A program made the translations under genes and the position numbers. This document shows, one piece after another, positions 1 through 43,760 of a DNA stretch of 43,760 nt (the first letter of the stretch is position 1; each line of letters opens with the position of its first letter). This stretch comes from an uncultured Bacteroidota bacterium (lineage in GTDB: Bacteria; Bacteroidota; Bacteroidia; Bacteroidales; VadinHA17). The DNA lies in NCBI GenBank assembly GCA_903844815.1, contig CAIMVD010000101.1, positions 68,220-111,979 of the forward strand, given 5' to 3'. Below the pieces are notes generated by a model. That model made no database searches. It was not told the origin of the DNA and saw only the letters and a list, made by a program, of their open reading frames with translations.

Positions 1-874
1 GCCTCCATCCTTCGCCCAGTGGCTCCGGATGAGTTCCGTTCCATACGTTATTAGGAAGCATAAGGACCGGAGTAATAGGATATTCGCCGACCCGTGCTCC
101 AAGGCCCCAGAGAATCTCACTAATATTCTCATTTTCCATTGTAAATACAGCAGCATAATCAGTATGAAGTGCATGACGATTTGAATTTATCACCATTTCA
201 GCCGCTGTCTTAGCCTCGTTCCACTTTCCGCGATAAGCATAAACTTTTGCGAGCAGTCCATAAGCCGCTCCAAGACCGGGCCTTCCTTCCTTATGGTCCC
301 ATGCAAGCTGGCCTGTTGCTGCAACAAGGTCTGCTTCAATGACCTCCCAGGTCTTTTCTTCGGTAGCTCTTACAAGGGATGATGCTGAATTTTTAGCATC
401 ATAAAGTGGCAGACCACCGTAACGGGCCGCCAGCTGGAAATAAGAAAATGCCTGGAGGAAGTTCGCTTCTCCCAGTATTCTTTGTTTCTGTGCTTCATCC
501 ATTGTCATACCCGGCACATTTGCAAGTACGTCGCCAGCTCTCTTAATAGTTTTGTAATACGATACATAAGCCCAGCGATCGAGGTCTCCTTCTATATTCT
601 GGGTTGCCTTGAATTCGGTCATAGAAATATAGTCTGAATAGTTGTCATTCATATAACCATTATCGCTGAATGCTTCCATCCCGCACCAGTCCTCACCGCC
701 AAGAGCTTCTTCATCCTGAAGTGGGCTGTAAACACCTGCCAGTGCAGACTCAGCCTGATCAGCCGTCTTCCAGAAAACAGCATCGGTAAACTCATGTGGC
801 TCATTATTCAGGAAATCTTTCCCGCACGAGGCCAGAGCTACAATAATTACTAAAAACGCAAAATATTTTTTCAT
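1..874 (-). CDS. RagB/SusD-family outer-membrane lipoprotein (partial, C-terminus beyond window)
   Basis: SusD-type glycan-binding lipoprotein that caps a SusC channel at the cell surface. The gene runs off the left edge, so only the first 291 residues are seen. The start is the ATG at 874-872. The protein begins MKKYFAFLVIIVALASCGKD, a lipoprotein signal peptide with lipobox Cys at residue 17. The following text (FLNNEPHEFTDAVFWKTADQ) is the usual SusD N-terminus, and the Ala-rich helical segments with GEANFLQAFSYFQLAARYGG match the TPR-like SusD core. It starts 18 nt after the stop of the SusC-like gene at 893-4030, so the two are co-transcribed. The ligand cannot be read from the sequence. 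Confidence 0.9.
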   Translation of the reverse strand, partial: MKKYFAFLVIIVALASCGKDFLNNEPHEFTDAVFWKTADQAESALAGVYSPLQDEEALGGEDWCGMEAFSDNGYMNDNYSDYISMTEFKATQNIEGDLDRWAYVSYYKTIKRAGDVLANVPGMTMDEAQKQRILGEANFLQAFSYFQLAARYGGLPLYDAKNSASSLVRATEEKTWEVIEADLVAATGQLAWDHKEGRPGLGAAYGLLAKVYAYRGKWNEAKTAAEMVINSNRHALHTDYAAVFTMENENISEILWGLGARVGEYPITPVLMLPNNVWNGTHPEPLGEGWR

Positions 875-892
875 ATTATTATTTTTTCAGGG

Positions 893-3800
893 TTAAAAAG
901 TTACGTTTAATCCAAAAATATAAGATCTAGCCTGAGGATAAGCTCCTTTATCAACTCCGTACATGTTATTGCTGAAACCTCCTTCGCTACCGACCTCCGG
1001 ATCATATCCTGAATATTTTGTAAGGGTCAGCGGATTCTGCAAGGTTGCATATAGACGGAGATGAGAGAAACTGGTGGCAAGAACGCCCTTGTTGAAAGTA
1101 TAACCAAGTGTCAGGTATTTAACACGTGCGAAGCTGCCGTCCTCTATAAACATGGTACTGTAATACCTGTTATTATTCAGGTCTTTTACAGTAACACGGG
1201 GCACAGTTGCTGAAGGTTTGCCCGCGGTCCAACGGTCAAGAATGGCAGGACCATTATTGTAGCTTGTTCCCTGCATAATGGTACCTCCAAGGGTCAGACC
1301 ATTAAAGATGCTGTTTCCCTGGCTGCCGATCAGGAGCATACTTGCATCCCAGCCTTTGTAGTCAGCTGTAGCATTAAGAGAGTAAGTAAGGGTGGGAAAA
1401 CTGTTACCAGCATTAAACCGGTCATCAGCACTTATCTGTCCGTCGCCGTTGCGGTCCTCGAACTTAATATCACCTGGTACTGCAGCAGGCTGGATCCTGG
1501 CCCCTGAAGAACTCTTGTAACTGTCAATTTCGGCCTGATTCTGGAAGATTCCGACCATGTTGAGAACATAGAAGTGCCCGATAGGTTCTCCCTGTGCAAT
1601 GCGGCCCACCATTGTGTTTTTGTAGTCTGCAGTAAAGATCTCCTTCGCACCGGCCACACCGAGTGTTACTAGTTCATTCACCACATGAGATAGGTTCGCA
1701 GAGAGCTCATACTTAAATTCCTTATCACGATTCCTGTATGAAAGACCAAGGTCGAAACCTTTGTTTGAAACCTGTCCTGAATTCTGATATGGGGCTACAC
1801 CTACGCCAAGGGATGATACAAGCGGCACCTGTACCAGAATGTCAGATGTTTCCTTGTCGAAATAATCGGCTGTAAAATACAATTTGTCTTTCATGAACCC
1901 CATATCGATACCGATATTGGTCTGGGTTGTAACCTCCCATTTGATCTCGGTATTTGCGAATCGGTTCTGTGCATAGGCAGTAAAAGCACTACCATCGAGA
2001 GTTGGAGACCCTACTGTCGTTATTGTGCTGTAGTATTCATAGTTCCTGATCTTGTCGTTTCCAAGCTGTCCCCAGCTTCCGCGTATTTTCAGATCGGAAA
2101 TAACATCGCGCATGTTTTCAAAGAAATTTTCCTTCGAGATTCTCCAACCTCCTGATACCGATGGGAAGATACCCCAACGCTTGTCTTCAGGGAATTTTGA
2201 AGAGCCGTCAGCACGGATATTTGCTGCAAAAAGGTATTTATCAGCGAATTCGTAGCTTAACCTTCCAAAATAGCTGAGAAGGGAATAATCATCGGCACTT
2301 CCCGACGGGTGTTCAGGGAAGGTTCCTGCATTATTAAAATAGCGCAGAGCCGGATCCTGATTGCTGAAGTCTTTGGCAGTTCCGGTATTAGTCCATTCGT
2401 ACAGACCTTTTTCCATAGACATACCCGCAAGACCAGCAACGTGGTGCTTTGAGAATCTTTTGTCGAAACTGATTGTATTGTTCCAAATCCAGGTATTTGA
2501 TAAACCATAAGACTCGCCAAGGGTATTCTGATTCAGACCACGGCCTCCGTTGAGAGCGATAGCCTTGAAATTCTTGTTTTTCCCAAAACCCCAGTTGTAA
2601 CCGAAATCAGTTTTAATGGTGAACAAATCGAGAAGTTTGTATTCAAGGTAAGCATTTCCGCCGGCGGTTGTATTTTTCGAAACATTGTCCCGGCTGTTGA
2701 GCGAAGCGACAGGGTTAGGAAAATCGCCTGTCGGTAATCCGTAAATCCCTTTAGACTGATCTTCCCAAACAGGAGTATTCCTCATATTGAAAAGTGCTGC
2801 ACTCAGAACTCCGTCATACGAACCGCTTGCCTCTATTATATTCTGATCGGTAAATACAAGCGAGATATTCTCCCCGAAAGTAAGATTCTTTACAATCTCA
2901 TGCTGACTGTTAAACCTGATGTTATACCTTTTGTACGATGAGTTTTTAATAATACCATTATCATTAAGAACACCCAGACTGAATGCATAATTAGAGGTTT
3001 GTGTGCCGCCCGATATACTAAGATCATTTGTGGAAATATAACCCGACCTGAAGATTTCATCAAACCAGTCAGTCCTTGTAATGGCATTGGTTGGATTGTT
3101 ATAGTAATCCCAGATAGATTCGCTGGTTGGAGTTCCGTCATTGGTCAGAGCTTCCTTGTGTATCAGGTTTCGCTCCTCCGCAGTGAGTGAAGAAGGCCTT
3201 CTCCAGGCCTGCTGAATTCCCTGGCTCGTATTGTAAGTAACTGTTGCCTTTTCTCCCCTTTTGCCTTTTTTGGTAGTGACTATAACAACCCCGTTAGCAC
3301 CGCGGGAACCATAAATGGCTGCTGATGCAGCATCCTTAAGTACCGACATGCTCTCAATGTCGGCAGGGTTAAGATTAGAAATGCTTCCTATAATACCGTC
3401 AACAACGTAAAGAGGGCTGTTATCGTTTATCGAACCTGCTCCCCTGATTCTGATCTCAACACCACTCCCGGGCTGTCCGGAATTCTGGATAACGGTTACT
3501 CCTGACATTGTTCCCTGAATCGCGTGACTAACCGACTGATTAATTCCCTGGAGTTTATCGGGCTGGACAGTCGAAACGGCTCCCGTAATGTCAGCCTTTT
3601 TCTGAGTACCATAACCAATAACAACAACTTCATCAAGCCCGAATGTTTCTTCTGCCAGCATGACATCAACAATACTGCTGACACCAATCCGGACCTCCTG
3701 GGGTTTCATTCCGATGAACGAAATAACCAGTATTTCAGCTTTATCCGGAATGGCAACTTCATACCTGCCCCTTACATCCGTAAGCGCTCCGACCGAGGTC

Positions 3801-4030
3801 CCTTTCACGGTAACTGTGGCTCCCGTAATCGGCAATCCTTTAGAGTCGGTTACAAGACCTGCTATTTTCCTCTGAACACCCTGCTGGCCTGAATCGGGGG
3901 TTCCCCCGAATGCGGCCATGTTAAAGGCGGATGTCAGAAAAATTAACAGCGTAATTTTCAATGCATTCATTCCCTTTCTTATAAAAGCTCTTTGAAAGCT
4001 TTCAGGGAAGTAACACCCAATTTTTTTCAT
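893..4030 (-). CDS. SusC/RagA-family TonB-linked outer-membrane transporter
   Basis: TonB-dependent channel of 1045 aa that imports glycan or peptide fragments delivered by its SusD partner. A long basic N-region is followed by a hydrophobic signal segment (about residues 22-42). Next comes a carboxypeptidase-D regulatory-like beta-sandwich (about 55-130, with GLPITGATVTVKGTSVGALTD), then the plug beginning at GLDEVVVIGYGTQ (about 132-144) with IRIRGAGSIN and YVVDG, and then a large beta-barrel ending in aromatic LNVTF. Length and order are normal for SusC. It is the promoter-proximal gene of a SusC-SusD pair with the partial lipoprotein at 1-874. An internal Met at residue 21 could be an alternative start. 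Substrate unknown: no hydrolase or sulfatase lies nearby. Confidence 0.95.
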   Translation of the reverse strand: MKKIGCYFPESFQRAFIRKGMNALKITLLIFLTSAFNMAAFGGTPDSGQQGVQRKIAGLVTDSKGLPITGATVTVKGTSVGALTDVRGRYEVAIPDKAEILVISFIGMKPQEVRIGVSSIVDVMLAEETFGLDEVVVIGYGTQKKADITGAVSTVQPDKLQGINQSVSHAIQGTMSGVTVIQNSGQPGSGVEIRIRGAGSINDNSPLYVVDGIIGSISNLNPADIESMSVLKDAASAAIYGSRGANGVVIVTTKKGKRGEKATVTYNTSQGIQQAWRRPSSLTAEERNLIHKEALTNDGTPTSESIWDYYNNPTNAITRTDWFDEIFRSGYISTNDLSISGGTQTSNYAFSLGVLNDNGIIKNSSYKRYNIRFNSQHEIVKNLTFGENISLVFTDQNIIEASGSYDGVLSAALFNMRNTPVWEDQSKGIYGLPTGDFPNPVASLNSRDNVSKNTTAGGNAYLEYKLLDLFTIKTDFGYNWGFGKNKNFKAIALNGGRGLNQNTLGESYGLSNTWIWNNTISFDKRFSKHHVAGLAGMSMEKGLYEWTNTGTAKDFSNQDPALRYFNNAGTFPEHPSGSADDYSLLSYFGRLSYEFADKYLFAANIRADGSSKFPEDKRWGIFPSVSGGWRISKENFFENMRDVISDLKIRGSWGQLGNDKIRNYEYYSTITTVGSPTLDGSAFTAYAQNRFANTEIKWEVTTQTNIGIDMGFMKDKLYFTADYFDKETSDILVQVPLVSSLGVGVAPYQNSGQVSNKGFDLGLSYRNRDKEFKYELSANLSHVVNELVTLGVAGAKEIFTADYKNTMVGRIAQGEPIGHFYVLNMVGIFQNQAEIDSYKSSSGARIQPAAVPGDIKFEDRNGDGQISADDRFNAGNSFPTLTYSLNATADYKGWDASMLLIGSQGNSIFNGLTLGGTIMQGTSYNNGPAILDRWTAGKPSATVPRVTVKDLNNNRYYSTMFIEDGSFARVKYLTLGYTFNKGVLATSFSHLRLYATLQNPLTLTKYSGYDPEVGSEGGFSNNMYGVDKGAYPQARSYIFGLNVTF

Positions 4031-4574
4031 AGATTTTTTAGGTTTAATTAATTAATAATAAATTATTAATGCCGTAGTTAAACAAAAGATGAGAACAGCT
4101 TCAATCGCAGTCTATTCATTAGTTAAAGAATAAATTCCGCGACCCCATCAATCGATATAGTTACTAATTCCCTGACTTTCGACAGGTTTAAGTTTCCGAT
4201 GATAAAATTAGACCTTTTAAGTATTGAGAATATTAACATTTTTTACCAATTGTGATGGTATTTTAGCATTTTAATGTATTTTTTTTTCAATATTGCTAAT
4301 ATGTTAATTAATTAACAGTAGATTTATTCAAGGGGAAATCTATAATTAGAAGAATATTGTGCTTATTATCATTTATTTGAGAGATGGATGGCTACTGCTA
4401 TTAAACATAATATGTTCTGATTTACCAAAAAGCAAAGCATTCTCAGTATTAAGAAAATAATACCCTAAAATCCTGATAGCTGATGATCCTTAAACAGGGC
4501 CTCCTTAGTTTCTATTTCATTGAAGCCTTCAGAATACGAATTCGGTTAGAAAAGTAATTTCATCTTCAATAAGG
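4031..4574. other. AT-rich intergenic region upstream of SusC-like gene
   Basis: No convincing gene is present. The sequence is very AT-rich, with runs such as TTAATTAATTAATAATAAA just upstream of the minus-strand SusC start. It must contain that gene's promoter, but I could not find a clean Bacteroidota promoter pair (TTTG plus TAnnTTTG at normal spacing). The right end of the gap holds a CACAGAG-type dyad, listed separately. Confidence 0.6.
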
Positions 4575-4677
4575 TCTCTGTATAACTCTGTGCCTCCTCC
4601 GTGATCTCTGTGTAAGTTCTTATTTTGTTATACAGAGAGACGCAGAGTTGACACAGAGTGGCACAGAGAAGGCAGAG
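4575..4677. repeat. CACAGAG-word inverted repeat
   Basis: The left arm is built of TCTCTGTGT/CTCTGTGC words and the right arm of their complements (ACACAGAG, GCACAGAG, GCAGAG), separated by a short AT-rich centre (TTATTTTGTTA). The arms are imperfect but could fold into a long hairpin. It lies just downstream of the minus-strand SusD gene at 4716-6278, where it might end transcription. Similar dyads occur at 16952-17051 and, as one arm only, at 18097-18140. Confidence 0.75.
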
Positions 4678-4715
4678 TTTTACTTTGGGCTCCTTATACA
4701 GCCTGAATTAATCCT

Positions 4716-6278
4716 CTACCAGTTTGGATTTTGTTTATATATCCCGTTTGATCTCAGAATTTCGTCGGGATCATACGGCCATACAAGATCTTTTTCTGGA
4801 TTAAAAGTCCTTGCAGCCCAAACCTGCTGAATGGTATAAGGCGAATCAGGATCAGTCTTGATGGTATGAATGCGTCCGTGCAGAGACATACGGATTTTGT
4901 CATAATCGCCCCATCTCTTCAGGTCCTGAAGCCGGTCGGTCCATTCGCAGCCAAGCTCCACACGACGCTCATGTTTGAGGTCAGCCATTGTGGGAGCAGC
5001 AATTTGTGAAAGACCAGCACGAGACCTGACTTCATTAAGTGGTCCGGCAGCGATTGCTGCCTGCCCTGTCATGAGGTATGCCTCAGCTTTAAAAAGAAGG
5101 ACTTCGGAATAGCGCATCAGTGGAAGGCAGAGTTTTGTTGTAGGGTAGTCTCCGTTCTGATTTATATAACTGTTTGTAGCTGCATTTCCTCCTGTTCCGT
5201 AAGAATAGGGTTCCATATATTTGTTAATCTGGAATCCTGAAAGGCTATTTGTTGAGAAATACTTTCGCGTAACTCCAAGGAAAGAAAAGCTGTCTCCGAA
5301 TTTCAGAATTGTAACTTCACGGCGCGGGTCGCCGGATTCGTATTCTTCATATAACTCTTCAGTCGGCTGGAAATAGCCCCAACCGTTATACTGTCCCCAA
5401 CCTTTATTCTCGAGGATTACACCAGGGAATTCGCTTCCGCCCTGCGTACCTGAGTTCACGTTCCAGATATATTCTGAACTCCAGTTATTAGCCACTTTGA
5501 ATACGTTTGCATAACCGGTAATAAGAGCGCGCTTCCCTTCATTCTTAATCTTATCGGCAACGGGCGGTATAAGAGCCCATTTGGTATTATCAAACTGAGC
5601 CCAGTATGCATAAGCTTTTACCATGTAGCCCCAGGCAGCTGCCTTATGGGCACGGCCGTAGTCGGCTGAGGAATAACTTTCAAAGAAAGGCAGAAGCTCA
5701 CCGGCTTTTTCCAGATCGGAAACAACCTGTGCGTAGTTGTCGGTTACAGAATTAAGCTGAGGAGGGATTCTCTTTTGATATTCAAGATTTTCAGGGCCAT
5801 CGAAGGGTACACCCTGATCCTTGCAGCCCCACATGTAAGCTACCCAGAAATGAGCGAAGCCCCTGATGAAATAAGCTTCACCCTTTGCCCTGTCGATAAT
5901 ATCCTGGCTCACATTCTTTGCACCATCAATATTCTGAAGTACCTGATTGGCCTTATCGATCATCCAGTATAAGTCATTATAGCCATCGAGGTAGCCTTCA
6001 CGGCCGGTAGGGATAAAGTTCTTTATATTTTCGCCGTCAGCTTTCGGACGTCCTACAATAATATCATCGCTTGCACCCTGGGTCCAGAAAAGGTTACGGC
6101 CCCAGGTAGACTCGTAACGGAACGGGACATACATCGCGGCAACTGCCTTGTTGACATCCTCAACACTTTGCCAGAAATAGGCGGTGGTCGGCAAACCGTA
6201 TGGCTTGGTATCTACCCAGTCTTCTGTGCATGAAGCCAGAAAAAGAAGGGGAAATAACATCAAATATATCTTTTTCAT
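4716..6278 (-). CDS. RagB/SusD-family nutrient-binding outer-membrane lipoprotein
   Basis: Surface lipoprotein of 520 aa, the partner of the SusC-like channel encoded immediately upstream. It starts MKKIYLMLFPLLFLASC, a signal peptide with lipobox Cys at residue 17. The N-terminal SusD segment (DTKPYGLPTTAYFWQSVEDVN), the TPR-like helices (RAKGEAYFIRGFAHFWVAYM) and the C-terminal segment with LPLMRYSEVLLFKAEAYL and the R-GEL-like VELGCEWTDRLQDLKRWGDY are all typical of the family. Length is normal. The start lies 19 nt after the SusC stop. Ligand unknown. Confidence 0.95.
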   Translation of the reverse strand: MKKIYLMLFPLLFLASCTEDWVDTKPYGLPTTAYFWQSVEDVNKAVAAMYVPFRYESTWGRNLFWTQGASDDIIVGRPKADGENIKNFIPTGREGYLDGYNDLYWMIDKANQVLQNIDGAKNVSQDIIDRAKGEAYFIRGFAHFWVAYMWGCKDQGVPFDGPENLEYQKRIPPQLNSVTDNYAQVVSDLEKAGELLPFFESYSSADYGRAHKAAAWGYMVKAYAYWAQFDNTKWALIPPVADKIKNEGKRALITGYANVFKVANNWSSEYIWNVNSGTQGGSEFPGVILENKGWGQYNGWGYFQPTEELYEEYESGDPRREVTILKFGDSFSFLGVTRKYFSTNSLSGFQINKYMEPYSYGTGGNAATNSYINQNGDYPTTKLCLPLMRYSEVLLFKAEAYLMTGQAAIAAGPLNEVRSRAGLSQIAAPTMADLKHERRVELGCEWTDRLQDLKRWGDYDKIRMSLHGRIHTIKTDPDSPYTIQQVWAARTFNPEKDLVWPYDPDEILRSNGIYKQNPNW

Positions 6279-6297
6279 TTTTTTACAGAATTGATTT

Positions 6298-9200
6298 TTA
6301 GAAATTAATATTAGCTCCGAAAGATAAAATCCTTGAAACCGGATACTGGCCTCCGTCGAATCCTACACCGCCGACTTCAGGGTCCATACCCGAGTATTTG
6401 GTAAAGGTCATGAGATTCTCGCCGCTGAAGTAAACTTTAATCTTTCCGTCCCATGGAAGATTTTTGAAGGTATAACCAATAAGAAGGTTTTTAAGTCTGA
6501 GATAATCACCTTTTTCAAGGAACCAGTCTGATGAAGTTCCGAAGTTTTTATTGGGATCATTCACCCTGATAACCGGGATATCCGAACCTGTATTTGTTGG
6601 CGACCAGGCGTCAAGTATTTTATCCCACCGGTTGTAACCCTGCTCAGCTGCATTAAGAGTCGATTCCTTGAAGGCATTGAAAAGCTTAACTCCGCTGACG
6701 CCCTGAAAGAAGAGACTCAAATCCCAGTTTTTCCATCCCAGGTTTCCTGAGAATCCGTAGGTTAGTTTCGGGAAGGCGTTTCCCATATAAACCCTGTCGC
6801 CATCACCAATAGAACCATTTCCGTCCTGATCCTTGAATTTAAGATCACCGGCCTTGGCATACGGCTGGATCTTAGTTATGGCTCCTGTTGACGGGTTAGT
6901 GTAAGTATAGGCGTCTACTTCTTCCTGTGACTGGAAGATACCCTCATTCTGAACAAGCCAGTATGAATAATATGGCTGTCCAACTGTTGATCTGTAAGGA
7001 GTTAGTATTCCTCTCCATGAATTTCCATGTATCCAGTAAGCAGTTGCACTTTCGTCAATATAGGTAACTTCATTTTTAAGAGTGGCAAAGTTACCGCTTA
7101 CACCGTAAGTCAGATCGCCAACCTTATCGTTCCAGGAAGCCTGGAATTCAATTCCGCTGTTTGTGATCTCTCCTTTATTAATATAGGGTGCATCAACACC
7201 ATAAGAGTAAGTCCATTCCGTATCCTGTTGTTTGATAAGGTCAAACGTTACCTTCTTGAAATAGTCGGCTACAATGCTCAGTCGCCTGTTGAAGAAGGCC
7301 ATGTCGAGACCAAAATCGGTCTGTTCTGAAGTTTCCCATGAAAGGGTTGAGTTATATGCACTGGCCACGTAGGCAGCTGTTGCAAGAGGTGCGTTCAAAC
7401 CAATCTGGTAAGTGTTGTTACTTGAAAGATTAGGATAACCATAGTATAGTCCTATTGCACCAAGGTTTCCAATTCTACCCCAGCTGGCACGGAATTTAAT
7501 CAGATCGAGACCTTCAATTTTAAACCAGGGCTCGGAGGTCAGTTTCCATGCTGCTGTTACCCCAGGGAAAGTCTTTGTACGATTTCCGGCAGCAAGTCTT
7601 CCGGCGATATCGGCGCGGTAGCTTCCGGTAAGGAAATAGCGGTCAGCATAACTGTATGATAATCTGCCGACATATGACATATTGCGGGCTTCCCATTGAC
7701 CGTCAGAAGGCCTGTTTTCTGAAAAGGTGCCTGCATTCACAAAGAACTGTGCCCACTCATCTTCCCTGCCAAAATCCTTTCCTGAAACAGAGAATCCCCT
7801 GTAACCGTCTTCCTTTGCAGTTGAAGCAACCATGGCGCCAATGTTATGCTTTCCGAAAACCCGGCTATAGTTGATAGTATTTTCCCAGATCCACCCGAAT
7901 GATTTTCCTGTGGAATAGTCAAGACTGTTTCTTGCATTTGGTTTCCCGGGCTCTGTACGCATCGGACTAAACGATTTGTATAGAGAGTTCGCAGCACTGT
8001 ATGAAAAACGCGATGAGATATCAAGGCCCTTAATAAGACCGGTGACGCGGAGTTCTGAAGTTGAGATAACATTACTGCTTTTATTGTATGCCTGATTCCT
8101 GAGAAGGGAGGCAACGGGGTTAATAGCATCTCCGTGAATACCCAGATACGCGTCATTACGCGGGCCTACACCTCCAAAGGTTCCGTCATCATAATAGGCT
8201 GTTGCCGAACGAGGCATGTAAATCGCTGAAAGGATTGTGCCTGAATACCCGCTCTCGGTGTCGGTACCTCTCCTGTCATTGTTATTCCAGAACATCTCCT
8301 CCCTGAAACTTACATATTTATTAAATTTGTAATTGGCATTATAGCGCAATGAGATATTGTTATTATAAGTATTAAGAAGGGTTCCTTCATCATTCTCATA
8401 ACGGACCTGGAACAAATTTGACATCTTGTCGGTACCGCTGTTAACAGTGATTGTATGCCTTTGAACAGGAGCTACCCTTGTAATCTCATCAACCCAGTCG
8501 GTTCTTGTTACCTGTGCGTATGGGTTTGTGGCAGCATCCCATCCTGCCGGAGATGTAAGACCTGCATTTGTATAGGCTAGCCTGGCAACCCTTGCTTCAT
8601 CCTCGGCTCTAAGTGACTGAGGAAGGTTCCATGCCTGCTTAACACCATAAAAGCCTGAATACTCAACCGTTGGTTTTCCTTCCTTTGCCTGCTTGGTTGT
8701 TATAAGAATAACACCTGCAGAACCGGCATATGCACCATAGATTGCAGCAGAGGCAGCATCCTTAAGAATAGTGATAGATTCAATATCTTCCGGGTTATAA
8801 GGTGCGCCTGGAACTCCGTCAACAACGTAAAGAACCCCTTCACTTTGCGATCCGATACCACGTATCGTTATCGAAGGCGCCCTGTCGGGATGTCCTCCCT
8901 GATTAACAACCGTAACACCCGGTATAATGCCCTGAATTGCAGAAGCAGTGCTTAGAAGAGGCCTGCTCTTGAGGCTTTCTGCACGCGGAACTGAAGCTAT
9001 GGCAGCCGAAAGATCTTCCTTCTTCGATGTGCCGTAACCAATTACAACAACCTCCTCGAGTCCCAAAAGATCTTCCTGAAGAAGTGCATCAACTGTTGCA
9101 GAATTTCCGATAACGATCTCCTGAGTCTTCATTCCTACAAATGAAAAAACAAGAGAAGTTGAATTGGCAGGTGCATTAACCTCATAACTTCCTTTTGAAT

Positions 9201-9498
9201 CGGTCAGAGCACCTGCCGTAGTGCCCTTTACCGTAACAGTTACTCCGGCAAGAGGCTGCCCTTTGGCGTCAGTGACGGTCCCTGTAATCTTCTTCTGAAC
9301 CTGCTCTGTTACAGCAGTTCCGGACGAAGGATCACCTGCTTCAGACAACATACCAGACTTATTCGCTCCGGAAGCGGAAGTAACAAGACTAATTGTTGTC
9401 ATTAAAAAAACCAACAGACCGGTTTTCAAGGCTGCCAGTCCCTTTCTGAGGAAGGCAAACCGATACCCGACCGGGGATTTTAGCCCAAGTTGTTTCAT
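6298..9498 (-). CDS. SusC/RagA-family TonB-linked outer-membrane transporter
   Basis: Second SusC-type channel in the window, 1066 aa from the chosen start. The open frame extends to 9576, but the ATG at 9498 gives MKQLGLKSPVGYRF..., which aligns with the N-terminus of the neighbouring SusC, whereas the upstream 26 residues look untranslated. A signal segment (ALKTGLLVFLMTTISLVTSA) is followed by a carboxypeptidase-D regulatory-like domain (TDAKGQPLAGVTVTVKGTTA), a plug starting GLEEVVVIGYGTSKKEDLS, and a barrel ending in ANINF. It forms a pair with the SusD at 4716-6278. The two SusC genes share architecture but are clearly diverged, so this is not a recent duplication. No dedicated regulator is visible. 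Confidence 0.95.
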   Translation of the reverse strand: MKQLGLKSPVGYRFAFLRKGLAALKTGLLVFLMTTISLVTSASGANKSGMLSEAGDPSSGTAVTEQVQKKITGTVTDAKGQPLAGVTVTVKGTTAGALTDSKGSYEVNAPANSTSLVFSFVGMKTQEIVIGNSATVDALLQEDLLGLEEVVVIGYGTSKKEDLSAAIASVPRAESLKSRPLLSTASAIQGIIPGVTVVNQGGHPDRAPSITIRGIGSQSEGVLYVVDGVPGAPYNPEDIESITILKDAASAAIYGAYAGSAGVILITTKQAKEGKPTVEYSGFYGVKQAWNLPQSLRAEDEARVARLAYTNAGLTSPAGWDAATNPYAQVTRTDWVDEITRVAPVQRHTITVNSGTDKMSNLFQVRYENDEGTLLNTYNNNISLRYNANYKFNKYVSFREEMFWNNNDRRGTDTESGYSGTILSAIYMPRSATAYYDDGTFGGVGPRNDAYLGIHGDAINPVASLLRNQAYNKSSNVISTSELRVTGLIKGLDISSRFSYSAANSLYKSFSPMRTEPGKPNARNSLDYSTGKSFGWIWENTINYSRVFGKHNIGAMVASTAKEDGYRGFSVSGKDFGREDEWAQFFVNAGTFSENRPSDGQWEARNMSYVGRLSYSYADRYFLTGSYRADIAGRLAAGNRTKTFPGVTAAWKLTSEPWFKIEGLDLIKFRASWGRIGNLGAIGLYYGYPNLSSNNTYQIGLNAPLATAAYVASAYNSTLSWETSEQTDFGLDMAFFNRRLSIVADYFKKVTFDLIKQQDTEWTYSYGVDAPYINKGEITNSGIEFQASWNDKVGDLTYGVSGNFATLKNEVTYIDESATAYWIHGNSWRGILTPYRSTVGQPYYSYWLVQNEGIFQSQEEVDAYTYTNPSTGAITKIQPYAKAGDLKFKDQDGNGSIGDGDRVYMGNAFPKLTYGFSGNLGWKNWDLSLFFQGVSGVKLFNAFKESTLNAAEQGYNRWDKILDAWSPTNTGSDIPVIRVNDPNKNFGTSSDWFLEKGDYLRLKNLLIGYTFKNLPWDGKIKVYFSGENLMTFTKYSGMDPEVGGVGFDGGQYPVSRILSFGANINF

Positions 9499-9952
9499 AG
9501 TTTTAAAAGGTTTAGTTAGTAAAAAAATAATTAGAAGATTTAGATTAGTTGTAACTTCAAAAAAAAGATAATGCATTATGTGAAGTCGTTTTCAAGGTTG
9601 CTAAAATATGCATGCTAAAAATCTGTCAGCTTTCCTTTAAAAACAACTTTTGATTATGTAAAAGTAAATCACAAGTGAATTGCTTATTTAACCTTTTTTA
9701 ACAATTTGTAATTCTTTCTTAGCATCATTATTGACATTTAGTATTAATTATGTTAATATAATAGCACTTTTACAGCACGCAAATTAACTTACAAATTATA
9801 ACAATCTGATTACGGAATAATTAAAAATCCGTTACAGTGAGGGAGGTTGAAAAGGAAAATTAAAATGACTATTTGAGTTGAATAAGAAAGACAGTTGTAT
9901 CAACACCATGTTTCTCAGATAACACAAATGCTCCAATCTGCGAAATACAGAA
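9499..9952. other. AT-rich intergenic region (promoter side of SusC-SusD pair)
   Basis: No gene is supported here. It contains the promoter side of the minus-strand SusC/SusD operon and the 3' flank of the exported MBL-fold gene. A weak match to the Bacteroidota -7 element (TATCTTTT on the minus strand, about 60 nt upstream of the SusC start) is present without a well-spaced -33 element, so I do not call a promoter. No hairpin with a clear T-tract was seen. Confidence 0.5.
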
Positions 9953-11020
9953 TTACTTAAGGTCAGCTGGAATATAATTGAATTTCTCACCCCATACCAT
10001 TTCGATCCAGGGGAACACATCCTTATTACCAAGTCTGACAGGATTCAGCCAGTATGGCTCACGATGATCTATTGTGTGTGCAAGTTCATTCTCATGGCCG
10101 GCAAATATAAGCTTGGGTCTGAAGCCACGTGCAAGCCGGAACTCCGGGTAAACAGACCATGAGTTTACCATTAACACATCCACTTTGAAATTATCGCCAA
10201 CGTGGTCAATCCAACCAAAATCATCTTTGTTCGACTGATCACCACTATGTGCTACGGAAATGCCTCCGGGAGTTATTACAAGATAAACGTTATTTAAAAG
10301 GTTCTCGCCCTGATGTCCGGGATTAACCACGAACCTAAGTTTAAATGATTTTGCCGGGAGCAATACTTCATTAATGAAATCAGCCTTCCTCACAGGATGA
10401 GTAATCATGGAATATATGGGCTTATCTTTCCAGATATCAGGAGGTGAGATGACCGGTTTGCCCTGGGAAAGAAATGTTTCAGCAACCCATTCACTGGCAT
10501 GGTCATTATGTGTATGTGTTATGAAAAGGATATCCGTTGCCCTGATAAGTTTCAACAACAGATCATCATTAATCTGCATTCCTTCAACGCCCGGAGTACC
10601 CTTCTGAAGATCAAAAGCAATTGTTACATCAGGTGTTTTTATAACGAAGGTATGGTTGTACAGTTTCCAGATAATAATTCCCTTTTCGACCTTTATAGTG
10701 GTGATTTCATCAATTGCAGTTTCAATCCTGTTCCTGAAAAAAGACTGAACAGCTGGTCTTAATGCCGCTTTTTCATCATGAAGCACATTATCAATGAGAA
10801 GAAGGGCCATTTTCCGGATTTCAGGCTCATCAACAGAAGGAGGAGAAGTTTTAATTACTTTATCTGCCATTTTAAGCGATAATCCTGCCTGATGGTTAAG
10901 AAAACCATCTATGTCGCCCCACCAATCGGTTCTAAGAGAATCAGGCGAAATTGTAATAGTCTGTGCCTCGATAGCAGATACTAAAATAATCACAATTAAG
11001 CCCAAAAAAAGTCTTTTCAT
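9953..11020 (-). CDS. exported metallo-beta-lactamase-fold hydrolase (UlaG-like)
   Basis: A predicted metal-dependent hydrolase of 355 aa. Residues 1-20 form a signal peptide ending in IEAQ, so it acts outside the cytoplasm. Metal-binding motifs are visible: HTHNDH at residues 169-174, a His in NPGHQG at 236, HSGD at 258-261 and GHE at 308-310. The N-terminal 110 residues are helical and unlike a plain MBL domain. It starts 26 nt downstream of the membrane Hdr-type gene on the same strand, so it may be the last gene of that operon. If so, the substrate could be a small thiol or sulfur metabolite, but this is only context. A lactonase or phosphodiesterase role is equally possible. Confidence 0.75.
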   Translation of the reverse strand: MKRLFLGLIVIILVSAIEAQTITISPDSLRTDWWGDIDGFLNHQAGLSLKMADKVIKTSPPSVDEPEIRKMALLLIDNVLHDEKAALRPAVQSFFRNRIETAIDEITTIKVEKGIIIWKLYNHTFVIKTPDVTIAFDLQKGTPGVEGMQINDDLLLKLIRATDILFITHTHNDHASEWVAETFLSQGKPVISPPDIWKDKPIYSMITHPVRKADFINEVLLPAKSFKLRFVVNPGHQGENLLNNVYLVITPGGISVAHSGDQSNKDDFGWIDHVGDNFKVDVLMVNSWSVYPEFRLARGFRPKLIFAGHENELAHTIDHREPYWLNPVRLGNKDVFPWIEMVWGEKFNYIPADLK

Positions 11021-11046
11021 GAATAAAAATATTTTAGGCGATTTAC

Positions 11047-12954
11047 TCAGGATATATCGGCAAGTTCCTTTATTATTCTGATCTGTTTTGCAATATTTCG
11101 CTGTTGGCGCGGAATTACAAGAGCTTCCGCAGCTATTTCGGCGATATCGGCAACTCTTGTTCCGGTTACGGCCGACAGGGTCTTTTTACAGAGGGGACAG
11201 GCTGTTGCCAGAATATCAGGATCTCCCTTCGTAAGCTCAGCTGCCGTCTGGGTTGCTATCCTTATCCTGTCGCGCGAGTCAATCTTCAGGTTTCCAAGAC
11301 TTCCTCCGCAGCAGAGAGAATTCTGATCTTCGAATTTACTTTTTTCAAGCTTCGCAATATGACTGAGTACTTCCTTCGGCTCATCATAAACACCTGAACC
11401 TCTTCCAAGTTCACACGGTGTATGAAATACTACTCTCTTTCGCAGAAAATTAAATTTAACCGTATTTTCTCTGATCAGGTTTCCGATAAACTGGGAATGG
11501 TGAAGAACTTCAACATCGAGGTAATAGCTTTCTTTAAAAACTTTATAGCATATAGGGCATGAAGTGACAAGAGTTCGTGCACCCGTTTTCCAGATCAACT
11601 GCGAATTAAGATTAATAAGTTCCCTGGCTTCCCTGTCGAGGCCCGCAAGCATCATGGGACGGCCGCAACAAATTCCGCCTGCTTCATCAATAAAGCTATA
11701 GCTCAGTCCTGATGCATTCAGAATCTTAACCATTGAGTTTTTAATTCCGGGAGTAAGATGCGACATACAGCCTGCGAAATATACAACATCAACCTTTTTA
11801 GGTTCAGCCTCGGGGATAAAGCCAAATGAAGGCGGCATGACTGGCTTAACCGGTTCAGGTCTCTGCTGCGACCTGAAATATCCTTTGTAGACGGTCCTGA
11901 AATCATTCTCAGAATCTTCCATCCTTCTCTGTATCATCCTTATCGGCGATAATTCAATTCCGACAGGACATTTCTGATCGCAGCGTCCGCACATTAAACA
12001 GTTTTGTGCCATGTGGCTGACATCATCATTTTTGCGAATAGCTTTTAGAAGATATGCCGACTGCATAGTATTAATCCCCGCAGCGAAACTCATCTGGCAG
12101 GCATCGATACAGATGCCGCATGAGGAACATGAATATGTCTGAACTTCTGAATAAGTCCCAGGCTTGTCACCTGTTCTGATTCCTGAGTTGCGCATAAAAA
12201 TAAGGAACAGCTCCGTTGGAATATGCATATATCTTGTCAGTGGAAGAAGAACAAAGAAGGTACCGAGAGAAAGTGAATAGAGCCACCAGAAAGGATATGC
12301 CAGCTCCCTGACAGGAAGAAAAGTGGAAAACCAGGCTCCAAGGGAACCAGTCATAAAACTCCCGTTCCCATAGGCTCCGCTTGTGAAACTCTCAGCAAGA
12401 AGACGACTCGGAAATATCATCCACAATGAGGTAAGTGCAATCCTGTCAGTAATCTTAAGTTTTGTGGTCTTCTTCATCCCAACAACCCGTGAATAGAACC
12501 TCTTCGTCACTGCCAGCAACAAACCGGAAAGAATAAAAGCCAGGATCAGGTCCATCAGGAATCCATATGCAGATTCAAAGCCCGTCCGGCCATGATCGGG
12601 ATTGAAAAACCTGAAGAAAATAGCTTTATAGGGTGCGTTCAGGTGGTGATCGCCAAAGACATCAGCTTCAACAGTTCCAAAGAAAATAAGAAGGAACCAG
12701 CCAAATGCAAGGCTCATATGCATATAACCAAGCCTGAGGTTCGACTTGAGTATTTTACGGTGAATAAGACTTTCAAGGAATATCTCCTTAAGGCTTTCAC
12801 CGAAGGGCTTTCCGAAAAAACCTCTCTGTAGCCTGAGCTTATCGGGACGAGACAAATCGCGGAACCAAATAATGCACCTTACAACTACATAGGTAATTAT
12901 GAAGTACAGACCAATATTGAACGGGATTACAAACGGATCAAACTGCATAATCAT
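11047..12954 (-). CDS. membrane-bound HdrE/HdrD-type fusion iron-sulfur oxidoreductase
   Basis: Predicted quinone-linked electron-transfer protein. The first ~240 residues hold about five membrane helices of the NarI/HdrE/DsrM type, with candidate heme b His residues in LGYMHMSLAF and TRYMHIPTE. Two [4Fe-4S] motifs follow (CSSCGICIDAC and CLMCGRCDQKCP). Two HdrD/DsrK-like CCG modules close the protein (CMSHLTPG...GGICCGR...CPICYK, and TPCELGRG...CCGG...CPLCKK). The same order is known from DsrM-DsrK pairs and from FadF/EMO proteins that pass electrons to menaquinone. The open frame begins at 13023, but that would overlap the previous gene by 86 nt; I chose the ATG at 12954 (MIMQFDPFV), a 17-nt overlap. 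The ATG at 12948 is equally possible. It is the membrane end of the Hdr-like operon. Confidence 0.85.
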   Translation of the reverse strand: MIMQFDPFVIPFNIGLYFIITYVVVRCIIWFRDLSRPDKLRLQRGFFGKPFGESLKEIFLESLIHRKILKSNLRLGYMHMSLAFGWFLLIFFGTVEADVFGDHHLNAPYKAIFFRFFNPDHGRTGFESAYGFLMDLILAFILSGLLLAVTKRFYSRVVGMKKTTKLKITDRIALTSLWMIFPSRLLAESFTSGAYGNGSFMTGSLGAWFSTFLPVRELAYPFWWLYSLSLGTFFVLLPLTRYMHIPTELFLIFMRNSGIRTGDKPGTYSEVQTYSCSSCGICIDACQMSFAAGINTMQSAYLLKAIRKNDDVSHMAQNCLMCGRCDQKCPVGIELSPIRMIQRRMEDSENDFRTVYKGYFRSQQRPEPVKPVMPPSFGFIPEAEPKKVDVVYFAGCMSHLTPGIKNSMVKILNASGLSYSFIDEAGGICCGRPMMLAGLDREARELINLNSQLIWKTGARTLVTSCPICYKVFKESYYLDVEVLHHSQFIGNLIRENTVKFNFLRKRVVFHTPCELGRGSGVYDEPKEVLSHIAKLEKSKFEDQNSLCCGGSLGNLKIDSRDRIRIATQTAAELTKGDPDILATACPLCKKTLSAVTGTRVADIAEIAAEALVIPRQQRNIAKQIRIIKELADIS

Positions 12955-13285
12955 CGGATTTTTGGAATGCCTGGCGCGCCAGTACCACAACGTTTCTCGT
13001 ATTGACTCCACGGGGACAGACAAGGATACACTTGCCGCAAAGCATGCACTTCCTGATATTCTGCCTTACCTTCTCATTTTCCCCGCGTTTTATGAGAATA
13101 TTGAGTTCCCTCAGACTGAATCGCGTAAAATTACCTGTAGTGCAGGTAGCGCTGCAACCTCCGCACTCGATGCAAAGCCTGAAACTGGGCTCTCTTTCAT
13201 AGATATATTCAGCAATTCTCCTGTCGTTGGAATCGTAATCGATCTGCCTGCCCTTAGAAATTGTATATCCAAACTTGTCCATCAC
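12938..13285 (-). CDS. hdrC: small HdrC-like [4Fe-4S] protein
   Basis: Electron-carrier subunit of 115 aa with two cysteine motifs: CIECGGCSATC with a following TTGNFTRFSLREL helix, and CMLCGKCILVCP with RGVNTRNVV. This spacing is typical of HdrC of heterodisulfide reductase and of its homologues in non-methanogens. The segment RKIAEYI-like (DRRIAEYIYEREPSFRLC) precedes the first cluster as in HdrC. It starts 4 nt after the HdrA-like gene and overlaps the membrane Hdr fusion, so it probably hands electrons between them. It is the second HdrC in the operon and half the size of the first. Confidence 0.85.
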   Translation of the reverse strand: MMDKFGYTISKGRQIDYDSNDRRIAEYIYEREPSFRLCIECGGCSATCTTGNFTRFSLRELNILIKRGENEKVRQNIRKCMLCGKCILVCPRGVNTRNVVVLARQAFQKSDDYAV

Positions 13286-13289
13286 GAAA

Positions 13290-14312
13290 CTATTTATTGT
13301 TCAAATAACTAATAACCTCCGTGGCTGCAGCCCTTGAATGCGAAATGGTTTCGGTTATATTCATGGGAGCCGTACAGGTACCGGCGAAAAAGATCCCTTT
13401 GACAGAGCTCCTGTTGCTTCCATAATGCTGGTCTGTAACAGCAAAGAACCTGTTCTCCCCTGCATTTAATCCTGCAAGACCGGCAATTTTCCTTCCTCCT
13501 TCCGACATTTCCATTCCTGCCATCAGTACCAGCATATCAAGTTCCATCTTAAGAGGACGTCCTGCAAGCGTATCTTCAACCTTAATTATAACCTTATTAT
13601 TTATATCCTCACCTGCTTCAGAAACCTTTCCCCTGATGAAATTCACACCCCATTTTTCCTGAGCTTCCCTGTAAAGTTCTTCATACATTGCACCACCCAT
13701 CCTCATATCCATATAGAAACAGAATACCTTCGATTCAGGAAGGTGTTCCCTGATCTCGATAGCCTGTTTAACCGCTGTAACACAGCATAACTTCGAACAG
13801 TAAAGATTTCCGACCTTTTCATCCCGCGAGCCAACACAGTGAACAATGCCGATCGTTTCGGGAGATTTTCCATTATGCAGCGAGATCTTCCCCTTCCTGA
13901 ACATCTTTTCAAGATCTGCGGAGGTATAAACATTATCGTAAATTTCATACCCGTACTCTTCTTTCCTTGAACTGCGGAACAGATCAAATCCCGTTGCCAC
14001 AATCAATGCATCGGCAATAAGCTCTTTCCCTTCACTTGTTGTAACCTTGACACCTCCCCTGCCATTTATGATCTTTTCAATTTCAATCCCCGCGAGCAGT
14101 TTAATCCCATCATTATTTGTAAACTTCTCAAGGTAATCTTTTACTTCCCTGCTATCCCTTCTGTCGGGAAACAGTTTAAACCAGTCATTCAGATGGCCTC
14201 CGGTCATCTTTTCTCTTTCGATAAGACTGACATCAATGCCTGCTCTCGACAGCTGCCCTGCGGCTTCAAGTCCTGCTACCCCTGCACCTATTACAATAAC
14301 ATGCTTGTTCAT
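13290..14312 (-). CDS. hdrA: HdrA-like FAD-dependent oxidoreductase (short form)
   Basis: Flavoprotein of 340 aa resembling the FAD core of heterodisulfide reductase subunit A. The N-terminal dinucleotide-binding loop GAGVAG is at residues 8-13. The HdrA signature CVGSRD...YCSKLCC (mid-protein) is present, followed by YMDMRMGG and FIRGKVSE. The C-terminus has GIFFAGTCTAPMNITETISH, the usual FAD-contact region. It lacks the ferredoxin clusters and long N-terminal domain of methanogen HdrA, so it is closer in size to QmoA or to the small sHdrA of sulfur oxidisers. It lies 6 nt after the HdrB-like gene and 4 nt before small HdrC. The true electron donor is unknown. Confidence 0.88.
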   Translation of the reverse strand: MNKHVIVIGAGVAGLEAAGQLSRAGIDVSLIEREKMTGGHLNDWFKLFPDRRDSREVKDYLEKFTNNDGIKLLAGIEIEKIINGRGGVKVTTSEGKELIADALIVATGFDLFRSSRKEEYGYEIYDNVYTSADLEKMFRKGKISLHNGKSPETIGIVHCVGSRDEKVGNLYCSKLCCVTAVKQAIEIREHLPESKVFCFYMDMRMGGAMYEELYREAQEKWGVNFIRGKVSEAGEDINNKVIIKVEDTLAGRPLKMELDMLVLMAGMEMSEGGRKIAGLAGLNAGENRFFAVTDQHYGSNRSSVKGIFFAGTCTAPMNITETISHSRAAATEVISYLNNK

Positions 14313-14318
14313 AAACCT

Positions 14319-15380
14319 TTATGCGTTAACAAGGATTTCATTACTGACAGCCTCAGACCTGACATCCAGCCTGTACTTGTCAGAAGGATCATAATCTATC
14401 CCGATTTTTTTAAGAAGCGGCTCAACATCAGTCTGGTGCATCTGAAGGCCAAGATCCCATGGATCAAATCCAAGCACCAGTCCCGCAACCTCTTCGTAAG
14501 TAAAAACAGGTATTCCCTCTCCATTTTGCCCGTAGGTAGTGCCTTCCATTTCATTAATAACATACTGCCAACGATCGAGAAACATCGGGCAACCCGGACA
14601 GTTGGTTATTATCATGTCAGGTTTAAAAGGTTTCATCGAATCAAATTTCTCCTTTGAACAGGCAACGGAGTATCCCCTGTTTGCCTGTACCAGATATTGT
14701 CTGAAGCCGAATCCGCAGCAGTGCCTGCGTTCGGGATAATCTATAGTCTCACCTCCCCACTCTTCTATCATGCCTGCCAGGACGTAGGGATATTCTGCGC
14801 CACCAATCCCTTTTGAAGGAAACATCTTGGAATAATGACAACCAATATGGTCCACAACCCTTAATGGTTCTCCGGTTTCTTTATTAACCAGTTTGTATTT
14901 TGCTTTTTCAGCAATCTCTTTTCTGAACTTATAGATAATATCACTTGCATGGGCAAGGTTTCCGGGAACCTTAAACTCGCGTCCGGTTGCTTGCCTAAGC
15001 TGTTTTCGTACCCTTTCCTCTACTTCAGGAAAATGGTGCCAGGTATCAAGGATCTCAGTATAAAGTCCAAAAGATGTTATGCATGAAGGTACGTAGTTGC
15101 TGTATCCTGCTTCGGTCATAAGTGCGAACTGACGTGCCACAACCGTCATTGCCGTATCAACCGGAACCACGTCGCCATGGTAGCCAATCCCGGAACAGGT
15201 AGTATGGCAGGGATGTTCGTAAACGTCCTTTTTCAGAACATCACGCATTATCCTGAGAAAAGCAACTTCCGACCCCGGGAAGAAATTCTGCCTGATACAG
15301 CTCCTGACATAAAAATAATGATCATCCTCAATTTCTTTCTGGTATTCGCTCCAGATAGCTTTTTTGCCCTCTAATTTCAT
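14319..15380 (-). CDS. hdrB: HdrB-like CCG-domain subunit
   Basis: Predicted catalytic disulfide/thiol subunit of 353 aa, related to HdrB. Two cysteine-rich modules are visible. The first has SCIRQNF, PCHTTCSGIG and PSCITSFG. The second has HIGCHYSK, RHCCGFGFRQ and TNCPGCPMFLDRW. In HdrB these bind non-cubane [4Fe-4S] clusters that reduce a disulfide. In the first module the canonical CCG is replaced by TCSG, so one cluster may be altered. The protein is longer than a typical HdrB (about 300 aa) because of a C-terminal extension of roughly 60 residues. It lies between the large HdrC and HdrA genes with gaps of 13 and 6 nt. Confidence 0.85.
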   Translation of the reverse strand: MKLEGKKAIWSEYQKEIEDDHYFYVRSCIRQNFFPGSEVAFLRIMRDVLKKDVYEHPCHTTCSGIGYHGDVVPVDTAMTVVARQFALMTEAGYSNYVPSCITSFGLYTEILDTWHHFPEVEERVRKQLRQATGREFKVPGNLAHASDIIYKFRKEIAEKAKYKLVNKETGEPLRVVDHIGCHYSKMFPSKGIGGAEYPYVLAGMIEEWGGETIDYPERRHCCGFGFRQYLVQANRGYSVACSKEKFDSMKPFKPDMIITNCPGCPMFLDRWQYVINEMEGTTYGQNGEGIPVFTYEEVAGLVLGFDPWDLGLQMHQTDVEPLLKKIGIDYDPSDKYRLDVRSEAVSNEILVNA

Positions 15381-15393
15381 CTTATATGATCAT

Positions 15394-16101
15394 TTAACGT
15401 GTATGGCATCCGTTGTTAGTGGTATAAATATGTTTGAAATACTCATTATCTATACCTTCATCGAGTTCGAGATTCATTTCCGCAGCTTTTTTCCGTGAAG
15501 CCGATTCAATTTTTTCATACCGATCGAGTCCTCCTGTTACTTCAAAAATCTTTCTTAACTCTTCCAGTGTGGCTTCAGGGATCTTCCTGAGAATGCCTGG
15601 TCCGTCGCCCTTATAGTTACCACCTAAACGTTTAAGAAGAGCCTCTTTATTATCCTGAACCCATTCCCAGACAGGCCCCTGTTCAGGGTGCATTGCAACA
15701 CTTATTCCGTCGAGGTAGACACAATATCCGGTACTCAGAATCCAGTCGCCTACGGTCCTTTTGACTGCAAGCTGCTGGCGTCCCTTTTCCGACTCGGTAA
15801 AATACCCAAGGTCTTGCGATAACCCCCTGAGTGCCATGATTATGAGCCCGGGAGCATTTCCGCGCGGGCAGCGGGTCTTGCACGACATGCATTCACCGCA
15901 GTACCAGATAGTCTCCGATTTGAGAAGTTTTAATATTTCATCCTCGTCACCACTCTGGACTGTATCTGCTATTTTTCTGGGATCATAATCGTAAAATTCT
16001 GCTGCCGGGCATATGGCTGTACATACGCCACAGTTCATACAGGCATTAAGCCCTTCTTCGAACCGGATATCCTTTAGAAGCAAATCGTAGAGTTTTTCCA
16101 T
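15394..16101 (-). CDS. hdrC: HdrC-like [4Fe-4S] protein (long form)
   Basis: First gene of the Hdr-like operon, 235 aa. The N-terminal half has two ferredoxin motifs, CMNCGVCTAIC near residue 21 and CGECMSCKTRCP near residue 70, joined by the HdrC-type helix DPRKIADTVQSGDEDEILKLL. The C-terminal ~120 residues (GYCVYLDGISVAMHPEQGP onward) have no cysteine clusters and are not in methanogen HdrC; similar long HdrC proteins occur in bacterial Hdr-like complexes. It should relay electrons between HdrA and HdrB. The start ATG at 16101 leaves 193 nt to the PAP2 gene, the probable promoter region. Confidence 0.85.
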   Translation of the reverse strand: MEKLYDLLLKDIRFEEGLNACMNCGVCTAICPAAEFYDYDPRKIADTVQSGDEDEILKLLKSETIWYCGECMSCKTRCPRGNAPGLIIMALRGLSQDLGYFTESEKGRQQLAVKRTVGDWILSTGYCVYLDGISVAMHPEQGPVWEWVQDNKEALLKRLGGNYKGDGPGILRKIPEATLEELRKIFEVTGGLDRYEKIESASRKKAAEMNLELDEGIDNEYFKHIYTTNNGCHTR

Positions 16102-16223
16102 TATAATGGCCGGAACTGGTTATGTTAAAAGATTAACACAAAGTTAGATAATAGTTCAGCTACTGGAATTAGAGTTTAAGCCTATTTGCGGGTAGGTATA
16201 TATACTTAGATATTTATAGACTC

Positions 16224-16265
16224 AGGGCACAGGGCACAGGGCACAGGGCACAGGGGTCAGGTGTC
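16224..16265. repeat. 7-bp tandem repeat (AGGGCAC unit)
   Basis: Four perfect copies of AGGGCAC at 16224-16251 are followed in the same phase by AGGGGTC and AGGTGTC. It sits 30 nt downstream of the PAP2 stop codon and about 120 nt upstream of the long HdrC gene. Confidence 0.9.
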
Positions 16266-16294
16266 AGATGATAGGAGGAATTGCAAAGTTACAG

Positions 16295-16930
16295 TTATTC
16301 ATGCGCCGTGCGCCGTGCGTCATGTGCCGTGCGTCGTATACCGTGCGTCGTGAGTTTCATCTTTTTATTGACTGCATGAGTTAGCCATGCGCTGCCGGCA
16401 CCAATAACAGCTCCTGCAAGGACATCGGAAGGATAATGAACTCCAAGGTGCATGCGGGAATAACCTACGCTCCCCGCCCAGGCATATGACGGGACAATGA
16501 TATACCATTTTGGGTATTCAAGACTCAAAGATGTTGCTGTTGCAAAGGCAAGGGAGGTATGTCCCGAAGGAAAGGAAGGAGACCCTCCATTCGATTTTTT
16601 GGCAATATCAGGGTAGGTGACGAAGGGTCTGTCGCGGTTTACTGAATATTTCAAAATAACTGTTATCGCTGAATTCACGCCAACTGCTGCAAAGGTGACA
16701 CAGGCATTCCTCAGGAGGTCATCATCATGTTTTATAAGGCCGGTGCCTGCCATAACTGCCGGGATACCAAGGGCAAAATATGCATCGGAATTCGACATGA
16801 ACCTGAAGAAATGGTCCGAAGGCAATGATTCAGGCGAATTTATTGTCCTAAGCAACCTGATATCCCAATTCTGTGCCTGGGATTGTGAAGCAAGAGCCAG
16901 TAGAATTGGAAAAATAAATTTCTTTAACAT
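16295..16930 (-). CDS. PAP2-family membrane/periplasmic phosphatase
   Basis: Type 2 phosphatidic acid phosphatase superfamily member, 211 aa. It begins with a signal peptide (MLKKFIFPILLALASQSQAQ). The three phosphatase motifs are complete: KYSVNRDRP (K-x6-RP), SFPSGHTS, and SRMHLGVHYPSD with the catalytic His. It probably dephosphorylates a lipid phosphate or undecaprenyl pyrophosphate on the periplasmic side; the substrate cannot be told apart from sequence. The last ~17 residues (GIRRTAHDARRTAHE) are encoded by a 7-bp repeat tract at 16303-16351 and are probably not part of the fold. Confidence 0.92.
   Translation of the reverse strand: MLKKFIFPILLALASQSQAQNWDIRLLRTINSPESLPSDHFFRFMSNSDAYFALGIPAVMAGTGLIKHDDDLLRNACVTFAAVGVNSAITVILKYSVNRDRPFVTYPDIAKKSNGGSPSFPSGHTSLAFATATSLSLEYPKWYIIVPSYAWAGSVGYSRMHLGVHYPSDVLAGAVIGAGSAWLTHAVNKKMKLTTHGIRRTAHDARRTAHE
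16303..16351. repeat. 7-bp tandem repeat inside the 3' end of the PAP2 gene
   Basis: Seven consecutive heptads: GCGCCGT, GCGCCGT, GCGTCAT, GTGCCGT, GCGTCGT, ATACCGT, GCGTCGT. It is in coding sequence and translates on the minus strand into the Arg/Thr/Ala/His-rich tail of the PAP2 protein. The unit is degenerate but the 7-bp phase is unbroken. Confidence 0.88.
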
Positions 16931-16951
16931 TGTCTGTTTTACTTTAGCGTT

Positions 16952-17051
16952 CTCTGTGGAACTTTTTTTTCCTCTGTGTATCTCTGTGTAACTATAGTTA
17001 AGAACTTACACAGAGTTGCACAGAGGGGTCACAGAGGGCCACAGAGAGCTT
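16952..17051. repeat. CACAGAG-word inverted repeat
   Basis: The left arm has TCTCTGTGG, CCTCTGTGTATCTCTGTGTAA; the right arm has TTACACAGAG, TTGCACAGAGG, TCACAGAGG and CCACAGAGAGC. The centre is the palindrome AACTATAGTT. It fills the gap between the glutathione peroxidase stop (17080) and the PAP2 start (16930), both on the minus strand. It could fold into a long hairpin and act as a terminator or processing site. Confidence 0.8.
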
Positions 17052-17079
17052 AATTATTAACGGAGGAAATAATTAAATA

Positions 17080-17562
17080 CTATTTCAACAACTTTTCAAT
17101 ATCTTCCTGAAGTTGCTCGGGCTTGGTAACAGATGCGAAACGTTTAACAGGTTTCCCTTCACTATCGATAAGAAATTTGGTGAAATTCCACCTGATCTTA
17201 CTTCCCAGAAAACCTGAAAGACTCTTCTTTAAAAACTTGTATATCGGATGTTCACCGGCTCCGTTTACCTCAATTTTTGAAAACATTTGAAATGAAACAC
17301 CGTAGTTTATCAGGCAGCCTTCTGCTATCTCCTTTTCGGTTCCAGGCTCCTGGTTTCCAAACTGGTTACAGGGAAAACCAAGAATTACAAGGCCCTTATC
17401 CTTATATTTCTGATAGAGATTTTCAAGGCCTTCATACTGAGGCGTGAATCCGCACTTGCTGGCGGTATTTACTACAAGTATCACCTTCCCCTTGTATTCT
17501 TCCATTGATATTTCTTTTCCCTGGAGTGATCGGGCACTGAACTGATAAAAATTTCCTGACAT
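17080..17562 (-). CDS. glutathione-peroxidase-family thiol peroxidase (cytoplasmic)
   Basis: Peroxide-reducing enzyme of 160 aa. The peroxidatic Cys is C37 in [11 protein letters not shown], the Gln is Q71 in [13 protein letters not shown], and the Trp and Asn are in [12 protein letters not shown] further Cys, C83 in [11 protein letters not shown], is placed like the resolving Cys of thioredoxin-dependent family members, so it probably uses thioredoxin rather than glutathione. There is no signal peptide, so it is cytoplasmic. The gene follows the DUF3788 gene by 15 nt. A second family member with a signal peptide lies at 36125-36670. Confidence 0.93.
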
Positions 17563-17577
17563 AACTATTTCTTCCTG

Positions 17578-18006
17578 CTATTTGATTTTACTTTTAATTT
17601 CCACTAGCCTTAGAACATTTTCCACATCTGAATGTTCAAAGACCTTCAATGAAACAGGTCTTATGGCTCCATATTTTTTCGCGGTTTTAAATTCTTCCTT
17701 AATCGCAACCGGTAATTCACTCGTATCAATTAAAGCTTCGGCCCTGTCGGGAAAGTAGAAAGTTATACTGAACGTATCAGGATAAATACAACTCCAGAAC
17801 AGAGTCTTTTTCTTTCGGACCATCTTGAAGAGCCACTGCTTTCCGTCGTTATAGTAGTTCCAGGTACCTGAAGCCTCATATTTTTCAAGGCATTCTTTCA
17901 ATATTGTCTGCCAAAGTGTTTTCCTTTCGGCAAGCAGGGAAAAAACATATTCATCGGTTGGTATTGTATTCCTGTCGGAAAGTGCCATCTGTTCATTTTC
18001 TGCCAT
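17578..18006 (-). CDS. DUF3788-family protein
   Basis: Small soluble protein of 142 aa, likely DUF3788. Recognisable family features are LWQTILKECLEKY, WNYYNDGKQWLFKMVRKKKTLFW and the later ITFYFPDRAEALI. No catalytic motif or membrane segment is visible and the function is unknown. It is the first gene of a two-gene unit with the glutathione peroxidase, and lies divergent from the GmhA operon. Confidence 0.8.
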   Translation of the reverse strand: MAENEQMALSDRNTIPTDEYVFSLLAERKTLWQTILKECLEKYEASGTWNYYNDGKQWLFKMVRKKKTLFWSCIYPDTFSITFYFPDRAEALIDTSELPVAIKEEFKTAKKYGAIRPVSLKVFEHSDVENVLRLVEIKSKIK

Positions 18007-18318
18007 TACCTTGAATTTATCTTTTATTAAAATGAATCATTAAAATTAATGATTCTGGCCGAAACATTGAAATTTACTTAATAACAAATATAAAGAACTG
18101 TCACAGAGAGACACGGAGGGATCACAGAGGTCACAGAGATTTTAATACAAAAATTATTCAGGCAAATGCTGCAAAATCCATAACATATTGTCTGTCATAT
18201 TTTTATCACTTTAGCAAAAACATCGGTTTGTCAAATTATCATTTGTTCGTGATAACATATACTAATTCATTTCTAAACTATTTTCATACTTTTATGAAAA
18301 TCAAAAATTTGATTAAAA
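18007..18318. other. divergent intergenic region
   Basis: This gap separates the minus-strand DUF3788 gene from the plus-strand GmhA operon and should hold both promoters. A one-armed CACAGAG repeat lies at 18097-18140. A possible -7 element for the plus strand (TACTTTTA near 18290) lacks a well-spaced TTTG, so no promoter is called. Confidence 0.5.
18097..18140. repeat. single-arm CACAGAG repeat
   Basis: The sequence consists of GTCACAGAGAG, ACACGGAGGG, ATCACAGAGG and TCACAGAGAT words, about 10 nt apart. It matches the right arm of the dyads at 4575-4677 and 16952-17051, but no left arm is visible within 100 nt, so it may be a half-element. Confidence 0.7.
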
Positions 18319-18975
18319 ATGATCAATGATCGGATCTTAAATGAACTTTGCAACAGGAGACCGGAACTTGCACAATTAAGGGATTCAATTGCAGATGCTG
18401 CAAATACCTTGATAAGTACTTTTGAGAATGGGGGCAAACTGCTCGCCTGCGGTAACGGGGGAAGCAGCTCAGACGCAGACCACATTGTCGGTGAGTTGAT
18501 GAAAAGCTTTGAGGCTTCACGTCCGCTGAGAAGGGAAATAACCGAAAGACTTCTCGATCTCTCGCCTGAAAGGGGAAAATATCTGTCGGGAAAACTCGAA
18601 AGCGGGCTGCCGGCGATTTCATTATCGTCACAGACGTCATTAACATCCGCCATCTGCAATGACATTGGTGCCGATATGGTTTTTGCCCAGCAGGTTGCAT
18701 CGTATGGAACAGAAAGAGATGTCCTGATAGCCATAAGCACCTCCGGTAATTCTCAGAATGTAGTTGATGCCTGTATTATGGCCAAAGCATTAAATATGAG
18801 AGTAATAGGACTCACTGGAGCCACTGGTGGTAAAATGAAGGAGTTTTGCGACGTTCTGCTGAATGTTCCTGAGAAACGGACAGCCTATGTACAGGAATTA
18901 CATCTCCCTGTATTCCATGCTTTGTGTCTTTTGGTTGAGGATCATTTTTACCCGAATAAAAAACTGTTACTATGA
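18319..18975 (+). CDS. gmhA: GmhA-type SIS-domain phosphoheptose isomerase
   Basis: Sugar-phosphate isomerase of 218 aa, most like sedoheptulose-7-phosphate isomerase. The phosphate-binding SIS signature GNGGSSSDADHIVGEL is at residues 45-60 with the catalytic-type Glu at 59. The second SIS loop AISTSGNSQNVVDA and the C-terminal His in QELHLPVFHAL are also present, as in GmhA. It has a ~30-residue insertion (ERLLDLSPERGKYLSGKLESG) between the signature and LTSAICNDIGADM, as in some Bacteroidota and actinobacterial homologues. The stop overlaps the next ATG (ATGA). With the fused kinase-phosphatase downstream, the product may be a heptose phosphate. Confidence 0.85.
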   Translation: MINDRILNELCNRRPELAQLRDSIADAANTLISTFENGGKLLACGNGGSSSDADHIVGELMKSFEASRPLRREITERLLDLSPERGKYLSGKLESGLPAISLSSQTSLTSAICNDIGADMVFAQQVASYGTERDVLIAISTSGNSQNVVDACIMAKALNMRVIGLTGATGGKMKEFCDVLLNVPEKRTAYVQELHLPVFHALCLLVEDHFYPNKKLLL

Positions 18976-20873
18976 AGCCTGAATTGTTAAATGAAATATT
19001 AAACAGGATAAAGGATGTAAAAATTGCAGTTATCGGCGATTTTTGCCTTGATGCCTACTGGTTTGTTGATGAATCGAAAAGTGAAATTTCAATAGAGACT
19101 GGACAGGCTACCAGGCCTGTGAGCATCCAGAAGTATTCCCCCGGAGGCGCCGGAAACGTTACAAACAATCTGGCTGCGATGGAGATAAGAGACATTCGTG
19201 CCTTCGGAGTGATCGGAAATGATCCGTTCGGACCTGAAATGGCTGGCATAATGAAGAAATCAGGCATCAACACTGATAATCTTCTGGTACAGGAAGAAGA
19301 CTGGGCGACTCATGTATATATTAAACCCTACGTTGGCGAAAATGAGCAGGGCCGTATCGATTTTGGCAACTTCAACCAACTCTCCGAACAAACAGCTGAC
19401 AAGCTTTTAGGTAATCTCGCAAGAGCAGTTCCTGAAGTTGACATAGTAATAATTAACGAACAGGTTCTTTCGGGAATACATACTGAATATTTTAGGACGA
19501 AACTGGTTGAAGTCATAAAACACTTCCCGGAAAAAATATTTATTGCCGACAGCCGCCATTATACCGACTCATATGAAGGTGCATACAGGAAGATGAATGA
19601 TACTGAAGCATCTTTAAGGTGCGGAAAAGTCAGGTCTCCTGAAGAAGCGGTTCCCTACCACGAGGTTAAGCAATCGGCAGAAGAACTCTATAAAAGGTAC
19701 GGAAAGCCTCTTTTCGTTACACGAGGCAGCCGGGGTTCACTCACAATAAGTGAATCAGGAATAAGTGAAACACCGGGTCTCATGATTATTTCAAAGGTTG
19801 ACACAGTAGGCGCCGGCGATAGTTACCTTGCAGGCGCAGCAGCAACGCTGGCAGCAGGATATCCAATGGTAACTGCTTCGGAGCTGGGGTCTTTAGTCGC
19901 AGGAGTAACCGTTCAGAAACTGTTCACAACAGGCACAGCATCACCTTCCGAAATTCGTGCGATTGGTCTCGAACCTGATCTTATTTATCTGCCGGAACTG
20001 GCTTCTGATATACGCCAGGCTAACTACTTACCAGGAACTGAAATTGAGATTATAAGAAAGTGGCCTGAGAATTTCAGAATCAGCCACGCTATTTTCGACC
20101 ACGACGGCACAGTATCTACGTTACGGGAAGGATGGGAACTAGTCATGGCCCCGATGATGATAAGGGCCATTCTCGGGAAAAAATTCAACCTTACTGACGA
20201 GACATTATATCATAAGGTAGAAGAACGCGTAAGGGATTTTATCGATAAAACCACGGGGATTCAGACGCTGATGCAGATGAAAATCCTCATTGACGTGATC
20301 AGGGAATTTGGCTGTGTCGACCAAAATGACATCCTCGATGAGCATGCCTATAAGAAGATTTATAACGACGAGCTTATGGTAATGGTAAAGCAGCGTGAAA
20401 ACAAGCTCAATAGAGGAGAACTTACTGTGAATGACTTAACAATAAAAAATGCCATTCCTCTGCTTGAAAAACTCAAAAATGCCGGCGTGAAGCTTTACCT
20501 TGCCAGCGGTACCGACGAGGAGGATGTTAAAAATGAAGCAGCAGCACTGGGATATGCTCATCTCTTCGACGGAGGAATTTTTGGTGCTGTTGGTGATGTG
20601 AACAAGGAAGCCAAGAAAATTGTGCTTGACCGTATCATTGATCTGATCAGCAAGTCCGGACAGGGAGCAATAGCAACATTTGGTGATGGTCCGGTCGAGA
20701 TAAGGGAAACACATAAAAGAGGCGGCTTCACAATCGGAGTTGCAAGTAATGAGGTAAAACGATACAGCCTGAATAATATTAAAAGAACCAGATTGATAAA
20801 GGCAGGGGCTGACGTTGTCGTTCCCGACTTTTCGCAGCTTAATGATTTGCTGGAACTGCTAAATATAGAATAA
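18972..20873 (+). CDS. PfkB-family sugar kinase fused to HAD-family phosphatase
   Basis: Two-domain protein of 633 aa. Residues 1-330 are a PfkB/ribokinase-type kinase resembling the kinase half of HldE: GDFCLDAYWFVD near 22, GGAGN at 58-62, and VDTVGAGDSYLAG with catalytic-type Asp 283. Residues 370-633 are a HAD phosphatase with a large helical cap: motif I FDHDGT at 375-380 (D376, D378), motif II ASGT at 511-514, Lys in NKEAKK, and motif IV GDGPVE at 571-576. HldE instead carries a nucleotidyltransferase at this place, and GmhB phosphatases lack a cap, so this is not standard ADP-heptose assembly. It probably phosphorylates and dephosphorylates one sugar intermediate in sequence. The downstream gene starts 1 nt after the stop. 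Confidence 0.85.
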   Translation: MKPELLNEILNRIKDVKIAVIGDFCLDAYWFVDESKSEISIETGQATRPVSIQKYSPGGAGNVTNNLAAMEIRDIRAFGVIGNDPFGPEMAGIMKKSGINTDNLLVQEEDWATHVYIKPYVGENEQGRIDFGNFNQLSEQTADKLLGNLARAVPEVDIVIINEQVLSGIHTEYFRTKLVEVIKHFPEKIFIADSRHYTDSYEGAYRKMNDTEASLRCGKVRSPEEAVPYHEVKQSAEELYKRYGKPLFVTRGSRGSLTISESGISETPGLMIISKVDTVGAGDSYLAGAAATLAAGYPMVTASELGSLVAGVTVQKLFTTGTASPSEIRAIGLEPDLIYLPELASDIRQANYLPGTEIEIIRKWPENFRISHAIFDHDGTVSTLREGWELVMAPMMIRAILGKKFNLTDETLYHKVEERVRDFIDKTTGIQTLMQMKILIDVIREFGCVDQNDILDEHAYKKIYNDELMVMVKQRENKLNRGELTVNDLTIKNAIPLLEKLKNAGVKLYLASGTDEEDVKNEAAALGYAHLFDGGIFGAVGDVNKEAKKIVLDRIIDLISKSGQGAIATFGDGPVEIRETHKRGGFTIGVASNEVKRYSLNNIKRTRLIKAGADVVVPDFSQLNDLLELLNIE

Positions 20874-20874
20874 T

Positions 20875-21984
20875 ATGTCACATCCAATATTCGACAGAGA
20901 AAAGCTCGTTTTTAAATCTTTATCAGAAAGAATGAATAAACTTTCTGTAGAAAAAGATCTCGTTCCTCTTTCTCAATTACCTGCAGGGCTTTCAGAAACG
21001 GGAAAGGAACTTATCAGGCTTACTGCTGAAAAAATAAAAACTGCAAGATCAAAGGAAAGACCTGTAATACTCACTTTCGGCGCCCATACGATCAAGAACG
21101 GAATGGCTCCTGCGCTAATTGCACTCATTGGTGAAGGCTGGGTTACTCATCTGGCAACAAACGGAGCCGGTATTATCCACGACTGGGAGTTTGCCTTCCA
21201 GGGAAAATCAAGCGAGGATGTGAGGGCTAATGTCAGCAAGGGAGAGTTCGGGATCTGGAATGAAACCGGATTATATATCAACCTGGCACTTGCTGTCGGA
21301 GCCATGGAGGGACTTGGTTACGGTGAATCGATTGGAAAAATGATTTCGCAGGAAGGACTTGAGATCCCGGATATATCATCCCTCAGAAAACATGCTTTTA
21401 AAAACATAGATTCTGATCCTGAAACAGCCGCAGCAGCTATTGATCTGGCCGGGATTATCGGCAATATCGGTATTCAGCCCGGATTCATTGACATCCCTCA
21501 TCCATTTAAGAATAATTCTGTGCAAGCCTTTGCATGGGAAAAGGGTATCCCATTCACAGGTCATCCCATGTTCGGACATGATATCATTTACACTCATCCT
21601 GCAAATCATGGTGCTGCAATTGGAAGAACGGCACTTACAGACTTTCTATATTTCGCCGAAAGTGTCAGCCGGCTTGAACATGGAGTCTATCTGTCACTGG
21701 GCTCTGCAGTTATGTCGCCCATGATCTTTGAGAAATCACTCTCAATGGCACAGAACATTGAAATACAGCATAACAGCCATATTGATAACCACTTCATGCT
21801 GGTTGTAGACTTAGCTGAATCGGACTGGGACTGGCAGAAAAACGGTGAACCCCCGGCCGATAACCCTGCGTATTACCTAAGATATTGCAAGACCTTCAAC
21901 AGGATGGGTGGGGAAATGCATTACCTCACTGCCGACAACAGGGATTTCCTGCTTGAACTTTGTAATGCATTACAGGTTAAGTAG
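20875..21984 (+). CDS. deoxyhypusine-synthase-like protein of unknown function
   Basis: Soluble protein of 369 aa. The segment TFGAHTIKNGMAPALIALIG followed by THLATNGAGIIHDWE (residues 92-105) resembles the NAD-binding core of deoxyhypusine synthase (a TxxLxxxG...VTTAGG-x-ED pattern). Bacteria do not make hypusine in the usual sense, and the neighbours are sugar-phosphate enzymes, so an NAD-dependent reaction on a sugar or amine is more likely. I could not recognise the catalytic Lys of true deoxyhypusine synthase. His-rich stretches (IPHPF, GHPMFGHDIIYTHPANHG) and IEIQHNSHIDNH may bind metal. It is the last gene of the GmhA operon and converges on the epimerase gene with a 25-nt gap. Confidence 0.5.
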   Translation: MSHPIFDREKLVFKSLSERMNKLSVEKDLVPLSQLPAGLSETGKELIRLTAEKIKTARSKERPVILTFGAHTIKNGMAPALIALIGEGWVTHLATNGAGIIHDWEFAFQGKSSEDVRANVSKGEFGIWNETGLYINLALAVGAMEGLGYGESIGKMISQEGLEIPDISSLRKHAFKNIDSDPETAAAAIDLAGIIGNIGIQPGFIDIPHPFKNNSVQAFAWEKGIPFTGHPMFGHDIIYTHPANHGAAIGRTALTDFLYFAESVSRLEHGVYLSLGSAVMSPMIFEKSLSMAQNIEIQHNSHIDNHFMLVVDLAESDWDWQKNGEPPADNPAYYLRYCKTFNRMGGEMHYLTADNRDFLLELCNALQVK

Positions 21985-22009
21985 CTGCTGTTAATCTGAA
22001 ATTGACAAG

Positions 22010-23281
22010 TCAGAGAACGGATATAATACCATCCATTCTCTTAATAGACTGTACCATAGCTCTGACAGTATGGTAATTTATTTTCCAGGAGTGGCTCATA
22101 TGGGTCCAGATGGGTTCTCCCCGCCGTGTTGTAAGTGGAAACCATTCACCAATTCCCTTATTGACAAGCTTATCTAATACGAACCTGTGGACGTTCTTAT
22201 ATGCATCCCAGTATTTTTCCCCGCCGAACATAAGACAGGCGTCAAGCAATCCTATCAGCACTTCAGCCTGCTGCCAGAACTCCTTTTCGCGGTCATATAC
22301 TCCCCCGGAATGGGGTCCTTCGACATAAACGCCGCCAAATTCCGTATCGATTCCATTGTCAACTGTATGATCGAATATTATTTTGAACACACCTGAATAT
22401 GCCGAAGGTTGAATCTTCAGAATATCAAGGGCATGAATCAGCAGCCATGCAAATTCTGCATTATGTCCATAGCAGGTGTTATCAGTCTGATTTGTTTTCT
22501 GCCCCTCTTCTGTAAACCTGTCCCAGCCCCATATTATATCGAATTTAATCTGGGGGGCGATGGTCCAGTCTTTGTAAAACTGCGGAATGCCGGTCTTATA
22601 TACGGGATGAATAATCCGATAAAGCAGTAAGTCAATTACCTCCAGAAGTTTTCTGCGGTGAACATCAAGTCCGGTATATTCATACAAGGCAGTATAAGCC
22701 TCCATAAGGTGCATGTGAACATCAAGGGTTTTTCTGTCGCCACCCTGGCTTCCGGGACCACAGAGCGTCCAGTCGCGGTGGAACATTTCCCAATACCCCC
22801 CGTACATTGTATCGGTGCAGTATTTTTGCAAAAGGTCAAAAGTTTTTGAAGCGTATTCGATTCCTCTTTGATCACCGGTTGCGAGCGTGTATTCACTCAA
22901 AGAGTAGATCGCGAAACTATGACCATAAATTATTTTACTGTCAATCTTCACGTTTCCTTTCCGGTCAGTCATCCAGTAGAACCCGCCATGCTCCTTATCC
23001 CACATCTTGTCAATCAGATAATCTACTCCATGAGAAGCAATTGAAGCATATTCACCTTTACCATAACCAGCCCTGTGGGCCGAAGAAAATGTATATATCG
23101 ATCTGGTCTGGGCGATAAGTGATTTTTCATCTTCACCCGAATCATTGCCGTTTTTGTCAAAATGAGTTATGAATCCTCCATTGACCTTATCGACAGTCCT
23201 GCTGGTCCAGAATGGCAAAAGCTCATTTTCAAGATGGTTCAGAGCTTCATCTCGCAAAGCAATAACTTCTTCCCTGAGCAT
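22010..23281 (-). CDS. N-acylglucosamine 2-epimerase family protein, cellobiose-2-epimerase-like
   Basis: Predicted (alpha/alpha)6-barrel sugar epimerase or isomerase, 423 aa, without signal peptide. Typical family segments are WTSRTVDKVNGGFITHFD, LIAQTRSIYTFSSAHR, YGHSFAIYSLSEY, TLDVHMHLMEAYTALY, NTCYGHNAEFAWLL, EFWQQAEVLIG and SWKINYHTVRAM. The conserved His residues in YGHS, YGHN and NYHT are candidates for the catalytic acid/base. The length and the WEMFHRDW segment fit cellobiose 2-epimerases better than renin-binding-type GlcNAc epimerases. It might process disaccharides imported by the Sus-type systems, but it is not next to them. Confidence 0.85.
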   Translation of the reverse strand: MLREEVIALRDEALNHLENELLPFWTSRTVDKVNGGFITHFDKNGNDSGEDEKSLIAQTRSIYTFSSAHRAGYGKGEYASIASHGVDYLIDKMWDKEHGGFYWMTDRKGNVKIDSKIIYGHSFAIYSLSEYTLATGDQRGIEYASKTFDLLQKYCTDTMYGGYWEMFHRDWTLCGPGSQGGDRKTLDVHMHLMEAYTALYEYTGLDVHRRKLLEVIDLLLYRIIHPVYKTGIPQFYKDWTIAPQIKFDIIWGWDRFTEEGQKTNQTDNTCYGHNAEFAWLLIHALDILKIQPSAYSGVFKIIFDHTVDNGIDTEFGGVYVEGPHSGGVYDREKEFWQQAEVLIGLLDACLMFGGEKYWDAYKNVHRFVLDKLVNKGIGEWFPLTTRRGEPIWTHMSHSWKINYHTVRAMVQSIKRMDGIISVL

Positions 23282-23348
23282 GGTTTCAGTTTTATAAAGG
23301 TGATTAATAATAATGCAGAATGAAAAACGGAATGTTAGTATTGAAAAC

Positions 23349-23440
23349 CCTTCGTGCCCTTGACGAAACCTTTGTGCCCTTTGTGTTTAAAAAAATTTTA
23401 AACACAAAGGCCTCTAAGGATTATAGAAAGGACACAAAGG
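23349..23440. repeat. CACAAAGG-word inverted repeat
   Basis: The left arm reads CCTTCGTGCCCTTGACGAAA, CCTTTGTGCC, CTTTGTGTTTAAAA; the right arm reads TTTTAAACACAAAGG, then GGACACAAAGG at its end. The central part, TTTAAAAAAATTTTAAA, is AT-rich. It lies between the small secreted-protein gene (stop at 23478) and the epimerase start (23281), both minus strand. It uses a different word from the CACAGAG dyads but has the same layout. Confidence 0.78.
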
Positions 23441-23477
23441 TTTTTAGCAAACAAATTACAGGCAATGAACCTGCTTA

Positions 23478-23879
23478 TTATTTTTTCGAATCGGAATCGC
23501 CCGCGACCCTTGACAGTGTAAGCGGAACCTCGCCTTCGGAATAGACTGCCTTGCCTGTCATTTTTGAATCATCTTCCTGCTTAAGGAAAACTTTAATATC
23601 CTGTCCTTCAAGAAAAACAGAAAACTGTACGCTATCCTTCACAGCCTTTACCTGTTCTCCGGGAATCTTATAATCGCCGGCTCCGAATGCCATGGTGGTA
23701 CTGAATTTTTTATTTTCCAGGCTAACAACAATTTTACCGGTATTATATCCTTCAGGTGCATAAGGCGCATCAAATTTCCAGGTTCCAACTGGTGTTGTTT
23801 TCTTTACGTTATTCTGGGCATTAACCACTCCGATCGACATGATTGTGAGCAATACAATTACAATAATCTTAATTTTCAT
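23478..23879 (-). CDS. small secreted hypothetical protein
   Basis: Exported protein of 133 aa with signal peptide MKIKIIVIVLLTIMSIGVVNA. The mature part reads like a small beta-barrel: GTWKFDAPYAPEGYNTGKI, SLENKKFSTTMAFGAGDYKIPGE, KMTGKAVYSEGEVPLTLSRV. I recall the same pattern in other Bacteroidota proteins without assigned function. No cysteines or catalytic motif are visible in the mature part. It ends in a charged tail (GDSDSKK). It lies upstream of the epimerase gene on the same strand but separated by a repeat dyad. Confidence 0.7.
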   Translation of the reverse strand: MKIKIIVIVLLTIMSIGVVNAQNNVKKTTPVGTWKFDAPYAPEGYNTGKIVVSLENKKFSTTMAFGAGDYKIPGEQVKAVKDSVQFSVFLEGQDIKVFLKQEDDSKMTGKAVYSEGEVPLTLSRVAGDSDSKK

Positions 23880-23962
23880 CTTAATTTGGATTTAGTTTGA
23901 GCCAAATATAAATAAGTTTCGGATAAATCAGATAAAATCATAAAAATTATTCAGGATGGCGA

Positions 23963-24583
23963 TCAGCAACCTCCCGCGGCTTTTTTCTTCTTTCCTGCAG
24001 CTTTGATTACGGGCTTACCTGAAGATGGTGCTTCTGTTTTGGCTGCCTGAACCGATCCTCCGCCAAGAGCAGTACCGGCACTTTTTCTGAAATCATATTT
24101 TGCAAATTCCTCATCAGGACTAGTCGATGCCGGCTTTTGAGGGTTGAGAATAGTATCGAACCAGTAATTCAGCCCTCCCTCCAGCACGAAATTGTTATTA
24201 TATCCGAGTTGCCTGGTAATGAGCCAGGCCTCATTTGCATTTAAGGTACCGTTGGAATAAAAAATGTTCATTTTGACATCCTGGTTTAGGACATCTGTAT
24301 AGTTGTCCGATAACAAGTCATTGAGAGGTATATTTATTGCACCGGGAAGACTGAATTTTTCAAATTCATCCTGGCTTCTCACATCAATAAGCCTTAGTGA
24401 AGGGTCCTTCTTGATTAACATGTCGGCAACTGCATCGGACGTAACATACTGATTGCGTGTATTTACCTCATCGAGCAACTCCTGCGCCGTAAGTTTGTAC
24501 TGTTTTGTCCTGTTGGGAGGAACAGCAGCAATAATTAGTCCCATAGGAACTATAAAAAGTGCAAGGTATGTAAGTGGTTTCAT
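23963..24583 (-). CDS. rhodanese-like protein without active-site Cys, with C-terminal Cys tail
   Basis: Rhodanese fold protein of 206 aa, last gene of the sulfur locus. A hydrophobic N-terminus (residues 4-22) should export or anchor it in the membrane. The rhodanese domain spans about 46-145: LIDVRSQDEFEKFSLPGAINIP, IFYSNGTLNANEAW and VLEGGLNYW. In the active-site loop the usual Cys is absent; Tyr 109 or Ser 110 occupies that place. The only Cys in the whole protein is the last residue, C206, on a flexible Ser/Pro/Lys/Ala/Gly tail (KKKKAAGGC). This suggests sulfur carriage on a mobile arm rather than classical sulfurtransfer. Its start codon is 2 nt from a 7-bp repeat tract. Confidence 0.85.
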   Translation of the reverse strand: MKPLTYLALFIVPMGLIIAAVPPNRTKQYKLTAQELLDEVNTRNQYVTSDAVADMLIKKDPSLRLIDVRSQDEFEKFSLPGAINIPLNDLLSDNYTDVLNQDVKMNIFYSNGTLNANEAWLITRQLGYNNNFVLEGGLNYWFDTILNPQKPASTSPDEEFAKYDFRKSAGTALGGGSVQAAKTEAPSSGKPVIKAAGKKKKAAGGC

Positions 24584-24585
24584 AT

Positions 24586-24627
24586 GTTTAAAGTTTAAAG
24601 TTTAAAGTTGAAAGTTTAAAGTTGAAC
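24586..24627. repeat. 7-bp tandem repeat (GTTTAAA unit)
   Basis: Six heptads in one phase: GTTTAAA three times, GTTGAAA, GTTTAAA, GTTGAAC. It abuts the start codon side of the rhodanese gene and the left end of the nested dyad at 24630-24767. Two further in-sequence heptads (CAAAGTT twice) lie at 24773-24786 on the other side of the dyad. Confidence 0.9.
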
Positions 24628-24629
24628 CT

Positions 24630-24767
24630 ACTCCGAAAAGTCTTTTTTTGCCACGAAGGCGCAAAGGCACGAAGTTGATCCAAGGTAATTTATTAATAAT
24701 ATGCTATTTGTGAGACTTAGCGTCTTCGTGTCTTCGTGGCAATTTCATTTTTTATCTTTTTCGGAGT
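24630..24767. repeat. nested inverted-repeat element (MITE-like) between YedE and rhodanese genes
   Basis: The outer arms are ACTCCGAAAAG (24630-24640) and CTTTTTCGGAGT (24756-24767). The inner arms are TTGCCACGAAGGCGCAAAGG plus CACGAAG (24649-24674) and CTTCGTGTCTTCGTGGCAA (24724-24742). The core is AT-rich and has no ORF. It separates the second YedE gene from the rhodanese gene in an otherwise compact minus-strand locus. No transposase is encoded, and a target-site duplication could not be recognised because both flanks are heptad repeats. Confidence 0.75.
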
Positions 24768-24793
24768 GGGCTCAAAGTTCAAAGTTAATGGTT

Positions 24794-25384
24794 TCAATAC
24801 TCTTCTCTTGGAAATTTCTTCTCAGCCAGTTCTGCTACCCAGAACATACCCAGCGCAACGATGATGAGGAGAAAGGCAAAGACACCGTCAGTCAATCCAA
24901 GAGTCTCGCTGATCTTTGGCGAACCCAGGAATTTAGCCATATACATTCCATCCCAAAGATTAAAGCCGATTCCAAAAATAAATACGCCAATGAAAAGCCC
25001 GCCGATAAAGACCAGAGCGTCTATCTTTCCAATAGACGCGCCACAGAAACTCGTCCCCGGACAATAGCCCCCGATAATAAACCCAGCGCCCATGATTATC
25101 CCTCCTACTATTGCCGAAGTCAGATAAGTGGGGTTCACATATACAAGGTTCAGGTCGATCCATCCGAACAGGCTGAAAAAAAGCAATCCCAGCATGGCAG
25201 TTATTGCAGCCGTGAAAAACACCTTAAGAACAACTGTGTCGTAGCCATAAAAGACACCTGCAAGTTTCCGGCTCGATGAAAAGCCGCTCATTTCCAGAAT
25301 GAATCCAAATCCTATTCCTATTATGAATGCAAGAAATAAATTGGTATTCTCTGATATTAATTCATTGACTGATAATGGACCCAT
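24794..25384 (-). CDS. YeeE/YedE-family sulfur transporter, half-size (second half)
   Basis: Integral membrane protein of 196 aa with about five or six helices. The signature IIGGYCPGTSFCGA carries two Cys and matches the GxCPGT loop of TsuA/YeeE thiosulfate transporters, where Cys residues pass the thiosulfate ion along the channel. An earlier FGFILEMSGFSSSRKLAGVFYG segment is also typical. It is half the length of TsuA, and together with the neighbouring 178-aa gene it would make one full pseudo-symmetric transporter. It lies in the Psr/rhodanese locus, so thiosulfate or another sulfane sulfur compound is the likely cargo. Confidence 0.85.
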   Translation of the reverse strand: MGPLSVNELISENTNLFLAFIIGIGFGFILEMSGFSSSRKLAGVFYGYDTVVLKVFFTAAITAMLGLLFFSLFGWIDLNLVYVNPTYLTSAIVGGIIMGAGFIIGGYCPGTSFCGASIGKIDALVFIGGLFIGVFIFGIGFNLWDGMYMAKFLGSPKISETLGLTDGVFAFLLIIVALGMFWVAELAEKKFPREEY

Positions 25385-25435
25385 ATTACTTTTATTTTAC
25401 TTGTTGTTAATCTGTTAATTGTCTCCTTACTAAAT

Positions 25436-25519
25436 GTTTATGGTTTATGGTTTATGGTTTATGGTTTGCCCTGTGCTCCAAGCTCCATGCCCCGTGCGCC
25501 TTGTGTCTTGTGCTGTGCG
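25436..25519. repeat. 7-bp tandem repeat (GTTTATG unit running into degenerate heptads)
   Basis: Four perfect GTTTATG copies (25436-25463) are followed in the same phase by eight diverged heptads, including CCATGCC, CCGTGCG, CCTTGTG, TCTTGTG and CTGTGCG. It occupies the gap between the two YedE genes and ends 4 nt before the stop codon of the 178-aa YedE gene at 25524. The diverged part resembles the GCGCCGT tract at 16303-16351. Confidence 0.85.
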
Positions 25520-25523
25520 TCTT

Positions 25524-26060
25524 CTATATCCAGTTCCGTCTGAAAAAATATGCCAGGGCAAAAGCCGTTCCGAATATTGCCATCATTGTGACAAAGCCTC
25601 CCAAGGAAAGGACTGCCATTCCGCTAAGTGCTGAACCACTTGTACAACCTCGTCCAAGTTGGGAACCGAAACCAAAAAGCACTCCTCCGGTCAAAGCCAG
25701 GATGAGTCTTTTACGGGAAGTAATTGAAGGAGAATGTTCCACCTTAAATTTCAATCGTCCGGCAAAAGCACCAGACAAAAACCCACCCACGAGGACACCC
25801 ATCATCTCAAAAACAAGCCAGGTCTTCATAGGGCTTCCCTGGTGCGACTGACTGAATTCCTTTACAAACCCGGATTTTTCAGATGCAGAAGGAGCTACAG
25901 TATTCATTGTAGTAACCACGGCGCTCTTTATCGCTCCACTGGCACCGAGGCCTCGTCCTGAAACAAAATTTGCAGCAAGCAAAACTATTCCAAGCAGTAC
26001 TCCACCCAGATAAGGATTAATATACTTTCTTACTTTTCTTGTTTTGTTCAATTTAGTCAT
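25524..26060 (-). CDS. YeeE/YedE-family sulfur transporter, half-size (first half)
   Basis: Integral membrane protein of 178 aa. It has a basic N-terminus (TKLNKTRKVRKYINPY), helices GGVLLGIVLLAANFVSG, WLVFEMMGVLVGGFLSGAFA and LILALTGGVLFGFGS, then QLGRGCTSGSALSGM with the conserved Cys of the family, and a final helix with a basic end (FFRRNWI). It is the counterpart of the 196-aa YedE-like gene downstream. The start lies 40 nt after the PsrC-like gene, so it belongs to the same unit. A role in thiosulfate or sulfane-sulfur uptake is inferred from family and neighbours. Confidence 0.83.
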   Translation of the reverse strand: MTKLNKTRKVRKYINPYLGGVLLGIVLLAANFVSGRGLGASGAIKSAVVTTMNTVAPSASEKSGFVKEFSQSHQGSPMKTWLVFEMMGVLVGGFLSGAFAGRLKFKVEHSPSITSRKRLILALTGGVLFGFGSQLGRGCTSGSALSGMAVLSLGGFVTMMAIFGTAFALAYFFRRNWI

Positions 26061-26100
26061 ATTCTTTTATTTTATATTCTGAATTTGAAATGCAATTTTC

Positions 26101-27042
26101 CTAATACAGCCATCTGCTGACCTGACCCGCGTATACAATAATAAACCTTAGCGCCAGGCTTCCGATAATTACAAGGACGGCAGGTACTATTACCGGTATA
26201 TGAAATTTCTTAAGTTCCATAATTTCAAGCACAGCAGGCAGTATCATACCAAGCATTACAACAAAGATCCAGAACGACATTGTATATTCTCCACCAAGGA
26301 ACATATTGACTGCCTCTATCTGTACCTGTGCACCCGCAAGGAATCCCATAAACATATGGATAATAAGGAAAAGTTCGATACCTATAAGCACAAGGTCAAT
26401 CCTTGCAAACTGTTTCCTCTCAGCCTTGTCCTTTGAAAGCAGTAGTGTAGCGGCTGCTCCTGCCGATAGGCCTGAAGCCAGAAACAAAGGACCAAGTATT
26501 GATGTATTCCATAAGGGGCGGGCGTTGAAAGCAGATAACAGGATTCCTGTATAGATACCCAATATTATTGCATAAATTAACATTACCCAGGCAAGAACCA
26601 TTTTGTATTTATTGAAAAATACCTCTGTTTCCTTCAGCCATGAAAATTTCCAGTCCCAGCGGGGATAGATGTCTCTTATGTGAAGCGCACACCAGATAAA
26701 CGATACAGGAGTTATCACCATGAGCGTCCATGCTCCCCATGACATTGGCGACTGCAACTTTATGTTTGTATACAGCTGCCAGAAAAAAAGCTTATGGCGA
26801 AGATCAATAAACAGGGCCACAAGTCCTATAATAAGAAGGAGAGGCGCAAGAAATGGAGTTATCCTCACAGCGGTGCTGTAATCCTTTTCCCTTCCCCTGA
26901 TATAATATAGTGCTGCTATGGCAAGTATCCCTGCTGCCATCCCTCCCAGGAAAAGATAAATGGAGATCTGCCAGTGCCAGATATGAAGATGAGGATCGAC
27001 AAGCTGGTTCATTCTTCCACTTACAATAAGTTCTTCTTTCAT
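26101..27042 (-). CDS. psrC: NrfD/PsrC-type quinol-interacting membrane subunit
   Basis: Membrane subunit of 313 aa with about eight helices, NrfD/PsrC family. The N-terminal WHWQISIYLFLGGMAAGILAI stretch and the later LSAFNARPLWNTSILGPLFLASGLSAGAA block are family hallmarks; the latter region lies at the quinol site. Further helices include VLIGIELFLIIHMFMGFLAG and FWIFVVMLGMILPAVLEI. It should oxidise menaquinol and deliver electrons to the PsrB-like ferredoxin. It starts 20 nt after psrB and is followed by the two YedE genes. Confidence 0.9.
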   Translation of the reverse strand: MKEELIVSGRMNQLVDPHLHIWHWQISIYLFLGGMAAGILAIAALYYIRGREKDYSTAVRITPFLAPLLLIIGLVALFIDLRHKLFFWQLYTNIKLQSPMSWGAWTLMVITPVSFIWCALHIRDIYPRWDWKFSWLKETEVFFNKYKMVLAWVMLIYAIILGIYTGILLSAFNARPLWNTSILGPLFLASGLSAGAAATLLLSKDKAERKQFARIDLVLIGIELFLIIHMFMGFLAGAQVQIEAVNMFLGGEYTMSFWIFVVMLGMILPAVLEIMELKKFHIPVIVPAVLVIIGSLALRFIIVYAGQVSRWLY

Positions 27043-27062
27043 GTTTATGTGAAATTAATTGA

Positions 27063-27596
27063 CTAGATCAGAAAGTATAGTTGCGGCGACGTGCCTGCTT
27101 CCGGAATAAGAGTCTTGTATTTCCTCTTCTTAAGGACGACCGAAACATCACTGTTAGGATCGTCAAGGTCGCCGAAATAAAGACATTTCGTCGGACATAC
27201 TGCGGTGCATGCAGGGGTCAGCCCGTTCTTTATCCGGTGCTCACAGAAGGTGCATTTATCGACATAACCATCGGGATGAGGATAACGCGCATCGTAAGGG
27301 CACGAAGCTATGCATGCCCCGCAGCCTATGCATTGAGAATGTTCCACCATGACTATTCCTCCCTCCACAAAATGGCTCGCTCCTGTAGGGCAGCACCTTA
27401 CACAAGGCGCATTTTCACAGTGGTTACACCTTTCCGATCTGATTTCCATCTCAAGCTGGGGATAGGTTCCGTCCATTACTTCTACTACCCAATCGCGGCA
27501 AAATCCTATGGGGACCTTATTTTCAGTCTGGCATGCAACTACACAATCGCTGCAGCCTACGCATTTTCGTGTATCAACGGCCATTGCATATCTCAT
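27063..27596 (-). CDS. psrB: PsrB-like four-cluster ferredoxin subunit
   Basis: Electron-transfer subunit of 177 aa with four [4Fe-4S] motifs: CVGCSDCVVAC near residue 14, CNHCENAPCVRCCP, CIGCGACIASCPYDARY, and KCTFCEHR...CTAVCPTKC. This is the DMSO reductase/polysulfide reductase B pattern. It carries no signal peptide, as expected for a subunit exported with its Tat partner. Its ATG overlaps the stop of psrA by 4 nt, so the two are translationally coupled. Confidence 0.93.
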   Translation of the reverse strand: MRYAMAVDTRKCVGCSDCVVACQTENKVPIGFCRDWVVEVMDGTYPQLEMEIRSERCNHCENAPCVRCCPTGASHFVEGGIVMVEHSQCIGCGACIASCPYDARYPHPDGYVDKCTFCEHRIKNGLTPACTAVCPTKCLYFGDLDDPNSDVSVVLKKRKYKTLIPEAGTSPQLYFLI

Positions 27597-29830
27597 AATG
27601 CTGCCTCCTCTTCTGTTTTTTCTGTAACAAATGTTACAAAATTCGATCTCATTCCGGTTCCTCCCATAATAGGATCAACAAGGACATTAGTAATTAACTG
27701 TGTGTCGCTTACACCGCGGCCAAAACATCTTTTCAGCTTTTTCTCGGCATGTCCGAATCCGTGGACCATATATACCGAATCCCATCGTATGCGCTCGGTA
27801 ACCCTTACCTTAATAGGGAAATCCGAGATAATATCATTCTGGTTTTTCAGCCAGATGTATTGATCAGGTTTCAATCCCCACTCCTTTGCAACCATTGGGT
27901 TAATCCAGACAGTGTTCTCATCCATAAGATCGGTAAGGTTGGGATTGTTTGCAGTACGACTGAAAGTGTGCATCGGAGCCCTTCCGTATATGAGGCGGTA
28001 ATAACCCTCTGTCGGTTCTTCGTGGGGTGTATACTTTGGTATCGGATCAAATCCTGCACCCTCAAAATAAGCTGAGAAAAGTTCTATTTTCCCGGAGTCA
28101 GTTGAAAATTCAACATCTTCATTGTCAGAAAAGTAGAGATCGTCTGCCTCCCTTTCGAATGTTTTCACACCAATACGTTGCATCTCTTCAAGCGATGATC
28201 CTGCCTTTTTCAACTGGGCATCCAGCATCTCTTCCTGTTTTTCGAATGGGAAATAATCTGCAAGATTAAGTTTTTTTGAAAGGTCCCTTGCAATGGTGTA
28301 ATCTGATTTTGTATCGTATAATGGTTCGGTTGCAGGCATCCTGAGCGCGATGGCAGGCTTCCTGTGAGGAGCAGCCCTGAGTGTATCATACCTCTCGAGA
28401 TAAGTACATTCAGGCAAAACAACATCTGCCCAGCCGGTTATTTCCATAGGCATGGTATCGACAACAACAAGTAGTTCAAGATTCTGGATGGCCTTCAGTG
28501 TATTGGCCTGATTTGGTATTGTGAATATAAGATTCGTTCCGTTAACAAACCAGCCTTTAATCGGGTAAGCAGGATTATTTTCCGGAACTGAAGCATCAAT
28601 AAGGGCATTCGATACCGGAGAACTGGCAAGAGGATATTTTCCGGGGAAGAGATCCTGCCAGCTCTTTGCCGGCGCTTTAAATGCCGGGATTGCGGATGCA
28701 GGAAGTGCGAATTTGGAAGGACGGTAAAAACCTCCGCGCCGTCCCCATGATCCGAGAAGTGCGTTCAGAATAGCGACTGCCCTGATCCTCTGAGTGTCAT
28801 CTCCATACCAGGTAACATGCCTTCCCGGATGAACAATTACAGCCGGCGAAGCATCGGCCATTTCTTTTGCAGTCTTCCTGATCAGATCGGGCTTGATGGT
28901 GGTTATAGCATAAGCCCATTCAGGCGTGAATTCACTGACATACGCTTTCAACTGATCAAAACCCATACAATATTTTTCGACATATTTTCTGTCGTAATAT
29001 TCATTGTAAATGATCTCATGAATCCAGGCAAGAAGCAGGGCAATATCGGTTGATGGCTTGATGGGAAGCCAGAATTTTGATTTGCCTGCTGCAGTTGAAA
29101 ATCGCGGATCAACTGTTATAATTGTGGCTCCCTTATCGATTGCATCCGACATCTCCTGAACCTGACCATTGTGCATGTTTTCGCCAATATGCGATCCAAT
29201 CAGCACAAGGCATTTTGTATCACGGATATCGGTTATCTCGGGTGAGTATGCCTCCTCTCCAAATGTTGCCATGAAGGCCTCATCTCTTGGTCCCCGGCAT
29301 TGTGCATACGAAGGTTCGGCAATATTAGCAGTTCCGAATGCCTTTAAGAGAGTCGTAAAATAGGTTGAACCTGATCCGTGAGTAAAAAGAGCCATGGTCT
29401 CCGGTCCATAATCTGCTGATAGTTTTTTCATCTTCCCGGCAATCAGATCAAGCGCCTCGTCCCATGTAGCCTCACGAAACACCTGCTTTCCCCTCTCTTC
29501 AACCCTTATTAGTGGCGTTTTCAGACGGTCTTCATCATAATACATCCCGACACCGCCTGTTCCCCTTGGACAGAATCGTCCATTGCAGTGCTGGTCATCA
29601 TCATTTCCGATTATTTTCCAAATCTTCCCTTCAGAGGTCTTGTACACCCATCCGGCACATTTCCAGAAGCAAACCTCACAATAGGTAGGTGTCCTCCTTA
29701 AATCTACAACAAGTTTTTTCACCTCTTCCGGTGATGAGAGTGCCTTTACTACCTTGAAAGCTCCAGCTCCCACGGCTATAGCCCCTGCTCCCAGTGCTGA
29801 AATCCTGATAAAATCTCTCCTGCTGACCAT
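27593..29830 (-). CDS. psrA: PsrA/PhsA-like molybdopterin oxidoreductase, Tat-exported
   Basis: Catalytic subunit of 745 aa. The N-terminus MVSRRDFIRISALGAGAIAV is a Tat signal. Cys 51, 54, 58 and 87 (CEVCFWKC...FCPRG) bind the proximal [4Fe-4S]. C178 in SYAQCRGPRDE is the candidate Mo ligand, as in polysulfide and thiosulfate reductases. Later pterin-binding segments include VHPGRHVTWYGDDTQRIRAV, VVDTMPMEITGWADVVLPE and INPMVAKEWGLKPDQ. The frame is open to 29851 through a GTG codon, but the ATG at 29830 gives the better Tat signal. The CEVCFWKCAGWV and CPRGTGGVGMY text resembles polysulfide-reductase-like proteins of green sulfur bacteria. Neighbouring sulfur transporters and rhodanese favour thiosulfate or polysulfide as substrate; arsenate or tetrathionate are less likely alternatives. 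Confidence 0.9.
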   Translation of the reverse strand: MVSRRDFIRISALGAGAIAVGAGAFKVVKALSSPEEVKKLVVDLRRTPTYCEVCFWKCAGWVYKTSEGKIWKIIGNDDDQHCNGRFCPRGTGGVGMYYDEDRLKTPLIRVEERGKQVFREATWDEALDLIAGKMKKLSADYGPETMALFTHGSGSTYFTTLLKAFGTANIAEPSYAQCRGPRDEAFMATFGEEAYSPEITDIRDTKCLVLIGSHIGENMHNGQVQEMSDAIDKGATIITVDPRFSTAAGKSKFWLPIKPSTDIALLLAWIHEIIYNEYYDRKYVEKYCMGFDQLKAYVSEFTPEWAYAITTIKPDLIRKTAKEMADASPAVIVHPGRHVTWYGDDTQRIRAVAILNALLGSWGRRGGFYRPSKFALPASAIPAFKAPAKSWQDLFPGKYPLASSPVSNALIDASVPENNPAYPIKGWFVNGTNLIFTIPNQANTLKAIQNLELLVVVDTMPMEITGWADVVLPECTYLERYDTLRAAPHRKPAIALRMPATEPLYDTKSDYTIARDLSKKLNLADYFPFEKQEEMLDAQLKKAGSSLEEMQRIGVKTFEREADDLYFSDNEDVEFSTDSGKIELFSAYFEGAGFDPIPKYTPHEEPTEGYYRLIYGRAPMHTFSRTANNPNLTDLMDENTVWINPMVAKEWGLKPDQYIWLKNQNDIISDFPIKVRVTERIRWDSVYMVHGFGHAEKKLKRCFGRGVSDTQLITNVLVDPIMGGTGMRSNFVTFVTEKTEEEAAL

Positions 29831-30259
29831 AAAATTTTGATAAATCCTCACAAAAATATCAAAAAGAAGATGCGATAATTTAAATATTTATATAAATAGA
29901 TATATGAAATTCAGCCACAGAATAAAACCTTCTGTTAACAAATTAACAATCTGATCAATATCACTTATTTAGAATTAATATAAATTATATTCCGGTCTCA
30001 AATTACTGAACAGCAGGTAAAAAAGTATATATAATATTAAAACCTCATAAACCGGAACCCTGCCGGAAAAAAGCAGGTATCGGGTATAAAATTTATCAGA
30101 TAGCACTATTTTGCCTGCGGTCAATGTTATCTAAAGCTATGAAAAAAAGAAGTTTAAAAAAAGGAACTTGCACAACAGTGCGAAAATTTGTAACATTTTA
30201 TTATTTTTAAGGTGACTATGAATAAGTTAAATTTGTGATTACATCTTAATACTATTTTA
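29831..30259. other. divergent intergenic region between psrA and pfk
   Basis: AT-rich gap that must contain promoters for the minus-strand psr locus and the plus-strand phosphofructokinase operon. I saw no complete FNR/CRP-like palindrome (the fragment TGATCAATATCA near 29950 is only a partial match), no strong terminator and no ORF of its own. Confidence 0.5.
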
Positions 30260-31300
30260 ATGGGGAAATCGACGAAAGGGCAGAGAATCGGAATTCTCAC
30301 AGCCGGAGGTGACTGTCCTGGACTAAATGCGGCAATAAGGGGAGTTGGAAAAACAGCCATCGTTAAATACGGGATGAAAGTAATCGGAATAAGCGATGGA
30401 TTTACCGGAATGATCCATAATGAATACCGCAAGCTCAGGGAGCAGGATCTTTCCGGGATTCTCACAATGGGAGGAACGATTCTTGGGACATCAAGGGAAA
30501 AACCATTCAAGAGTGATATCAAGGGTCAGAAAGAGATTAGCAAACCTGCACTTATCAGGAAGCACTATGAACAGATGGAACTCGATTGCCTGGTATGCAT
30601 AGGCGGGAACGGGACCCAGAAAACCGCAAACCTTTTATCGCTTGAAGGGCTGAATGTCATCGGCATACCCAAAACCATCGACAACGATGTCTGGGGAACT
30701 GATTTTACATTCGGATTCGACTCTGCTGTCAATATAGCGGCCGAAGCCATCGACAGACTGCATTCAACAGCAAACTCCCACAAACGCATAATGGTAATCG
30801 AAGTGATGGGCCATACTGCCGGGTGGATTGCCCTTTATTCCGGAATAGCAGCAGGCGGCGATGTAATCCTTATTCCCGAAATCGAATATAACGAAGATAA
30901 AATTGCCGAATATCTGGTTCATCGGGCAGAAGAGAACAAACCCTATTCTATTGTTGTTATAGCCGAAGGAATCAGGAATCCTATGAAAGATCGTTCAGCG
31001 GCACAATTCATGTGCAACAGGATAAAAGAGATGACAGGTCTTGAAGCAAGAGAGACAGTTCTTGGGTATGTACAAAGGGGAGGCACTCCCTCACCCATGG
31101 ACCGCGTTCTTGCAACCCGCTATGGCACAGCAGCTGCCGACATGATTGCACGACGCGAATACGGAAATATGGTTGCATTAAGGAATAATGATATAGTACC
31201 GGTCCCGCTCTCAGAGGTCACAAACAAACTAAATCTTGTAGGACCTGACAATCCGCTTGTACTGCAGGCTAAAAACATGGGGACAAGTTTTGGAAATTAA
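30260..31300 (+). CDS. pfkA: 6-phosphofructokinase (mixed-substrate type)
   Basis: Glycolytic kinase of 346 aa that phosphorylates fructose 6-phosphate. TAGGDCPGLNAAIRG at residues 14-28 binds phosphate. The donor-site motif is GGNGT (115-119), with Gly where PPi-dependent enzymes have Asp. The catalytic motif is PKTIDND (137-143), with Lys where bacterial ATP-PFKs have Gly. This Gly/Lys combination marks the group III mixed-substrate lineage, often ATP-using, but the donor should be tested. Substrate motifs MGHTAGWIALYSG and GYVQRGGTPSPMDR are intact. It is followed by SixA and PPK1, so polyphosphate- or PPi-linked metabolism is plausible. Confidence 0.93.
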   Translation: MGKSTKGQRIGILTAGGDCPGLNAAIRGVGKTAIVKYGMKVIGISDGFTGMIHNEYRKLREQDLSGILTMGGTILGTSREKPFKSDIKGQKEISKPALIRKHYEQMELDCLVCIGGNGTQKTANLLSLEGLNVIGIPKTIDNDVWGTDFTFGFDSAVNIAAEAIDRLHSTANSHKRIMVIEVMGHTAGWIALYSGIAAGGDVILIPEIEYNEDKIAEYLVHRAEENKPYSIVVIAEGIRNPMKDRSAAQFMCNRIKEMTGLEARETVLGYVQRGGTPSPMDRVLATRYGTAAADMIARREYGNMVALRNNDIVPVPLSEVTNKLNLVGPDNPLVLQAKNMGTSFGN

Positions 31301-31347
31301 ATAAAATCAGACTCAGATTTATAATTGCCGTTTAAAGAAAGATAATT

Positions 31348-31845
31348 ATGAAAAAACTCATTTTTGTTCGTCACGGAAAAGCCGAAGATCCTTACGGGGA
31401 TATTCCCGATTACAACAGGTCGCTCAACAGCAAGGGTAAAATAATATGCCGGGCTATGGCACGTAAACTCAAAGAGATGGATCCTGCTCCGGGAGTATTT
31501 ATTACAAGCCCCGCTTTCAGGGCGCTTGAGACGGCACTGATCTTCTCAGGAACTTTTGGTATCAGACCCGAGAAACTGATACTCGATGACAATATTTATC
31601 ACAAGATGAATCTGGATTATCTCAATGAACTTTTGCCAACAATCGGCGACGACGTCGATTCACTGGTGTTTTTCGGCCACAACCCGGCATTCACCGGAAT
31701 ACCCGATGAACTCAGCAGGGAAGGATGCGAAATGATGCCAAAATGCGGTATTATAGGCCTCAGCTTCGACATAAACTCATGGAAAGATCTCCGCAGGCAT
31801 ACCGGCAAAACAATATATTTCCTGAAGCCCGAAAAAATCTCATGA
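31348..31845 (+). CDS. sixA: SixA-like histidine phosphatase
   Basis: Phosphohistidine-type phosphatase of 165 aa. The catalytic RHG is at residues 8-10 (IFVRHGKAEDP), the second Arg lies in SPAFRALETA, and the second His in FFGHNPAFT. The size fits SixA, which removes phosphate from phosphohistidine. Its stop overlaps the PPK1 start (ATGA at 31842-31845), so the two are coupled. PPK1 works through a phosphohistidine intermediate, which makes the pairing notable. Confidence 0.88.
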   Translation: MKKLIFVRHGKAEDPYGDIPDYNRSLNSKGKIICRAMARKLKEMDPAPGVFITSPAFRALETALIFSGTFGIRPEKLILDDNIYHKMNLDYLNELLPTIGDDVDSLVFFGHNPAFTGIPDELSREGCEMMPKCGIIGLSFDINSWKDLRRHTGKTIYFLKPEKIS

Positions 31846-33908
31846 ACTCAACATACATACCGAAGGAAATAAGCTGGCTCTCATTCAATGAAAGAGTTTT
31901 ACAGGAGTCTGAAAACAAAGAGGTTCCGTTACTTGAAAGATTTAAATTTCTGGGGATTTATTCGAATAACCTTGACGAATATTTCAGGGTAAGGGTTGCT
32001 ACTCTCAGAAGACTCTCTCAATTCGGTCCCAGATCAAAAAGTATTCTTGGTTACAGCCCTAAGACCACTTTAAAGGATATTCAGGAAATTGTCCTTGTGC
32101 AGAATGAACGGTTCGAGAAGATATACACAGGTTTGCTTCAGGAACTTGATAAGCATAAAATACATATAATCAACGAGAAACAGCTAAATGCTGAACAATC
32201 GGAGTTCGTAAGGGCTTATTTTCACAAAGAAGTGCGTACCAGGCTTATGCCCTTTCTTATCGAGAAGGCATCTGAACTGCCTAACCTTACCGATGATGCT
32301 ATTTATCTTGCCATCTGCCTCTTTGCGAAGGAAAAGCAGAACAACAGGTATGCACTTCTTGAAATCCCCACAAATGTACTGCCCCGATTTGTCGTTCTGC
32401 CCGAAAAAGATGAAGAGAAATACGTCATATATATAGATGACATTATAAGGTATGGCCTTAAAGAGATCTTTTTCATTTTTGAATTCGACCGTATTGAAGC
32501 CTATACTATAAAACTGACTAAGGATGCAGAACTTGAAATTGCCGATGATATCTCCGAAAGCTTCATCGACAAAATGTCACGGAGTCTTCAGCAGCGAAAA
32601 TGGGGATCGCCGGTACGTTTCATTTACGACAGGGAAATTCCTCAGGATTTTCTGAAACTGCTCACAAGAAAACTTAAATTCGGACCCGATGATGCCATGA
32701 TACCCGGGAACAGGTATCACAACTTCAAGGATTTCATAAGGTTTCCCGATATGGGGAAAAAGAAATTTTATTTCGATCCTCTCCCTCCGATACTGCATAA
32801 GGACATCCTCCCAGGAAAAAGCATCCTGTCGGTTATTAAGAAGAAAGATATAATGCTTCTCTTTCCGTATAATCCTTTTGATCATTTCATCGATCTGCTC
32901 CGTGAGGCATCAATCGATCCATATGTTACTACAATCCAGATAACACTTTACAGGCTCGCAAGGAATTCAAGCGTAATAAATGCCCTTCTGAATGCCGTAC
33001 GAAACGGTAAAAGAGTAACAACAGTTGTTGAGTTACAAGCGAGGTTTGATGAAGAAGCAAATATCCTGTGGGGAAACAAGCTTATGGAGGAAGGGGTTAA
33101 GGTAATTTATGGAGTACCCGGACTTAAGGTTCATTCAAAATTATGTCTTATAACACGGGAAAAGAACAACCTAACCCAATGGTATGCGGCTATAGGAACA
33201 GGGAACTTCAATGAAGATACAGCCAGAATTTATACCGACCACCTTCTGCTTACAACAAATAAAAAAATCACTTACGAAGTTTTTAAGGCATTCAGCTTCT
33301 TTAATGTGAATTACAGGAAAGATAACTTCTATCACCTGGTCCTTTCGCCTTTTTTCCTCAGAAATAAGATGACATTACTTATCGATAATGAGATCAAAAA
33401 TGCCCAGGCAGGAAAGAAAGCTTATATCTTAATGAAGCTGAATAACATTTCCGACAACGATATTATCAATCACCTTTATAAGGCAAGTAATGCTGGGGTG
33501 ACAATAAAACTTATTGTGCGTGGAATGATGTCACTTGTACCCGGAATAAAAAATGTGAGCGAAAATATCAAGGCGATTGGCATTGTCGACAGGTTTCTGG
33601 AACATTCAAGGTTCATGATCTTTTGCAACGGAGGAAATGAAGAGTGCTATTTTTCTTCAGCAGACCTTATGACAAGGAATATTGAACACAGGATTGAAGT
33701 GACCTGTCCCGTATTTGACAAAGGAATAAAGAATGAGCTGAAGGATATTTTCGAGATCCTCTGGAGCGACAATGTAAAAGCGCGTAAACTTGACGGGACA
33801 CTTTCAAACAAGTTTGTAAAAAACGATAAGAAACAAGTCCAGGCACAAAAGGAAGTTTACAACTACGTTAAGCGGATAAATGACAAATGCCATGAAACCC
33901 CGGTCTGA
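31842..33908 (+). CDS. ppk1: polyphosphate kinase 1
   Basis: Enzyme of 688 aa that makes polyphosphate from ATP or runs in reverse. The frame is open from 31725, but the ATG at 31842 gives MNSTYIPKEISWLSFNERVL, the standard PPK1 N-terminus. The autophosphorylated His is H431 in LKVHSKLCLI, and the second active-site His is H588 in EHSRFMIF. Other family features are SNNLDEYFRVRVATLRR near the N-terminus, TLYRLARNSSVINAL, and ELQARFDEEANI. The length is normal. It is the third gene after phosphofructokinase and SixA. Confidence 0.96.
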   Translation: MNSTYIPKEISWLSFNERVLQESENKEVPLLERFKFLGIYSNNLDEYFRVRVATLRRLSQFGPRSKSILGYSPKTTLKDIQEIVLVQNERFEKIYTGLLQELDKHKIHIINEKQLNAEQSEFVRAYFHKEVRTRLMPFLIEKASELPNLTDDAIYLAICLFAKEKQNNRYALLEIPTNVLPRFVVLPEKDEEKYVIYIDDIIRYGLKEIFFIFEFDRIEAYTIKLTKDAELEIADDISESFIDKMSRSLQQRKWGSPVRFIYDREIPQDFLKLLTRKLKFGPDDAMIPGNRYHNFKDFIRFPDMGKKKFYFDPLPPILHKDILPGKSILSVIKKKDIMLLFPYNPFDHFIDLLREASIDPYVTTIQITLYRLARNSSVINALLNAVRNGKRVTTVVELQARFDEEANILWGNKLMEEGVKVIYGVPGLKVHSKLCLITREKNNLTQWYAAIGTGNFNEDTARIYTDHLLLTTNKKITYEVFKAFSFFNVNYRKDNFYHLVLSPFFLRNKMTLLIDNEIKNAQAGKKAYILMKLNNISDNDIINHLYKASNAGVTIKLIVRGMMSLVPGIKNVSENIKAIGIVDRFLEHSRFMIFCNGGNEECYFSSADLMTRNIEHRIEVTCPVFDKGIKNELKDIFEILWSDNVKARKLDGTLSNKFVKNDKKQVQAQKEVYNYVKRINDKCHETPV

Positions 33909-33928
33909 TCATTTCTAAAACCCATATT

Positions 33929-34453
33929 ATGAATATTTACGTTTTGCTGGCAGGAACAGTCTCAATATTAGTATTTTCATGGTTTTTTTCCGTGAAGCAC
34001 AAACGCTATCATGGCATACCGAGGTTTTTTGCGTTTGAAAGCGTTTTTATCCTTTTTCTGCTGAACTACCGTTTTTGGTTCTCTGAGCCTTTTTCACCCA
34101 TTCATATTCTGTCATGGATTGTCCTTATTATTTCAGCTTATGCGGGACTGGAAGGATATTTCAGGCTGAAAAGGGAGGGCAAGCCTGTTGACCAGTTTGA
34201 AAACACCTCCCTCCTTGTAAAGTCAGGAATTTACGGATATATCAGGCATCCGCTCTACTTATCGGTTTTTATGGTTGGAATCGGCATAATGCTTAAAGAC
34301 CCGGGATCCATCCAACTTGTGCTTGGGGCCATACTCCTTGCAGCCATTTACCTTACTTCCTTCACCGAAGAAAAGGAGATGATCGCTAAATTCGGCAATG
34401 AATACAGGGAATATATGAAAGAGTCTAAGATGTTTATTCCATTCTTAATATAG
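33929..34453 (+). CDS. isoprenylcysteine/phospholipid methyltransferase-family membrane protein
   Basis: Small integral membrane protein of 174 aa with about five helices. The C-terminal part has the ICMT/PEMT pattern: GIYGYIRHPLYLSVFMVGIG, where RHP binds SAM, and EEKEMIAKFGNEYREYMKES. The substrate in bacteria is generally unknown, possibly a lipid or quinone. It starts 20 nt after ppk1 and is probably the last gene of that unit. A degenerate heptad tract lies just after the stop. Confidence 0.75.
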   Translation: MNIYVLLAGTVSILVFSWFFSVKHKRYHGIPRFFAFESVFILFLLNYRFWFSEPFSPIHILSWIVLIISAYAGLEGYFRLKREGKPVDQFENTSLLVKSGIYGYIRHPLYLSVFMVGIGIMLKDPGSIQLVLGAILLAAIYLTSFTEEKEMIAKFGNEYREYMKESKMFIPFLI

Positions 34454-34455
34454 AG

Positions 34456-34483
34456 GACTCTCGGCACAAGACACTCGACGCAA
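34456..34483. repeat. degenerate 7-bp repeat between convergent genes
   Basis: Four heptads in phase: GACTCTC, GGCACAA, GACACTC, GACGCAA. It lies 3 nt after the methyltransferase stop and 8 nt before the metA stop, in the whole gap between the convergent genes. The reverse strand resembles the diverged part of the tract at 25464-25519. Confidence 0.6.
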
Positions 34484-34491
34484 GGAATATG

Positions 34492-35409
34492 TTACTTGAT
34501 TGCGTCGATATTATAAGGAGTTTCCTGGTATACAAAGTAATTCAGCCAGTTTACAAAAAGCATATTTGCCTGCGATCGCCATCGGACAACCGGCTCGTTA
34601 TCCGGATTATTATCGCGGTAGTAATTTTTCGGGATTTCGATAGGCAGATTCTTCTCAATATCACGCTTATATTCATTGCCAAGAGTTTCCGGAGAGTACT
34701 CAGAATGTCCTGTCAGGAAGAACTCACGACCATTTTTTGAAGCAACCATATATACTCCGGCTTCATCCGATTCTGATAAGATAGCGAGTTCCGGAACTTT
34801 CACTATATCTTCCCTTTTTACCTCGGTATGCCTGCTGTGCGGCACATAGAAAAGATCGTCAAATCCTCTTAATATGGGATTGGAAGATTTTGCTTTTCTG
34901 TGCTCAAATACACCGAACATCTTTTTTTCAAGGGGGTATTTCGGTATTCCATGGTAATACCAAAGTGCAGCCTGTGCACCCCAGCATATGAAAAGCGAAG
35001 AAGTCACATTGTTTTTTGCCCATTCAAATATTTCAGTAAGCTCATTCCAGTAGCTTACCTCCTCGAAAGGCATCTGTTCAACAGGAGCTCCTGTAATAAT
35101 AAGTCCATCGTATTTATGGTGAATTATACTGTCAAAATCCTTATAAAAAGCTTCCATATGCTCTTTAGGGGTATTTTTTGAAGTATGGGTGCTTAGTTTA
35201 ATGAAATCAAGCTCTACCTGTAAAGGAGAATTTGATAATAACCTTATCAGGTCGGTTTCAGTTGTGATTTTTACCGGCATGAGGTTGAGAAGTGCAATTC
35301 TGAGCGGTCTGATATCCTGCCTGGAAGCCCGGGAAGCATCCATTACGAAGATATTTTCTTTCTGAAGCATTTTTATTGCAGGCAGCTTATCGGGAAGATT
35401 AATAGGCAT
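34492..35409 (-). CDS. metA: homoserine O-acetyltransferase (MetA-type)
   Basis: First committed step of methionine synthesis, 305 aa. The catalytic Cys is C142 ([10 protein letters not shown]), with His 235 and Glu 237 ([10 protein letters not shown]). Family numbering is kept exactly. Residue 111 is Glu ([16 protein letters not shown]); in this family Glu at 111 selects acetyl-CoA and Gly selects succinyl-CoA. So despite the usual label homoserine O-succinyltransferase, acetyl transfer is predicted. The gene stands alone on the minus strand, and I saw no SAM riboswitch in the 214 nt upstream. Confidence 0.95.
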
Positions 35410-35623
35410 AAGTGACTTAATTTTAATTAATTACAATTCTACATTCTTTCCCCCCGGCAATATTTTTTATGAATTTGCGGGAATTTGAATTTAACAAATA
35501 TATTCCTAAATCCTTTTTCACGCAATAAACAGGGTAATAACCTTTCAGCTAATTTATTCAGAGCAAAAACAATTCCTTATTAAGATTGTTTCTTAATAAG
35601 AAATCATTTTAAAATTAAACTAC

Positions 35624-36049
35624 ATGAACAGAAGAGAATTAGTCCAGAAAATAGTCCTTGGCGGAGCCGTATTATTCGTTATGCCAACAGTAATTTCAAG
35701 TTGTACAAAGGATAGTACAATTGACCCGGTAATATTAAATACCCCCGGAACAAAAATTGACATTGATCTTTCAGATCCTGCAAATGCATCTTTAAATACA
35801 GCTGGAGGCTCAGTCATCGTTAAAAGCATTATTGTTGTCTACACGGGCACCAATTATATTGCACTTTCAAGCATTTGTACACATGAGGGCAGCACGGTCG
35901 GATATAACCTGGCCGCGGGCAACTTTATATGCCCAAATCATGGTTCAGTTTTTTCAGTCGGAGGAAGTGTGGTAACCGGTCCGGCAGCAAAACCGCTGGA
36001 ATCGTATCAGATAAGTAAATCAGGAAATATACTTACTATTACTGTCTGA
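35624..36049 (+). CDS. Rieske [2Fe-2S] exported lipoprotein-like protein
   Basis: Small electron-transfer protein of 141 aa. The N-terminus combines a Tat-like NRRELVQKIVLGG segment with a lipobox-like ISSC (C27). The Rieske cluster ligands are C85 and H87 (CTHEGS) and C103 and H106 (CPNHGS). Most Rieske proteins of bc1 complexes carry extra Cys in these loops; here there are none, so a high-potential complex III role is doubtful. No cytochrome b or oxygenase partner is next to it. It converges on the second glutathione peroxidase with a terminator hairpin between them. Confidence 0.88.
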   Translation: MNRRELVQKIVLGGAVLFVMPTVISSCTKDSTIDPVILNTPGTKIDIDLSDPANASLNTAGGSVIVKSIIVVYTGTNYIALSSICTHEGSTVGYNLAAGNFICPNHGSVFSVGGSVVTGPAAKPLESYQISKSGNILTITV

Positions 36050-36059
36050 TAATTTAAAA

Positions 36060-36092
36060 GGGTTGTTTCACCGGCATTCTGTGAAACAACCC
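36060..36092 (-). terminator. terminator hairpin between Rieske and glutathione peroxidase genes
   Basis: Perfect 12-bp stem GGGTTGTTTCAC / GTGAAACAACCC with a 9-nt loop. On the minus strand it is followed by TTTTAAATT, suiting the end of the peroxidase gene; on the plus strand the tail is C/A-rich, so it may stop the Rieske transcript less well. Confidence 0.85.
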
Positions 36093-36124
36093 CCTAAATC
36101 GACCAAATATAAAGCAAACAGAAA

Positions 36125-36670
36125 CTATTTTGAGCCTATCCAGGCAAGTACTTTATCCGAATTGGGTTTCTCTTTAGAATAAATTACATCGACAAGTTTG
36201 CCATTCTCATCTATAAGGTATTTCTGGAAATTCCATTTGACATCAGAGTCCATAACGCCGTTAAGATTTTTCGATGTAAGCCACTTGTAAAGAGGATGCA
36301 TATCATCCCCCTTGACAGAGATCTTTTCCATAAGAGGAAATGTAATCCCGTAAGTATCATTGCAGAATTTTCTGATATCCGATGCGGTTCCCGGCTCCTG
36401 GCTAAGGAAATTATTTGCCGGAAATCCTATTATCACAAGATTCTCGCCGTACTCTTTATAAACGGCCTCAAGTTCTTTATACTGGGGAGTGAATCCGCAT
36501 TTTGAAGCAGTATTTACTACCATAACCTTTTTCCCCTTCAGTGTACTGAAATCAAAATTTCCTCCTTCAAGTGTTTTGACCTTGAAATTATAGAAACCTG
36601 ATGTCTGTGCAAAACCGGTTAATGAAAACACAGTTGTTAAAATTATTGCTATCAGTCTATTTATTTTCAT
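36125..36670 (-). CDS. glutathione-peroxidase-family protein with signal peptide
   Basis: Exported peroxidase of 181 aa. Residues 1-22 are a signal peptide (LIAIILTTVFSLTGFAQ). The peroxidatic Cys is C58 ([11 protein letters not shown]), Gln is Q91, and the Trp/Asn are in VKWNFQKYLID. The usual FPCNQF is changed to FPANNF (A85). C103 in RKFCNDTYGITFP is at the place of the resolving Cys in thioredoxin-type members. It is thus the periplasmic counterpart of the cytoplasmic one at 17080-17562. Its start is 42 nt from the divergent CAP-domain gene. Confidence 0.92.
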   Translation of the reverse strand: MKINRLIAIILTTVFSLTGFAQTSGFYNFKVKTLEGGNFDFSTLKGKKVMVVNTASKCGFTPQYKELEAVYKEYGENLVIIGFPANNFLSQEPGTASDIRKFCNDTYGITFPLMEKISVKGDDMHPLYKWLTSKNLNGVMDSDVKWNFQKYLIDENGKLVDVIYSKEKPNSDKVLAWIGSK

Positions 36671-36712
36671 AATACAATTACTTTTACAAGTCTAAACAAG
36701 ATATAAGCAGTT

Positions 36713-37696
36713 ATGTTCAGGAAGTTCTGGAAAACATTAAAATTCTTTATTGCGATAGCCATAGCGCTGATAGTATTACCACATTCTATTCTGCCCGGCA
36801 AATCATCGGAAGTTAAAAAAGAGGTCCTTGAAGAGTATTTGCGACTTAATGACAGCGAAAAAAGGCTTCCGGAATACAAGGACGATGAGGAGGCTCTTAA
36901 GGCAAAGCTCCTGCAGCTGGAAGTAATAAATGCAAGCCGCAAGAAAAACAATGCCCCTGCCGTAAAGCTTGATATACTTGCTTCGCGCGTCGCCAATAAG
37001 ATGTGCAGGGAAGCCGCTGAAAACGACTTTATCGGCCACTGGAACACTGCAGGCGAAAAACCTTACCACAGATATGCTTTTGCTGGTGGGTTTGATCATA
37101 TTTCGGAGAATGCCTACGGCGAATGGTCGTCAGCTGATTATTCATCATCACCTGCAGTTATTAACTCCATGATGAAAACAGGTCACAGTAAATTTATGAT
37201 GGAAAAGCCTCCCGCCGACGGACATCGAAAGACCATAATCGATAAACCGCACAATTTTGTCGGAATAGGTTATTACCTGAAGGGAAAACAATTCAGATAC
37301 TATGAAGAGTTTATCGACAGATATCTTGAGTTTGAAAATATCCCATCGGAAGTAAAAACCGGCGAAACATTCAGCATTACAGTTAAAACGGGAAAAGAGA
37401 ACTTTCTCTATTATCTGACTGCATACAGGGATGAATTTCCGCAGGCAATTCCGCCTGCAAAACTAAAGAATAAAGGAGGATATACTGATTACACCAACGA
37501 GCAATCCTCCAGACTCAATCCCTGGGATCTGGCACAATACAGAAGAGGAAACATATATACGATACCACTTAGTTTCAGCAAACCCGGTCTTTATTATCTG
37601 CATATCTATATTGATGACAAGGAGGTCGCGAATGCTTCATCAATGAATACAAAGGGGAAGACACAGGCAAGCGGGATTGTTATAAAAGTTAACTGA
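36713..37696 (+). CDS. CAP (SCP/PR1)-domain exported protein
   Basis: Protein of 327 aa with an N-terminal hydrophobic segment (residues 9-25) that exports or anchors it. The CAP domain spans about 60-195: NDFIGHWNTAGEKPYHRY with H109, ENAYGEW with E132, and PPADGHRKTIIDK with H171 followed by VGIGYY. These form the usual His/Glu cavity. The C-terminal ~130 residues appear to be a beta-sandwich (EVKTGETFSITVKTGKENFLYYL; FSKPGLYYLHIYIDD). The function of bacterial CAP proteins is largely unknown. Divergent from the exported glutathione peroxidase. Confidence 0.85.
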   Translation: MFRKFWKTLKFFIAIAIALIVLPHSILPGKSSEVKKEVLEEYLRLNDSEKRLPEYKDDEEALKAKLLQLEVINASRKKNNAPAVKLDILASRVANKMCREAAENDFIGHWNTAGEKPYHRYAFAGGFDHISENAYGEWSSADYSSSPAVINSMMKTGHSKFMMEKPPADGHRKTIIDKPHNFVGIGYYLKGKQFRYYEEFIDRYLEFENIPSEVKTGETFSITVKTGKENFLYYLTAYRDEFPQAIPPAKLKNKGGYTDYTNEQSSRLNPWDLAQYRRGNIYTIPLSFSKPGLYYLHIYIDDKEVANASSMNTKGKTQASGIVIKVN

Positions 37697-37711
37697 GAGA
37701 TTAAGTAAATC

Positions 37712-37767
37712 GTTTATCGTTTATCGTTTATCGTTTATGGTTTATGGTTTCGGGTTTCGGGTTTGAG
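37712..37767. repeat. 7-bp tandem repeat overlapping the 3' end of the DUF1080 gene
   Basis: Eight heptads in phase: GTTTATC three times, GTTTATG twice, GTTTCGG twice, GTTTGAG. The stop codon of the minus-strand DUF1080 gene (37730-37728) lies inside the third copy, so the last residues (KPETINHKR) are repeat-encoded. It begins 15 nt after the CAP gene stop. Confidence 0.92.
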
Positions 37768-38648
37768 TCAAACAACTTCGCATACTGATCGGGGATCCTG
37801 TCGATTTTCTGAATCCTGATATCCTTATAAAAGATCTCTCCGGCTTCGCTCTGAATCTGGATTTTCCCGGAAATCAATGGCCTGGCGACTCCGTTATCAA
37901 CATATCTTGAATTCCTAAGTACCATAACTACGTTCCCGTTTACTATATGAAGACTCCTATCTCCTAAAGTAATCAGTTCAATTGTTGTCCACTCATTGAC
38001 CGGACTTTCATAATTGGCACTTCGCAGGCAAAACCCATCCCTTGAAGGGTCGGCACCCACAGAAATAAAGGGTTGACTTTGATCGGCAACGGTATTCATC
38101 GATCCCTCTGGCAATAATGCCCTGATATCAGCAGCAGAGTTAATTATTGACCAGTAATCACCCGTATGACCCTCCATAACCTGAAATTCCTGTCCCGGCA
38201 TCCAAGCCCTCCAGAAATCATTTCCGCACTCGCCAAAAGAATGATAAAGGACGCCGGAATCTTTAAGCTTATCGAGCCTTGGCTCCCACTTCTTTTCACC
38301 CCATTTATATTTCAACGTAAGATGATAGTTGGCAAAATCCTCTTTCGTAAACACACCCCCGTAGATCTCACCCGTAATATGCAGAACCGGCTCACCGTTT
38401 ACAATGTCAATTGAAAATACATTTGATTCATTCTTGTTATAACCTACAGGTTCTAAAGTTTGTCCTTTTTCATCAACAGGTCGTTGCCCGTCAAATCCGT
38501 TTTTGAGTCTGTAGCCCAGATACATATCCCACTTTGAGAGGTCTTTATCAAGCAGAGTTATCCATTCCTTTTTATCAGATTCACAGGAGGATGTCGAAAC
38601 AGCAAGAATAATTATCAGGGAAGATAAAAGTGAAATACCAGGTTTCAT
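37728..38648 (-). CDS. DUF1080 (3-keto-disaccharide hydrolase-like) lipoprotein
   Basis: Lipoprotein of 306 aa with a concanavalin-like fold. The frame is open to 38672, but the ATG at 38648 gives MKPGISLLSSLIIILAVSTS followed by the lipobox Cys. Family segments are WITLLDKDLSKWDMYLGY, YHLTLKYKWGEKKWEPR, DSGVLYHSFGECG, EFQVMEGHTGDYW and the late FYKDIRIQKI. Members hydrolyse or bind 3-keto-glycosides or similar glycans. No oxidoreductase of the 3-keto pathway is nearby. The C-terminus runs into a 7-bp repeat. Confidence 0.88.
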   Translation of the reverse strand: MKPGISLLSSLIIILAVSTSSCESDKKEWITLLDKDLSKWDMYLGYRLKNGFDGQRPVDEKGQTLEPVGYNKNESNVFSIDIVNGEPVLHITGEIYGGVFTKEDFANYHLTLKYKWGEKKWEPRLDKLKDSGVLYHSFGECGNDFWRAWMPGQEFQVMEGHTGDYWSIINSAADIRALLPEGSMNTVADQSQPFISVGADPSRDGFCLRSANYESPVNEWTTIELITLGDRSLHIVNGNVVMVLRNSRYVDNGVARPLISGKIQIQSEAGEIFYKDIRIQKIDRIPDQYAKLFDSNPKPETINHKR

Positions 38649-38737
38649 ATCAATATAAATTAGTAACTGCAATTAATGCAAACCAACAAGATTAATTTTC
38701 AATACAGGTGCCAGATACAAATATAGTTAAAATAAAC

Positions 38738-38765
38738 AGGGGAGGCTGTTTTGCAGACCTCCCCT
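38738..38765 (-). terminator. Rho-independent terminator after the type IX cargo phosphoesterase gene
   Basis: Stem AGGGGAGG / CCTCCCCT, extended inside by CTG/CAG. On the minus strand the hairpin is followed by TGTTTATTTTAAC, a T-rich tail. It lies about 90 nt downstream of the stop at 38853 and upstream of the DUF1080 gene. Confidence 0.75.
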
Positions 38766-38852
38766 ATTCGTAACAATAACAATAATAAGCATATCTAATT
38801 ACCCGCCTGGCATCTCAGTCAGGATAATTTCGTCAAGTAACATGCCCCTGCC

Positions 38853-41303
38853 CTACTGCTTAATAATCATGGATTGTATCGATCCCTTGTTATATTGCAG
38901 ATTTACCACATAAATCCCGTTCGACAGTTTCGTCAAATCCAGCATAATTACCTGCTCGTCTCCTGTCAGCTCAAGTTCCTGTTGAATTTCAAGGCTCCCG
39001 TCGGAGCAATAAACATTTATCCTTGCCTCACCTTTTGAAAACCCGTTTAATTCAAGGGTAATAATGCCACTTGTCGGGTTCGGATATGCTTTCATTGAAG
39101 CATTTACATCGCTGTTCACCGGTTCTGAAGTGATATAAGACTGAGTGGATCCATTTGTTACCGATGAGGAACAGCTTCCGAATAAGTTGTTTACTTTGTT
39201 TATAACGGAAGTATTAGTGAGTAATACACAGGTACTGCTTCGGGTGTTGTTTGTGTTAAGGACGCACATAATAACCCCAGCCTTCCTTCCGGATGTACAG
39301 CTAATATTATTTACGGTTACTTTCTGAACCTTGGTTGTTGTGCAACCTTTTGAATCCTTCACAGTAACAGTGTAGGTTGTAGTTACAGTTGGTTTAGCTG
39401 TAACCGAAGCCACTGTAGTTGAACTTAAACCGGTTCTGGGACTCCAGGAATAGGTGTAAGGACCGGAACCTCCTGATACATTGGCTGTCAGTTTTACCTG
39501 CGATGAAAGCCCGAAGTTGCCTGATTTTCCTGTGATGTAAGTTACCGCGTCATACAATGAATACGGAACGCTTGTCCTGAAAACAGTCGCATTATTTAAC
39601 GCTGAAACGGAAGCATAAAGATTTGAAGAACCTGAAAGAACCGTAAAAGATTTCGAATAGGTACAGTTCTTTGAATCTGTGACAGTAACAGTATAAGTTC
39701 CGGCAGCTAAACTACTAATATTCTGACTGGCAGACGTATAACTATTCGGACCGGTCCACTTCCATACGGTAACGGGAAGATTACCTCCTGATACTGTTAT
39801 GCTTATGCTGCCGTTGGCTGAGCCGCATGTTGCATCTGTAACAGTACCGTTAACAGCGAATGCATCAGGACCAGTAATTGTGAAAGTGCCTGTAAGTTGT
39901 GAGCAACCATATATATCAGAGGCAGTGTAACTATAAATCCCGGCAGGCAGACTGATTGTAAGCGGACTGTTTCCGGAATAACTGTTAGTTCCGATAACAA
40001 CATTATATGGTGCAGTTCCTCCGGTAAATGTAAATGTCTCTGATCCGTTGGAGCCCGGACAATCTGCAATTGCATTAGCGAGACTGACAGACATTGATCC
40101 TGAAGCATTCTCAACTAGAACAGCACTGCCGGTCATATTCGTTGTGCCGGTGGTATTTGTTCCGGTGATTGTATAGGTTCCTGAAGTCTGATTACCGAAA
40201 GTAATCGAATTTCCGGTACCGGCAACCAAAGGAGCCTGAGCAGTACCATTCTTATACAAGGTATACATAACCCCGGACTGAGAGCCTGATAAACCGACGG
40301 GCAAACCTCCCGTTCCCTGGCAGAATGAGCCGCCTCCGGTAACGGGGTAGGCAATTGGCAGAGCTATTGCAGGCATCATTTCGTATGCAAGGTCGAACTT
40401 ATCACTAGTCCCGGTTTTCCATGAATTCAGCGTGGGGGAATAGGTTGTCATGTGGATCACATTGTTAGCCGGCTCAAATTCTGCAAGCCTGAGCCATCCG
40501 TTACCTCCGTTTGATTCATTCTGATAATCTGCAATCATTGTATAAATGGTACGGCCTCCGTAGGTATCAGTCCTGTAGCCCGATCCAAATTCATGTCCGC
40601 AGATCATAAGGAAAAGATTTGGATTGTCTTTAAGGGCATTGTATATTGCCTGACCGGGGCTTGTAAAGGAAGCCTGCATACCTGCGTACATTAGTGAATG
40701 ATTGATAAGTATTCCCCGTTTTAAAGGGTTGTTTTTAAGCAGTGCGTCAGCCCAGTCAAGCACACCCGTTCCTGGTATCTGATCACCTGCTCCAATACAA
40801 ATGATAATGAAATCCATGCCGTTGGAACTGATAAGATCATAATGGTTTTCGTTCGTGGTTCCATAATGGCCGCCATAATAGCTCCTTCCCTGAAAACGGG
40901 ATACTCCGAAGTAACTATTAAATGTTCCTGTTCCCAAAAACAAGTCGTGGTTCCCCGGAACGACGCCGAAAGGAACACCGGGCAGCACAGCATCCAGTTT
41001 GCTCATTGAATTATTAGCATTCGACCATTCCCACGACATGCCAAAATTTGTCAGGTCCCCCACCATTCCAACATATTTTATATTGCTGCCTGCCTGATTA
41101 TTAACACACCATTGAGTTTGGGATGTGAACATCGAAGGAGTTCCCCCGAATAGAGATCCGGTATAATTCTGGGCATCAGGCAGGATTATCATAGAGAAAG
41201 GATCTCCTGAAGTGGCTGCCGGCTGAGCGACTGCCAAAGCTGAATATCCAATAATGCATATTGAGATAATCAGCATTCTTAAATGTTTGTAAAATTGTTT
41301 CAT
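38853..41303 (-). CDS. type IX-secreted metallophosphoesterase with SprB/PKD-like repeats
   Basis: Surface or secreted protein of 816 aa. Signal peptide 1-27 (MKQFYKHLRMLIISICIIGY then SALAVAQ). A calcineurin-like phosphoesterase domain covers about 35-310: ILPDAQNY, GMVGDLTNFG, VVPGNHDLF, LINHSLMYAG and CGHEFGSGYR, with all metal-binding motifs. The middle holds SprB-like/Ig repeats (GGTAPYNVVIG; LPAGIYSYTASDIYGCS; LAAGTYTVTVTDSKNCTYS) and a PKD-like unit (GSGPYTYSWSPRTGLS). The last ~75 residues (AYPNPTSGIITLELNG ... LSNGIYVVNL) are a type A sorting domain. Substrate unknown. It shows that the organism has a type IX secretion system. Confidence 0.9.
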   Translation of the reverse strand: MKQFYKHLRMLIISICIIGYSALAVAQPAATSGDPFSMIILPDAQNYTGSLFGGTPSMFTSQTQWCVNNQAGSNIKYVGMVGDLTNFGMSWEWSNANNSMSKLDAVLPGVPFGVVPGNHDLFLGTGTFNSYFGVSRFQGRSYYGGHYGTTNENHYDLISSNGMDFIIICIGAGDQIPGTGVLDWADALLKNNPLKRGILINHSLMYAGMQASFTSPGQAIYNALKDNPNLFLMICGHEFGSGYRTDTYGGRTIYTMIADYQNESNGGNGWLRLAEFEPANNVIHMTTYSPTLNSWKTGTSDKFDLAYEMMPAIALPIAYPVTGGGSFCQGTGGLPVGLSGSQSGVMYTLYKNGTAQAPLVAGTGNSITFGNQTSGTYTITGTNTTGTTNMTGSAVLVENASGSMSVSLANAIADCPGSNGSETFTFTGGTAPYNVVIGTNSYSGNSPLTISLPAGIYSYTASDIYGCSQLTGTFTITGPDAFAVNGTVTDATCGSANGSISITVSGGNLPVTVWKWTGPNSYTSASQNISSLAAGTYTVTVTDSKNCTYSKSFTVLSGSSNLYASVSALNNATVFRTSVPYSLYDAVTYITGKSGNFGLSSQVKLTANVSGGSGPYTYSWSPRTGLSSTTVASVTAKPTVTTTYTVTVKDSKGCTTTKVQKVTVNNISCTSGRKAGVIMCVLNTNNTRSSTCVLLTNTSVINKVNNLFGSCSSSVTNGSTQSYITSEPVNSDVNASMKAYPNPTSGIITLELNGFSKGEARINVYCSDGSLEIQQELELTGDEQVIMLDLTKLSNGIYVVNLQYNKGSIQSMIIKQ

Positions 41304-41760
41304 AGTGTAGTTTTTTATATAACGCCATCATTGTTCCGGAATATCAGAATTCAAACACATGTAAACCAATCACTTTGCACATCTGTAAGCACAAAAAGAG
41401 GCAATGGTAATACTTTGAATCAAGCCAGATCCGCAAACGGATACCCGGCATAATTATCAGAACGACGAAAACCAACTATAATTAAATGAACAAGTTATTA
41501 TCTAAATCTTTAGCCCAATAAAACGTGCGATAAATAATAGACTCATCATAAACAGAAAGGATATTCACAATTGCAAGTCTAATTTAAACAAAATCCTTTA
41601 ATCAGACTGCATCAAAATTACATAATTATTATTTTGTTAAAACATGATCTGGTTCACAGGTTTTTTCGCAACGGACTCAAACGGAGATAGTTTATAAACC
41701 GGACTGATTTATAATACTATCCCTAAATACTAAGCATATTATGATTTATTATGCTATTCC
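41304..41760. other. AT-rich intergenic region
   Basis: Promoter side of the minus-strand phosphoesterase gene and 3' flank of the decayed reductase gene. I saw no ORF, tRNA or strong hairpin in it. Confidence 0.5.
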
Positions 41761-41790
41761 TCATTTCAATTCATTTCAATTCATTGCAAT
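41761..41790. repeat. 10-bp tandem repeat at the 3' end of the decayed reductase gene
   Basis: Three copies in phase: TCATTTCAAT, TCATTTCAAT, TCATTGCAAT. The stop codon of the minus-strand reductase (41778-41776) lies inside the second copy. Confidence 0.9.
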
Positions 41791-42237
41791 TTTTTCAATT
41801 TTCTCAAGCCACTTTTTACGGAAATCTTCCTTTGAGTTTTTGATCGGACCAACAAAAGTGACTTTCACCGGGTTCACGCCGCAGAATCCCAGAGTTGATT
41901 TCTTTAACTGGTTAACACTTGGACTGCCAAATGCAAAACGGTAATACCAGCCGGGCTGATCAAGTGTAGTAAGTATGTGAGCAGTTTTGCCTTTAAGAAG
42001 CTTGTCCCACCAAACTGAATTTTCCTTATACTGAAAAGCAAAGCCTGGAAGAAAAAGCCTGTCAATAAACCCCTTAGCTATTGAAGGCAGGCCTCCCCAC
42101 CAAACCGGGTGGATCCAAACCATATGTTCAGCCCACAAAATTTTATCCCATGCTTCAATGACAGGACAGTGAAAATGCAGGATGAATAAGGATTTTAAGG
42201 GATAAGATGAATTGCAATACCCACAGTATGATTTCAC
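41776..42237 (-). pseudogene. N-terminally decayed NAD(P)H quinone reductase (flavodoxin-like fold)
   Basis: A 153-codon frame whose last ~130 codons match the NAD(P)H-dependent quinone reductases of the Flavodoxin_2 family: IEAWDKILWAEHMVWIHPVWWGG, IAKGFIDRLFLPGFAFQYKENSVWWDKLLKGKTAHI, TTLDQPGWYYR and LGFCGVNPVKVTFVGPI. Family members are about 190-200 aa and begin with a beta-strand and an FMN phosphate loop (GHP-type). That part is missing; the first ~25 codons (MKSYCGYCNSSYPLKSLF) do not resemble it, while nearby frames contain stops. So it is probably a truncated, frameshifted remnant. A functional short form cannot be fully excluded. Confidence 0.65.
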
Positions 42238-42333
42238 ATAATTTGCAGTTTTTCTACATAAAAGGGAACCTTATTTGGAGATTACGGAAATAGTATTACT
42301 TTTGCCGTCGCGTTAGAGTTTTAAAACGCATTT

Positions 42334-42408
<75 letters not shown>

Positions 42409-42419
42409 CAATAAGAAGA

Positions 42420-42453
42420 CCCAATTAGCAAGTATCAGCTAATTGGGTTTTTT
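42420..42453 (+). terminator. Rho-independent terminator after tRNA-Pro
   Basis: Perfect 10-bp stem CCCAATTAGC / GCTAATTGGG with an 8-nt loop (AAGTATCA), followed by six T residues. It begins 12 nt after the tRNA 3' end. Confidence 0.92.
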
Positions 42454-42771
42454 ATTTCACGCTTTTGTACCGCTTTAGTTAAGAAATTAAGAACCTCATT
42501 TTTACTATTTTCCAGGTATGCGGCAAAAAAATAGCTGTTATATTGAGCAGCTAAGATAAGATGCGTCAAAACAGTTTTGTATATGCCACTGTTTTTTAAT
42601 AACATAACGACCTGATGCAAATTAGTTTTATAATAAACCATTTCATAAATTTATATCGGGTATTTGTCAACAAATTTACGGATTGCACTTATTTTTTTTA
42701 TTTTCTTAAATCCCATCGTTCCTAAATTAGCGATCACCTGAACATTCCAGTATTTAATTACTTTTGGAACA
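42454..42771. other. intergenic region upstream of the histidine kinase
   Basis: AT-rich gap. A 68-codon minus-strand frame (42435-42641) has no recognisable features and ends inside the tRNA terminator stem, so it is not called a gene. A promoter for the kinase must lie here, but no clean element was identified. Confidence 0.5.
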
Positions 42772-43683
42772 ATGAAAAAAAAGAACCCTCCACCTACAAC
42801 TCTTCGTCAACAGGCTGAAGAGAAACTGAAAAAGAAGTCATTAAAAACAGATTCAAAGTTTTCTGAAGCTGATACCCAGAAAGTAAATCACGAACTTCAG
42901 ATTCATCAGATTGAGCTGGAAATGCAGAACGAAGAACTCACACGGGCAAAAGAACTTGCAGATCTCTCAAATAAGAATTATGCTGATTTATTAAACTTCA
43001 CCTCAGTACCTTATTATAAACTTTCAAAAGAGGGCGAAATCATCGATCTGAACCTTAGCGGAGCTAATTTGCTTGGAAAAACACCTAACCATTTAATTAA
43101 AAGCATGTTTGGTTTTTTTGTTTCTGACGACACAAAACCAAACTTTAACAGGTTTCTTAATAAAGTATTTAACAGCAAGGGCAGTGAATCATGTGAGGTG
43201 ACACTTTCTCTTAATGACAGCAAAATACCATTGTATGTTTACATTAACGGGCATGTTACCGAAAATGGTGAATGTTGTCATATTACCTTAGTTGATATTA
43301 GTGACCGGAAACTGGCAGAGAATGAATTAATCAGAGCAAAAGAAAAAGCTGAAGAAAGTGACCGTCTAAAAACTGCTTTCCTCGCTAATATTAGTCACGA
43401 GATTCGTACCCCCATGAATGGCATTTTTGGCTTTACTGAATTGCTGAAAGAACCTACATTATCGCGTAATGATCAGCAAGCTTATATTCATAATATGCAG
43501 ATAAGTGGTGCTCGTTTGCTCAGTACTATAAACAATATTATTGATCTTTCTAAAATTGAAGCCGGACTTCTGAAAGTTGATATTCAGGAAGCGAATATTA
43601 ACAAGACGCTTGAATCCGTTTATACATTCTTCAAACCAGAAATTGAAAGTAAAAGATTGCAGTTTATATTTCAATGTCGTTGA
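42772..43683 (+). CDS. PAS-domain sensor histidine kinase lacking its ATPase domain (truncated)
   Basis: Cytoplasmic sensor of 303 aa. A basic N-terminus is followed by a coiled coil with the common HELQIHQIELEMQNEELTRAKE text (about 43-66). A PAS domain follows (about 70-185, YADLLNFTSVPYYKLSKEGEI to VDISDRKLAE). Then comes the HisKA dimerisation helix with the phospho-accepting His in FLANISHEIRTPMNG (about 205-270) and the X-region IDLSKIEAGLL. The frame stops at 43683 just where the HATPase domain (N, G1, G2 boxes) should begin. Such kinases are normally 500 aa or more. Either a frameshift/insertion has broken the gene, or it is a donor-less fragment. The 77 nt after it do not resume a recognisable kinase in any frame. 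Confidence 0.8.
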   Translation: MKKKNPPPTTLRQQAEEKLKKKSLKTDSKFSEADTQKVNHELQIHQIELEMQNEELTRAKELADLSNKNYADLLNFTSVPYYKLSKEGEIIDLNLSGANLLGKTPNHLIKSMFGFFVSDDTKPNFNRFLNKVFNSKGSESCEVTLSLNDSKIPLYVYINGHVTENGECCHITLVDISDRKLAENELIRAKEKAEESDRLKTAFLANISHEIRTPMNGIFGFTELLKEPTLSRNDQQAYIHNMQISGARLLSTINNIIDLSKIEAGLLKVDIQEANINKTLESVYTFFKPEIESKRLQFIFQCR

Positions 43684-43760
43684 CTTAAGGAATGAAGATA
43701 AAAATTGTTCTTTGAAATAGTAGAGTATAGAGTATGTTTATTATATTAGGGGTATAATAT
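43684..43760. other. non-coding tail after the truncated kinase
   Basis: Short AT-rich tail with many stop codons in all frames; it ends GGGGTATAATAT at the window edge. It could be the edge of an inserted element, but nothing specific can be recognised. Confidence 0.35.

Follow-up and report, generated by a model that had tools for sequence, protein, structure and literature searches.

DsrC is a sulfur carrier that bears its Cys on a mobile C-terminal arm, and Sud is a periplasmic rhodanese-fold protein associated with Psr, which uses its loop Cys and feeds Psr in Wolinella. For the SoxYZ carrier, a role of the C-terminal GGCGG of SoxY is described in PMC6067878. As described in PMC11073785, the relay of the Spirochaeta YeeE runs, from the first to the third cysteine, through C293, C91 and C22, then reaching YeeD C17 on the cytoplasmic side, and the partner of YeeE in the solved complex is this cytoplasmic YeeD. 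In PMC11582611, transfer from the SoxY Cys along a YeeE-like channel is only called conceivable, and the spacings of about 7 Å make direct transfer questionable. In these papers, the periplasmic sulfur loading of YedE-family channels is a gap, for which the rhodanese-like protein described below, RHO, is a candidate partner; no description of a rhodanese with a terminal GGC beside a split YedE was found in the available text of the open-licence PMC papers searched.

The window, that is, the whole stretch of 43,760 nucleotides analyzed, carries on its minus strand the gene order PsrA-PsrB-PsrC-YED2-YED1-RHO, with the following features:

23963..24583, minus strand: tailed rhodanese-like protein RHO, 206 aa (ORF, PF00581, fold)
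24521..24577, minus strand: RHO N-terminal hydrophobic anchor, residues 3-21 (hydropathy, model helix)
24158..24433, minus strand: RHO rhodanese domain, residues 51-142 (PF00581)
24239..24265, minus strand: RHO former active-site loop IFYSNGTLN, residues 107-115, without Cys (translation, alignment)
23966..24067, minus strand: RHO flexible Lys/Ala/Gly-rich arm, residues 173-206 (pLDDT, variable columns, charge)
23966..23974, minus strand: RHO terminal Gly-Gly-Cys, residues 204-206 (conservation)
24794..25384, minus strand: YED1, half YedE/Sulf_transp (N-half, PmpB-like), 196 aa, with C108 at 25061-25063 (PF04143)
25524..26060, minus strand: YED2, half YedE/Sulf_transp (C-half, PmpA-like), 178 aa, with C139 at 25644-25646 (PF04143; PDB 6leo, E = 8.2e-4)
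26101..27042, minus strand: PsrC/NrfD-like membrane subunit, a frequent neighbour (PF03916)
27063..27596, minus strand: PsrB/NrfC-like 4Fe-4S subunit (Fer4_11)
27593..29851, minus strand: PsrA-like molybdopterin subunit, PhsA-like, whose N-terminus shows, by eye, a twin-arginine-like SRRDF (2vpw, E = 1.4e-198)

RHO is read from ATG to TGA in the ORF 24583..23963, so that the coordinates given by an earlier note on this DNA are correct, with the strand being minus. Its description of a loop free of Cys and of a single Cys on a flexible tail was borne out as well: the translation holds one Cys, the final residue C206, the loop window has none, and residues 176-206 are predicted to be disordered, with a pLDDT below 50 in the AlphaFold2 model. 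The rhodanese fold is supported by the PF00581 match (E = 9e-14) and by the nearest folds to the model, which are single-domain rhodaneses (Foldseek, E about 6e-6), and the catalytic Cys that classical rhodaneses carry at the start of the active-site loop is missing. The N-terminal hydrophobic helix, placed at residues 3-21 by hydropathy, spans residues 3-19 in the model.

Regarding the known carriers, RHO shares with SoxYZ the features of a protein, in its case probably periplasmic, having a Gly-flanked Cys near a mobile C-terminus, with the Gly on the N-terminal side only; however, it has another domain, ends in GGC, is membrane-anchored and is tied to a split YedE or Psr instead of Sox. It shares with DsrC the Cys on a mobile C-terminal arm, but it lacks the DsrC domain and is probably exported. 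Its membership in either family was rejected, as PF00581 is the only domain matched in RHO at E ≤ 0.001: the SoxY domain PF13501 is absent from it, and the DsrC domain PF04358 is absent both from it and from the matches of the source genome, where the E. coli control was positive. In the SoxY search of that genome, the control was silent. The best reading is, by analogy, that the RHO arm would work like those of SoxY and DsrC while belonging to neither family. A weak profile match (E = 7.5e-4) leads to 1qxn, deposited as 'sulfide dehydrogenase', which we take to be Sud. RHO resembles Sud as a rhodanese-fold protein with a Psr association, but its loop Cys is gone and its thiol lies at the tip of the tail instead.

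Both transporter genes encode Sulf_transp halves, YED1 covering positions 9-156 and YED2 positions 170-309 of the PF04143 profile. C108 of YED1, invariant in 157/157 rows, aligns with C94 of E. coli TsuA, and C139 of YED2, invariant in 154/154 rows, aligns with TsuA C302; through these, the equivalents of the relay cysteines C91 and C293 of S. thermophila YeeE are present, following PMC11582611 and PMC11073785. The predicted structure of YED1, with a pLDDT of 56, is too poor for geometry. The arrangement is like that of PmpAB, with its two half-length subunits having one conserved relay Cys each (PMC11582611), but differs in that the strong YED1 relatives come with a tailed rhodanese, and distant split-YedE loci (L325-L327, Sulfuricella) are without the tail. 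The PsrA, PsrB and PsrC-type subunits stand in order, and the solved structure that best matches PsrA is the thiosulfate reductase 2vpw. As separate observations, two close relatives have YED1 in two pieces (L038 2656-3133, L039 7219-7634), from a broken gene or an assembly error, and a protein of 133 aa with a signal-like N-terminus lies 3' of RHO (window 23478-23879), near RHO in 8 of 40 neighbourhoods and matching nothing in Pfam/NCBIfam.

For the conservation of the terminal Cys, the window's sequence was aligned with 52 relatives, which had been retrieved via patterns that leave the tail aside; 53/53 sequences have G204, G205 and C206, and the tail columns 173-198 reach a top-residue frequency of only 47% on average. 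The profile search of the RHO family (E ≤ 1e-6) over 220 loci resulted in 193 unique ORFs: 170 closed ones with GC within two residues of the end, referred to below as tailed ORFs, four cut by contig ends, and 19 other closed ones. Among these 19, the frame of L180 is broken close to its end, where an alternative frame reads GGC, L197 ends in QC and L024 is a gene piece; the rest are other or longer rhodaneses, or copies without the tail that accompany clade-B carriers. The Cys is the final residue in 148 of the 170 tailed ORFs and is followed by one residue in the remaining 22, position -2 being Gly (148), Glu (18), Met (3) or Asp (1), and the last 30 residues are net positive in 168. Since the tail Cys is encoded by TGC in 89 cases and TGT in 81, and the preceding Gly uses all four codons, selection acts on the amino acid and not on the DNA. 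To gauge the background, a slightly altered pattern was applied (GC, GGC, GSC or GAC with no more than one residue behind it); 20 ORFs outside the family, several of them antisense, matched it among 5,812 closed stop-to-stop ORFs of at least 80 aa in the loci, a total that includes family members.

As a test independent of the tail, YED1 alone was used as the query against 198 genomes of the phylum and 60 relatives, giving 40 matches in 35 of the former and 54 matches in 35 of the latter. The count from this search took the loci of 30 of the 40 phylum matches, the later strong match G194, and 29 new loci from the 54 matches in relatives; most of the remaining strong matches are loci already obtained through RHO and stand outside it. 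A GC-ending rhodanese lies beside or is fused to YED1 in 30/30 phylum loci (one of them the window's own) and in 27 of the 29 further loci of the relatives, and the rhodanese of G194 ends in EGC. Conservation of the tail Cys had been set beforehand as the refutation test of the carrier idea, and in total the tail is kept in 58 of the 60 loci with strong YED1 matches, the other two being contig-cut: in one, a short contig holds a fragment of YED1, and in the other the rhodanese is cut by the contig end. The carrier idea was thus not refuted. These counts also bear on the view of RHO as a decayed rhodanese with a terminal Cys by chance, which agrees with the loss of its loop Cys; the presence of the tail in 58/60 loci and the synonymous turnover of its codons speak against that view, so that a chance or decay origin was rejected and its probability is close to nil. 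The GGC-tailed dead rhodanese is, therefore, strongly supported as a conserved feature.

The rule holds for this YED1 subfamily and not for all split YedE, as no tailed rhodanese (0/3) was found at the three weak YED1 matches (E from 3e-16 to 5e-14), the distant split-YedE pairs L325, L326 and L327. In two of them (L325 827-4161, L327 1951-4580), a frame of 484-489 residues matching the rhodanese profile stands just upstream of the pair, with no GC-tailed ORF. A fourth weak match, G031 (E = 6e-11), is a longer YedE whose contig also carries a tailed locus, and on the Sulfuricella plasmid a tailed rhodanese was not found. Of these four weak matches, two came from the phylum set and two from the relatives. 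Among the 60 relatives, the same 34 carry both RHO (best E < 1e-20) and YED1 (best E < 1e-40), with thresholds chosen after the tables were seen; because of the kinship among these genomes, the counts cannot be treated as independent.

The earlier note had proposed a docking role towards the YedE transporters or the Psr complex, and both occur as neighbours, YED1/YED2 being the usual one. A YED gene lies within 4 kb on the same strand for 164 of the 170 tailed ORFs, and 32 of the 170 are fused to a transporter half. PsrC lies within 9 kb for at least 109 of the 170, a lower bound, because many stretches around the fused forms are only 3-6 kb long. The paralogue of the source genome (L032) has the order YED2-YED1-RHO, with no Psr in 16 kb. 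Of the six tailed ORFs that lack a YED gene nearby, four are at contig starts (L056 twice, L102, L135) and two are the tandem pair of the genome G355 (L076/L218/L329; L218 10-5157), where PsrABC is directly followed by two tandem tailed rhodaneses. The 12 kb stretch of G355 holds no YED gene, and YED1 matches nothing in this genome, which is listed as 99% complete, an absence that is meaningful because the same query matched in 35/198 and 35/60 genomes; thus, the tail can exist without a YED1 channel, with Psr alone. Consequently, neither complex is an obligatory partner, Psr being rejected as such by L032 and the neighbour counts, and YedE by G355.

Such loci could also suggest a Sud-like carrier that feeds PsrA with polysulfide sulfur, or removes it, with YedE as a second user. 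Sud feeding Psr in Wolinella is the model for it, RHO stands in the same gene row as a close PsrABC, and the PsrC counts and G355 agree with it. However, the YED gene near 164/170, the fusions, which involve the YedE half, and the paralogue without Psr make this priority of Psr rather unlikely. Instead, the neighbour counts, the fusions, L032 and G355 together favour RHO as a carrier with the split channel as its usual client and Psr as a second client or supplier.

The side of the membrane can be approached through the same family. A hydrophobic segment precedes the rhodanese domain in 161/161 members scored (9 of the 170 lacked the scoring motif). In the fusions, the layout is the last helix of YED1, a K/R-rich linker, the RHO anchor and then the domain, the linker having a mean of 4.75 K/R and a net charge of +2 in the 28 fusions scored, with 4 of the 32 left out. 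As this linker is probably cytoplasmic, the rhodanese domain would lie in the periplasm. Lipobox-like signals were found by expression in two tailed members, both of one locus, and by eye in a third (L053), and the charge balance flanking RHO's own anchor is weak and indecisive. The export put forward by the earlier note is supported by these sequence features, and the RHO domain and tail are probably periplasmic.

This location matters for the comparison with YeeE-YeeD (TsuA-TsuB), where a YeeE-type channel likewise has a dedicated partner offering an extra Cys, YeeD C17, the 'fourth cysteine' (PMC11073785). Here the partner is a rhodanese, probably periplasmic, and the split channel has no third Cys: YED1 carries Ser at the site of E. 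coli TsuA C25, which corresponds to C22 on the cytoplasmic side. The tail Cys could then be imagined at the cytoplasmic exit of the channel, standing in for the third cysteine and for YeeD, both absent from the split transporter, and the only TusA match of the genome, on another contig, would be consistent with that. The fusion layout and the members with lipobox-like signals point to the periplasm instead, making such an exit role improbable. The related idea of the tail Cys as a substitute for the missing relay Cys was set aside as the leading interpretation, since the absent Cys is the cytoplasmic third one, and is kept as part of this alternative.

The near-constant pairing of a Cys-tipped dead rhodanese with a split transporter therefore suggests sulfur delivery to the transporter outside the inner membrane. 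The preferred reading, with a probability of roughly 0.52, is that the tail Cys would make RHO a membrane-anchored, periplasmic carrier that moves sulfur on a swinging arm, mainly for the split YedE and at times for Psr. As a sulfur carrier in general, RHO is moderately supported, and the sulfur chemistry at C206 and the hand-over to YED2 C139 are presumed. In the proposed mechanism, the rhodanese domain, having lost its catalytic loop Cys, would serve for docking or positioning. On a mobile positive arm of about 30 residues, the C206 thiol may pick up sulfane sulfur (persulfide, polysulfide or thiosulfate), and the arm would then give it to, or take it from, the periplasm-facing C139 of YED2, the counterpart of the 'first cysteine' C293 of the Spirochaeta YeeE, from which sulfur would move to C108 of YED1. 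C206 could thus be regarded as a 'zeroth cysteine' at the entry, mirroring the 'fourth cysteine' of the TusA-like YeeD at the cytoplasmic exit. PsrABC would often act as a second client or supplier, and in at least one genome no other was seen. By analogy, the caution about spacings of about 7 Å applies to such a RHO/YED relay as well.

The element carried might be selenium instead of sulfur, as selenium transport is the annotated function of some YedE proteins and the source genome has a TusA-domain protein adjoining a SelD-like ORF, by eye. However, that SelD-like ORF is on another contig and many tailed members sit with a complex of the thiosulfate/polysulfide-reductase type, so selenium is held to be very improbable. 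The TusA domain in question (L256), the genome's sole match, is the N-terminal domain of a longer protein.

Regarding the loop, the 14 columns of its window are free of Cys in 161 of the 170 tailed ORFs, all of distinct sequence, and the tail Cys is the sole Cys from the domain start to the end in 145. The co-variation of the GGC tail with the missing loop Cys, raised by the earlier note, therefore holds for most members, but 9/170 have a Cys somewhere in the window, and two tailed two-domain proteins keep a classical loop Cys. The latter are the third rhodaneses of L051 and L053 (VYCNTGHH, VYCYTGQH), with a lipoprotein-like N-terminus and the same kind of GGC tail. An intact catalytic Cys had been named as evidence against the carrier idea, and these proteins half provide it, though they also link the tail to exported sulfurtransferases. 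As a control, 38 rhodanese ORF rows were taken from the PF00581 loci of 13 genomes, covering part of the matches, with several rows being fragments of one gene. None of the 10 tailed rows has a loop Cys, and the 28 tail-less rows comprise 16 with it and 12 without; merged by eye, they become 8 tailed genes, none with a loop Cys, and 26 tail-less ones (16 with, 10 without). Those 12 rows include the first domains of two-domain rhodaneses and copies beside clade-B carriers. A dead loop alone thus means little, as 12/28 tail-less controls share it, and the loss was rejected as a sufficient marker. The source genome itself has seven rhodanese ORFs, two of them tailed, and four of the other five have the loop Cys. 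Not every RHO-like copy is a carrier, because three clade-B loci (L032 8211-8690, L060 1952-2464, L065 7314-7844) have a second rhodanese-like copy after the carrier, in frames of 160-177 aa, without loop Cys or GGC. Adjoining the clade-B carrier on the opposite strand, L032 also has a two-domain lipoprotein-like rhodanese (8715-9788) with the intact loop CGTGHNS, a candidate sulfur donor.

Tandem rhodanese copies were compared in eight loci, giving 12 pairs with bodies only 17-31% identical. Eleven pairs share 7-10 of the last ten residues, and only 5 are common to the L058 pair and to a thirteenth pair, whose members lie in separate loci of one contig (L171); between loci, the similarity has a mean of 4.5 and a maximum of 9 of the last ten residues, with GGC supplying three of the ten. 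The tail codons of tandem copies differ synonymously in L075, L029 and L031, and the tail DNA is almost identical in L051 and L076, indicating that gene conversion also contributes. This joint retention of the tail Cys and tail sequence, with the Cys usually the only one, could also fit a structural role, where a disulfide, a metal site or a lipid or other anchor fixes the tail to a partner or to the envelope. To such a role little credence is given, since the invariant channel cysteines occupy known relay positions and an N-terminal anchor is already present.

Returning to the carrier reading, a broader and more tentative proposal would be a covalent relay through the inner membrane with a detachable first station, in which the Cys that ends the arm of a rhodanese would fill or empty a split YedE from the periplasmic side by direct Cys-to-Cys transfer. 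Such a relay would operate in Bacteroidota and in at least one Gemmatimonadota, with the GGC arm as a portable module, common to dead one-domain and loop-Cys two-domain rhodaneses and able to serve Psr. With its single Cys ending a mobile arm and, in some members, a fusion to a channel half, such a partner makes the hand-over addressable by single-residue mutants. In addition, a rhodanese judged inactive solely by its loop may nonetheless be a sulfur carrier, and the set YED2-YED1-rhodanese-GGC offers a marker of sulfur handling in strains of Labilibaculum, Marinifilum and Carboxylicivirga as well as in uncultured Bacteroidales.

Concerning its distribution, 59/395 genomes match the RHO profile, and the tailed family is also present in other classes of the phylum. 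The 80 loci among 159 relatives come from Bacteroidota; most are from Bacteroidales or Bacteroidetes MAGs, one record bears the title Chlorobiota, and the named strains belong to Carboxylicivirga, Labilibaculum, Marinifilum, Ancylomarina and Sunxiuqinia. The plasmid search with YED1 gave two records. On one Gemmatimonadota replicon, a YED1 match is followed by a rhodanese with the loop YSEGG, whose sole Cys in the translated stretch is in the ending RRRGC, with YED2 recognized by eye.

Elsewhere in the window, the RHO/YED1 intergenic region (24590-24760) shows, by eye, AAAGTTTAAAGTT in repeated units, along with the inverted pair GCCACGAAGG...CTTCGTGGC. Two glutathione peroxidase-like proteins were also noticed by eye (17080-17562 and 36125-36670), and the minus strand of 11047-16101 encodes two CCG-domain proteins, a 4Fe-4S protein and a flavoprotein, a group with the look of a heterodisulfide-reductase type and a possible cytoplasmic partner.
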